A stretch of DNA of 64,000 bases from Mya arenaria. Taxonomy: Eukaryota; Mollusca; Bivalvia; Myida; Myidae. The stretch covers positions 36,279,756-36,343,755 of the forward strand of contig NC_069135.1 in assembly GCF_026914265.1 (NCBI RefSeq), given 5' to 3'. The notes beneath the pieces were generated by a model that saw nothing but the letters and a program-made list of their open reading frames with translations, was not told the origin of the DNA and did no database searches. Numbering within the stretch: position 1 is the first letter of the stretch; each line of letters begins with the position of its first letter. The translations under genes and the position numbers were made by a program. This document shows positions 1 to 64,000 of this stretch, piece after piece.

Positions 1-75
1 CAGGTCAGCCCCCTTCTCCAGACGGGTGTATACAATCTGGATGTTTATGTCATTCTTCGCGATACTCACTGTCTT
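1..75 (-). CDS. Ankyrin-repeat exon, partial (copy A)
   Basis: Read on the minus strand this is the first 25 codons of an exon whose rest lies outside the window. The acceptor is the TTTTACAG complement at 76-83, and the frame matches the fuller copy at 43343-43491. The translation contains NDINIQIV and LEKGADL, typical of the start of an ankyrin repeat. It differs from copy B at a few residues (for example TRLEKGAD against TLLEKGAN). The gene is transcribed away from the galaxin/VWA exons. Its full product cannot be seen. It could also belong to a mobile or duplicated ankyrin family. Confidence 0.6.
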
Positions 76-1476
76 CTGTAAAACACAAGGTTAAGTTTGA
101 TTAGAGAGCAATGTTTTAGATTTTTTTTTCATTTCATATGAGGCAGTTATAGTCTCATTTCCTTATTTCATTTTTATCACAGTACGCGAAAAGCTACATG
201 TAGCTGTCATCTAATAAAGCTACGCTGAGGACAGCTAGGCAAACATGCAGCTGGTTTGCAGTACACAATACATGAGGTCCACAAATGGTGAAAATACTTG
301 AAATAAACAAAGAAACACAAACTATTTTACCGTTGAATATCGCAAGGTTTAAATTAACCTTTGCCATTTTCATGATCCAAAAATAAATCATCAAAACTAA
401 TTTTTTGGCTGTCGATTTTTCAGCTCAGATTTTGACATTTTCCACTGTGTCTTATCTACTGTAATAAGGATTTTTACCCGAGTGTTTTTTCACCAATCTA
501 TGCTAGCATCCTATACACAGTATAATATGATAGTACTTTGAAGAATGTGAAGGTTTTCAGTATACATGCATTTTCTATTCAAAATATAAGACCTTTTGAG
601 GATATTAAATAACACTAGACGTAAAAGTTTAAGACAAAATTTTGTAGGTTATTATAAAGGTTGAATGATTATTTTAATCTAAATGTAAACTTTATATATC
701 AACTCCTGTGCACTAATCCCATAGTGTTTCACATTTCAGAGAAAATGAAATAAACATAAATCCTTAATAAGCTACACTTTCCAAAATGTTGACCAACAGT
801 GTGTGTGATATGTTTTACTGGAATAGCTCATACCCTAAATGACTGTAGGATTTTCAATATCTGGGTGAGTGGGGTGTTACCATCCTTGCCTTGGGCATTC
901 ACATCAGCCTCTGAAATATTTTAACACACTGTGTAGGTCATGCATTTTGAATTATCACAGAGAAAAAGGCAAAGAGGCATTACTCAATTATTGTTTTAGC
1001 CGAACAGCTATGCCTTAAGTTACTACACTTAGGAGTTGACATCTTGGGAATGCTGAGCTCCAAGTTTTATGGGAATATCTTGGGCATTTTTGTTCCAAGT
1101 TTCATGAGAATATCTTGAACAGTTTTGTTCCAAGTTTCATAGGAATATCTTGTACAGTTTTGTTCCAAGTTCCATGGGAATATCTTGAACATTTTTGTTC
1201 CGTAGCCTACAACATCAAGACAATGACGATATCTCACCTTTAAAGCTGCACTCTCATAGATTGACTGCTCAGACAACTGTTCTTGTTTTTAGAATCATTC
1301 ATTTTTGCGTTTTTGTAAGGAAACGAGTTTTGTCAGCAGTCTAATATTAATGGTGGTCAGAGCTTAACGCATAAAAGGGCTCTTTCCAAGCCAAAAATAA
1401 AAGAAGTTGTCACAACGGTTAATATCTTAACATATTTCCAGCTTTTTATTTAACTGGCACTTCCTTGCACTTCCAG
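76..1476. other. Intron or intergenic sequence shared with copy B
   Basis: No supportable coding sequence. This stretch aligns by eye, in order, with 43492-47502. Copy B carries two insertions here (44417-46674 and 47093-47440). A 35-bp minisatellite lies at about 1046-1200, and a fragment of the AAAGCTGCACTCTCA MITE family begins near 1238. Confidence 0.75.
1046..1200. repeat. 35-bp minisatellite
   Basis: About four degenerate copies of a unit like GTTCCAAGTTTCATGGGAAT followed by ATCTTGAACAGTTTT. The orthologous array in copy B is at about 46700-46885, with about five copies. Confidence 0.8.
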
Positions 1477-1689
1477 TTGGCGATGTGATCGCCGGTGTTC
1501 CCTCCTGCACGATGCCAGACATCCACATGAAGGACAACGTCTGCTGCGACGGGAAACTGCAGCCCAGACGCGAAGGAGACGCGGGCACGTGCTGTTGCGG
1601 GAATGAAAGCTTTGATCCCACAGATAAAATATGCTGTAATGGCCAGATTGGCGAGAGGAAGGGTATTAACAAGAGGATCGAATGCTGCT
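1477..1689 (+). CDS. Galaxin-repeat exon upstream of the VWA domain (copy A)
   Basis: A 213-nt exon with acceptor TTGCACTTCCAG and strong donor T|GTAAGT, phase 1 at both ends. It encodes about 70 residues starting GDVIAGVPSCTMPD, then two di-cysteine modules (NVCCDGKLQPR, GTCCCGNESFD, KICCNGQ, IECC). This is the same CC...CC spacing as the giant exon downstream. Its phase-1 donor fits the acceptor of VWA exon 1, which survives only in copy B (47635), so the ancestral order was galaxin repeat then VWA. In copy B the equivalent exon stops after CTMPD. No signal peptide is visible here, so the gene's first exon must lie elsewhere. Confidence 0.8.
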
Positions 1690-4319
1690 GTAAGTAGATT
1701 TTATGACCCGATTTTTTGTTCGAACAATCTTAAGTCCCTTATAACAGGATCACACTAAGCTCGCTATTTTTGTTTTAGTGAAAATCGTATTTATTTCTCC
1801 TTTTAAAGCGTTTTGAGACTTTACGGATTTTTTACGTAGTCTTGATAAATTATGTTTATGATTAAAGGCCCAGTTTAAGGAATGTTTGGCATGATAACAC
1901 CGTGCTGTGCATCTTATGCTCATTGCATTGGTGTCAGAGTAGGGGCCAATTTCCTGTATATTGGTTTATTGGCTTAAGGCCATTTAGGGACCAATATTAT
2001 AATGAAACCTCCAAAACTGCACAGCAGGATACTCAGATTGGAGATCTGATAAGAAGGCACCAGGCATTTAGATTAATACACAGAGGTTGTGTACTATACA
2101 CCGATATTTTTTTTTGGGGGGTGGGGGGTGGAAAGGGCACTTATAGAAGGCTTAAACTATGCCTTTAAGCATGTAGTTAGTCTTATTGAAATATGGCACC
2201 TAAATCTGTTTTAAGATATACCAATCGTGGCGTATATTCAAACGGGCACCAGCATTCTATATGTAAATGCGGAATAAAGCTGCTGCAGAGGACCAAATAT
2301 ACGTAATCCTTAAGTACCCTTTAAAATGCCACTTTTATAAACGATTGAAATATAAGAATTGTCTCAGGTTATGGACATATGCTCGTTTGGACCAGAGCTT
2401 ACCAATATGGCACACTATTGATATGAAAAGCATGTGCTCATCGAAAATTTCTACGTCATAATTACTAACTCAGTAGGTATGCAAACGAATATTCGATCGA
2501 ACGTTTGGTATTCGAATGTCAAAATCGGTATTCCAAAATATATGTTTTTGTTGAATAATTAAAATAAAAATAAAACTTTTCAAATAATAATAAAACAGAA
2601 GAATGTCTAGTTTATTCGCCTTTTGTTTGCTCATGCTATAAACAGACTCAATATTTATAACTCATGAGAAATTTGGGGTAGCGGCGCAATTATTCCGATT
2701 TCTGTTTTATGGGGCAGCTAACTCGAGTATACTGAAGAGGACATTTAATGAAAGAATTGTCAACACACACATACTGTCCAAACCTAAAGACGACAGAGAC
2801 TCTTGTTAACCGTACATTTTGTGTTGTCACTTTAATGTTGATAATATTGATGATTAATTCATTATTATAGCATATTGACTTCACAAGAACAACTTAACAT
2901 ATACATATATAACCCAACATTCTTATCGGGAAATCCTGATCGGTATATCGGTGTCTTCCGTCGAAAACACCAAATCGAAAGCGTCCACCAGCATTCTCGG
3001 CGCTTTGATTTGTTAAGCAATAACGTATACGGAGTGATTTTCAAGGTTTCCTAGAAATCTATAGTTCATTTGAAGTGCTTAATTAGTGTAGTGACTTTAT
3101 TAATACTGAATCGATGTTCTTTGCAATTATTATACAGGTGTCACGTGATAATAACATTTTTTAAATGTCCAATGATTTTGATTTGTTATTACATTAGGCC
3201 GGTATTTTTTTATTAATTGGTTAGCGGATTTTTTTGAAAAAAATGTTGGACGGGTGGTGTGAAAAGAAAAGGATTTCATACTTGTGGCGAAACCCAAAAC
3301 CAAAAGATCAAAATAGCAACAAACAGGAAAGACATGTTCATAGATACATATGAATGACATTTGAAATGCTTTGATTTCTATGCAACACAATGTCTGCAAT
3401 GCCTCAATATTATAATGAATATTGATATGTTCAAATGCTCACTTTGTCATACACATATGTTTGGCTTTACAGTCTAATGTTCTCTCCTACCAATTTCAAA
3501 TTTAAATTATTGTAATCATTATATAAGCATTTTATACACTTCCACTTAAAATAATGTCACATTAAAAGTAAATATTATTACAAACTTTTTTGTGTCACTT
3601 TTTGTTGATGGTTTTTGAAGCACATCCTGACTATAAAAGTGTTCCTATTTGCAACATTATTTCAACATGTCGGCCATACAATGAATATGCCTGGGCACTA
3701 CTTCTTCTCAACAGGAAAAGCACACTGTAGCAAATTTCACTGACTCAATTATTTTTTAGATGGAGAATGGAAATGTAAATAATAAAAATGATTTTATATT
3801 CAGTAATGCATTCTTTGAAGTAAAGATATTTCTCTGCAGCTTAAACAAAATTTAAGTTACCCAAGATTTTGATTAATTGAAAAGTAGTCTCCATATAGTT
3901 TGTTCAACAATTAATGACCCCTGGGACAAACACAGGACAATATATTTTATCCATAACTCTCTTTGTAACCATTGATACAGACATCAGCATTGATGTCAGT
4001 TATTACCCAAAAAATTGATTAAATGCAGATGGTATGTTGAAAATGAGAATTTATTTTTTTGTATGATCTCAGCTCAGTTGAGGCCGACATTTTTAAAACA
4101 ATTTTTAAAACTGCATCCCTATGTTGCAAATGAATAGGCGACAGGTTTTACATCACTTCATGTGCGCAGAAAAAAATCCGATTTATTTTTTCCAATATTT
4201 AATTATTTTTTGGGGGGGACTTTTCGAAATAATTTGGCGGCGGATCCGTTAACCAATTTATTAAAAAAGGCCTTAGTAAACATATACCTTTATTTGTATT
4301 TCATAAACATATTATTTAC
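1690..4319. other. Non-coding; expected position of missing VWA exons 1 and 2
   Basis: No exon is recognisable. Part of the block, about 2600-3060, aligns with 48210-48730 of copy B, which identifies it as the same intron region. VWA exons 1 and 2, present in copy B at 47635 and 49411, have no counterpart here. Confidence 0.7.
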
Positions 4320-4670
4320 CTGTATCTCAGGGGCTAGACGCATGGATGCCTTGTTTAGTGCTTTCTCAATTCGGGGGGGGGGGGGTAAACTTTGTCTGTG
4401 TCTCAGGGCTAAATGCATTGTTTCAGTGCTTCCTTGATTCGCGGGGTGGGTGGAGGTGGCTTGGTCTGTGTCTCAGGGGCTGGACTGATACATGCCATGT
4501 TTAGTGCTTGATTTGGGGGGGGGGATTATTGTGTCTGTGTCTCAGGGACTAAATGGATGCCTTGTTTAGTGCTTTCTTGATTCGGGGGGAGGGGGAGGGG
4601 GTTTTGTGTCTGTGTCTCAGAGGCTAAATGGATGCCTTGTTTAGTGTTTTCTCGATTTCGGGGGTGTATA
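4320..4670. repeat. G-run minisatellite, about 75-85 bp unit
   Basis: Four to five degenerate copies containing GATGCCTTGTTTAGTGCTTT, a run of 7-14 G, and TGTCTGTGTCTCAGG. A shorter version, about two copies, occurs in copy B at 48780-48900. The G tracts are spaced so that G-quadruplex formation is conceivable. Confidence 0.8.
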
Positions 4671-4709
4671 CACTTAACTTATTTATACTCTATTTTAACT
4701 ATATTCTAG

Positions 4710-4853
4710 GCACGCCCGTGAAGAATACTTTACGAAGGAGGCTGGCGACAGATCGGATGTGCCCAACGTGATGTTCGTCATTACCGACGGCAGGTCTGAC
4801 GTAAAACAGGAGACCATTGAGGAAGCGGCAAAAGCGAAGGCAGCGGGGATATG
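4710..4853 (+). CDS. VWA-domain exon 3 (copy A)
   Basis: A 144-nt exon with acceptor TATATTCTAG. It begins with one nucleotide completing a codon (phase 2) and ends ATATG|GTCGGT (phase 2). It encodes HAREEYFTKEAGDRSDV, then NVMFVITDGRSDV (the central VWA beta-strand with the FVITDG motif), then QETIEEAAKAKAAGI. The incoming phase matches the donor of VWA exon 2 in copy B (49563), and the outgoing phase matches VWA exon 4 at 7654. The weak donor GTCGGT is the only in-phase choice before a stop. No counterpart is found in copy B. Confidence 0.82.
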
Positions 4854-5409
4854 GTCGGTGTTTTATAACAACAGATAATAGCAAATAGCGGCATCCGATT
4901 CTTTTAATACGCGTCGAAAGTAAAACTATTTTATAACTTACACTAGCGGACCCCCTTCCCCCCAAAAAAAATCGTTCAAGTTTACTTTCTATTTCAATAT
5001 AGGAGAAGAAAGGTATTAAATAAAAACTAAAATACGCCCAAAATGCCACTCGGACTAGAAATTGTTAAAATTTTCGTGGGGGAGGGGGGGGGGAAGGACC
5101 ACGACCCCTACTTCCAACACTTTAAACCAAATAAATTTCGTTTCTGAGGGAGGGGCGGAAATAAAAAGGGACGCCCCAAAGTTGCGCCCCCTCTAACGTC
5201 GTATACTGGATCAGCCCCTGGCTTACGGGTCAGTAAAATACACAACAGAACAAAAACGTTGACGCTAGTTAACGCTTATTGTACCAATATGGTATATGTT
5301 AATACAAATGAACTAGCCATCTCAATGAGCCATTTGTTAAAATATCAAATGCTGATGCCTGATGTTTTGGAATCATTCGAAGGGGCATTGCTTATTTATT
5401 ACGTATCTA
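4854..5409. other. Non-coding intron sequence
   Basis: No coding or RNA signal. It contains G-rich tracts near 5080-5095 and 5145. Confidence 0.6.
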
Positions 5410-5640
5410 TTAAAGCTGCACTCTCGCAGATTGACAGTATTGACATTTGTTTTAATTATTTTTGTCTCGGAATCAGCTTATTTTGGTATCAGCGCCTTAA
5501 ATTCAGACATGTTAGATAACTCACAACAAAACATCTAAAGATTTGAAAAAGAAAATGCCTTAAATTTCATTTTTAATAAAGCTTTAGTAAAAAAATAAAC
5601 AGAGGATCAAAACAGTCAATCTGTGAGAATGCAGCTTTAA
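5410..5640. mobile_element. MITE, TIR starting TTAAAGCTGCACTCTCGCAG
   Basis: About 230 bp bounded by near-perfect terminal inverted repeats of about 26 bp. The left end reads TTAAAGCTGCACTCTCGCAG, and the right end is its complement (GTCAATCTGTGAGAATGCAG then CTTTAA). There is no coding capacity. Related copies or halves lie at 1238, 46915 and 49577-49920. The target-site duplication could not be fixed. Confidence 0.85.
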
Positions 5641-5871
5641 ATAAAAGTCCGATTCCTTTATTTATAAGGTTATTGCAGTTTGAATTTTTTGTTCTTTATT
5701 CTAACAGGAAACCTGACGTGAAATGACATATTTTTCCATTTTTCAATGTAAAAAAAAGGTTTCCATCATCTATTTTAGGGTAGTTTTTATATGTTACTTA
5801 TTTACCCATAATTCCCTTTCAAATAATACCAAAATAGAATGGGATCACCAGGACTGGTGTTCGATATAAGA

Positions 5872-5985
5872 CTAGGAACGATGTAGCTAATCGGAGTACT
5901 TGTTATCAATAACTGACCAATAGAATGAATTAAGTCAATGATGTATGACTATTAAATTTTGTTAAGTTGAATATTGACTATCAAC
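5872..5985. repeat. Dispersed repeat, also just upstream of the giant exon
   Basis: The block starting GGAACGATGTAGCTAATCGG recurs at 23300-23402 with scattered differences. No TIR, RNA promoter box or coding signal identifies its class. Confidence 0.6.
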
Positions 5986-6130
5986 CAAGGCATCCAAAAC
6001 TCACTTAGGTGTTTAGTGGTGACCAAAACTGATCATTCAAGCAGAGATTGAATTAACACCCGACAATTACGCAAAAATTTGCCCATTCAAAGACCAAAAA
6101 AAACCCCTAAAAAAAGTGGTCAAATTAATC

Positions 6131-6590
6131 TCATTCATTCATTCGTTGGTTCGTTCGTTGTTTCATTCATTCATTCATTCATTCATTCATTCATTCATTC
6201 ATTCATTCATTCATTCATTCATTCATTCATTTATTCATTCATTTTCAGTCAGTCAGTCAGTCAGTCAGTCAGTCAGTCAGTCAGTCAGTCAGTCAGTCAG
6301 TCAGTCAGTCAGTCAGTCAGTCAGGCAGTCAGTCAGTCAGTCAGTCAGTCAGTCAGGCAGGCAGGCAGGCAGGCAGGCAGCCATTCATTCATTCATTCAT
6401 TCATTCATTCATTCATTCATTCATTCATTCTTTCATTCATTCATTCATTCATTCATTCATTCATTCATTCATTCATTCATTCATTCATTCATTCATTCAT
6501 TCATTCATTCATTCATTCATTCATTCATTCATTCATTCATTCATTCATTCATTCATTCATTCATTCATTCATTCATTCATTCATTCATTT
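6131..6590. repeat. Composite tetranucleotide microsatellite (ATTC)n(CAGT)n(CAGG)n(ATTC)n
   Basis: About 460 bp: (ATTC)n at 6131-6243, (CAGT)n at 6246-6358, (CAGG)n at about 6353-6380, then (ATTC)n again at 6382-6588. The long FIHS/SVSQ open frames across it are artefacts of the repeat. Confidence 0.97.
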
Positions 6591-6639
6591 TACCATTAGA
6601 AAACATGGACCATTGCTACAAACCAACCATTAAATTTCA

Positions 6640-6915
6640 CGCATTAGAATACACGGACATAAAGAATTTACGTATTAGAATACACGGACATAAAAAAATT
6701 ACGCATTAGAATACACGGACAGAAAGAATTTTAGCATTATAATACACAAATATAAGAATTTACGCATAAAAAACACGGACATAAAGAATTTACGCATTAG
6801 AATACACGGACATAAAGAATTAACGCATTAGAAAACACGGACATAAAGAATTTACGCAATAGAAAACACGGACATAAAGAATTTACGCATTAAAATACAC
6901 GGACATAAAATGCGG
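6640..6915. repeat. 31-bp minisatellite
   Basis: Eight to nine copies of a unit like CACGGACATAAAGAATTTAC followed by GCATTAGAATA, with a few point changes. It directly follows the composite microsatellite. Confidence 0.9.
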
Positions 6916-7029
6916 TCAATTATAATACAAGGACCATTTAAGTTTACAAACTTTTACAGGTGCCCTCTTACTTCCAAATAAGCAGTTGCACAATTAATAC
7001 AATTGGTTTAATTTACCAAAAAGGTAAGG

Positions 7030-7262
7030 ATGAATAAAAATCATAAGCAATGACTCTTATGAAGGATACGGAGTTTAATTTGAAAGAAAGGTGCAGAAAA
7101 CACGGTATTTCTACCTTATGAGGTGATCGTGGGTCACTGTAAATCTTTAGGTTTCACCAGTCATCATATATTTGTGCTATTAAATCGATGTTTCTAACTC
7201 AGTAACTATCAGTGATTGATCTTAACCATAAATGCAATATTAAGTGAGCAGTAAAATGTTAA
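7030..7262. repeat. Dispersed CTACCTTATGAG-family repeat
   Basis: The block with TTTCTACCTTATGAG, then a motif like ATCACTGTAAATCTT, then CTATTAAAT recurs at about 8870-9230, 19690-19900 and 56490-56800, with a partial copy near 57015-57180. No coding potential. The class is not identified. Confidence 0.6.
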
Positions 7263-7305
7263 TTACTCAATTTTTATGTAATGATTTAAGATACAGAAAC
7301 CATTA

Positions 7306-7618
7306 TGCACCTGTCAGTTGTAACCACGACCCCCAAGTCTGGTGGTATACCGGGTATAGTCGAGGAAATGGGCCGTGTTTTTACCTTCCATGTGGCGCCG
7401 CAGTGCCGGAAAATGCGGTGGCTTTGTCTTTCGCGCCAAAAATATCGGGGAATGGGCCTTACCTAGGGTCCCTGGGGTGCGGGGGCATTTGGCGGGGATT
7501 TTACCAGCAGTTCGTACCCGCAAGGCGGGGATTTTACCCGGGGTTGGCTGGACTTAAAGTCAAAGTCTCCGCTATTCCCCGGACCTGGGGGAGGGCGTGG
7601 TTACAATTGAATGGTGCA
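7306..7618. mobile_element. MITE, TGCACC...GGTGCA family
   Basis: A 313-bp element with long imperfect terminal inverted repeats (TGCACCTGTCAGTTGTAACC / GGTTACAATTGAATGGTGCA) enclosing GC-rich sequence. A relative is at 47842-48146. Its right end is only 35 bp from the start of VWA exon 4. The 177-codon open frame running across it is mostly MITE sequence and should not be read as a gene. Confidence 0.85.
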
Positions 7619-7653
7619 TTAGACTGCACGCGCGTAAAATACCTTGTTTCCAG

Positions 7654-7774
7654 GGTAATAGGAGTTGCCATAGGCGAAAAGAAAGATCTGGATAGGGATG
7701 AGCTGGTACAGATCGCCTCCACCCCGACCAAGGCGAATCTATTTGAGGTCGGAAGCTTCAAGACCTTAGCGACA
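7654..7774 (+). CDS. VWA-domain exon 4 (copy A)
   Basis: The acceptor is CTTGTTTCCAG. One nucleotide completes the codon left by exon 3 (phase 2), giving AGI-W-VIGVAIGEKKDL across the junction. Then come DRDELVQIASTPTK and NLFEVGSFKTLA, the last strand and helix of a VWA domain. I find no convincing in-phase donor before the in-frame TAG at 7775-7777, so the 3' edge is uncertain. Either a short exon or donor has been missed, or this copy is broken here. Copy B carries the same TAG downstream of the LINE insertion. Confidence 0.75.
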
Positions 7775-7869
7775 TAGAGTCTTCTCTGTATACTTCCATC
7801 TGCTTCGGTACGTCCTTAGTATATAAATGTAAACGTACGTTTTGATGTAGAGCTGGGCCTACATTTTGT

Positions 7870-8150
7870 GTGTGTAAGCTTATATACTCGCACTCGGGAC
7901 TGGAGTGCTCCGATACGATTGTAAGTTATTTTAGGGGTTTAGAGCATTTTGCACAGACAAATTGAAACCCTGGTAAGAGCTACCTTGGATCTTTAACGTG
8001 CACAAGTACATAGCATTGCACACGGGACCCCCATTCATCGTCCTTCCCGGAAGACGATTAGTATTTTTAATGATGCGGCGGGGAATCGAACCTGCGATCC
8101 CTGGATTGAGAGTCAAGTGGGTTACCACTAGATCGCGGATCCGCTATAGA
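7870..8150 (-). mobile_element. tRNA-derived SINE (minus strand)
   Basis: On the minus strand there is a tRNA-like head: GCGGATCCGCGATCTAGTGG carries an A-box-like segment, and GCAGGTTCGATTCCCCGCC is a near-consensus B box. A body follows containing the complement of TTTAACGTGCACAAGT. Copies are at 48905-49116 and 55265-55535, the latter being the duplication counterpart. Cloverleaf pairing is too poor for a working tRNA. Confidence 0.75.
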
Positions 8151-8664
8151 GCTGGATCAATATTCAATATTGATTTTATCCATATCCTTAGATGTGCCTC
8201 AGTGATTCCATTCAGCCAATTTTTAAGCTAAATATAAAGGCCAATCAAAAAAATAGTTTCTAATCTTAAATTTAAGTTCAATCTAAGTTGAATATGGCCA
8301 CTGATGTCGAATGAATTATTTCGAGGGGCTCCTCTTTAAATCTGCCTCGGTAGGTTACTGTCCATGGTGAATGCGAAAATTTTGAGGGCAGAGTTCTGCC
8401 ATTTTGGCTATTTTGTTGTCAGAGACAAAACAGAACTCTTTCAACATATTTGTTATATTAGTTTACATGTAGTACTTTTAGCTTTAGTGTCTTAATATAT
8501 CGAATATCAACGCATCTTTTCATAATTTATTTTACGATATGTTGTCGAAATACACTGACGAACTAACATATTCCCACAACAATACGAAGGACGTTCATTG
8601 TTAAATAGTATTAAGGTTGGTATATACATTACATATTTGACATGTAACTGGTTCACACTTGCAG

Positions 8665-8736
8665 ACGCCCCAAGAAAATACGTCGTACCGCCCACAACAA
8701 CTTCAACAACAACAACTACTACAACATCCCCGGCAG
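8665..8736 (+). CDS. Thr-rich linker exon (copy A)
   Basis: A 72-nt exon with acceptor CACTTGCAG and donor G|GTAATA, phase 1 at both ends. It encodes about 24 residues: APRKYVVPP then a Thr/Ser tract (TTTSTTTTTTTSPA). Such tracts are typical mucin-type O-glycosylated spacers. It sits between the VWA exons and the galaxin exon at 20335, whose incoming phase is also 1. The copy B counterpart is 56061-56132. Confidence 0.8.
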
Positions 8737-10320
8737 GTAATACATATATATATTTTCTTTTCTCTTTATTTTTTTTTTTTTTTTTTTTGGGGGGGGGGGG
8801 CACTTATAGAAGATTTAAACTAGGCCTAACAGTCACCATCCGTAGTTTATGGCTTCTACTAATGCATTGACCTGAATATAATTACAGATGAACTCTTACT
8901 CCCAAATTTAGATTTACCACAATTAATAATATTGTTTTAATATCCCAAAAAGGATGAATGAATGTCAAAAAATGGTTCTTATGAAGAATACCGAGTTTAA
9001 TTCGAAAGAAATCAGCATAAACTACGTTATTTCTACCTTATGAGACTAAAGTATATCACGTTAAGTCTTATAGCATTCACCAATCATTTAATATTTTTGT
9101 GTTTTCTGCTATTAAATATACACGATTACAATCTTATTATCAGTACTTATTTTTTCAATAAATGCGTTATTTAGTAAGTAGTTAAAGGTTTATCAGACAA
9201 AATTGATGTTTGTTATACGTGTTTAAATATACCAGAAACGATGAATAAATGTCGACAACAATGGTTCGTATGAAGGATACCGAGTTAAATTTGAATGAAA
9301 TGTGCAGAAAACACGGGTTTTCTACCACTAGGCCACTACTTTTATATTAATTGGTTTACAAATCCCACGTGTCTAATTTTCCGAAAAGTACCAGATTTTT
9401 TTTTCTCACTTTTTTGCAATATTATTTTCCCGGACGTATTGATTTTGGTGCGAAACGAAAGAAAAACGAATAGATAAGAGTACGAATGCAGTATATCTCG
9501 ACTGGTTTATTGTTCGCCAATTTATAGTGATAGCATGTGAGCCAGTCAACTGTCGTGGCACCTCTGTTGGCAATGGCGGAATTGGCGATAGCGATAGCAG
9601 GCGTTCTTTGTAAGAAATAATTATTTAAAATATTCAGGAGTTGTTAAAATAACAATAGCAATCAACATTGGCAAAATTAACAGCCGACACAAACAATAAC
9701 TGTCACGTGATTGATGTTTTCCCGCGCCAATTTAGGTCATAGAAAATATTGTTGTTAATAGATAAAAAAAATAAGTGTCAACGGCTGCCATCGAATGAGT
9801 AGACACAAATATCTGTAAATTATGTGTGAGAAAAACATTTTATAACATTTTATGGTTAAATATAAAATAACAGTGCACAAAGTGTGAGTGGTGAAATCGG
9901 AAGAAAACATTTCTAAGTTGACACCGGTGACCTAGCTTCACAAGTTCGGTCGGTGGTGTTTATGGATTTTAAATCACAAAATGGTTAAATTCTTGTCATT
10001 AAGTTAATGTAAAGCCTGTGTTTATTCTATACTACATGTTTGGGTTAATAGAAGAGTTAAACAATGAAAGAGTTAAACACATGTGTCAATGACATTTACT
10101 AATGCCAGGAGTTGTGTGCAAAACATTTAGTTGTTGTAACCAAGATTACTCTTTAAAATGAAAAATAAAGAATGAAGTATAGATGCCCTGTGAACGTATG
10201 TATATGAGGGATTTCTTATCCGCCAATATGCTATAAATAAATTTACTGATAAGCACAGGCAATAGAAACTGTAACAGGTAGTACAAACTTTGTACGACCT
10301 GGCATCTGTTTAACATAGAT
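8737..10320. other. Intron sequence shared with copy B, repeat-rich
   Basis: Aligns in order with about 56133-57775. It holds a T-run/G-run junction (8769-8800), two members of the CTACCTTATGAG repeat family, and the repeat described at 9608. No coding sequence is supported. Confidence 0.65.
9608..10275. repeat. Paralogous repeat also flanking the gypsy element
   Basis: This block (TGTAAGAAATA, then CGGCTGCCATCGAATGAGTA, then ATGCCCTGTGAACG) recurs at 13972-14075 plus 18311-18885, where the gypsy-like element splits it. It recurs again in copy B at 57450-57760 and 63585-63687. It therefore gives an empty-site comparison for the retroelement insertion. Confidence 0.8.
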
Positions 10321-12415
10321 TTGCAATGGATTGGGTATGGACTTGGAGCCTTTATCTCTTAAAAATCAAAGCGCTTAAAGCATTGAATGGCTTTCGGCCT
10401 GCAACGTTTTGTGAGAATAGTCATGTAATTGTAAAACATAGTTATTAACATAAAAATCTAAAGATAGTATATGCTCGCTCATAATTTCCTTTGGAAAAAC
10501 TTATAGAGTTTTATGTTGATTCTCAATTAGATCATGTAGTATAAGTCACTTGAAATGTGTAATACGTCAAATATATACGTATACGGTATGGAATAATTCT
10601 CAATATCATATAAAACTTTGTTTTCAAAAATAATGCACTGCCACGGATAAAGCATTTAGGAATTTTAGTAAAATCTACTCTACAATTGGAACTTGACATA
10701 GGCGTATTAAGTTTACTTCCAGGATATGCCAGCCTAACCAAATGCACCCCAACAAAATGCATTGGACATATTAATTAGGTTTATGTTTAAGGCTTCCTTC
10801 TACAACGACAAATACCTCTGGATCGAACAACCCAAATCATATTTATTCCCTGTATGTTTGATGTATATGTATCGAAAAAATGCCCTCAACCTATGTCACA
10901 AAATGAACAGATTACTCATATATATCAGTGGTTTTTAAGTATGCATATGCATTATACTACATGCTCAAGACTTTGGTCTGAAATTACTAAGAAAAACTGA
11001 GGAATATTCACACACTTTCTGTTTCATTCGGCATTACATGACTATGACACAAACTGTAGCAGGTCGATAGCCTGTCAATGCTTTACGCGATTTGATTTGA
11101 ATGGTAAAGGTGTATAATATGCATTTAGTACTGGTTAAAGGTTGTTAATATGTACTTACACAAGAGAATGGTCTTACGCGACACTCATTTAACAAACACA
11201 AGGACAAACTATCAATCTCAATAAAAATATCAAGTAAGAGCGATTGAAGCAATATAAAACATAGAAAATATTCTTATGAATGAACCTCAATAACCAAATA
11301 TAAACTGATTGTAGGATAAAATGAAGTATTATAATTTCATTTAAAACATTATGGTTTGATATCTTACGCCTAAATAGCATTTAATTGCATCATAATACGA
11401 TCCATATTTTTTCCGGGTTTTAACAAGTTCTCAGAGTTTATTTCCGGGAAATAAACCTGTCTGAATGCGATGACCCAGATTCTATTCTTAACTGCAAAGT
11501 ACATGAAGATATTATCAGATCTCGGCCTTACATTTATTTGATTCAGTACGCATTCACTTAGAAACTATTTGCAGATTCTGCTTTTTATATTGCGTTCTAT
11601 AACTCGCCGATATTGAAATAATTGCTTTTCGTACAATTTTAATCGCGTTATATTACGTAAAACGCAGCTTATTCGAACTATATTAACCGCATAACAAAGA
11701 TTGAAAACACCGAACAGCGCATTTTTTAGCTAGCTAATTAATATGCCGAACGCAGTCCGTAGCAATTGAAGAAGATTGCTTACTAAGTATTTTCGACGTA
11801 ACTTTTAAAGTTAATTAGGTTGTTGACCAACGCAGTTCTAACTGCGTTGGGGTTGATACGCCCGTGCGCGCATTAATTCGCCAAAAGTTAAAAATGTTAT
11901 GTCGATCTGCCGATGCGATTTCCGAGATACGGTTGTAAAAGTCTGCAGGCCTAGCGGCTTACAGCCTAACAACACTCTTTTATAACACAAAATAAATGTT
12001 TTTCATACCTTTCCCTTAAATAAAACAAATGAAATTTATGTACAAAGGGTTAATATGTGCGCGTGGTCAAGAGGATTTCACAGTTGCTAAATTAAAAAGT
12101 GGACATACAAATGCAGTAAACATTTTTTTAGAGGAAAAGGACCTTCTGAGGATCATCCAGACCCTAAGCTTGCAACATAATTATACAAATACATCAGAAA
12201 TTTGAAAACTAAATGTAATTATGCCAGATAGATTAAAAACTATTTTCGTGTTTTTTTTGCTTCTATTTATAGAAACCTTATATCTAAATAAGTATTGATA
12301 TAACATACATTGTGGTATTAGATAAGGAACAATTTTACTAGATCTATTGAAGGTGATTATTACGACAGGTTGATAAATATTCCCAAAACAGATAGGCCAG
12401 AAACACTTAGAGCTT
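10321..12415. other. AT-rich DNA unique to copy A; nothing recognised
   Basis: No coding, RNA or transposon signature found. In copy B the same interval (between homologous points 10320/57775 and 12418/61938) is occupied by the tyrosine-recombinase relic instead. Confidence 0.5.
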
Positions 12416-12902
12416 CATCTGTATCAAAGAATACATTGAAGTTTCAAGGCCCTTTTGAAGTATGAGTGTGTGACAAACAGCCGTTCACCTTACTGCAGAA
12501 ACACACAATATTCTTATTGATCCAGTCTTGCAGGAAATATGCCATATGTGTGTATGCATATACATGATAACTTATATAATTAAGGAAGACAATTACGTGT
12601 GAACATTCTTACTCTTGTGTTTCATTAATCCAAATAAAATAAAATTTAAATGCAGCGACCAGCTGTGAACCTGATTCCACTCGAGAGAGTTAAAAAAAGA
12701 GATAGGGGAAAATACTGTAGAACAAAGATAATATATGTCGTTTGAGCAGCTTCTGAATGATGTTAATCTATTTAAATCTTACACTGGCACCACCAATCAT
12801 CAATTAATCATTTATACATATCCCTTTAAATTGTTTAAAGAGTTTACATTTTTCGGTAAAGGAATCTGTATTCTTTGTACACAAATAATGCAACTTTGAA
12901 AT

Positions 12903-13110
12903 GTATTATGGACATTCCAGTTCTGGATATTTAACATTTCTGTCGGATGTGGATAAAGGGAGCAAGAGTGACAGTGACATGGTCATAGCCTCACAGCTTG
13001 TGCACTTCTTAAAGCCAGGCGAATTAGTAATTGCATATGGGGTATTTTAGACATCCTTCATTAAAACAAAGTGTTATTGCACATTTGACCATTTAAAGCG
13101 GCATGCAGTG
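12903..13110 (+). pseudogene. DDE transposase fragment, broken (copy A)
   Basis: Nucleotide counterpart of 62420-62638. It keeps the region for FLSDVDKGSKSDSDMVIAS, but an in-frame TAG follows the AYGVF equivalent and other changes are present. A short eukaryotic DDE-transposase remnant; not functional. Confidence 0.5.
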
Positions 13111-14075
13111 AATGATTGAAATTAAATAAATACACTATGTAACGAAACACAAGAATGTATATATAACTATATTTTAATATTTGTATTGACAACACATCGA
13201 TGTTTATATATATAATTGTACTATGTGTGTACAATATATGTTACAGACTTTTCTGTATAAATCATGACATTGCTTACTGTTTTTCATTTATTTATTTAAA
13301 GGTCATCTGGCATAATCCGTCATCAACCGGCACTATAATGACCTTGCCTTCCCCAGCTGTTATACAGACACTGCATCTGAAAAAAAAATCCAATTAATTT
13401 CTTAATCATAAAACATCGAAACCTATTTTATACATTAAGTACCTGGTTACATATCATCTACTTAGTATTCACAAATACACATTAGGACACACAGACAAGA
13501 TCCGTTGTATGATAAGACAGAGATAGTGTACCTATTTCTGACCAACTGATATATATCCATTTCATATGTGTGTTTACCTTAATTCTGGGCTAGAAACAAT
13601 ATTACATTTTATTTAAGAATTTTAATGCAGCTGTTAGACTAAATATTTTATGTTAAACCTAAAAATCATTACAATAGTATACGTTTTCTTAAATGTAAAC
13701 GTATATACATGGATTGCATTTGCTTACCTGTTAATTGGTTCTGGTCTTTCCCCAGATGAAGTTAAACCTCAGCAGCACTGTGTCCATTATTTAATTCAAC
13801 AATTAAATTCTGAGAGAACTTTGCACCAGGAAGATCATTCATGGTGAATGTTACTGTAAAAACCTTATCAGAATAAGCCATTTTTTACATTTCTTTGTAC
13901 TACCTTCCTGGAAATTTTGTATCACGTGGTACACATAGCAGAAAGCAATGACGAAGTAAATCCCTCTTCTTTGTAAGAAATAAATAATTAAAATATGCAT
14001 GAGTTGTTAAAATAACAATAGCAAAAAACATTGGCAAATTTAACAGCCGACACGAACAATAACTGTCACGTGATT

Positions 14076-14287
14076 TGTTATGAAATTGGGTGGATAGTGT
14101 ATATAAACACAATTCAATGTTTTATACTTAAATAACGATATACATCTCATGATAGTAAACACAACTATGTTATGTACAAAACAATGCAGCAGTAGTAAGA
14201 ATAACATTAGACAGTAGGTGGAGCTTAATATTCATAAGCAGCTCTGAGTTATCATGGTTACATTTTATATGAATGGAATACCAAACA
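14076..14287 (-). repeat. 3' LTR of the gypsy-like element
   Basis: A 212-bp segment that on the minus strand starts TGTTTGG and ends CATAACA, giving the expected TGT...ACA ends. The purine tract GAGGGAGA lies immediately upstream, as expected for plus-strand priming. The copy B counterpart is 63688-63899, of identical length. Confidence 0.85.
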
Positions 14288-14829
14288 TCTCCCTCAAAAA
14301 ATGTTAACCTAAGGTTCACATATTAGAGACATCACTCATGACATTTTTCAGAAGTTCTAATCTAAACATAAATGAAACTGTCAGTTAAAATATTTCTTAA
14401 TTAGAGATTATAACGTCTTATCTGAGACTCTTGAACTTAATCTGAATGTCATTACTTCTAACATTAAACATAGTTCCCATATCGCTGTGGTGCTTGAACT
14501 TCCCTCCCAGATCGAGTTACGTATGTTACTGGAGATTGTGTTTTATCTCTCTGTTCACCCGGAGTTTCCCTGGAATTGAAAAGAACATTGACACCATTTT
14601 CACTTTGTTTTTCGTTTGATTTGTCAGGCTCACGAAAATCACTGTTCGGAATTTGTTGCAAATGCCATCGATTTCTTGTATATGTTTTATTTTCTTTATC
14701 TACATCGTATGATCTTCTCTCTTGGAATGGAATCGTAATAGTTCCTTCTTTTTCCCATTTCTTCTCATTGTCTAGTTATATTCTGACCTTTTGACCTTCA
14801 TTCAATAATGGCAATGCACGTGCAGAATA

Positions 14830-15677
14830 TCTATTGTTGTAGAAATATTCGCAAGTTTGTTTTGTCTTTATTGTTGTTTCTTTGAACAATTGACCGTCTA
14901 GGCGATTTTGGTCTAGTGGTTTCTGGCATACATGGAAGAAACGTGCGAACATTCCTGCCTATCATCAGCTGATTAGGACTAAATCCTGTTGCTATTATTG
15001 GCGTTTTCCGATACGTTTGAAGTGCTCTGATAACATCAGTTTGTCTCAAAATACCCTTCGCTAATTTTACCCAAGCTTCGGCTTGAGAATTTCCTTGCGG
15101 ATATCTTGTGGATGAAGATGAATGTTTCATATTATGTTTTTCCATAAACTTTGTGAATTTATCAGATGTGAAGGGTGTACCGTTATCGGTCACTAGCTGT
15201 GTGGCGTCGCCCCAATGTAAGAACATGTTTGAGATTTTTCCCCACCACGTTATCACTTGTTGCTCTCGGTAAGTATCCCGTCTTAAGATAACGTGAATAA
15301 TAATCCATTACTACCAGAAACTGTTTATTGTCAACTACGTTGTCTGCGGCAATTTTCTTCCATAGCCCATTAGGCAAAGGCATTGTTTTCAATGGTTCAC
15401 GTCCTGGTGTTGGCTTAATTTCTTGGCATGTTTGACAGTTTTGAATTAACTTCACAATGTCTTTGGATATTTTTGGCCACCAAACTGTTAGGCCAGCTAG
15501 GATCTTACTTTTAGTAATTCCCATGTGACTTGTATGCAATTGTAAAATTTCTTCGTGAAATTTGCCTGGTACAACAATTCTACTCCTGTTCAACAGTAAA
15601 CCTTTGGTCACAGAATAATCATTTCTTAATGGAAAGTACGGCTCTAATTCCTGTGTAAGTTTTCCTTTTCCGGCCAT
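14830..15677 (-). pseudogene. Integrase domain, frameshifted
   Basis: Two overlapping frames carry an H2C2 zinc-binding region (LHTSHMG, NCQTCQE) and then the DDE core: the first Asp in VVMDYYSRY, the second in LVTDNGTPFTSDKF, the Glu in PQGNSQAEAWVKLAK. A frameshift near 15183-15256 separates the first Asp from the other two. All three catalytic residues remain recognisable. No intact polyprotein exists here. Confidence 0.88.
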
Positions 15678-15799
15678 CCATGCTTTGTGTACGTACTAAC
15701 CTTTTGAATATTTTCATCATTTTGTTGTGACTGTTGTATTTGCTGTAGAGGAATATTTTCAGTGACCATTTCTATATATGTATTCACTTTATTCTTAAA

Positions 15800-17420
15800 A
15801 GTTTGATCAAATTCATTTAATGGAGACCTGGAAAGGGTATGTGACACAACCATTTCTTTGCCCGGTATATAACTGCATATTGTATTAAACTTTCTCATTC
15901 GCATGTGAAGCCTCTGACATCTTAAAGGTGCTTGGTCAATGATCTGATTGTTAATAAGCGATATCAGCGGTTTGTGATCTGTCAATAGAAGAAAAGAATC
16001 CAGCCCTAACTATATTTTTCAAACCTTTCGCATGCCCATACAGAGGCGGTCATTTCTTTCTCAATTTGCGCGTATCTCTTTTTTTTACATCGGACAACAT
16101 TCTCGAACAATACGCTACCGACTTGAGATTCGAACCTTCTTTAACGAAAAGTGTTCCACCTAATCCGTAACTACTGCTATCAGCGCTAACAACTTAAGGT
16201 TTCGATCTTTCATAATACGCTAAAGTCGGCGCGTTTGTCAGCAAAACTTTAATAGTTTGGAAGGCTTTTTCATGCCGAGCGCCACATTGCCGAACTGATT
16301 TTGACTTCAACAATTCAGTCATAGGGCTCATGACTGTAGACAAATTTGGAGTGTACATTCCTAAATATTTAATCATCCCTATCACGCGTCTCAATTCCGC
16401 GACATTGTTTGGCGTACTAAGGTATTTTACTGCTTGGACCTTTTTTGGATTAACACTGACCCCTTTATATAATAAATATATGGCCAAAATATTCAATTTT
16501 GGACTGTCTGAACAAACATTTGTTTTTGTTTTATTTTAGTTCCGAATTTTCGATCCTTTGTAGGACTTTACTCAAATATTTATCATGCTCCTTTACGTCT
16601 TTACCATAGACGACAATGTCATCCATAATGGCATCAACACCTGGCAGACCATCTAAAAGCTCAGACAATTTTCTTTGAAATATTTCAGGAGGTGACATGA
16701 TCCCAAACGGAACACGTTTGAACGCATATCGACCAAATGGCGTTTTAAATGTCGTCGATCGCGAGCTATTGTCGTCGGTAACTGATAGAAACCATTCGCT
16801 GCATATTACTTTAAAAAGACTGTCATGTTCAAAAGTTTCGGTGAAATACAGTCAAGATTTGGTATCTTAAAGCGTTCACGTTTTACGGATTTGTTTCACT
16901 TTGTTAGATCGACACAAATTCTTACATTTGCATTCGGCTTAACTACTGGTACCATCGGTGCACACCAGTCAGTCTGTTGCATTACACCGTCATTAAGCAT
17001 TTCATTAAGTGCCTTTTCACACTTCTGCAAGGGTGGAAATGGTACGCAGCACGCTCTATTCTCACTGTACGGCTGTGCATCTGGTTTGAGCTCTATTCTA
17101 ACAGGCTCGCATTTCATGGTTCCCGCGGTTCCAAATATGCTTTGTGAAAGTTTACCTAGACGTTGTACTAAATGCATAGCCTTCGCGGCTCCTCTACTAA
17201 GTAGACTATTTTGATAGTTTCCAGCGACCGCGAACACGCGAAACAGAAACTTTTTCCCATCATGATCAGCAATGAAGTAACTCTTACAAACAATTTTACC
17301 ACCAGGACCACGAAGAACCGAAGATGAATGCTTTAGCGCTGGGCGCTTTTTCAATGATTTGAATGTTGACTCAGAAATGACTGTAGCGTCTGCCCCAGTA
17401 TCAATTTATATACAATATTT
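15800..17420 (-). pseudogene. Protease-RT-RNase H region, broken
   Basis: A DTGAD aspartic-protease motif lies near 17390-17405 in a frame different from its upstream neighbour. The RT begins around CVDLTK (16900), has a MDD active-site remnant near 16610-16620, and continues to 16194. RNase H sequence (TDHKPL, then YIPGKEMVVSHTLSR) lies at 15800-15985. Several stops and shifts separate the pieces. Confidence 0.85.
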
Positions 17421-17562
17421 GAATTACAAATTGTCAATTTGATTTTCCATTGATCTTCTTCGTGCGTGTCACAGATAATGGAATCTAAATAGTACTCACT
17501 GTTTTTGTCATTGTTTTCGTTGTCGCTTGTAAAATCCATATTTGATACAACGTAATATTCAC

Positions 17563-18310
17563 TTACACTTTTGCAGCACACTGCAAAATGATTAATTTCC
17601 CACACTTCCGGCATTTCTGGGACTTCGCTGGGCATTTTCCCGTCAAACCGTGCCTACGGTTACAACGAGTACACTGTGTTATTGTGAAAGCTTCATCATG
17701 TCGTTGACGTCGATAACACTGTTTGGTTTTCGGCTGGCGAAGCCCGCCACCAGACTTGAATTTGACTCCTATAAGCTCATCCAATTTGGCAGGTCCATTC
17801 GATTGTGCTCGAACCTGTCCCTTAACCAGTTCGCTCTGTCTTGCCATCGAGACGGCTTTTTCCAATGTTAGATCACATTCTAACTGCATTTTCTCTGACA
17901 TTTGTTTGTCGAGAATTCCGACCACTATGCAATCACGTATTAATTTTGTTCTGATTTTACGGCAGCGTTGAATTCGCAGCTCTCAGCTAACTCGTACAGA
18001 CTCCTGATGAAAGATTCGACCGATTCGCCTTTTGTTTGTTTTCGGGAATGAAACTTTGCTCTTTCATGAATAATGTTATTTTTCGGTGTGAAATGTCCGT
18101 TAAATTATTCCAATACGGTATCAAATTTCTTATAATCCTCTGCCGAAAGTCCAAAACTTTTAAATAAGTGTTCAGCGTCTTTCCCCATAGAGTAGACAAA
18201 CATGAAATTTGCACCTCTTCTTTCTCTATGTGCAATTTTGTTGATGTCCTATAACGTTGAAACCGATCTCTCCAATCTTCCCATTTAGTTGGTGATGAAA
18301 GGTCAAAATT
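17563..18310 (-). pseudogene. Gag with zinc-knuckle-like cysteines, truncated
   Basis: The frame starting KWEDWRDRFQRY (18280) is typical of invertebrate gypsy gag. A second frame ends with a Cys/His-rich cluster (CTRCNRRHG, then KCPAKSQKCRKCGK). A true ATG is not present at the 5' edge. The first candidate codon is TTG at the junction with flanking DNA, so the N-terminus is lost. Confidence 0.75.
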
Positions 18311-20135
18311 CCCCGCCAATTTAGGTCGTTTAAAATAGTGTTGTTTATAGATAAAAAAATAAAAGTGTCAGCGGCTGCCATCGAATGAGTAGACACAAAT
18401 ATCTGTAAAGTATGTGTGAGATTTTTTTTATAACATTTTATGGTTTAATATCAAATAACAGTGCACTAAGTGCAATTGGTGAAATTGAAAGTAAAATTTC
18501 TAAGTTGACACCGGTGACCTAGTTTCACAAGCTTGGTCGGTGTTGTTTTTGGATTTTAAGTCACAAAATGGTTTGGAAATACTTGTCATTGAGTCAATGT
18601 TAATCTTGTTTATTCTAGATTACATTTTTTTCATGTTTTGGTTCATATTAGAGTAAAAACAATGAAAGAGTTGAACACATGTGTCAATGACATCTACTAA
18701 TGCCAGGAGTTGTGTGCAAAACATTTAGATAAAACAACACGGAAAACTATTTTGAACAAGTCCATTTCAATTTGTAATGAACTTGATATTTTACTATAAA
18801 TGAGATTTGTTGTTGTAACCAAGGAATACTCTGTAAAATGAAAAATAAGCAAGCAAGAAGTATAGATGCCCTGTGAACGCATGTATACACAAATTGGCGG
18901 AGTTGGGAGAAGTAGAAAATATCCAATACATAATTAAGGATTTCTCTGTTACTATCATTGGTACATAAAGTTAAGTCACATGCTAGATTTATTTTGCTAT
19001 GTGATTTTAATGTACTGACGTGGTAATTTGATGCAAGATTTGAATTTGAAATGGATTTGGTGAACATCCCATGGTAAATATCCCGGTCCGAAAATATCCG
19101 GACTTAGCATGGATCGGGTTACACACAACTAGGACCCCGCAATGTAAAGGTTATTAAAACTCAAATCTAGGACATTTTCCAATATTGAAATAACTGAAAC
19201 AATGCTTAGAAAATGTATTGTATTGTTTTAATACAGTGCAATTTTTGTGTATTTTAAAGCTGAAATTCTCCTTCTCTTTTTTCAATTTAATATGGGTCAG
19301 TTTTTAAGTGTTCTGCATTCACTTTTGCTTTAGCATACCCTTAAAGCTAAACAAATGTCTTGCTGAGTGATATTCAATGTATTTTTGATAAAAACGTGTA
19401 GTTTATACATGTAAACATGTTTTATAGTCAATTTCATTGATGTTTTATATGCACAGTATGTAAGATTTATACTGTGTGTTTAATTAGAACTTTGAAACTT
19501 TGAGTGTATTAAAACATGCATTAATGGCAGATTTAAAATGTCAAGTAAATGATATAAATTGTCAATGTTTTTATGTTGTTCTCTGATTTTCACCTTTTAA
19601 GAGTATGTTTTGTGACCTTTATTCTCTTTCTTTTTTCGACCACCCGGTGGACAATTTTTTCTCAAAAATTCTTGTAAACCAAAAAATAAAAATAGAGTGA
19701 TCTTATGAGACGATAGTAGATCACTGTAAATCTTTTACCATTCACCTATCATTAAATATTTTGGGGTTTACAGCTATTAAATTCTCAGTTACTATCTTGT
19801 TATCAGTAAGTAATATTTTCCAAAAATACATTATTTAGTAAGTAGTTAAAGTAAAAGTTATGCTTGTTAGAAATGTGTATGTATCGATTTTGAATAAGAG
19901 TGTCACTTCAAGTCGGCTAGACATCTATGTGTTAACATACAACGTATGCAAAAACATATGAAGGGACCGTGACTTCATACCCTGACTTATAATAAACATC
20001 ACTGTAAAACTTCGTTCATACATGTATGCAATATGTTGTATGATGCACGCTTATGGTGTATGTTATTAACAAGTATAGATAATTCACCGTATCTTACCTC
20101 TATATTACCATTATCTTAATTTATCTTATCTTAAA
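18311..20135. other. Non-coding; continuation of the paralogous repeat, then intron
   Basis: 18311-18885 is the right half of the repeat split by the retroelement. 19690-19900 is a CTACCTTATGAG-family copy. No gene or RNA is supported in the remainder. Confidence 0.65.
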
Positions 20136-20301
20136 CAGTCGAAACTCGCTACATCAAACTATTTCGATGTTCTGGTTACGTCGAATCTGTTTCGATTTAT
20201 TTTCGGTTAAGTCGTACTCTCTTGTTTTGTTATATCGAATGTTTGTTATCTCGAAGTATTTCCCGAGGTCCAAGCGTCTTCGACATAGCGAGTTTTCACT
20301 G
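20136..20301. mobile_element. MITE, CAGTCGAAACTCGC TIR (pogo/Tigger-like ends)
   Basis: A 166-bp element with inverted ends CAGTCGAAACTCGCTACATC and the complement of GACATAGCGAGTTTTCACTG. The CAGT termini and AT-rich core resemble mariner/pogo-derived MITEs. It ends 33 bp before the galaxin exon at 20335, so it abuts the acceptor tract. Confidence 0.8.
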
Positions 20302-20334
20302 TATTACCTTTTTTCATTGTACTTTACCTTATAG

Positions 20335-20570
20335 CGAGCTTGTGCGGGCATCAGTATTTCGACCCTAACGTGGCGATATGTTGCCAGTGGTCGGTGACCA
20401 TGCGGGTTGCGGGCTTGCGGACGAAATGCTGCGGCACAACCGCGTTCGACCCGGACTCCCATAAGTGCTGCACAAATGACAACGTGGTGGAGAAGATCGC
20501 GGGGAAGAGGACGGTGTGCTGTGGAATGGAGCCAATGGACCCGCGGACCCACAAATGCTGTGGTCACACT
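20335..20570 (+). CDS. Galaxin-repeat exon (about 2.5 repeats)
   Basis: A 236-nt exon with acceptor TTACCTTATAG, incoming phase 1 (matching the linker exon at 8736) and donor ACT|GTAAGC, phase 0. It encodes about 78 residues: LCGHQYFDPNVAICC, then KCCGTTAFDPDSHKCC, then VCCGMEPMDPRTHKCCGHT. The CC-x(n)-CC modules match the giant exon. The frame is open throughout. It has higher GC than the flanking introns. Confidence 0.85.
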
Positions 20571-21309
20571 GTAAGCTCGATAAATTTTGTTATATACAGC
20601 TAAATGTAAACACATCTGAGCGCAGGGATCCAGCCATTTGTTACATTGTAGCAATACGTCGTAGTTGTAAAGTTGATGTCTTTCGCTATTAATATATTCT
20701 TCTAGTTATGCATTTAAGCTCGATTGAGCTGATAGCTAATAGAATCACCCTTGCGTCCGTATCCTGTGCAGAATCCAGTACTGTGTCCTTTGGTGTAGAT
20801 ATGAGATAGTACCCCTAGTGTGGATCAAACTCATGACCCCTTTCGTGAAAGGCGGACACATAAACCACTAGACCACTCTCACATTTCACCATGTCATTTG
20901 CTATTACTTGACTGTAATAGAACTTTCTAGCCATGACAGTAACTCTTTACTAATTTTGTAAATGAGTTGCCAAAGAAAAATAATTTAGAGACCGGTCATT
21001 ATCTTAACGAAGCCCACATTTTTCGTCCGAAGGCCACATATAGTAAGATAATATAATAAGTGGCCACGCTGCCAATGAGTAATAAGGCCACGGTACTAGA
21101 AATTTTTTATATCTGGCTCTTTAAGCCCTGGGACCATTATTGGCATTTTTGGGCTGTATCGACTTAATGGCAAAGTGGGCCATATGTTAATTTCTAAAGA
21201 TATGTATTTAATGACGTCGTTGACATAATTGCGTCCTGTAATCCAACTGTTCAACAAAGGTGAATGCATAAACTAAGTAATATCTAAAAATTAAAATAAG
21301 TATCGTTAA
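20571..21309. other. Intron with a SINE head
   Basis: No exon. A tRNA-like SINE head on the minus strand lies at about 20815-20885 (A-box region GTGGTCTAGTGGTTTA, B-box region GAGTTTGATCC). Confidence 0.55.
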
Positions 21310-21311
21310 AC

Positions 21312-21610
21312 CACTGTATTCCACTCCCGTGCAGTACGGCCGTATTCCACCCCGTGCAGTACGGCCGTATTCCACTCCCATGCAGAACGGCCGTACTCCA
21401 CTCCCGTGCAGTACGGCCGTATTCCACTCCCGTGCAGTACGGCCAAATTCCACTCCCGTGCAGTGCGACCGTATTCCATTCCCGTGCAGTACGGCCGCAT
21501 TCCACTCCCGTGCAGTACGGTCGCATTCCACTCCCGTGCAGTACGGCCGGATCCCACTCCCGTGCAGTACGGCCGTATGCCACTCCCGTGCAGTACGGAC
21601 GTATTCCACC
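21312..21610. repeat. 26-bp GC-rich minisatellite, about 11 copies
   Basis: The unit is GTATTCCACTCCCGTGCAGT plus ACGGCC. It contains a partial palindrome (GGCC junctions). Because 26 is not a multiple of three and the unit lacks stops in most readings, several overlapping 70-130 codon frames are open on both strands. None is a gene. Confidence 0.95.
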
Positions 21611-21873
21611 ATTGTGACTTTACGTCATAACAACTATCGTTGGGCGATGTTAAAATGACGTCATAAAACAAAATAGTGCGTCGTTAAAATGACATTTATT
21701 ATTATAACATGAGGCTTTTAAGCGATCTAACCAGTAATGTATATAATAAACGGTTATTAATACTGCGTTTTGATCCGGAATAACCCTATTAGACTATATT
21801 GGATACGCTTAAGTTGACAGCATTGTACCAACTGTTGAAAATGCTGAGCATTCAATGTAATACCAACATATGT

Positions 21874-22532
21874 CAGTGTGTGTATACCACGTGATAAATG
21901 AGGTCATATATGCTACGCCGGACGGCAAAAATGTGCTTAAAATGAAGACTTTAACCAAAGATAATTTTTCATTTACAAAACCATTTTAAATGAAAGAAAG
22001 GGCAGTCTATGCCGCTTAAAAAGTCTCGCATTTGTTTTATTTCCGAAATTTGATGAGTTCATTAGTTTCTTCAAACACTTTGACAAACTTGTTTCCAAAA
22101 TAGGGTTTTGACAGTGCTCCGTCAGACGGCCGTTATGTGAAGCGGTTTGTCGAAGTGTTTCAGAAAACTAAACTCGCAATCAAATTCTGGTTAAAGACCG
22201 AAAGTGGGGCTCCAGCGTAAGTGGCGTAGACTGCGCTTTGTTTCATTAAAAATCGTGGAAAAATAGTGAAGTTATCTATGCCGCTTAAAGAGCCACGCCT
22301 TCGTTTTAATTCCGGGGTTTGATTTGGTCATTAGTTTTATCAAACACTTCGACAAACTTTGTCCAAAACAATGTTTTGACAGTGTTCCGTCAGACGGCCG
22401 TATTGTGATGACAGTCTAAAGATAGTGCTGTAAAAGAAAAGTTATCTTTATTTTAAGTCTTCATTTAAAGCAGAATGTTGCATTCCGTCGAAGTATTTTT
22501 GACGCAATGTATCACGTGGTATACACACACTG
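21874..22532. mobile_element. TIR element, CAGTGTGTGTATACCACGTG family
   Basis: About 659 bp. The terminal inverted repeats begin CAGTGTGTGTATACCACGTG and extend imperfectly about 70 bp to ATGAAGAC. Inside are two direct copies of a 135-bp block (22006-22140 and 22272-22407), each containing GCCGCTTAAA and CGTCAGACGGCCGT. It has no transposase. A fragment with the same left terminus starts at 50539. Confidence 0.85.
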
Positions 22533-22880
22533 CTTTTACAAGGCGTACATTCCTTTCAAATGACTCTACTGATGGTCTGTGTACCGGATCGCTTTATTGA
22601 TATTCGAGTTGTTTAACTCTCAGATATTTATGCATTCCGAGATTTTCTGACATTGTTTAATTGCCGTAATTCATACTTTTATCCAAGATTGTTAGGAGAA
22701 GTGACTCAATTTATAAATCTGAACAAAAAATATTAGATTAAATGTCATTAAGTATTTACCGTCATGTGACACAAAAGCAGAAATTCATTCCAAGAAAGCT
22801 GCTGTGATTGATTGTAACGAGATGCTATTCTCTGTAAATGACAGCAATCAACAGTAGCTAATGATCTTACCACTATAAAG
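22533..22880. other. Intron, nothing recognised
   Basis: AT-rich, no motif beyond a weak acceptor (ACCACTATAAAG) before the next exon. Confidence 0.5.
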
Positions 22881-22962
22881 GTTCAACCTCTTGTGGCTGG
22901 GGAAGACACTCATTGCTGCGGGTACGAGAGCTACGACCCCATGGAGAGACTCTGCTGCAAAG
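22881..22962 (+). CDS. Short galaxin-repeat exon
   Basis: An 82-nt exon, phase 0 in and phase 1 out (AAAG|GTATGC). It encodes VQPLVAGEDTHCCGYESYD then PMERLCCKG, one A-to-B transition typical of the giant exon, where VQP, VAG and SYDP recur many times. The incoming phase matches the donor at 20570. The outgoing phase matches the acceptor at 23487. The acceptor is weak (CTATAAAG), so its inclusion rests mainly on phase and reading frame. Confidence 0.75.
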
Positions 22963-23487
22963 GTATGCACGTGTTGTTTTCTTACCAAGGGTCGTCTTTA
23001 ATATTTAGTTTAAGATATAACTCAAATATCATCTTAACTTACTTGGCGTTTCTAAGCCAGAGACTCCACCGCGATATCATGAGACATAGATGTTTATTTC
23101 TAAGGTTATTTTTTGAATTATATAAAAAAACTAAAACATATCTTGAATTATAATCTAAGCTTAAATTGAATAATATTATTTAAATGTGTTTACATATTTT
23201 GATATTGCATTATTAAGTTTATCCAAATTTCTGCTCTTAATATAATTATTCGACTCTTTATTCAGGGCTGGCTTTCAATATTGTCTTAATTGAATCTAAG
23301 AACGATGTAGCTAATCGGATTACTTGTTATTTAGAACTTACCAATAGAGTGAACGAATTCAGTAATGTATGAACCTTCGATTAACTTAAGTTGCATATTG
23401 AATACCACCTCAGCAGAACGACGACATCGTCAATGACTGTCGCAAAAGCATTTTTTCTTGCACACACGAGTTTGATTGTTTTTGCAG
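22963..23487. other. Last intron, with a possible alternative gene start
   Basis: It contains the dispersed repeat at 23300-23402 and ends in the good acceptor GATTGTTTTTGCAG. An in-frame ATG at 23433 would give MTVAKAFFLAHTSLIVFAG, which looks like a signal peptide, so an internal promoter cannot be excluded. Confidence 0.5.
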
Positions 23488-26400
23488 GAATGTTGTTTCC
23501 ACCACACGTTCACCCCAATTGTTACGGCTGTGATGGAATGCACGAAAAGCCGTTCTTTGACAATAATAAGCATGCCTGTTGTGAAGGAAAACTGGTCCCT
23601 GCTATTGTTGGCAACCTGACCTGCTGCTGTAAGGCACAGGCATTTGACCCGCAAGATCGTATATGTTGTGATGACAAACTGCAAGATAGAGTTGGCGGTG
23701 ACATATCGGCGTGCTGCGGGGACAAAAACTATGACCCGAAAACATCCATATGCTGCAATGGCAACGTGCTGCCACGTGTCGCAGGAAACATGACACGCTG
23801 CTGCAATACGCGGAGTTTTGATCCGGATACACATGTCTGCTGTGACAATAAGAAACTTGCGAAGAAAACAAGGAAGTCTGACAGTTGTTGTTGCGGGGAC
23901 GAGGCGTTCTCGCCTAATAAGGAAGTGTGCTGTGACGATGAGGTACAGCCGAAATTTAAACGCGGTACACAGTGTTGTGAAAAGAAGAGCTTTAAATCTC
24001 AAAAACTTATTTGTTGCGAAGGTTCAATTCAGTCGCTTGCTAGAGGACGTAAGAGCATTACGAGATGTTGCGGACAAAAGAGCTATCACGCTAAGAAAGA
24101 GCTGTGTTGCAACAATAAAGTAATGAAAAAGAGTAAAAAAAAACATACCGGTTGCTGTGGAGACGTTTCGTACGATCCGAGAACGGAAATGTGTTGCAAT
24201 GGAGAACCAGGGCCTATGCTTAAAGAAGGAACAAGATGCTGCAATAAGAATAGCTTCAATGTTAAAACTGAGATTTGCTGCGATGGAAGGGTGTATCCAA
24301 ATACCATGGTTTGCTGTAATGAAAAAATAATCATAGATACCAACAAGGAAATATGTTGTGATGGAAACAAAATTGAAACAAAGGCGCACAAAGACGATAA
24401 CTGTTGTTGTGGCAATACTTCAATGAATACGCTTGAAGGCATTTGCTGCGAAGGTGTTCCGCAGTCATTAGAAGCTTCTGACAAAACGAGGTGTTGTGGG
24501 CAACTAAGTTATAACCCCGACAAAGAAATATGCTGTGAAAATCGCGTAGTACCGAAAATCGACTCTAAGGATAATTGGTGTTGCGGGGATACCAGCATCA
24601 ACACTAATTTGCATATATGTTGCAGAGAAAATAAACAGCCAATTTTAACATTAGTCGAAAATACGTTTTGTTGCAGAAATAAAAGCTTCAATGGAAGACT
24701 GCAGATGTGTTGCACTGGTGACGTGGTCGACAAACGCACGCCATCAGATGACTACTGCTGTGGAAAAGCTACAATCGATACTCAAAACGAAATTTGCTGT
24801 GAAGGAAAACCAATTGGGGTTTCTGATACTGATTATGGATTTTGTTGTGGAGATGATGCGGGCGACACAAGAGAACAACTATGTTGCAACATGAAACTTG
24901 TGCCTAAACGAAGACCGGATGATGATTGTTGTTGTGGTGGTACAACGATGAATGCCAACAACATGATATGCTGTAAAGGAAATTCTGAGCCAAAAGAGGG
25001 TGGAGAATTCACAAAATGCTGTGATGACAAAGCGTATGACTCCAGGGACGAAATGTGTTGTGATATGAGAGTGAGACCGAAGCGGAATACAGAAGATGAT
25101 TGTTGCTGTGGAAACACAACATATGATAATGATGCCGAGATTTGCTGCATGAACGTGGTTCAGCCAGCACATGCAGGAAAAGACACACAATGTTGCATGG
25201 ACGAGAGCTACGATCCTAATGCGTTCATGTGTTGTGATGGAAAAATGAAAAAGACTAAAAGGTCGCCGAACGACAACTGCTGTTGCGGAGATACAACTAT
25301 GAATTCCAAAGAAGAAATGTGTTGCCAGGACACACCTCAGCCGAAGGAGAATGATTTCTACTTTTGTTGTGACAGGAAAAGTTTTGACTCGAAAATGTAT
25401 GTGTGCTGTGAAAACCGAATTGTTCTAAAGGTCGATGAAGATGATGACTGTTGTTGTGGAAACACTACAATGAACTCGAAAGACTTTGTATGTTGCCGAG
25501 GGAAACGTCAAATAAAGTATAAAGGGCAACAAACAGGTTGTTGTGGCGATGAAAGCTACGGTATGAAGGATTCAATGTGCTGCGATAAAAAGGTGGTTGA
25601 GAAAGTATCCAAGAAGGACGATTGTTGTTGTGGTAAAACTACTATGAACACAGAAGATCAGATTTGTTGTCTGGCAAAGCCACAGTATGTTAGTGGGTCC
25701 AACTGGATGTGTTGCGACAGGAACAGCTACAACCCACAAACACATTTGTGTTGTGAAAACAAAATAGTAAAGAAAGAAAAAACAGAGGACAACTGGTGCT
25801 GTGCAGATGATCCATACGACACAAACACCCAGGTGTGTTGTGACATGGTCGTTCAGCCCGCCTACGGTGATCCAGATACGACAAAATGTTGCGGCACTAT
25901 TAGTTACGATATGGAGAACATGATTTGCTGTCACGGTGATTTATTGGAGAAGACGGACAAAGATGATAAATGGTGTTGTGGTGATGAAACGTACAACACG
26001 AGAAAGCACGTTTGTTGTAATGGAAAAGTGAAACAGCCAAGATACGGGGACCGGACACAATGCTGTGACAATAAAAGTTTTGATATGGGTACGCATATAT
26101 GTTGTAATGAAAGCATTTACAAAATGAATTCACCTGACGATGACTGTTGCTGTGGAGACGAGTCAATGAATACAAGAAATGAAATATGTTGCGAAGGCGT
26201 CCGACAAGCAAGAATCGGTGGAGAATATACTGATTGTTGTGGTACTGTCGCATATAACACAAGAAAACAAATTTGCTGTGAACGAGACGGAGTCAGAGAC
26301 AAACGAAACGATGACGACGACTGTTGCTGTATTGATACAACAATGGAGTCTTCAGAAGAAATATGCTGCAAAGATGGTCCAGTTCCCATCAGGGGATCAC

Positions 26401-29400
26401 AGGAATTCACAGACTGCTGCTGTGGTCAATCGTATGACACCAGAAACCAGATTTGTTGTGAATGCAGTCTGGTCAAGAAATCCAAAGTCTCCGACAATTG
26501 GTGTTGTAATGATACTTCAATGGACACTGAAACAGAAGTCTGCTGCTTCGGTAAACCACAACCTGCTGTAGCAGGGCCAGACACCAGATGTTGCAAACTT
26601 AAGAGTTATGATATAGACGAATATTTATGTTGCAATGGCACAAACTTGATTAAAAAAAAATCTACCGACGACAATGTATGTTGTGCGAATGAACCTATGA
26701 ATTTCGACACTCAAATATGTTGTGACGGTGAAGTTGATAAAAGAAACGGTGGCGAATTAACACAGTGTTGTAGTAAACAAAGCTTTGATCCAAGAAAGGA
26801 AATATGCTGCCGTGATAATGATGGAGATTGGAACCCACGTCCAAAGAGATCCAGGAAAGATGACATGTGCTGTGGTAATGGAACTGTTGATACAGACAAC
26901 GAGATATGTTGTGATGGAAGGGCTCAACCTGGTGGTCCATATTCTCATTGTTGCCACGGAGTAAGCTATGACAGTAAAACACAAATATGTTGCGGAGATC
27001 ATGATGAACATTTTATCATTGATAAAGAAGAAAAGGATGACGATTGCTGCTGTGGCAAACCCGGAAGTTATGTCTCGGCAAATGGAACAGATCACATATG
27101 CTGTGAGGGAAATAAACAACCACGGTGTGCTGGTCCTGATACCAGGTGTTGTAGGGATGTTAGTTACGACCCAGAAATATCGTTGTGCTGCAACGGAATA
27201 CATGTTCACGAGAAAGATTCAGCGGATGATAACTGCTGTTGTGGAGTAAACACATTTAATACTGAGGATGAGCTTTGTTGTGAAAACACTACACAACCTG
27301 GCGGGCCGACATGGGCATGTTGTGTCGACAAGAGCTATAACACAGAAACTCACATCTGCTGTGAACACCGGATAGTAGCTGTAGCAGAACCAGAGGATAA
27401 ATGGTGTTGTGGTGACACAACATACAATATGAAGAAACATGTTTGCTGTCAAGGCTTATACAAACAACCAAAACAAACACCGGATCCAGAAGATACAAAG
27501 TGCTGTAATAAATACAGCTATAATCCTTCGACTCATATTTGTTGTGATGGCAATATCGTTGAAAAGGAAGACGTAAAGGATACAATGTGTTGTGGAAACG
27601 GTACAATGAATACAAAACAGATGTGTTGCAATAGAAATGTTCAGCCTGGCGGTAGAACTTACACGTGTTGTAATGAGTATAGTTATAATACACTAACACA
27701 TTTGTGTTGTAACGGAAAAGTTAGAGAAAAGAAAAATGACAACGACGACGGCTGTTGTGGGGATGACAGTTCTGTAAATAGTCAAACGGAGCTGTGTTGC
27801 AAAGGTGTTCCGCAAGCTGTTGATCCAGAGTTTGGTGACTGTTGTGATTCAAATGTTTACGACGAAAGAACACATATTTGTTGTAATGATTCAGAAGTTA
27901 TAGCAAAGGAGGATGAAAGAGACAACGTTTGCTGTGGTGACAGCACGATGCATGCATCCGACCATATATGTTGTAATGATGTAAGACAACCAAGAGTTGC
28001 CGGAGACGACACGCTTTGTTGCCTTGATAAGAGTTATGATCCAGCTAATAAGGTATGCTGTGATGGTATGAGATTATCAAGGAAATCATCACCAGACGAT
28101 GACTGTTGTTGCGACGATAAAACCTTCAACAGCAAGACGGACATATGCTGTGAAAATGTACCGAATCCTGGATATGGGTCTGACACACAGTGCTGTGGTA
28201 AGAAGAGCTTTAATCAGAAAACGCATGTGTGTTGCCACAATGAAGTCATAGAAAAGATAAACGAGCAGGACGATGGTTGTTGTGGCAATAGAACTATTGA
28301 TGCCAGTAGCCAGATATGCTGTAATGGCAACCCACAACCAGGACCAATCAGAATGTATTCCTGTTGTGGCGATGAAAGCCATAACGTCAAAACTCATATT
28401 TGCTGTGATAATAATGACGTAAGGGAGAAACATAATTCTAAAGATGACTGTTGTTGTGGTGATACATCCATGAACACCAAATCTGAGATTTGTTGCGATG
28501 GCAAAGTACGAACACGTGTTGGAGCGGAGATGACAAAATGCTGTCTGGAAGAAGCATTCGATCCAATTAAACAAATTTGCTGCGAAGGTCGTGTTATTAC
28601 CAAAGTTGAAGAGGACGACAACTTATGTTGTGGAAATGTAAGTTTTAACACAATGGAACAGATATGCTGCAACCATTCACCGCAGCCTCTTGTCGCAGGA
28701 TCCTCTACACAGTGTTGCGACAATGTCAGTTTTAATCCAGCAAAGCAACTGTGTTGTGAGAAGGGTGTTGTGGAAAAGGAGAGCGATGATGATACATGCT
28801 GTTGCGGTAAGAACAAAACATATAATCCTGATGATGAGGTTTGCTGTGGAGGAATCAATCCACAGCCTAAATATGGAGACAATAATAAGTGCTGTAAACT
28901 TAAGAGTTACAACGCAGATACACAAGTATGTTGCGACAAAGATGTTGTCGATAAAACAGATTATGATGATGATCATTGTTGTGGAAATTCAACGTACGAT
29001 AGTATAAACGAAATATGCTGCGAGGGTGTCGCGCAGCCAAAGAAAGGTGGACCTTTTACTGACTGTTGCGAAAAGAAAAGCTTTGATATAATGTCTGAGC
29101 TCTGTTGTGACGGAGAAGTTATAACGAAAGATGATCTTAGTCATGATGAATGCTGCGGAAAAAGCTCTATGGACTCAAAGGACGATATATGCTGTGAGGG
29201 TGTTACAAACAAAGGATATGGAAGAAACGAAAAATGCTGTGGTTCGGAGAGTTACAACATGATCAATTCAGTTTGCTGTAATGGGAATATTGTTCAGAAA
29301 GCCAGTCCTGAAGATACCGGCTGTTGTGGTGACAGTACTTTCAACTATGAGACAGAGGTGTGCTGCTTGGGTGTAACAAATGATTATTACGGGCCACGTA

Positions 29401-32400
29401 CTGGTTGTTGCCTAGATAAGAGTTACAACAGCAGTGAATCAATCTGTTGTGATGGAACCACTGTGACAGCTAAACGTGATAAAAATGACAACTGGTGTTG
29501 TGGCAATAAACCTTTCAATACAAAGATGGACGTTTGCTGTGAAGGCAATATACAACCGAAGTATGGGCGAAACACGACTCAATGCTGTCACGAGGTAAGC
29601 TTCGATTCAACTTTGTCTTTATGCTGTGGACGAACCATCGTGACAAAACATTCACCCGATGCCGACATGTGTTGTGGAAACACTACAGTTGATATGAGTA
29701 AGGAAATATGCTGTGAAGGAGTTCCAAGATCGAGAACAGACGGTGAGTTTACGTCGTGTTGTAAAGACAAAAGCTACTCTACAATGTCGCAACTCTGTTG
29801 TAATGAAGGTGACCTGAGAAACAAAAACAGGGATAATGATAGAGAATGCTGTGGAACTAAAAACACATTTAACCCAGCTAAAGAAATTTGTTGTAACGGG
29901 GAAGCTTATGATGTAGGAGGTGTCGACAGTGCTGGATGTTGCGACGGAAAAGGCTACAATATTGAAACACATATATGTTGCATAGATAAAATTGTTCCAC
30001 GTGGAGATGAAGGCAATAACTGGTGTTGTGATGATGTTCCATTCAACACTGCTACACACATATGTTGTAATGGAAATGTTGATGAAAGAAAAGGGGGTGA
30101 AATGGCAAGATGTTGCTCACAAGACAGTTTCAACTCCCAAACCCACATATGTTGCGACAATAATGTGATTGAAAAAACAAAAGACAATGCTACATGCTGT
30201 TGCGGTAAGACCAAAACATATAATCCTGATGATGAGGTTTGCTGTGGAGGAATCAATCCACAGCCAAAATATGGAGACAATACTAGGTGCTGTATACTTA
30301 AGAGTTACAACGCGGATACACAAGTATGTTGCGACAAAGATGTTGTCGATAAAAAAGACAATGATGATGATCATTGTTGTGGAAACTCAACGTACGACAG
30401 TATAAACGAAATATGCTGCGAGGGTGTCGCGCAGCCAAAGAAAGGTGGACCTTTTACTGACTGTTGTGACAAGAAAAGCTTTGATATAATGTCTGAGTTA
30501 TGTTGTGACGGAGAAGTTATAACGAAAGATGATCTTAGTCATGATGAATGCTGCGGAAAAAGCTCTATGGACTCAAAGGACGATATATGTTGTGAGGGTG
30601 TTACAAACAAAGGATATGGAAGAAACGAAAAATGCTGTGGTTCGGAGAGTTACAACATGATCAATTCAGTTTGCTGTAATGGGAATATTGTTCAGAAAGC
30701 CAGTCCCGAAGATACCGGCTGTTGTGGTGACAGTACTTTCAACTATGAGACAGAGGTTTGCTGCTTGGGTGTAACAAATGATTATTACGGGCCACGTACT
30801 GGTTGTTGCCTAGATAAGAGTTACAACAGCAGTGAATCAATCTGCTGTGATGGAACCACTGTGACAGCTAAACGTGATGAAAATGACAACTGGTGTTGTG
30901 GCAATAAACCTTTCAATACAAAGATGAACGTTTGCTGTGAAGGCAATATACAACCGAAGTATGGGCGAAACACGCAATGCTGTCACGAGGTAAGCTTCGA
31001 TTCAACTTTGTCTTTATGCTGTGGACGAACCATCGTGACAAAACATTCACCCGATGCCGACATGTGTTGTGGAAACACTACAGTTGATATGAGTAATGAA
31101 ATATGCTGTGAAGGAGTTCCAAGATCGAGAACAGACGGTGTGTTTACGTCATGTTGTAAAGACAAAAGCTACTCTACAATGTCGCAACTATGTTGTAATA
31201 AAGGTGACGTAAGAAACAAAAATAGGGTTGATGATAGAGAATGCTGTGGAACTAAAAACACATTTAACCCAGCTAAAGAAACTTGCTGTAACGGGGAAGC
31301 TTATGATGTAGGAGGTGTCGACAGCGCAGCATGTTGCGACGGAAAAGGCTACAATATTGAAACACAAATATGTTGCATAGATAAAATTGTTCCACGTAGA
31401 GATGAAGGCAATAACTGGTGCTGTGATGATGTTCCATTCAACACTGCTACACACATATGTTGTAATGGAAATGTTGATGAAAGAAAAGGGGTTGAAATGG
31501 CAAGATGCTGCTCACAAGACAGTTTCAACTCCCAAACCCACATATGTTGCGACAATAATGTGATTGAAAAAACAAAAGACAATGATAACATGTGTTGTGG
31601 TAAGAACAAAACATATAATCCTGATGATGAGGTTTGCTGTGGAGGAATCAATCCACAGCCAAAATATGGAAACAATACTAGGTGCTGTATACTTAAGAGT
31701 TACAACGCGGATACACAAGTATGTTGCGACAAAGTTGTTGTCGATAAAAAAGATAATGATGATGATCATTGTTGTGGAAATTCAACGTATGATAGTATAA
31801 ACGAAATATGCTGCGAGGGTGTCGCGCAGCCAAAGAAAGGTGGACCTTTTACTGACTGTTGTGACAAGAAAAGCTTTGATATAATGTCTGAGCTATGTTG
31901 TGACGCAGAAGTTATAACAAAAGATGATCTTAGTCATGATGAATGCTGCGGAAAAAGCTCTATGGACTCAAGGGACGATATATGTTGTGAGGGTGTTACA
32001 AACAAAGGGTATGGAAGAAACGGAAAATGCTGTGGTTCGGAGAGTTACAACATGAACAATTCAGTTTGCTGTAATGGGAATATTGTTCAGAAAGCCAGTC
32101 CCGAAGATACCGGCTGTTGTGGTGACAGTACTTTCAACTATGAGACAGAAGTCTGCTGCTTGGGTGTAACAAATGATTATTACGGGCCACGTACTGGTTG
32201 TTGCCTAGATAAGAGTTACAACAGCAGTGAATCAATCTGCTGTGATGGAACCACTGTGACAGCTAAACGTGATAAAAATGACAACTGGTGTTGTGGCAAT
32301 AAACCTTTCAATACAAAGATGGACGTTTGCTGTGAAGGCAATATACAACCGAAGTATGGGCGAAACACGCAATGCTGTCACGAGGTAAGCTTCGATTCAA

Positions 32401-35400
32401 CTTTGTCTTTATGCTGTGGACGAACCATCGTGACAAAACATTCACCCGATGCCGACATGTGTTGTGGAAACACTACAGTTGATATGAGTAACGAAATATG
32501 CTGTGAAGGTGTTCCAAGATCGAGAACAGACGGTGAGTTTACGTCTTGTTGTAAAGACAAAAGCTACTCTACAATGTCGCAACTCTGTTGTAATGAAGTT
32601 GACGTGAGAAACAAAAATAGGGATGATAATAGAGAATGCTGTGGAACTAAAAACACATTTAACCCAGCTAAAGAAATTTGCTGTAACGGGGAAGCTTATG
32701 ATGTAGGAGGTGTCGACAGCGCTGGTTGTTGCGACGGAAAAGGCTACAATATTGAAACACATATATGTTGCATAGATAAAATTGTTCCACGTGGAGATGA
32801 AGGCAATAACTGGTGCTGTGATGATGTTCCATTCAACACTGGTACACACATTTGTTGTAATGGAAATGTTGATGAAAGAAAAGGGGGTGAAATGGCAAGA
32901 TGTTGCTCACAAGACAGTTTCAACTCCCAAACCCACATATGTTGCGACAATAATGTGATTGAAAAAACAAAAGACAACGATAACATGTGTTGCGGAAACT
33001 TAACGCTTGATTCAACTATCGAAGTTTGTTGTATGGGAACAACCCCACAGCCCAGAATCGGCGGGGACAAAGTCCAGTGCTGCTTTGAATTAAGCTTTGG
33101 TCCAGATACTCATATGTGTTGCGGAAAAGACGTCATTGAAAAGGAAAAAAGAAAAGATGATTGTTGTTGTGGCCATAAATCAATGAACTCTGAGGATGAC
33201 ATTTGCTGCCTTGGTGAAAAACAAACACGTGTTGCTGGGGAATTTACCTCATGTTGTGAAGAAACGAGTTACGACTCTAGAGAAGGTATATGCTGCAATG
33301 GAATGGTACGAACAAAATATGGCTCAGAAGATGATGCTTGTTGCGGGGTCGAATCCACAGTGGACTCCAAGAGTGAAATGTGCTGTGATGGTGTGTCAAA
33401 CAGACTTGTTGGTGGTAAATACACGGACTGCTGCGGTAACAAGACATTTGACAGTCAAACCGAAATGTGCTGTTATGGTAAAATTATAGAGAAAGTCGAC
33501 AATGATAATAACTGTTGCTGCGGAGCAACAACGATGAACACAGAAACCCAGATTTGCTGCATGGGAGTACCACAACCTGTGGTTGGGGGTGATGCAGCAA
33601 GATGTTGTTATGACAAGAGTTACAATTCAGATGAAGGGATATGCTGTGATGCAGGAGACATAAGAGATAAAGAAGAGCAGGATCACGATTGGTGTTGCGG
33701 TTCATCAACCTTCAATACCAAGTCCGGTATATGCTGCAATGGTGTCCCACAAGATAGAAAAGGGGGTAAAAACACAAAATGTTGTGGAACAGAAAGCTAT
33801 AACTCTGACACAAGTTTCTGTTGTGATATGAAAATTGTTCAAAAGAGGGACAAAAACGATGACTGTTGTTGCTGCAATATGACTATCCAATTATCTAATG
33901 AAGTGTGCTGTGAGTGTGAACCTCAACCAAGATACAGAGGTCCAACAACATGCTGTGGAAAGCAAAGTTACAACACAAAAGACCAACTTTGTTGTTTTGG
34001 TAAAGTCGTTGACAAAAACAAACCCGAAGACGACGGGTGTTGCGGCGATTCCACCGTCGATGCTGAAACAGAGACCTGCTGCATGGGTGTGCCTCAACCA
34101 ATACGTAATAAAGATACAACGAGATGCTGTAAGACAGAAAGTTACGATAATCGAAAGGAAATGTGTTGTGAAGACAAAGTAGTGCAAAAGAATAGCCAAG
34201 CAGATGAATGGTGCTGCGGAGATCAGCCATATAATACTAGAAAGCAAATATGCTGCCATGGGTCCGTCGTGCAACAGTCTTATGGCGATAGTACACACTG
34301 CTGTGGTGACATTTCTTACGCCGCAAATACACAGATTTGCTGCGATTCAGGCTTATTTAACAAAACGGATGATGAGGATAACTGGTGTTGTGGAGATACG
34401 TCATATAACACGGAAAAACAAATGTGTTGCCAGGGAAAGTTTGTGGCAGACAAGGTGGCTGGTTCTTCAACCCGCTGTTGTGGACGCATGAGCTTCAATC
34501 CAAGAAAACAGCTATGCTGTGATGTCGATGTTGTTGATAAAACGGATGATGATGATGATAGTTGTTGCGACAAGGTTACGATGAATGCAGAAGATCACAT
34601 TTGCTGCCATAAAAAGAGATTTGATCGAAGAAGTAAAAGTATGGAGTGTTGTGATGAAATTGCGTACGACACAAATACACAAATATGTTGTGCACCAAAT
34701 CACGTACAAAATAAAAGCCACGAGGATGACAACTCTTGCTGTGGTGAATCAACATTTAATACAAAGCGGGACGTTTGCTGCGACAAAACTCCTCAGCCAT
34801 CATTTGGAAAGACAACTATTTGCTGTCACAAGAGAAGTTATGATTATTCAATACAAATCTGCTGTGGAGATGATTTACGAAATAAGAGATTATCGTCAGA
34901 TAATTGTTGTTGCGGAAACACCACTATGACGTCCGGTCTACACATATGTTGCGAGGGTGTACCAGGTATAGGAACACACTGTTGTGGCGAGATTGCATTT
35001 ATTGCTAAAGACTACGTGTGTTGTGATACGGGAAAACTTCGAGAAAAAGAAAATCCAAAAGACAACTACTGTTGTGGAAAGGAAGAAACATACAACACGA
35101 AAACACATATATGTTGTCTTGGAAAGGTATTTTCAAATAAAAGTGACGAAATGATGTGCTGTGGCGATGTTGGTTATGATGCTTCGACCCATATTTGCTG
35201 CCAGGGTACTCTGATTAAAAAGTCCAAGAATAGCGATGACACATGCTGTGGAAGTACACCCATGACAGAACGAACCGAAATATGTTGCAACGAACAAGTT
35301 TATCCTGGAGGAAAATACCATACCTGTTGCGGAGATATTAGTCTTGACACAAAAAAAGAGCTTTGTTGTGATGGTATTGTGTTTCTTAAAACCGATCAGA

Positions 35401-38327
35401 AAGATGATTGTTGCTGTGGAAACAAGACATTTAATAACCAGTTACAAATCTGCTGTGAGAAATCTGTAAGAGATCGGTATTCTGCTAGAGATAAGTGCTG
35501 TAAGGATGAGAATTATAATCCAGTCTCACATTTATGTTGTGATGGAGAAATGAAAATTATTGAGAAGAACGCAGAAGACGATAACTGTTGTTGTGGCAGA
35601 TGGGCAATGAATACGGCACGCCACATTTGTTGCCAGGGCAAGAACGTTCAGGACAGGGTTGCTGGAAATAAAACAATGTGCTGTGTAAATAAGAGCTTTG
35701 ATCCTAATGGATACTTGTGTTGCAACATGAAGCTTGTGAAGAAGGAAAATAAGGATGAAAACTGTTGCTGTGGCGATGAGCCATTTAATTCAGATGAACA
35801 GCTCTGCTGTGATGGTCTATATGTGCAGCCCGGAGGAAACAGGACACAGTGTTGTGACGAAATCAGTTTTGATCCAAACATGCATGTTTGCTGTAATGAG
35901 AAATTGGTAGAGAAGAGAGGAAAGAAAGACTATGGTTGTTGTGGAAAAGGAACGATCGATGCTGAAACGGAGATTTGTTGCCATACAAAGGCGCAGCCAC
36001 TCGTTGCTGGCGTCGAGTACACTTCTTGCTGCTTCGGTGAAAGCTTTGATACCCGCTCTCATCTTTGTTGCGAGGAAGGCGTAAGAGAGAAACGCAACAA
36101 ACGTGACGACTGCTGCTGTGGTAATTCAACGTTTGAAACACGGCGGGGAGTTTGCTGCAATGGAAATCCTTATACAAAGTCCTCAGTAGATGACGACGCA
36201 AATTGTTGTGGCGATGTTGGTTACAACACAGCAATGTTTATGTGCTGTGATAAGGGACTGGTACCGAAAAACGACGCTTCAGATAATTGTTGTTGCGGCA
36301 ATACCACGATGGATACACGGAAGGAAATATGTTGTAATGGTGTTCCTCAGCCACTTACGGGCAATATTACACTCTGCTGTGATTTGCGCAGTTATAATAC
36401 AAAAAATAAAGTATGCTGTGATGGTTTTGATCTGATGGACTCTTCCAGCGAATATGATGATTGTTGTTGTGGCAAGAAAACATACAACACAGAAAGGCAG
36501 ATGTGTTGCGACATGGAGGTTGTCGAAAAGAAGGGTGGCAAGTACTCTGCATGCTGTCTTAAGCAATCATTTGATACAAGATCCGAAATATGTTGCAAAG
36601 AGGACGTGCGCAACAAGATGGACAATAAAGATGATTTTTGTTGCGGAGAAAAAAGTACGTACAACACAAGAACTCAAATATGCTGCGATGGAAAGCCCCA
36701 AGATGTCGATGGTAATGTGAACGACGGGTCATGTTGTGGCCCATATGGCATGAACACGAAGAGACAACTATGCTGTGATATGAAAGTAATAGATAAAGAA
36801 CATCAAAATGACAATTGTTGCTGCGGTAATTCAACCTTCGATGAAAAAACTGAAGTATGTTGTGAAGGTGTAGTACAAGAAAAGATTGGAGGTTCGAAGA
36901 CACGGTGTTGTGTAAAGAAGAGTTATGATCCAGATTCACATCTATGTTGTGACGATCAAATTAGAAGGAAAGATAAACCGGATGATACCTGGTGCTGCGG
37001 GGAAGGCAGTTTTAACACGCAGAATGAACTATGTTGTAATGGTCACTCTCAACCTGCAGACAACGGTAGAACTAGATGTTGTGGCGGTATAAGTTATAAC
37101 CCGAAAGAACAAATATGTTGTGATTCTAACGAGGTTAACGATAAACCCCACCAGGATGACAATGCATGTTGTGGCGATAGTTCATACAATACGAGAAAAG
37201 ACATTTGTTGCGAGGGTGTGCCGCAACCAAAATCTGGCCAAGATACCGGATGTTGCAAAAAGGTTAGCTATGATCAAGATACACAACTTTGTTGCGACAG
37301 TAGCGTTGTCAACAAGACTTTGAGAGGTGATTATGTATGCTGCGAGAAGCAGTCACTCAATCCAGATACACACATTTGTTGCACGGGCAAAGTACAAGAA
37401 AAGACTGGAAGTAAGACTGAATGCTGTGGTGATGTTGCTTACGACACCGATGAAATGATATGTTGTGATGTTGATCGAATGTTAGTGAAGAACCATGCAA
37501 ACGATGACGTCTGCTGTGGCAACGAAACTTACGAGGCAGACAAAGAACTCTGCTGCTACGGGAATTCCAACAAAATATTAACAGACGACAAAATGGACAC
37601 GCGTTGCTGTTCGAAAAAGAGTTACAGTATCTATGAAAACATCTGTTGTGATGGAATGCTATTTGATCTACCGGGTGTATACGGTATGTCTGATTGTTGC
37701 AATGGAAAACCATATAACCGCAAAACACATATCTGCTGTGCTGGTGAGATTCGGGGGAAGAAAAATGCCGACGATATGCTTTGCTGTGGAAAAACAACGT
37801 ACAATCCAGTTACTGAGGTTTGTTGCACATACGAAGGAGAGGAAACACCACAACCAGTCAAGAACGCCAGGGGTAACACACGGTGTTGTGCAGGCAAGAG
37901 TTACGATGCAGATATTGATATGTGTTGTGACGGAGTGATTCAGCACGCATGGGTTGGTCGGTTAACCAGATGCTGTGGCATTCGTAGCTACAATCCAGAG
38001 AAAGGGTTGTGCTGCGATGGACAAGTGATCGAGAAAACAACCCATTTTGACGATTGCTGTTGCTGTAACCGTACATATGACAGTTCCCGGCAGATCTGTT
38101 GTAACTGCAACATTGTTAAAAGTATTAGCAGTTTTCACTCAGAGTGTTGTGGTGGAGACTGCTTTGATTCATTGCTACATCTGTGCTGTGGCGGTGTCGT
38201 ACGGCCAAAGAAGTATGGGGTTGAGTCGTATTGTTGTGGCCCACAGGTTTATACACCGAAACTCGGAGTGTGTTGCGGAAACTACGTAATGTGGAAAGTT
38301 CCTGTGGATATGCCATGGAAGAAATAA
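23488..38327 (+). CDS. Giant galaxin-like exon (4945 codons, about 170 di-cysteine repeats)
   Basis: One uninterrupted frame of 14.84 kb. The acceptor GTTTTTGCAG is phase 1, matching the exon ending at 22962. The protein is a tandem of units of about 29 residues with two CC pairs each, CC-x(11-13)-CC-x(12-17). Units alternate: type A (CCCGNTTMNTKEEICC-x-GVPQP) and type B (CCxxKSYDPxTHLCCDGxVVxK-x-DDDN). Type A often carries an N-glycosylation sequon (GNTT, GNST). The linker before it is Asp-rich and often makes CCC. The fold family is galaxin, first known as a coral skeletal matrix protein; di-cysteines imply heavy disulphide bonding and extracellular location. There is no transmembrane segment; the C-terminus is MWKVPVDMPWKK. 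Function beyond a secreted matrix or structural role is inference. Confidence 0.92.
28800..32990 (+). repeat. Three tandem 1395-bp super-repeats inside the giant exon
   Basis: Blocks starting near 28800, 30198 and 31593 each encode the same 465 residues: from the KTYNPDDEVCCGGINPQPKYG region through SQDSFNSQTHICCDNNVIEK. The spacing is 1398 bp between the first two (copy 1 has one extra Thr codon near 29578) and exactly 1395 bp between the second and third. 465 residues equal 16 galaxin units, or 8 A/B pairs. The copies differ at scattered bases and a few residues, for example EGDLRNKNRDND, KGDVRNKNRVDD and EVDVRNKNRDDN. Confidence 0.97.
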
Positions 38328-38347
38328 ATAGTAGGTTATGAGATATC

Positions 38348-38843
38348 TTAAAGGGGCTGTCTCACAGATGATAAAATAGCGAAAAAATAAATTGTCGAAA
38401 AATGACATAAACTTTGCATCGATGTGTACAATTCATTGAAACTTACTAACTGAAGTACCACATAGTTTGCAATTTATAAGTTTAGCAGTTATTTCGTATT
38501 TTTCCATTAAAAAGATTACTGGGTATGTCTACCAGGTAGAATTCATTTCTAATGCGTGATTGGTAAGTCGGTGTTATCACGTGATATTACTGAGGTAGGT
38601 ATATACCTTAATTATGTCACCCGACGAGAGTAAGCCTTAATAGCTCACTCAGGATGACGCTGGACTTCAGTTTTGGCGACGCGGGTTCGAACCCGGTCTC
38701 AGACACATTATTTTTTTTACATTTTGGTACCCTTTTTTACAATTATGATATTAAAGCGTAACACATTCTATTAGATAATTGTCATGAGATTCGTTACAGA
38801 AAAAAACTTTTTTTGGTGCCAATATGTGATACAGTACCTTTAA
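38348..38843. mobile_element. TIR element covering the presumed 3' UTR
   Basis: A 496-bp segment with inverted ends (TTAAAGGGGCTGTCTCACAG and the complement of TGTGATACAGTACCTTTAA). It starts 20 bp after the giant exon's stop codon. Inside at about 38640-38705 is a tRNA-like stretch with a perfect B box (GGTTCGAACCC) but poor acceptor and T-stem pairing, so it is a SINE or tRNA relic rather than a tRNA gene. Confidence 0.7.
38386..38391 (+). terminator. Candidate polyadenylation signal AATAAA
   Basis: The first AATAAA after the stop codon, 58 bp downstream and inside the TIR element. It is plausible as the gene's polyadenylation signal. No downstream evidence is available. Confidence 0.4.
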
Positions 38844-41800
38844 TTGTCCTCGTCTTAATAAAATAACTACTAAGAATGTAAATTATTTGTAATTTGCTCG
38901 TTTGTTTTAGCTGTAGCGGTTAACTCTCGCTTGTTATAATAATATTGCATACATGTATTGGCTAAGGTATTAATACTACATAACGAGGAATGAATGCGAA
39001 AAGGTTCTAAGTGACATTAAATAAAGAAGATAAAGAACCATTTCGCTTTCACCCCTCGAAATGTGGGTAATTGACGAGATGAACGTTTTGAATTTACAGA
39101 AGATGTTTACATAATTTGTATTATACTTCATATATATTCAGGTGATGCAGGAAAAGGAGATGCAGCATACAATATATTTTATCATTCGACTCCATGTTGC
39201 TTCACCAACGAACCTGGTCGTTTCCTGATGCGCTGAAATGTGAATTTGGAAGTAGTAGTTTAAGCGTATTTTGAATCTAGTGCGCTATTCTATCAACACT
39301 CCTTATTTATTGTGAAACGCTGACGAAAAAGACTAGCGCCGTTTCTTCTATGGTTCTTTGATTTTGTGCTCTATGTCTTTGGCGTTTGCCCAGTGCCACT
39401 AAACCGGGTTTATGTTTAAACTTTTTGCTACTGAGCTTGCTTCTGTAGCTCTTTGCATAAATATTGCATTTAAAATGGACTTTGCTTAGCATGTTTTCTG
39501 TATGATTTCATTGACAAATATCACATGGTCTAGTCCTACAGCAGTAGTTTGCACTACAGGGCCAGTAGTCAACTTTATTTAGCCTGGGGAGCAAAGGGTT
39601 TTAAGTTTGAAATGCATAGCTATATAAAATATATAAATAAATTGATGTAATATTGTGTGCAGTGTTGTTGTTATTTGTAAGCGAGAACAGCAAGCACAAT
39701 GTTCTGTTTGTCTTTCAATACATTGGATTAATTTCTGGAGTTCTACTTGTGGTACCCGGATACCTAGAATTCCAATCCGACACAGCCCGGGGTACTTCTA
39801 AGTCTTAATAAGCTACTAAGAACAAAAATGTTCAAGGCGCGATATTCGTAAGACTTCTCAAGTCATTTTCTAACTCAAGTCTCTTAATTTTAGTATCTCT
39901 TAAGTCATATGAAATAAAAAAAAAAGAATTTCCAAAATATATTATTTTCATTTAAGTGATTGAAAAACACACTTTCTTGTTAAAAGGACATATACTGTTT
40001 AAGTTGACAATAAAATTTGTCAGAAATCGATTTAAGTTAGGACATGACTTAAGATATTTTACGACTACGTTCCCAAGAGTTTACAATGTAAAAACCATGT
40101 GCTAATATGTATTGACGAAATATCACCCCTTTCTGATTGAATAGTGTTCGAATGACAACCAACATCCTGTGAATTCGTGTGATCATTACATGTTGGTTGG
40201 ACGCACAAAATTGCTCATGCCAAAGAATCAAAGAGCAGAAACTACAGGGACATTTCACGATATTCGGAACTCCTCGGCCATTTGTATCGAAAACAACCTC
40301 GGAATTATGCCGGTACATCAGTAGAAGTACAGTAGAAGTACATGTAGGTAAAAATATCATTAATTAAATGAAGTGTTTAGCTTGTATTTGTAGATCTAAG
40401 TTTAAATTGATTGACAGTACAGGTCATTATTGTAAGCATAAGTAAGACTCCCAAGAGTTAAGTTATTAAGTGTAAATGCTTAATTGAAATAACTACGCGA
40501 TTAAAAGTGAAAAGATTTCTGACATTGTAAACCGTTCATATACATCCATATACATCCGAGGGTGTTTTCGATATCAATGGCCGAGGAATTTCGAATGACA
40601 TCAAGAATCAAGACCACGCGAACACACACTTTAACCAGCATATTTCTATCACCTCAGCTATTGGTTGCTGAAAGGTATTGATAGGAATGTTTCAGGTAAT
40701 ACAAATTCATTTCGATACCGAGATAGTCATGACAGAAATTGATTGTTATACATGTAAATCACCAAGAACCTTTCATTCTTAGAGCATTGAAGAAATTAGA
40801 TATATATAATTAACTTCATTAAAAAAATCAAAAACAAAAGACAAGATATATATGTATACAACTGTACATGTACATGTATGAATGGTTAAAATTTAAAAAT
40901 CACTTTTAATAGTTGAATGAAACAAATAAATAAACCAAGGTATTTTTCAAACCTTTTAATCTTATGAATTTGCTATTGGACACTTAATACTGTAGATTGG
41001 ATACTTTTGAGCTTTTACTATTCACATTTCATAAGCATTTATCATTTCACATTTTATAAGTGTTTATTATTTCCCATTTTGAGAGTGATTATTTTAACAT
41101 TTTGCTAGCATTTGTTATTTCACAGTTTTGGTGTCTTATTTTACATTTCTTGAGCAGTTCATATTTTGTGAGGATTTAGTATTTCACATTTTGTGAGCAG
41201 TAGTTTTTTCACATTTTGCAAGATGATATTATTTTACAATTAATGAGCATTTATCATTTCACAATAAATTGATCAGGATAATATTATAATTATTACCTAT
41301 GAATCTCCAAAACTAAGTTACATCATCACAATTTTTAAACCAATGCATGCAAGATCGGCCAAAACTAAACAGCTGTGAGTGAGGAACGAAAATGATGAAA
41401 TTCAAACAACCAACAACAATATTATGTTGGACATTTTTCCTCATTTGATGAGGGCAGACTAATGCTTCAACACCATTGAATAACAACATGTTACAAATAT
41501 AAATGACTAAAAAAACTGATTTTAAATTAATAAAGAATATTTATTTAACTTAAACAATAGAATTCATAAATGCGTTTGCAAAATATATCAAATACTAACA
41601 TTGTCATATCAGTTAATGAAAAACCAATATTTTTTTTCCAAATGTTCCTTAGCATTAATGGTACTCTATGTAGTATTCTAGATAATATTGATTCATATCA
41701 AAAACGCAGTAAATCGTAGGTGATAGTATACTGTTCACTACTGAATCATAGTAGCCTTTCTTAAAGTCCTTAGGATCAATCTGTGGTGGTCTCTTCATTC

Positions 41801-42180
41801 CTGGTGCACCAAGACAATTCCCCCCCCCCCAAAAAAAAAAACTTTGGCTACAAACATTGTCTTAAACCCGGTGTCCGAGTCTTGAGATGCGTTGTACAAT
41901 GTTCTCGACTATGTCAGGTCTTGTGCCGTGGTAAAGGTGAAGCTCGTTGGCACCACCCTGACCGTACTTTCTCTCCATTTCCCTCTTTTTACTGAAATCA
42001 TAGGATTCCTTGGCATTATTATTTAATAATTCTTTAACATGGTCTTAACTTTATCATGTGAGTACAAGTGCTCTGTATGCAAGCAGTAAGAGGATACACG
42101 CTTGTATGGCCCTCAGATATTCTGGAAAAACCTGTTACACAGGCTTCAACTTATAATAAGAGAACAAGTGTTCTGTATTA
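38844..42180. other. Intergenic, no gene recognised
   Basis: AT-rich. It holds a degenerate minisatellite of about 32 bp at 41025-41275 (unit near ATTTCACATTTTGTGAGCA) and a C10/A11 homopolymer junction at 41820. Short frames here look random. The boundary between the two segmental copies lies somewhere between this region and 43342, but cannot be placed because the start of copy A is outside the window. Confidence 0.55.
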
Positions 42181-42181
42181 G

Positions 42182-42345
42182 GTTTATCTGTCAGCACAGT
42201 GGTAAGAGCACTCGCTTCTCACCAAGGCGACCCGGGTTCAATTCCCGGCCTGGGCGCATGTGAAATTGGTAAGTGGTCACCAAGATGGACAAGTTGGTTT
42301 TCTCCAGGTACTCTGGTTTGCCCAAAAACACAAGACCACACTAAA
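42182..42345 (+). mobile_element. tRNA-derived SINE
   Basis: The head contains CAGCACAGTGGTAAGAGCAC (A-box region) and GGGTTCAATTCCCGG (B box). The body includes GGACAAGTTGGTTTTCTCCA and ACACAAGACCACAC, matching the SINE at 49150. It is diverged. Confidence 0.75.
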
Positions 42346-42364
42346 AAGAGTTCAAATAAAATAA

Positions 42365-42865
42365 ATGAGTGACATCTGATGTAGAATAAAGACACCAGAA
42401 CCTCCTTAGTCCATTCTGGACCATTCTCAATTGTTAAATAGATGAGTCAAGATCAAGATAGGACTATACCAAATTGCTTTCTATGTTTAGAGTCAATTAT
42501 TAGAACAGTGACTGACATCTTATGTAGAATATAGACCCCAGAGCCCCCTTAGTCCATTCTGGAACATTTTTAATTGTTAGATAGATTGTTCAAGATAGGA
42601 CTATACCAAATTGCTTTCTATGTTTAGAGTCAACTATTAGAACAGTGACTGACATCTTATGTAGAGTATAGACCCCAGAGCCCCCGTAGTCCATTCTGGA
42701 ACATTTTTAATTGTTAGATAGATTGTTCAAGATAGGACTATACCAAATTGCTTTTTGATGTTTAGCGTAAACTCTTAAAACAAATGGTTGACATCTTATG
42801 TAGAATATATACACCAGCACCACCTTAGTCCATTCTGGAGCATTTTCAAATGTCAGATATATTTC
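42365..42865. repeat. About 138-bp tandem repeat, 3.6 copies
   Basis: Each unit contains TGACATCTTATGTAGAATAT, CCTTAGTCCATTCTGGA and GGACTATACCAAATTGCTTT. The middle two copies are nearly identical; the outer copies are more diverged. It directly follows the SINE at 42182. Confidence 0.88.
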
Positions 42866-43342
42866 CACTGCCAAAAGAGTTCAAATAAAACTTTTATGTA
42901 AGTATCCTGACCATGTTCATCTTTTTTTGTTTTATATCAAATGCCAAGAATACTAGTACGAAATATGAAGCATGCTGTTTACACTTGTGTTCTGTAGTCT
43001 GAGTTATAGTAAATGGAAATTAAAAATACTTTACATGTGTCATATTTTTTACAAGAACGTTGATCATAAAAAAATTGTTGTTTTTTTTATCAGGAAGCCC
43101 TAAACCTATCCGTCCGCGGACACTAAATATTGAAACGATTTGATAAAGCATAGGGTACAATTTACTAAACACAGCTCAAGACTACTCATGCATGTTAAGA
43201 ATATAATACCATTCTGTATGCAAAGTTAATATAAAACAGACAATAATTTTTAGTGTTAATCTACTATTTGTGGCAACAAATGATTTAAACATTTAAGCCC
43301 CAAAGTCAGAAAACATACATCTACATGTACAAAAGCACTCAC

Positions 43343-43491
43343 TTTTCTATCATCTTCTTCATGGTTGGGTCAATAATTAGGTCAACAGGGGTTAAATTGT
43401 CGTTGTTCTTAATATACAGGTTAGCTCCCTTCTCCAGAAGGGTGTATACAATCTGGATGTTTATGTCATTCTTCTCGTTGCTCACTGTCTT
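43343..43491 (-). CDS. Ankyrin-repeat exon (copy B)
   Basis: A 149-nt exon on the minus strand: acceptor TTGTGTTTTACAG, donor GAAAA|GTGAGT. It encodes KTVSNEKNDINIQIVYTLLE, then GANLYIKNNDNLTPVDLI and PTMKKMIEK. The NLTPVDLI segment is the classic ankyrin TPL-helix. The frame is open across the exon. It is the intact partner of the partial exon at 1-75 and marks the start of copy B in the part visible here. The rest of the gene is not recognisable nearby. Confidence 0.75.
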
Positions 43492-44416
43492 CTGTAAAAC
43501 ACAAGGATAAGTTTGATTAGAGAACAATCTTTTAGGTTTCATATGAGGCAACCTAAATTTGTATTTCAGTCACATTTCCTTATTTCATTTTTATCACAGT
43601 ACACGAAATGGTACATGTAGCTGTCATTTAATAAAGCTACGCTGAGGACAGCTAGGCAAATGATGCAGCTATGCAGTACACAATAAATGAGGTCCACAAA
43701 AGGTGAAAATACTGGAAATAAACAAAGAAACACATATTATTTTACCATTTAATATCGCAAGGTTTATATTAACCTTTGCCATTTTTACGATCCAAAAATA
43801 AATCATCAAAACTATTTTTTTGGCTGTCCTTTTCAGCTCAGATTTTGACATTTTCCACTGCGTCTTATGTACTGTAATAAGGGTTTTTACCCGAATGTTT
43901 TTTTCACCAATCTATGCTAGCATCATATACACAGTATAATATGATAGTACTTTGAAGAATGTGAATGTTTGTAGTATAAATGCATTTTATATTCAAAATA
44001 TAAGACTTTTTGAGGATATTAAATAACACTAGACATAAAAGTTTATGACAAAAATTTGTAGGTTATTATAAAGGTTAAAGGATTATTTTAATCTTATTGT
44101 AAACTTTATATATCAATTCCTGTGCGCTAATCATATAGTATTTTACATTTCAGAGAAAAAGAAACAAACATAAATCCTTAATAAGCTACACTTTCCAAAA
44201 TGTTGACCAACAGTGTGTGTGATATGTTTTACTGGAAAAGCTCATACCCTAAATGGCTGTAGGAGTTTCAAGTTCTGGGAGAGATGGAGTGGGGTGTTAC
44301 CATCCTTGTCCTGGGCATTTATATCAGCCTCTGTGTAGGTCATACATTTGGAATTATCACAGAGAAAAAGGCAAAGAGGCATTACTCAATGGTTATTTTA
44401 GCCGAACAGCTATGCC

Positions 44417-46674
44417 TTAAAGCGACAGTCCACAAAAGTAACCGTATTTCAAAAGTTTTTAATAAGTTCCACATTGTTTCAGACCGACTGAACCGCAATT
44501 ATTTTTTAAAAAATCGCTTTAATAACTTAGATTTAACAAATTGAAAATTGCCGAAAGTTGCTATTTTTAGACGGCAAAAGAGAAAGTAGGTCTACGGTTT
44601 TTCCGACTACTCTTGGGGGCGATACTATTTCCCGGTCCCGGTCTCATCCGGTCCCGGTCTCCTCCGGTCTCCTCCGGTCTCTGTTTTATAGTAGCTATCG
44701 GGCGTGATCAAAAAGGTGTTAATGACCGCGGGGGGTAATAGGATTACAAAAGATTACAGTTGATTAAAACATTAGATATTTGATGATAATTATGTCACTA
44801 TTTATTTCAAATTTTATATCAATAAAACATAAAATAAATTTAGGCAAAGATAAAAACATGAAATATGCACATGTACTGAAATTAATGTCATAAATAACAA
44901 ACACATTGAGTGTGTGTTTTTTTCATAATAAATTCAGTTATAAGTATACTTTTGATAATAGTAATACAAAAAATAACAATGCTTGACTACATGTAAATCA
45001 AATTTGTAAGTTATCTCAGTACTTCAGGAATTCTATTATCCTTCTTTTGTTTAACTATTGATTTTGTTGCAGCAGATGCGCTTCCACGACCAGTTGCCTT
45101 ATGTATTTCTGCCAACTGATCGTCTAATTTAAATTTTTATGCCGACACATTTCATGTGGAATCTTAAACGATAGAGTACCAGTAGATAAAGCTGTTATGT
45201 ATATGCAGCTTGCGTGGAAATCGTGGCTATCGTGAGGAAACGTGTTGGAGCGTGTCAGAGCGTATCAGAACGTGAACGACAATCGGGGATACCGTAGGAG
45301 AGCGTGACGCAACGTGGAGCAATAAATGGTAGAAAAGTGTATATCGTAACAGATCGTGGTAGATCGTAGCAGAGCGTGGAGCTATCGTGAGACGTCGCAG
45401 CGAAGCGGGATGAAAAAATTTGTCCACGCTGGTCCCGATCTGTTGCGATTGTACTCCACGTTCTGTTACGCTTCGTTACGTTCCGTTACGTTTTGTTACG
45501 AAGGCCACGCTATGTCACGATTAGAAAATGAATCGGGGCAATCGTGGTGAAATTTAAGTTTGATTTAAAATCTGTCCCGATGCCCAAGATGTCCCCGATT
45601 CAACCACGTTCCGTTACGCTCCCCCACGATCACCCCGATTCGACTCCACGCTCTGTTACGTTCGCCACGATGCTCTGGAATCGGGGACATCGTGGTAATC
45701 GTGGCCTAATATAAACCTAGCATTAGCGAATAGCACAAAAATATAAACGAAAAATGGAGACATAATGTGTTGATTACTTCAGAATGGCGCAACTTCAAAG
45801 AAACACTCTTCATCTAGTAGCTTTAATGTCTAAGCACACGCATAATTACTATAATAGGATGTTATAACATTGCAACTTTTAGCTCCAGAAAATGTGTTTG
45901 TGTACTTTTTCTCCATTCATTGATTTACTTGTTTACATGCGATGAACATTGTATAATGTTTTACGCAATAAACATATCGTATCGTATCGATATGAGTCGG
46001 ATATGCAAACATGGAATTTTTCAATTGTAATCATTTATGCTTAAAAAATTTTATGTCGGGGGGGGGTAAACATAAAAGGAAGAACAATAACATAACATAA
46101 CATAATTTAAAAGGTGCAATTCTAAGTTACTTCATACTCTAGCCGTCCTCAATCTTTTATGCAAAAAACATGAGCATTTGTACTGCATCGCATCTTTCTC
46201 TACACCTTTAACACGAATTGCATAAATAGTGTATACCTATAACAAATTGCATAAATTAAGACATAATGTTTATATATTTTATACCATTTTGTTACATATA
46301 AAAACAAATAAGATTGTCAAAATCGTGTTATAAACATCAGCAACACAATCCGTTGCCTGGGGCCATAAGTTATGAACCGGGAATTATGAGACCGGATGAG
46401 ACCGGATTTTACGAGGAGAGACCGGGAAATAGTATCGCCCTGCGCATGCGCAAGAACTTTGGAATCCCACTGTTTTTTTCTATTTATATAACCGTTAACT
46501 CTCGGGGGCCGATAGTTAAGAAGAGATATTGAAAATGACACGAAAAACTCATTTCTAGGTCGATTTGAACCAAATTATTTTTGGATTCGTCAGTCAGGAA
46601 TGCTTATCAACACATAGATGAATTTTATTTTTTTTTCATGGCTAATTTGCCCGATTTGCGGACTGTCGCTTTAA
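44417..46674. mobile_element. TTAA-flanked non-autonomous DNA element, copy B only
   Basis: The ends AGCGACAGTCCACAAAAG and the complement of TTTGCGGACTGTCGCT are inverted, and the element is bounded by TTAA on both sides. Copy A reads GCCTTAAGTTACTAC at 1013-1027, the exact empty site with one TTAA. A TTAA duplication is characteristic of piggyBac-type transposition. Inside are subterminal inverted segments (CGATACTATTTCCCGGTC near 44615, complement near 46430) and the CGTGG-rich fold-back at 45200-45710. No transposase is seen. Confidence 0.9.
45200..45710. repeat. CGTGG/CCACG-rich fold-back region
   Basis: The left half repeats motifs like CGTGGTAGATCGTAGCAGAG on the plus strand. The right half carries their complements (CTCTGTTACG, CCACGAT, TCCCCGATTC), making a degenerate inverted array of about 10-bp words. 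GC content is clearly above the surroundings. No frame is convincing. Confidence 0.75.
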
Positions 46675-46699
46675 GTTACTACACTTAGGAGTTGACATC

Positions 46700-46885
46700 T
46701 TGGGAATGCTTGTTCCAAGTTTTATGGGAATATCTTGGGAATTTTTGTTCCAAGTTTCATGGGAAAATTTTGAACAGTTTTATTCCAAGTTTCATGGGAA
46801 TATTTTGAACAGTTTTGTTCCAAGTTTCATGGGAATATTTTGAACAGTTTTGTTCCAAGTCTCATGTGAATATCTTGGACAATTT
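46700..46885. repeat. 35-bp minisatellite (copy B)
   Basis: Orthologue of the array at 1046-1200, with about one more copy of the GTTCCAAGTTTCATGGGAAT unit. Confidence 0.8.
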
Positions 46886-47092
46886 TCAACAACATCAAGC
46901 CAATGACGTTACACCTTTAAAGCTGCACTCACACAGATTGACTGTTCAGACAACTGTTCTTGTTTTTAGAATCAGTCATTTTTGCGTTATTGTAAGGAAC
47001 CGAGTTTTGTCAGCAGTCTAATATTAATGGTGGTCAGAGCTTAACGCAGAAAAGGGCTCTTTCCAAGCAAAAAATAAAAGAAGTTGTCACAA

Positions 47093-47440
47093 CGGTCTTT
47101 CTGTGATAGGACAGCTTTCAGACCGCAATAGTCAAGCTGCTTTACTTCCCAATGCAAATTAAACACAACACTACACCCTAATACCGGCAATAGGACAATA
47201 AGAAACTAAACGATCGTTTGGAACGCCTTCGTTGACATGATGATAAGCATACCATTTGGTAGTTTTTGCATATGGTATATTAAATTGAAGGGGTTCTAAA
47301 ATATATCAATGATTAGTAAATATTAGAAAACATCATTGCCGAAACACTCGAGAATTACCAAATTACTACCAATCTTATTACGGAGAATATGCTATACTAA
47401 GCAGTACAGCTGTATCCTCACAAAATAATAATAATAGCAG
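47093..47440. other. About 350-bp insertion unique to copy B
   Basis: Copy A joins GTCACAACGG to TTAATATCTTAACATAT directly at about 1420. Copy B has extra sequence between the same points. No TIR or coding signal is obvious. A deletion in copy A is equally possible. Confidence 0.6.
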
Positions 47441-47502
47441 ATGGTTAATACCTTAACATATGTCCAGCTTTTTATTTAACTGGCACTTCCTTGCACTTCC
47501 AG

Positions 47503-47553
47503 TTGGCGATGTGATCGCCGGGGTTCCCTCCTGCACGATGCCAGACGAAAAAG
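47503..47553 (+). CDS. Shortened galaxin exon (copy B)
   Basis: The same acceptor and first codons as 1477 (GDVIAGVPSCTMPD). The sequence then diverges exactly after GAC and offers a phase-1 GT (AAAAAG|GTTCAAG). Splicing there would join MPDEK in frame to VWA exon 1 at 47635. The donor is weak, so this may be a dead exon. The galaxin repeat of copy A is gone. Confidence 0.5.
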
Positions 47554-47634
47554 GTTCAAGTTTGCATGTTTATATATATGGTTTATTATTCATAGCACAC
47601 ATATCTAACTGCTGTGTTCCATTTATGCCTTCAG

Positions 47635-47760
47635 CTTGTGCATCTCCGCTGGTTGATATGGTGTTCGTCCTGGACTCGTCAGAGAGCGTCAGAGCCGACA
47701 ACTTTACAAAGGTCAAGCAGTTTGTAGCTGATCTTGTTATCAACCCGAACGCAGAGATGG
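47635..47760 (+). CDS. VWA-domain exon 1 with MIDAS motif (copy B)
   Basis: A 126-nt exon, acceptor TATGCCTTCAG, donor ATGG|GTGAAT, phase 1 at both ends. It encodes CASPLVDMVFVLDSSESV then NFTKVKQFVADLVINPNAEMG. The DxSxS metal-ion-dependent adhesion site (LDSSES) is present, as expected of the first strand of a VWA domain. The incoming phase fits both the galaxin exon of copy A and the short exon at 47503. No equivalent exists in copy A. Confidence 0.85.
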
Positions 47761-47841
47761 GTGAATTGTGCTCATTTGTGTACATAAATATTGCTTGTTA
47801 GGCAACACATTTGTTAAAAAAATGGACGAATGGAAGCGTAA

Positions 47842-48146
47842 TGCACCAGTCAATTTTAACCACGGCCCCCAGGGCCGGGGTTTAGCCGGGACTTTGACTT
47901 TCGGTCCAACCAATGCAAGGTAAAATCTCCACCCTGCGGTTCACAAACTGTTGTTAAACTCCCCGCTAACTGCCCCCGCAACCGGGGACAACCTAAGAAA
48001 AGGCAATTCCACGCTATTTTCAGCGCGAAAACAAAGCCACCGCATTCATTTGGCACTGCGGGGATACCTGGAAGGTAAAAACACGGCCCATTTTCCCCAA
48101 TATCCCCGGACCTGGGGTGGGGGCATGGTAACAATTGACTGGTGCA
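47842..48146. mobile_element. MITE, TGCACC...GGTGCA family
   Basis: A 305-bp element with ends TGCACCAGTCAATTTTAACC and the complement of GGTAACAATTGACTGGTGCA. Relative of 7306-7618. It starts 82 bp after VWA exon 1. Confidence 0.87.
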
Positions 48147-48904
48147 TAAATATATACGTCATTGAAATACGACATGTTTTCCTGTTAATTCCTCGAAGTG
48201 AAACAGAAAAATGTCTAGTTAATTTGCTTTTTAGTTTGCTCACGCTTAAGACATATTGATTAGAATACCCATAACTCATTAACTTACGAACTTGTTTATA
48301 CTCACGAGGACATTGCATGAAGGTATTGTCAACAACGGTTTTACTTTCAAAACCAAAAGACGACAGAGGCTGAACCGTACATATATTGTGTTGATTTCGG
48401 TTAACTTTAATGTTAATAATATTGATGATTAATTAATCGTAATAGCATAGCGACTTCACAAGAACATCTTAACATATACATATATAACTCTACATTTAAT
48501 GCTAATTCTTATCGGGATATCCTGATCGGTCCTTAAATGAACAAAATACTTTCAGTAATGATGTCAACGATCAGAGTTTTTGTGTTTGTAATTTTGAAGA
48601 GAAAAAAGTGAATATCGGTGTCTACCGTTGAAAAAAAACAAATCGACAACGTCCATCAGCGTCTTCGGCGCTTTTCATTTTTACGGCATTACGTATACGC
48701 AGTCATTCTTAATGCTTCCTTAAATTCTATGATTCGTTTAAGTGCTTTAAACGTTAAATATTGTATTTTTTGCATGACGCATGCATGTCTTGTTTAGTGC
48801 TTCCTTGGTTCGGGGTGGTGGGGGGGGGGTGGTACTTTGTCTGAGTCTCAGGGGCATGACGCATGAATGTCTTGTTTGGTTGATCCTTGATTCGATTGGT
48901 GTAC

Positions 48905-49116
48905 AAGCTTTTTTTTACTCGCACTCGGGCCCTGCCCTTTCTACGAGCTACCCTGGTTCTTTAACGTGCACCAGTGTACAGCACTATCACACGCGACCCC
49001 AAATTAACGTCCCTCCCGGAAGAGGATTAGTATTTTCAGTGGTGTGGCGGGGAATCGAACCTGCGAGCCCTTGATTGACAGCCAAGTGTGTAACCACTTG
49101 ACCACGGATCCGCCAC
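48905..49116 (-). mobile_element. tRNA-derived SINE (minus strand)
   Basis: The same family as 7870-8150: minus-strand head GGCGGATCCGTGGTCAAGTG and B box GCAGGTTCGATTCC. The body includes the complement of CTTTAACGTGCACCAGT. Confidence 0.75.
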
Positions 49117-49149
49117 AACTATCTTTATTCTCACCGACTCTCTCGTATT

Positions 49150-49320
49150 GGTTGCCCGGTGAGCGCAGTGGGAAGCGCACTTGCTTCTCACCTCGGTGAC
49201 CCGGGTTTGATTCCCGACCTTGGCGCATGTGAGTTTGGTTTGTGGTCACCAAGCCGGACAAGTGGGTTTTCTCCGGTTTCCTCCACAATACAAGACCACA
49301 CTCTCGCGTTAAATCGTACC
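49150..49320 (+). mobile_element. tRNA-derived SINE (plus strand)
   Basis: The head is GCCCGGTGAGCGCAGTGGGA with B box GGGTTTGATTCC. The body has GGACAAGTGGGTTTTCTCCG and ACAAGACCACACTCTCGCG. A headless relative lies at about 50385-50535. Confidence 0.78.
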
Positions 49321-49410
49321 AACGAGAGTGATTAGTATAAAGTTGTAATAACTTGTTTTTACAATCGTTGTATAATAAATATGTTTAAACTTAGACTCTC
49401 TCCTACACAG

Positions 49411-49563
49411 GTCCCAATGGGGTGCAGGTAGGCGTTACTTCCTACAATTACTTTTCGTTTCCCAGTTCAAAATGAACAAATACGAGTACAAGAAATCGCT
49501 TGAGGAAGCCATCAATGCCATCACCTATGTACCCGGGAGTACCAATACCGCTCTTGCCATAAA
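49411..49563 (+). pseudogene. VWA-domain exon 2, frameshifted (copy B)
   Basis: Acceptor CTCCTACACAG, donor ATAAA|GTAAGT. Entering in phase 1 from exon 1 gives PNGVQVGVTSYNYFSFP and then a stop at 49472-49474. The VWA sequence resumes in another frame as FKMNKYEYKKSLEEAINAI then YVPGSTNTALAIK. The exon is 153 nt, but phase 1 in and phase 2 out requires a length of the form 3n+1 (154), so one base is missing around 49465-49472. Confidence 0.85.
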
Positions 49564-49576
49564 GTAAGTATGTAAC

Positions 49577-49920
49577 CTTTAAATCTGCTCTCTCAGTGAT
49601 TAAACGGTTTGACAATTTTTTTGGAACAAGCCAATTCATGCAAAAATGCATGGAAACTGGTGCTATAATACTACTGACAAAACAAATAGATTGCAGCTTC
49701 CCATATTTCAGTTGAAAAATGATGTTTTAACCATTTTCTTAAAGAGGTAGTAACGCTTTTAGCCATAAATCTTTAATTTTCCAACGGGAACATGAAAGAC
49801 AAAAAACAGCAGTCTTTTATCACTGTTTTTCAAGTATTTATGCATATATTGGCTCATTCTATATCAAAAATGAAAATAAAAGTTGTTCAAATGTTCAATA
49901 TGTGAGAGTGCAGCTTTAGA
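49577..49920. mobile_element. MITE, CTTTAAATCTGCTCTCTCA / GAGTGCAGCTTTAG TIR
   Basis: About 343 bp with imperfect inverted ends related to the 5410-5640 element. It begins 14 bp after VWA exon 2, directly behind its donor. Confidence 0.8.
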
Positions 49921-50153
49921 GTCGAAATTAAACATATTGACCTCCTTATTGCATACAATGAGCGTTAATCAGGCAGTGCCAACGCTGCCGCTGATACCAA
50001 GTGAACTTACGGGTTAAACTTGACAATTGTTTATGGACCTGATTTAGTCTACACTTACGAAATGAAATCTGCATATCAATATAAGAACGCAAGCTCTCTT
50101 TTGGTGCTTTCTAGATGTTTCAGTAACTTGTTTCATGAGAACAGGTAGTCTAT

Positions 50154-50358
50154 AGTCGAACCCCGTTGGCTCGAACTCGGTAGGCTCGAATTTCGTTGGC
50201 TCGAACTCAGTAGGCTCGAAATCCTCGTTGGCTCGAACTAGATGTTAAGGACCGTTTTCTTTTTACTGAAGGTAAATATTTCCTTTAGGCTCGAATTTTC
50301 CGAGGCTCGGGGTATTTTTTCGCCGGTACCTGGTATTTCGAGCCAATGGAGTTCGACT
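50154..50358. mobile_element. MITE, AGTCGAACCCCGTTGGCTCG family
   Basis: A 205-bp element. The left end AGTCGAACCCCGTTGGCTCG and the complement of CGAGCCAATGGAGTTCGACT form the TIR. Internal GGCTCGAA words repeat several times. Confidence 0.8.
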
Positions 50359-50538
50359 CTACTCTCTATTTTCAACGTGTCATGACCTCGAGTTTCGGCC
50401 TGTGCGTATCTGAGTTTGGTTGATGGTAACAAAGTCGGAAAAGTGGGGTTCGTCCGTAAACTTCATTTTCATAGAAGACCACACCCTCGCCTAACATCGT
50501 GCTAACAGGCGTTGTTCATATAACCTTGCAATAATAAC

Positions 50539-50700
50539 CAGTGTGTGTGTATACCACGTGATCAATTACGTCATCAGGCGTGTACCTCATTGTACGCAAA
50601 TATGCAGTTGCGTAATGAAATTTGGACAAGTTTGAAGTTTGGTCATACCTAATTCCCCGAATTCACCGAATTTGAAATTAAAACCGAACGGGGTTAGGGT
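50539..50700. mobile_element. Truncated CAGTGTGTGT-family element at the exon 4 break
   Basis: The left terminus CAGTGTGTGTGTATACCACG matches the element at 21874. Homology is lost well before a right terminus. It ends where the surviving part of VWA exon 4 begins. Confidence 0.6.
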
Positions 50701-50702
50701 TT

Positions 50703-50779
50703 GAAGATCTGGATAGGGATGAGCTGGTACAGATCGCCTTCACCCCGACCAAGGCGAATCTATTTGAGGTTGGAAGCTT
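50703..50779 (+). pseudogene. VWA exon 4 remnant, 5' lost, cut by a LINE (copy B)
   Basis: Encodes EDLDRDELVQIAFTPTKAN then FEVGS, matching 7684-7757 of copy A. Its first codons (VIGVAIGEK) and splice acceptor are replaced by unrelated sequence. Its 3' side is separated from the downstream match (GACCTTGGCGACATAGAGTC at 55138) by the LINE. It cannot be a working exon. Confidence 0.85.
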
Positions 50780-51099
50780 GAAAGTTTTCTGTTGACTGCT
50801 ACCGAAATGGCGTACTTTATAAACATAGTGATATTCTACGCTTTTTTAATAGATTTTAACTCACATTTTAACTATAAGAATATCAACAACTTTGCTTGAG
50901 ATGCATCTTTTACAAACCAAGTCGATGCTACACTGAGACCTTCACTTCTCTCCATGAAATGGCGATCAGACCTCATCAAGGGAGTGGGTGGGTTAAACGT
51001 CAAATGGCGCCTCCCAGGAAGAAATGACTGCTCGTCCAAATACCAAGTAACATTGATACTATAACTTAGTGGAGACGTTGCTCTCAACCCTGGACCCAT

Positions 51100-51360
51100 C
51101 CCTACAAACAGCCTGTGTAATGTGTGTGACAGACTTGTGTATAAAAAACACCAGGTTTTACTCTGTGGTATATGTAAACAATGGACATATAAAAAATGTT
51201 CAAACTTATCTGGAAGTTTATATAAACAATACAAATTGTCAGTTGCTGTTCAACCTTTCAACTGCAAACCTTGCATGAAATTTTCAATGACTCCTAATAT
51301 CAAAACCTCAACTCTACATCCAGATGGTTCAACTAACAAAATAACACTCATTTACCAGTG
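51100..51360 (+). pseudogene. LINE ORF1 remnant with PHD-type zinc finger
   Basis: LCNVCDRLV, then LLCGICKQWTYKKCSNL, then FNCKPC gives a Cys pattern like the PHD fingers of CR1/L2-type ORF1 proteins. The His is replaced by Tyr. The frame begins just after GDVALNPGP-like sequence at about 51072-51099, a common mollusc LINE motif in this place. Confidence 0.7.
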
Positions 51361-51639
51361 ATTCAAAATATTTCTTTTCAGTACAATGCCATCCATAAGA
51401 GCAATTTGAATAATCCACCTGGTGATACCACCCAGCAAAACATTCCAAATATATATTAACACCTATCTGTACTAGTTTCAGATGATTTTTCCAACATTTC
51501 GGACATAATCTGATGCCTTGACGGACAGCTTCAATTCTCCAGACCAAAGCATATGCAACAACAACCTGTCATCTTCGGACGCTTTGGACACTTCATATAC
51601 CAGCTCAGTGAACTTTTATGAAGAACTTAAAAGTTTGAG

Positions 51640-52240
51640 AAAAGGTAATCGCAAGCGACCTCTAATTGGACATTTAAATATCAACAGTCTGAAAAATAAA
51701 TTTTCTGAAAGTTAGATGTATCTTTTAATAATAATTTATATACTTTTAAAGGTTTAAAAATGGAAAGAAAGGACAGAAAATGGTTTGGTGGGGGAATATT
51801 AGTATACATAAGAGATGATCTCCCTTTTAGAAGAAGAACTGATTATGAATGTGAACATTTAGAATCTATGTGTTTTGAACTATTGGAAAATGGGGTATTT
51901 TAGCACTGTATAAGCTCCCTACTACAAAAGACACCATATTTTTAGAAGATATTTCAATTTCACTTGATAAAATGTTAATAAACTATGACCATATATTAGT
52001 TATTGGAGATCTGAATTTTGATCTGAATAAGCCAGCTAAATGTAAACCAATTTCACAAATCTGTGACACTTACAACCTTAAAAATGTTGTCAATGGTTCA
52101 ACATGCTATACAAAAGTTGCTGAGCCTTCTAGATGTTATTCTTACCAATCACTCAAATCTGCTTTGCAATACCATGAAGTTTGACTCTGGTTTAAGTGAC
52201 TGTCACAATTTTATTGCTTCAACTTTAAAGGAACAATGCA
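51640..52240 (+). pseudogene. LINE AP-endonuclease domain, broken
   Basis: Pieces in three frames: IGHLNINSLKNKF (N-terminal strand), GGILVYIRDDL, VIGDLNFDLNK (catalytic GDxN) and SGLSDCHNFIA (SDH-like box). The order and spacing are right for the APE endonuclease of non-LTR elements. An internal deletion removes sequence near 51715. Confidence 0.82.
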
Positions 52241-52453
52241 ATCATGTAAAAACAAAATATGTAATTTTTAGATCATATAAACACTTAAATCCTGTTTCTT
52301 TTAATGCAGATTTGAATAGAGTACCCTTCCATGTGGCACATGTTTTTAATGACATTGATGACATTTACTGGGCCAGTGAATTGTTAATGAAAATTGTAGT
52401 TAATGAACATGCTCCTCTAAAACAAACTAAGGTAAAAAAAAAAACAACCTTTC

Positions 52454-54420
52454 ATGAATGGAGATCTGAGACATGCTATTTTTAAAAAGAAACAAATTAG
52501 AAATTATTTTTTCAAATGTAAAAATAATTTTAACTGGAATGCTTATAGAAGACAACGAAATCTAGTAACAAACCTTAAAAGAAAGTCTATGCAGGTATAT
52601 TTCAAAGAAAGGTGTGGGCCTGGACCAAAATCAAAGCACTTTTGGCCTACTATCAAACCCTTTTTATCAAATAAAAATGTTCAAAAATCAGAGGCCAAAG
52701 AAATATTGAATGAAAATAACACTCTCATATATGATCCAAAATCTGTTTGTAATAATCTGAATGATTTTTATGTCGATATAGCAAACAATATTGGTATTAA
52801 CAGTTCTGTTATTGTAGACAATACTCACCCCAGCATAGAAGCTATCATAAGAGAAAATCCAAATGTTAATGTTTTTGATTTTAAACCAGACAACAAACAT
52901 GTTCATAAACTGTTAAGCACTTTTGACTCTAAGAAAGCCATGGATAATGTGGATAATCTCCCACCAAGGGTTATAAAAGCAGGTGCAGATTCACTGACAG
53001 AACCCCTTACAAATATTGTCAACACATCTTTTGCAACAGGAAACTTCACAAATGCTCTCATACTTGCTCAAGTTAGACCCTTATTTAAAAAAGAAGACCC
53101 ATTCCAAAAGAAAAACTAAAGACCTGTCAGTATTCTCCGTACTATATCCAAAGTTTTCGAGCAGTCGGTTGGTGAACAACTCTGTTTTCATTTTGAAAAT
53201 ATTTTTCATAATTTTTTATCAGCTTTTAGAGGAAATTTTGGTTGCCAAACTACTCTACTCCGATTAATGGAGGATTGGAAGAGGGCCCTGGACAACCATG
53301 GGTATGTAGCGGCTATACTATTGGACCTGTCCAAGGTCTTCGACTGCCTCCCCTACGATCTTATTGTCCTAAAACTTAAAGCCTATGGGCTCTCCGAAAA
53401 AGCTGCCAACCTCATGCATAATTATTTGACTAACCGCAAACAAAGAGTAAAACTGGGCGATTTTCATAGTGAGTGGATGGATATATCAAAAGGCGTACCA
53501 CAGGGATCGATCTTGGGACAGTTGATTTTCAATATTTTTATCAATGATATATTTTATTTCATTCATCAAGCCAAAGTTTACAACTATGCTGACGACAATA
53601 CTTTATCTCACTGTGATTCCAACATCAACAACCTAAAACAAGTTCTTGAATATGAAAGTGCTATCCCAATTAAGTGGTTTGAAGATAATCTAATGCAAGC
53701 AAATCCTGATAAATGTCAATCAATATGTATCGGAAAGCTCACATTAAGTAAAATAGATTCCTTCAGAATTGAAAACTCAGAAATACCATGTGAAGAAAGT
53801 GTTAAACTCTTAGAAGTATAAATTGATTCACTGTTAAACTTTGATGCTCATGTTGCAACTATTTGTAAGAAATCAGCCCGGCAAATAAATGTCTTGTCAA
53901 GATTGTCTAAATATCTCACACAAGATACAAAATTACTTATCTACACATGTTTTGTCCGTTCCAATTTTAACTACTGCCCTTTAGTATGGCTTTCTTCTGT
54001 AATCAACAAAACACTGAACGACTAGAAAAATTGCAATATAGAGCTCTGAAACTAGTCTTTAATGATTATACATCGTGTTATAAACAGTGTTTAGAAAGAG
54101 TAAATATGCCAACCCTTCATATAAGCAGGCTAAGACAAATCGCTGTTGAAGTTTTCAAATGCTTACACAAGTTATCTCCCATTTACATACAAGAACTTGT
54201 CTCTGTTAAATCTAAACATTACTCTTTCAGACATAAAAACATGCTCGACATACCACGTGTAAATACAGTTACTTATGGTAAGAAAAGCTTTCGTTTTGAG
54301 GCCACCCAAGTATGGAACAGTCTGCCAAACGAATTACGCACAGCTACTGATTTCAAAGAGTTTAAGAGACTGATCCATACTTGGAGTGGCAGCAAATGTG
54401 AATGCTCTATGTGTGTATAG
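52454..54420 (+). pseudogene. LINE reverse transcriptase and C-terminal region, broken
   Basis: RT motifs: LLDLSKVFDCLPYDL (block A), KGVPQGSILGQLIFNIFIND (block B), YNYADDNTL (catalytic YADD), IKWFEDNLMQANPDKCQ. The C-terminal part has LQYRALKLVFNDY and YNSLPNELR-like sequence (VWNSLPNELRTATDF). Stops or shifts lie near 53119, 53250 and 53821. Confidence 0.9.
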
Positions 54421-55264
54421 TTTAACCGCTTTTCTGCTTGTTAGCTTTACTAACCACTGCTTGCTCTTGTTTAACAAATGTATAGCTGTAGATGAAATGT
54501 GTCTAAGTTGCTTCATGCATGAGTCTGGTTTTATTCCTATGCTTGAAGTGAATGCTAATCAGTTCACCACAGGTCTGACCGTGGTGATAATAGGATCTTT
54601 TATACCCATTTTTTTATCTATGCATTGTAATGCGTGAATTTTTTTCAGTGTCTTATTTTCTTTTCGTCTTATATATTTTTTAGAAAACGATTAGCGTTCA
54701 CCTCCAGCATCTTATTTGTGTATATAGTAAAAATCTGTCCTATATGTTGAATTGCTTTGTAATAGCCGCTAACAACTATCTTATCACTTAAATATGTATT
54801 GCTGTTTGAATTACATGTTTTGTGTCTTACTGTTGCTTTTATTTAAATTTCACTTAATGCATTGGACCAGTATTAAAAACATAAATATGTTTTATCTTGT
54901 AACTTTTGATGTATCTGGTATTATTTTTATGTAATGAAGCCTATAATCTCATTATAACCTATGTTTTAACATTTTAATTAACATATGATATTATGATCTT
55001 GAATATTTTCAGGTCTTTTGTTTGTCTGTTATTGGATAATCTATTATGTCGGAAAATAGCTATCAGCTAGTGTTGTTTATGTTTATCATAACCGACTTTA
55101 AATAAAGATTATCTTATCTTATCTTATCTTATTCATCGACCTTGGCGACATAGAGTCTTCTCTGTATACTTCCATCTGCTTCGGTATGTCTTTAGTATAT
55201 AAATGTAAACGTACGTTTCGATGTAGAGCTGGGCCTACATTGTGTGTGTGTGTAAGCTTATTTA

Positions 55265-55535
55265 TACTCGCACTCGGGACTGGAGTGCTCGGATACGATT
55301 GTAAGTTATTTTAGGGGTTTAGAGCATTTTGCACAGACAGAATGAAACCCTGGTAAGAGCTACCTTGGATCTTTAACGTGCACAAGTACATAGCATTGCA
55401 CACGGGACCCCCATTCATCGTCCTTCCCGGAAGACGATTAGTATTATTAATGATGCAGCGGGGAATCGAACCTGCGATCCTTGGATTGAGAGCCAAGTGT
55501 GTTACCACTAGACCGCGAATCCGCTATAGAGCTGG
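55265..55535 (-). mobile_element. tRNA-derived SINE (copy B counterpart of 7870-8150)
   Basis: Nearly identical to 7870-8150 in sequence and orientation, so it was present before the segmental duplication. Confidence 0.8.
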
Positions 55536-56060
55536 ACCAGTATTCAATATTGATTTTATCCATATCCTTAGATGTGCCTCAGTGATTCCATCAGCCTATT
55601 TTTAAGCTAAATATAAAGGCCAATCAAAAAAAAAAATAGTTTCTAATCTTAAATTTAAGTTCAATCTAAGTTCAATATGGCCGCTGATGTGGAATGAATT
55701 ATTTCGAGGGGCTCCTCTTTAAATCTGCCTCGGTAGGTTACAGTCCATGATGAATGCGAAAAATTTGAGGGCAGAGTCCTGCCATTTTGGCCATTTTGTT
55801 GTCAGAGAGATATATTTGTTTCAAAACAAAACTCTTTCAACATATTTGTATTATTAGTTTACATGAAGTACTTTCATCTTTATTGTCTTAATATATCGAA
55901 TATCAACGCATCATTTCATAATTTATTTTACGATATGTTGTCGAAATACATTGACGAACTAACATATTCCCATAAGAATACGAAAGCCGTTCATTGTTAA
56001 ATGGTATTAAGGTTGGTATATACATTACTTATTTGACATGTAACTTGTTCACACTTGCAG
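55536..56060. other. Intron sequence shared with copy A
   Basis: Aligns with 8150-8664 with few differences. No coding signal of its own. Confidence 0.8.
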
Positions 56061-56132
56061 ACGCCCCAAGAAAATACGTCGTACCGCCAACAACAACTTC
56101 AACAACAACTACTACTACAACACCCCCGGCAA
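56061..56132 (+). CDS. Thr-rich linker exon (copy B)
   Basis: 72 nt with the same phases as 8665-8736. It encodes APRKYVVPPTTTSTTTTTTP and PA. The donor is A|GTAATA, with one base changed from copy A but still usable. It is the only exon of the VWA segment that looks intact in both copies. The galaxin exons expected after it lie beyond the window. Confidence 0.78.
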
Positions 56133-57775
56133 GTAATACCACAAAAATAAATCATTCCTTATAAATTGTCAGTTTTAAATAAGTGATTAAAGGCCTGGTT
56201 TAAGGAATGTTTTGCATGAAAATTCCCTGCTGTGCATCTCCTGTTATTTGCACTGGTGTAACTGTAGGGGGGCATTTGGGGTCCATTTCTGCTCTAAAAC
56301 TTCCAAATCTGCACAGCAGGATACTCAGATCGGAGATCTGATAAGAGGGATCAAGGCAAGCAGATTCACATCAATAAACAGAGGTTGTGTACTGTACACA
56401 GTTTCTTTTATTTTTGGTGGGGGGGGGGGGGTCACTTCTAGAAGGTTTAAACTAGGCCTTAAACAGTCACCATCCGTATTTTATGGCTCCCAAATAAGAT
56501 TTACCACAATTAATAATATTGTTTTAATATCCCAAAAAGGATGAATAAATGTCGAAAACAATGGTTCTTATGAAGGATACCGAGTTTAATTCGAAAGAAA
56601 TGAGCATAAACCACGGTATTTCTACCTTATGAGACTAAAGTGTATCACGTTAAATTTTATAGCATTCACAAATCATTTAATATTTTTGTGCTTTCTGCTA
56701 TTAAATACACGGTTACAATCTTATTATCAGTAATTAAGTAGTTAAAGGTCTATCAGTCAAAGTTGATGTTTGTTATACATGTGCTGATTTTGAATAATAG
56801 TATCACTTTAAATATCTCCAAACATTCTGAACTACATTGATTGTGCTAAGTAAATTTAAAAAAAAAGATATTTGTGAAATTGCTTTCGACAAATAATGTT
56901 CCAGGACCAGAGAAATATTAATGTATGATGGTTTTAAATATAGATAAATAAAAGATAAGATTATATCAAATAAGATAAGTTTTATTAAGATAAAGGTTAA
57001 GTAAGGTGTTTTAAAGATGCACTATTACTCCCAAATATGATTAACCACAATTAATACAACTGTTTAAATATACCAGAAACGATGAATAAAACAATGGTTC
57101 GTATGATGGATACCGAGTTTTAATTTGAAAGAAATGTGCAGAAAACCAGGTTTTTCTACCTTAGGCCACTAATTTTATATAAATTGGTTTACAAAACCCG
57201 CCGGTCTAATTTTCAAAATTGTACAAGAAAAATAAAGAATGAATTTCACTTTTTTTTCAAAATTATTTTCCCGACCGTATTAATTTTGGTGCGAAACGAA
57301 AGAAAACGAACAGATAAGAGTACGAATGCAGCAGATCTCGACTGGTTTGTTGTTCGCCAATTTATAGTGATAGCATGTGAGCCAGTCAACTGTCGTGGCA
57401 GCGCCGTTGACAATGGCGGAATTGGCGATGGCGATATCGGGCTTTCTTTGTAAGAAATATTTTATTTAAATATGCATGAGTTGTTAAAATAACAAAAGCA
57501 ATCAACATTGGCAAATTTAACAGCCGACATAAACAATAACTGTCACGTGATTGATGTTTTCCCGCGCCAATTTAGGTAATGAAAGTATTGTTGTTTATAG
57601 ATAAAAAAACAAAAGTGTCAGCGGTTGCCATCGATTTAGTAGACGCACGTATGTGAACGTATGTATAGGAGGGATTTTTAATCCGCCAATATGCTTAAAA
57701 TAGATTTACTGATAAGCACAGGCAATAGCAACTGTAACATGTAGTACAAACTTTGTACGCACTGGAAAAAAACAC
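56133..57775. other. Intron sequence shared with copy A, repeat-rich
   Basis: Counterpart of 8737-10320, with a G-run at 56420 and CTACCTTATGAG-family repeats. About 390 bp of copy A (9800-10190) are missing near 57650. No gene. Confidence 0.65.
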
Positions 57776-58599
57776 ACAAAAAAACCCGGCTTTCCTAGGT
57801 TTTATTGTTTATTCAGATGAATGTTGTTTTCGAGTGACAGAGGTAAAGAGGCAAAAATTTATTGACCACGGGGAATTTGTCTTATCCAAACGTGTAATCT
57901 CTTTTCTTGATCTCAAAAACTAAGTGGTAAGGCTTTTTATTTCATGTTAGCAGTTCCGGCTGCAAGACTGTTTATCCGTGAAAAGAATGCGACGATATCA
58001 AGGGGTATGAGAGAGGGTCAGATTCATGTATCTGGTACCTAGCGGGAAGAACTAGAATACTGGCGATTTTTTGATAATTAGAAAGGGAATGTTGTCTGGA
58101 AACCTAAACGACATCTTAACATTAAGATTTATACAGATGCGTCAATATATAAAAATATATGCCTTAAATAGGACTGATTCAATGCTTTCTAATTGGTGGA
58201 ACAATATTTTGGCAGTTAAAATGGCCATACTATAGATATTCTGTCTCTAGACTCAAACTGTATGCTGGATAAAAGTAGATGCGCATTGCGTCATTTTACC
58301 CCGTGCCCTACTCCATATTCCGCAGGAGTAAATATTATGTGAGCACAAGTTATCAGCTCATCTGGGAATTGCTACGTGTTTCCTCCATTTGTGTTTCTTT
58401 TTGCAACTTTGAGATTTCTAACTAAAAGCACGCTCACGTGTTTGCTGATTTTGCCATTAAGTGATGTTACACCTTATTGGTTCCAGAAAATGATACAATT
58501 TGTCAAAGACGCTTTTCATTTGGGTAAAAAGGTGATACAGGCGTTATACAGATTCCATTAAATTCAAGAATTGTGCCAGGTTTGTTAGGTTAGTGAAAG

Positions 58600-59218
58600 T
58601 TTGTGGGTCATTCGGGTTGCTCCAGACAAAGATGGTCAGGTAATCGGCCCGTTATGGGGGAAATTGACATTAACAAAGTTGACTGCAACTTCAAAGAATA
58701 ACCATTTTGTCTGTGTGGGGGATTCCATTATTCGATTTCTACTGAGTGAGTCAAGATTGCATAATCCGTTGGCACACATCTTTTTCATTAGTGGGCGCCT
58801 CATAAGTGAAACTATTAATCATTTGTTTCGGTTAGAAAACAATATTTTCCAAAGGGTTTTATTGGTCCATACAGGTGTTTACAATTTGAGTTAAGAGCAT
58901 TTGTACAGAAATGAGCTTGAATAATTGACCATGGCTTTCAATGAGCTTGATTTGCTGGAATCATCCTTGCTTTCTATCAGAGAATCAAATGAGCTTATAC
59001 ATATTATAATATCATCCGTCATTGTAACGAAAAACAATTTTATAAATGCCAAGACTGAGCTGACCAATATTAAACTCCAAAATGTTTGTAAAACACATGG
59101 CTGGGTGTACTTAAATAAAGGTGACATATTTTTATATGATACTGTACATCTGAATGAGAACGGTGAAAGTATATTTTCTAACAAACTTCGTCATGTACTC
59201 TGTACTAGTCAACTGTGA
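58600..59218 (+). pseudogene. SGNH/GDSL hydrolase-like ORF, interrupted
   Basis: The first frame has VCVGDSIIRFL (block I, GDS), then FISGRLISETINHLF and VLLVHTGVYNLS (the usual GTNDL position) before a stop at 58892. The second frame from about 58931 ends with LYDTVHLNENGESIF, matching the catalytic DxxH region (D-TVH) of SGNH domains. Such hydrolases are often carried by aquatic-animal retroelements. Confidence 0.6.
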
Positions 59219-59841
59219 ATATGGTTAATTGAATTCAGACGAAAAGAGACTGCATTATATAAGATGATACCTGGTTTAAAGATAAATATGTTCTGTCATT
59301 AATTAATGTTTATGTATGTTGTAAATAAATTTGTATATTAAGAGACATCTTCGTCTTAAGTTGAGTTTTTTTCTTAGTAAAGATTCTTAAAATTTATCTT
59401 TTGTACATGGTAATGATGGCACATGTTTCGATTTACTAGTCGTTATAATTGGGCAGCAAACAAGTGTTATCGTACTTCATCTCACCGCATGGTTACATCA
59501 TGTCTAATTACCACAATTACATGGCCGATCTTGAGATCCTTATACTAGATATATATTTATTTACAGACCACTCAGAAGCAAGAAATCTACCAATTTCATT
59601 TACGGGGTGTCAATCAATGAATGATGGTGATTCCGTTAATTGTAAAATGTGTGGTGTTAAGCTTGATAGCCAAACGAGTGCATCTTCATCGAATATTATG
59701 GATAATGACACTCTTAAAGCAATTAAATCTAGAATGGCATATCTGGACGCCTAAATTGATTCATCCTCATACGTTCAATAAAAGTCCAAGATTCAGTGTG
59801 AATTTAGTACCTTTATAGGTGGGCTTCAACCGGCTAAAAAC

Positions 59842-60135
59842 ATGTTCAATGCAAGAAACAGAAAATTCCTAGTGTATAAAGAGCGTTACGGTCGTACTCA
59901 TTTACATACTGCTGACTGTCATTTTAAAGCTATACCAGAAAGGAATAGTTGTAATTGTTCTTTGATGTTGGCTGAAAAGTCCGTTGACAGTTTAATTGAA
60001 AAACTACAAGTTTTATTCCGTGATATGGTGCGGTCTGTTGAATGGAACCCAGTTTTTTACACTGGAAATCCCGCTGCCGGTTTGCTTTTGAAAAGACATT
60101 TAAAAAACGGTTGGCTTAGAGCAGGCTGCCTATAA
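59842..60135 (+). pseudogene. ALOG-like DNA-binding domain of a tyrosine recombinase
   Basis: YGRTHLHTADCHF, then SCNCSLMLAEKSVDSLIEKL, then SVEWNPVF and LLLKRHLK follow the ALOG layout: H-x3-C and C-x-C zinc ribbon insert, the LDALIGRL-like helix, an NP turn and the YLRE-like helix. It is about 80 residues and in frame. It ends with a stop at 60133, before the recombinase core. Confidence 0.65.
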
Positions 60136-60955
60136 TGTTGCAATAACAACAACAAGCGGTGCCATTAATGTTCGATAAACTAGGTGCGCTTTGTATATAG
60201 TTAACTTATTACATAACTTTTGAAAGTGAAGAAATAGTAAAGTTTTTATTGTTTAGGGACAGATCATATTTTTGTTCATTTGACAGGCGATAGGGCTAGT
60301 GATCTGGGTCAATTAACATTAAAACGAGTGTTTGAATTATCTGACAATTAAGACATTTTCATCTCTGAAGTTTCTGGGAAAATAGTTTCATTACACAATC
60401 CAAAAATGTAGTTGTTTTTAATTCGAAGGATGAAAGCATTTGCTCTGTTATTTATTTGCAAAACTACATAACTTTTGCCGAAACGATTGTTGTTGATCTC
60501 ACATGTGATTATCTGTTTCGATTACTAGTAAAAGACAAATCTGCCTATAATGTTGCAATAACAACAACAAGCGGTGCCATTAATGTTCGATAAACTAGGT
60601 GCGCTTTGTATATAGTTAACTTATTGCATAACTTTTGAAAGTGAAGAAATAGTTAAGTTTTTATTGTTTAGGGACAGATCATATTTTTGTTCATTTGACA
60701 GGCGATAGGGCTAGTAATCTGGGTCAATTAACATTAAAACGAGTGTTTGAATTATCTGACAATTAAGACATTTTCATCTCTGAAGTTTCTTGGAATATAG
60801 TTTCATTACACAATCCAAAAATGTAGTTGTTTTTAATTCGAAGGATGAAAGCATTTGCTCTGTTATTTATTTGCAAAACTACATAACTTTTGCCGAAACG
60901 ATTGTTGTTGATCTCACATGTGGTTATCTGTTTCGATTACTAGTAAAAGACAAAT
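60126..60955 (+). repeat. 415-bp tandem duplication within the recombinase
   Basis: Sequence from CTGCCTATAATGTTGCAATA at 60126 repeats at 60541 with very few changes. Each copy includes the region coding for the first catalytic Arg segment (GDRASDLGQLTLKRVFELSD). Confidence 0.95.
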
Positions 60956-61149
60956 CTGCAAAACATATTTCTGAGAAGCAGGTCACTGCTACTGTAATTT
61001 TGGTAAGAAAAAAAAGCCATTTGAAGGCAATAAATCTGTACGATGGCGAGTTGGCACATTCACCCAGAAGAGGGTGTGCTATCGCCCTGCGGCCACTAAG
61101 ATTGATCGACACTTCAATCAATCAACATAATTATTGGGCAGGGCTGTAA
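60720..61149 (+). pseudogene. Tyrosine-recombinase catalytic core, C-terminal part
   Basis: After the second copy of RASDLGQLTLK there is LTCGYLFRLLVKDKSAKHIS, then LYDGELAHSPRRGCAIAL, where HSPR (61057) is the H-x-x-R box and the following GCAIAL helix is typical of this family. The final Tyr region is degraded (HNYWAGL). Stops near 60770 and 60822 break the frame. Confidence 0.7.
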
Positions 61150-62415
61150 CGGGATGCTTGATCATTATGCGCGCGTGGGAAAACTTTTCACCACAAAGCG
61201 TCGCAGCAACCTTGTCCAGCGCCGCCGCATTGCAGTCAAGTGGTTATTCACAGCAAGAGCTTATCTCTAAAAAATCTCATGGTTAGAACACTTTTCAGAT
61301 TCAGTTGCAATTAACATGTAATGTTTATGACTAGTTATGTACATGATTGCAAAATAAACGGTACACTTATTTGCACTAGTCTATTTTATATTTAAACTAC
61401 TTATTGTTGTGCCTGAAGTAACGAAAAACAAATCCCGCTTATGCCAAAAAAGTTCCACACGTCAGTGGTTTCTGAAACATGTGTTCAATTCTAAACATTT
61501 GTTGTTGAGTTTTAGACAGGAAATTACTGTTTAGATTTTATAGTTGCCTGGCATCATAGATGAGAATCTTTGTGCTTTACTTATATCCAATACTTTGCAT
61601 TGAGGACAAGGAGTGGGTACTTGTAATATTTCACTATAACAAGTGACATCTCAATGGCCGAAATAGATAAGGTGCACAAAGTCTGGAAGTAGTTATTCTG
61701 TTGCTCGACGCCTTAGTGTAATTATATAACTCTATGGGAAGTTATTTAAATAAACCAGGTGATTAGTGACAAGTGATTATTAGTTATTGTTTTTTTTTGT
61801 GTGTTTTTTATTTGCTTGTTAGTTTGTTTTTTTCCTCTGTATTCGCTCTTTTTGTATCATTTAAAGGAAACTTTGCGGTTCTCTTAATTCCAATACTTAG
61901 CATTAAGGACAAGGAATGGGTACTTGTGATATTTCCCTGTATCAAAGAATACATTGAATTTTCAAAGCCCTCTTGCAGTATGGGTGTATGACAAACAGCC
62001 GTTCAACTCACCTTTCTACAGAAACACACAATATTCATATTGATCCAGTCTTGCAGGAAATGTGCCATATGTCTGTATGCATATACATGATAACTTATAT
62101 AATTAAGGAAGACAATTACGTGTGAACATTCTTACTCATGTGTTTTATTAATCCAAATTAAATCAATTGAAATGCAGCGACCAGCTGTGAACCTGATTCC
62201 ACTCAAGAGAGTTAAAAAAGAGATAGGGGAAAAATACTATAGAACAAAGATAATATATGTCGTTTGAGCGGCTTCTGAATGATGCTAACCTATTTGAATC
62301 TTACACTGGCACCACCAATCATCAATTTAGTCATTTATACCAATCCCTTTAAAACACAGAGTTTACATTTTTCGGTGAAATAATCTGTATTCTTTGTATA
62401 CAAATAAAGCAACTT
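61150..62415. other. Non-coding, partly shared with copy A
   Basis: From about 61938 it aligns again with copy A 12418 onward. 61590-61660 and 61885-61950 are similar to each other (ATACTTTGCATTGAGGACAA). No gene. Confidence 0.6.
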
Positions 62416-62419
62416 TGAA

Positions 62420-62638
62420 ATGCATTATGGGCATTCAAGTTCTGGAGCTATAACATTTCTGTCGGATGTGGATAAAGGGAGCAAGAGTGACAGTGACATG
62501 GTCATAGCCTCACAGTTTGCGCACATCTTAGATTTTCGCGAATTAGTAATTGCTTATGGGGTATTTAAGACATCCTTCAGTAAAACAAAGTGCAATTGCA
62601 CTTTTTACTATTTTAAGCGGCATGCAAAGAATGATTAA
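62420..62638 (+). pseudogene. DDE transposase fragment (copy B)
   Basis: A 72-codon open frame including GAITFLSDVDKGSKSDSDMV and IASQFAHILDFRELVIAYGVF. This resembles the segment of eukaryotic DDE_Tnp_4/IS-like transposases around FVSDLYPGSISDKEI...LEPGDVVMADRGF, but the second catalytic Asp region is not preserved. It is too short to function. Confidence 0.55.
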
Positions 62639-63687
62639 AATTAAATAAATACACTATATAACAAAACACAAGAATGTATATAGTTGTTTTTTTCTCATTT
62701 ATTTTTCATTTATTTCATTTATCTAAAATAAATGAGAAAAAAGGGAAGAAAAGAAAAAGATATAGAGTATTATCTTTTAATATTTGTATTGACAACACAT
62801 CGATGTTTATATAAATATATCTATTTGTACTTTGTGTGTACCAGATATGTTACACACTTTTCTGTATAAATCATGACATTGTGGACTTTTTTCATTGATG
62901 CATTTAAAGGTCAACTGGCATAATCCGTCATCAACCGGCACTATAATGACCTTGTCTCCCCAGCTTTAATACAGACACTGCATCTAAAAAAATCCAATTA
63001 ATTTCTGAATCATAAAACATCGAAACCTATTTTATACATTAAGTACCTGGTTATATATCATCTATTCACAAATACACATTAGGAAACACAGACAAGATCC
63101 GTTGTATGATAAGACAGAGAAAGTGTACCTGTTGCTGACCAACTGATATATATTCGTTTCATATGCATGTTTACCTTAATTCTGGGCTAGAAACAATATT
63201 ACATTATATTAAAGAATTTCAATGCAACTGTTAGACTAAATCTTATATGTTAAACCTTCAGCATACCATATCATCACAATATTATACGTTTTGTTAAATG
63301 TAAACGTATATTCATGGATTGCATAATTTGCTTACCTGTTAATTAGTTCTGGTTTTTCGCCAGATGAAGTTAGACCTCAGCAGCACTGTGTCCATTACTT
63401 AATTCAACAACGGAATTCTGAGAGATCTTTGCACCAGAAAGATCATTCATGGTGAATGTTACTGCAAAAATCTTATCAGAATTAGCCATTGTTTACATTT
63501 CTTTGTACTACCTTCCTGGATTTTTTGTATCACGTGGTACACATAGCAGAAAGCAATGACGTAGTTGTAAATCCCTCTTCTTTGTAAGAAATTAATTCAT
63601 TAAAATATGCAGGAGTTATTAAAATAACAATAGCAATAAACATTGGCAAATTTAACAGCCGACACAAACAATAAGTGTCACCTGATT

Positions 63688-63899
63688 TGTTATGAAATTG
63701 GGTGGACAGTGTATATAAACACAATTCAATGTTTTATACTTAAATAACGATATACATCTCATGATAGTAAACACATCTCTGCTATGTACAAAACCCTGCA
63801 GCAGTAATAAGAATAACATAAGACAGTAGGTGGAGCCTAATATTCATTAGCAGCTCTGAGTAATCATGGTTACAATTTATATGAATGGAATATCAAACA
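63688..63899 (-). repeat. 3' LTR of the gypsy-like element (copy B)
   Basis: A 212-bp counterpart of 14076-14287, with the same TGT/ACA ends and adjoining purine tract. The internal part of the element continues past 64000. Confidence 0.85.
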
Positions 63900-64000
63900 T
63901 CTCCCTCCATAAATTGTCAACCTAAGGTTCACATATTAGAGACATCACAGATAACTTTTGTGAAGTGGTAATCTAAATATAAACGAAACTGTCAGTTAAA

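Follow-up and report, generated by a model that had tools for sequence, protein, structure and literature searches.

A giant terminal exon of galaxin repeats in a tandem cluster of VWA-galaxin genes of the clam Mya arenaria

The window analysed here, a stretch of 64,000 nucleotides of the Mya arenaria genome, contains a very long stop-free sequence filled with cysteine pairs, and the question is to what kind of gene it belongs. A first-pass annotation had described it as a single exon encoding a galaxin-like giant of about 170 di-cysteine repeats. The exon lies on the plus strand at 23488-38327 and comprises 4945 codons and a stop codon, as had been stated, within a stop-to-stop frame of 4980 codons (23385-38327). 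Its start at 23488 is set by a likely splice acceptor, the AG at 23486-23487, which is in phase with the preceding exon. The base composition gives a stop-free run of this length a chance probability of about 10^-155. An AATAAA polyadenylation-like signal follows shortly 3′ of the stop codon (38386-38391, plus strand), and an Rfam scan gave no match at gathering thresholds. The product of the exon has a calculated mass of 546 kDa, close to the half megadalton estimated earlier, a pI of 4.86, and 14.3% Cys.

The exon is made of 168 units with two di-Cys each, both of which are present in 168/168; 92 of the 168 units are 29 residues long. The figure of about 170 holds for these units, whereas the di-cysteines are about twice as numerous, with 337 Cys runs (308 CC, 27 CCC, and 2 CCCC). 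Their regular spacing throughout the exon, noticed at first sight, alternates between about 13 and about 16 residues. The profile search that had been proposed identified the repeats as galaxin-like, as Pfam PF24748 (Galaxin_repeat) matches the exon in 55 stretches with 3314 bits (curated cut-off 28). Nested periods are recognized which lead from the 29-residue unit to a 58-residue alternating pair, a super-repeat of about 233 residues (8 units), and a block of 465 residues (16 units); part of this reading leaves out the near-identical block copies. This last block, 1395 bp in length, is triplicated in tandem at 28789-32998 (plus strand) with copies about 97% identical; the triplication was not reported by Tandem Repeats Finder, whose period limit was 500 bp.

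The coding sequence is a single uninterrupted exon, as described, but it is only the last exon of a multi-exon VWA-galaxin gene and not the whole gene. Two galaxin exons on the plus strand precede it, namely exon 2 (20335-20570, phase 1 in and phase 0 out, Pfam 47.3 bits), located where upstream exons had been expected to begin, and exon 3 (22881-22962, phase 0 in and phase 1 out, Galaxin_repeat 20.5 bits, cut-off 28). In-phase joining of exon 2, exon 3, and the giant exon gives a product of 5051 residues without a stop. Exon 2 bears a lone Cys one step ahead of its first di-Cys, and the two exons together show 41-46% identity to four bivalve relatives across 103 residues. Further upstream on the same strand, exon 1 (1477-1689, Pfam 33.1 bits) contains galaxin units ahead of the VWA domain, the first di-Cys being preceded by a lone Cys; this exon is followed by VWA exon C (4710-4853, frame intact, Pfam 33 bits) and by exon D, the last VWA exon (7654-7807, Pfam 16.4 bits, cut-off 23.8). 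In the window copy the frame of exon D is broken near its 3′ end, which is not the case in the first gene of the cluster described below. Of the VWA exons, this copy yielded only pieces C and D, with no match for A or B, and since D is also frameshifted, it could be a 5′-damaged gene. The splicing of its exons is a prediction from phases and frames. With the N-termini of two relatives as queries, the search for a signal-peptide exon 5′ of exon 1 gave no credible match, either for the window copy or for the first gene. For the first gene, one chance-level hit (E 0.24) was obtained in the 27 kb that precede its exon 1; for the window copy, one hit (E 0.24, minus strand) at positions 1-1476.

The nearest proteins found are bivalve VWA-galaxins, namely Mya LOC128215858, Mercenaria LOC123529337, Mactra ACF0H5_014351, and Dreissena DPMN_129998. 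They share the tail and an alignable galaxin segment after the VWA part with the window gene, and VWA domains with its gene family, but they are 1631-1995 residues long, with 3-4 VWA domains and an array of at most 12 Cys runs. In a global alignment that gave cysteine less weight, the C-terminal 88 residues of the four relatives fit best at the extreme end of the giant product (z 6.6, against z 3.0 for the best site not overlapping the protein end). The head is weakly best placed at its own position (144.5 vs 130.2 at the best place elsewhere), and a sliding HMM test of both placements gave no discrimination because the repeats match everywhere. The last 350 residues of LOC128215858, a smaller paralogue, sit in one open frame of 358, and the giant exons are 11.5 to 18 times longer than this terminal stretch of about 350 residues. 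The expansion is as extreme as had been supposed, the window exon reaching 337 Cys runs in its uninterrupted array, whereas five bivalve proteins reach 12 and three echinoderm proteins 22-23. Mactra antiquata ACF0H5_015127 (5282 aa) is also giant, with galaxin repeats and VWA domains, but, as read by eye, it has galaxin parts interleaved with numerous VWA domains and a repetitive, charged tail, and its longest uninterrupted array has 12 Cys runs.

Among coral galaxins, the protein of Galaxea fascicularis and Amgalaxin are built of repeats about 30 residues long, each carrying two di-Cys, and have 12.4-13.4% Cys, and galaxin is a skeletal matrix protein with a signal peptide (PMC2726143); the 29-residue units of the window, with two di-Cys, its Cys content, and its acidic pI can be set beside these values. 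Amgalaxin has 338 residues and a dibasic site, in contrast to an exon of 4945 residues in a VWA gene family. Galaxin sensu stricto, as outlined in PMC6824150, is defined by an RXRR endoprotease motif together with scleractinian orthology; the motif is absent from the 4980-residue frame, and the gene belongs to a bivalve genome. The calcarins of Sycon ciliatum are described as di-Cys β-hairpins chained by predicted disulphides (PMC12419799). Like the window gene, calcarins have a single Cys preceding the array, but each of them has 10-23 di-Cys and lacks a detailed repeat structure, and the single Cys that follows their array is lacking in the window protein.

The window copy is one of four tandem giant exons at 36.22-36.38 Mb, of 4014, 4013, 4945, and 6338 residues, the third being that of the window. 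At least two further giants are located on the same chromosome, in contig C14, which a published Mya protein matches at 100% over 350 residues; this gives at least six altogether at two separate loci. The four tandem genes contain uninterrupted arrays of 273 to 433 di-Cys runs, each within one exon of 12-19 kb, and the last 27 residues are common to all of them. Their exon lengths differ by whole multiples of the 1395-bp block, of which 1, 1, 3, and 6 copies are present, the exact number of near-identical blocks depending on the assembly. The duplication of the 465-residue block is recent, and its copy number is still unequal among the four genes. Unit collinearity with two distant giants was also looked for, and diagonal scans (within-copy pairs of identity ≥0.75 left out) gave no outstanding offset. 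The VWA domain of the gene family, the minimum of six giants, and the fixed 16-unit length steps are additions to what the first-pass annotation had described. Probably the giant exon is translated and forms the 3′ end of a gene for a secreted VWA-galaxin of the extracellular matrix, one of this tandem group of four.

A rather unlikely alternative is that this copy is a tandem duplicate in decay and not expressed, and that the first gene of the cluster alone works. The first gene is read through eight exons in one frame and has a full VWA domain (149.9 bits). The failure to find exons A and B and the frameshift in D fit decay of the window copy, as does the state of the second and fourth copies. 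VWA exons were looked for in the second copy and none was found; the fourth, which follows in the window on the plus strand, has a broken VWA, with exon A at 47635-47760 (Pfam 31.5 bits), exon B at 49419-49567 with a broken frame (17.0 bits, below cut-off), and a 5′ piece of exon D at 50703-50783, on its own without a Pfam match, separated by a reverse-transcriptase element from the 3′ piece (55138 onward). Decay is at odds, however, with the 4945 stop-free codons and with the pattern of substitution between the third and fourth giant exons. Among all tandem copies, dN/dS is 0.20-0.51 in all 12 values (six pairs in two parts each), with Fisher p from 1e-4 to 6e-40, which indicates that selection acts on the protein, and cysteine columns show 0-4 changes per 252-264 columns. 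The ratio is higher in pairs without the first gene (0.29-0.51) than in pairs with it (0.20-0.26). The third and fourth giant exons, compared with each other, give 0.29-0.33 (p 1e-9 and 9e-12); neither of the two parts used has a gap column, and cysteine changes number 0-1. In addition, exons 1 and 2 could be joined directly, both boundaries being in phase 1, and an in-frame product without VWA may still be made.

If the translated-exon reading is adopted, a structural model can be proposed for the protein. AlphaFold2 applied to an 8-unit block predicts regular hairpins, each starting with a di-Cys, with a pLDDT of 96.7, although confident yet unreal solenoids may be produced by this program from perfect repeats (PMC11795689). 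A control with an echinoderm relative and 3 sequences reached a pLDDT of only 48.9. Similar di-Cys-initiated hairpins have been published for galaxins and calcarins, and in the galaxin models (PMC12419799) the disulphides run along one chain from hairpin to hairpin and not mainly between chains. A known solved fold was considered and rejected, as a PDB sequence search (E up to 1) gave no match and Foldseek gave none at E ≤0.001, either in the PDB (one match, E 9.6) or in a viral library, where the best of 66 matches with E up to 10 had 0.02; a second structure aligner, with only two chains compared, reported no match.

The giant exon, whose counterpart in the smaller paralogue is a terminal stretch of ordinary size, was probably built by nested duplication, and in its product each di-Cys would open a short β-hairpin. 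The first Cys of each pair would bond the preceding hairpin and the second the following one, and these serial disulphides would zip the chain covalently into a rod of great length and strong acidity. Where a gene has kept the VWA domain, this end of the protein may anchor the rod to other matrix proteins, and the rod would provide an organic framework, the likeliest sites being shell, periostracum, or some other secreted layer. It is unlikely that the protein acts instead in immunity or mucus. Galaxin is listed among the genes altered by Vibrio challenge, in haemocytes of the Manila clam and in the gill of mussel (PMC4234419, PMC7772429), but those are other, unspecified galaxins, and galaxin-like proteins of coral, sponge, and freshwater mussel are tied to the mineral matrix (PMC2726143, PMC12419799, PMC10045328). 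Galaxins are also named for Laternula as genes of shell secretion (PMC9768464). In these sources, the roles of bivalve galaxins range across shell secretion and infection response.

It is very unlikely that the giant exon is a complete intronless gene, with a start ATG at 23433 and a signal peptide in the hydrophobic residues that precede the repeats. In its favour, the open frame continues 5′ of the acceptor, and MTVAKAFFLAHTSLIVFAG has a hydrophobic character, with a 12-mer mean of up to 1.97 compared with 1.76 for the highest value elsewhere in the frame. These residues are, however, the translated T-rich tract that precedes the AG. This reading loses ground because the tandem copies do not have the start codon in common: the frame of the first copy begins with HTSLIVFAG after a stop and reaches the acceptor without a Met, and the remaining two have different beginnings again. 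It also leaves out exons 2 and 3, whose stop-free counterparts are found in all four copies (matches below 45% identity and those within the giant frames left out) with the right phase in both copies checked, the window's and the first. That an assembly artefact produced the exon length scarcely merits belief: the near-identical blocks (about 95-97% identity, 3 copies here and 6 in the fourth gene) could invite it, but they are mutually distinct, those of the fourth gene group together, the two one-block copies still have arrays of 136 units, and five further giant frames occur in the same assembly, at two separate loci.

A broader proposal, tentative and rather doubtful at present, is that Mya arenaria makes mega-galaxins, disulphide-zipped acidic rods whose lengths come in 465-residue quanta from a coding megasatellite (the 1, 1, 3, and 6 blocks), that some have shed the VWA anchor, that block number varies between individuals, and that rod length is evolvable and perhaps a selected material property. 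No giant galaxin is named in the titles and abstract openings of the open-licence papers listed, which leaves room for a mention elsewhere in print. The protein collection searched returned no giant from Mya arenaria, although a smaller protein of the same contig is present, so that annotation may miss or split such genes. Of the skeletal proteins of corals, galaxins are some of the best known, yet they are small, and the clam array is the same module on a huge scale. The giant terminal exon and the giants that accompany it on the chromosome suggest that a small mineral-matrix module has been extended into a secreted protein of huge size and probably rod-like shape. As neighbouring genes differ in length by exact block multiples, their repeat number may constitute a natural experiment on array length in a secreted material.

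The window protein is an extreme, real variant of the known galaxin family and belongs to a tandem set whose expansion history is clear. Its giant exon lies in a stop-free frame from 23385 to 38327 on the forward strand, a run that base composition would produce by chance with a probability of about 10^-155, which bears out the open exon described in the first-pass annotation. The approximately 170 repeats proposed there are 168 units (337 cysteine runs of two to four residues), and the mass, put at the order of 0.5 MDa, is calculated as 546 kDa, with a pI of 4.86 and a net charge of about −245 at pH 7.4. The profile search of the translated exon suggested as a check was run, and the Pfam galaxin repeat matched in 55 stretches of the frame. 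Outside such runs, the entire frame contains just 7 single cysteines. Cys is encoded by 432 TGT and 280 TGC codons, and the CC pairs use all four codon combinations; this mixture indicates that the cysteines have been retained although silent sites differ.

When the whole frame served as the protein query, one of 658 candidates passed, a Mactra antiquata protein of 5282 residues (P0001), which was also the one of 594 to pass when a C-terminal query of 1081 residues was used. With the exon's initial 1800 residues as query, 7 of 1993 passed, namely four bivalve VWA-galaxins (P0002-P0005) and three echinoderm proteins (P0006-P0008). Identity to the four VWA-galaxins is 41-46% in the head and 38-41% in the tail; their last 88 residues align best (z 6.6) with the window protein's extreme end, the best non-overlapping place reaching z 3.0. 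The longest uninterrupted array comprises 12 cysteine runs in P0001-P0005 and 22-23 in P0006-P0008, against 337 in the window protein, so that the expansion is indeed extreme. The echinoderm galaxins have 1045-1150 residues and 52-55 cysteine runs, and no VWA occurs among their precomputed Pfam domains. In P0001, as judged by eye, galaxin units alternate with many similar VWA modules and the tail is repetitive and charged; this protein reached giant size by another route than the window gene.

In the own-genome search, which covered the 1.216-Gb assembly (18 contigs), the window maps to C14:36279756-36343755. Searching with a 600-base fragment of the exon produced eight matches, four of them in tandem at 93-100%. 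The 264 kb around the window hold four giant frames of 4023, 4028, 4980 and 6350 codons, with 273, 273, 337 and 433 cysteine runs; counted from the splice site, the exons encode 4014, 4013, 4945 and 6338 residues (444 to 697 kDa). All four arrays are uninterrupted (no step above 24 residues), and the final 27 residues are identical throughout. The differences in length are whole multiples of a 1395-bp, 16-unit block, present in 1, 1, 3 and 6 copies. A tree built from all 11 blocks unites the fourth gene's six in 94% of 200 bootstrap trees and the window gene's three in 16%, with strong support for only one of eight inner branches. The simplest reading is that block amplification was recent and partly independent.

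Units two apart in the window exon share a mean identity of 0.244, versus 0.147 for neighbours, and this 58-residue alternation is seen in all six giants, two of which lie outside the cluster. The pattern is reversed in P0002-P0005, where 29-residue neighbours are more alike, and P0001 and the echinoderm proteins display little difference either way, each of these proteins having only 12 to 23 cysteine runs for the comparison. Among 11 periods tested with 1000 shuffles after removal of recent block copies, 8 units stands out (z 6.3, matched by no shuffle); weaker periods are its multiples 16, 24 and 32 (z 4.6, 2.9 and 2.1) and 4 units (z 2.1).

The three blocks of the window exon give dN/dS values of 0.22-0.29 (Fisher p 6e-6, 2e-6 and 1e-4). 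Across the four tandem exons, compared over their initial 1740 and final 1780 residues (block region excluded), all 12 values fall at 0.20-0.51 (p 1e-4 to 6e-40), and 0-4 changes occur among 252-264 cysteine columns. Pairs with the first gene give 0.20-0.26 and pairs without it 0.29-0.51, which may reflect somewhat relaxed constraint on the later copies. It is conceivable that the tandem copies have exchanged sequence by gene conversion, which would reduce all distances.

That first gene displays the ancestral form behind the window gene. Its eight exons form a single open frame that, starting at exon 1, encodes 4383 residues and 284 cysteine runs; AG precedes all eight, and GT follows all except the last. 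The VWA domain is complete: it scores 149.9 bits, covers positions 1-172 of the 174-position profile and contains a DxSxS motif, the metal-binding site of VWA domains. In the window copy, the predicted in-phase join of 20335-20570 (exon 2) and 22881-22962 (exon 3) to the giant exon (23488-38327) yields 5051 residues with 344 cysteine runs and no stop. Exon 3 by itself scores 20.5 bits in Pfam, under the cut-off of 28. Upstream lie a galaxin exon (1477-1689, +) and, before galaxin exons 2 and 3, two VWA exons, C at 33 bits and D at a sub-threshold 16.4 bits, the latter shifting frame near its end; VWA exons A and B were searched for in this copy and not found. A search with the N-termini of two relatives found no signal-peptide exon upstream of exon 1 in the window or first gene. 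Exon 2 carries a lone cysteine one step ahead of the first di-Cys, like the calcarins of Sycon ciliatum, whose arrays, in a passage of PMC12419799, begin with a single cysteine; unlike calcarins as that passage describes them, the window protein has no matching single Cys behind the array.

A 26-base minisatellite (11 copies, 21316-21609) occupies part of the intron that separates exons 2 and 3, and a TCAT-type microsatellite (about 115 copies, 6131-6589) includes a CAGT-like stretch. Retroelement remnants at 14831-17405 (−) match an integrase zinc-binding domain (46.5 bits), with integrase core and aspartyl protease under their cut-offs. Positions 1-14389 and 43417-64000 form a segmental tandem duplication, with pieces about 70-97% identical and one inverted, and the duplicated VWA fronts each lack different exons. 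A reverse-transcriptase element (RVT_1, 77 bits; 50783-55137) splits VWA exon D of the downstream gene, whose matches to the upstream copy end at 50782 and restart at 55138.

The Pfam family search of the genome gave at least 151 galaxin matches (a lower bound, with 150 of 964 candidates scored), and all those listed are on C14. At least two further giants occur there, at 13.80 Mb (−; 4734 codons, 291 cysteine runs) and 8.95 Mb (+; 5891 codons, 400 cysteine runs), with 40-42% identity to the cluster genes in local alignment. Neither array is continuous: in the 13.80-Mb one, 15 steps exceed 24 residues and the longest gap-free stretch is 38 cysteine runs; in the 8.95-Mb one, a single step does so and that stretch is 179 cysteine runs. 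The 8.95-Mb giant retains a similar head and tail; the 13.80-Mb giant (C14:13796446-13810647) is without the usual tail, its long steps are mostly of about 42 residues with di-cysteines absent there, and early decay or divergence is possible. Smaller galaxin-matching frames of 358 to 1432 residues lie at 5.545, 13.54, 13.59-13.62 and 13.76 Mb. Residues 1304-1653 of the Mya arenaria VWA-galaxin LOC128215858 match C14 at 100% within one 358-residue open frame. Relative to this 350-residue terminal stretch, the six giant exons are greater in length by factors of 11.5 to 18.1; the stretch, whose frame begins slightly further in, is taken as comparable, exact exon identity being putative.

AlphaFold2 was given 8 units and 67 of 81 in-register blocks of the window exon (13 of the 14 omitted came from repeated block copies) and predicted short hairpins, each beginning at a di-Cys (pLDDT 96.7, pTM 0.71). 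This agrees with a passage of PMC12419799, in which, for galaxins and calcarins alike, the first Cys of each di-Cys is described as disulphide-linked to the second Cys in the hairpin before it. AlphaFold2 overpredicts solenoids from perfect repeats, as part of PMC11795689 states; an echinoderm relative with a three-row alignment gave a pLDDT of 48.9 and nonetheless a similar hairpin pattern. Foldseek against the PDB gave no match at E 0.001 or better.

Galaxin-like proteins are placed in mineral matrix in passages of PMC2726143, PMC10045328 and PMC12419799, and shell-secretion genes of Laternula include galaxins in part of PMC9768464. A giant acting in immunity is a possible alternative, because galaxins are named in infection responses in sections of PMC4234419 and PMC7772429. 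The most likely reading is that the protein would be a secreted, negatively charged rod, zipped by disulphides and serving as an organic framework, which the VWA domain may anchor in those genes where it survives.
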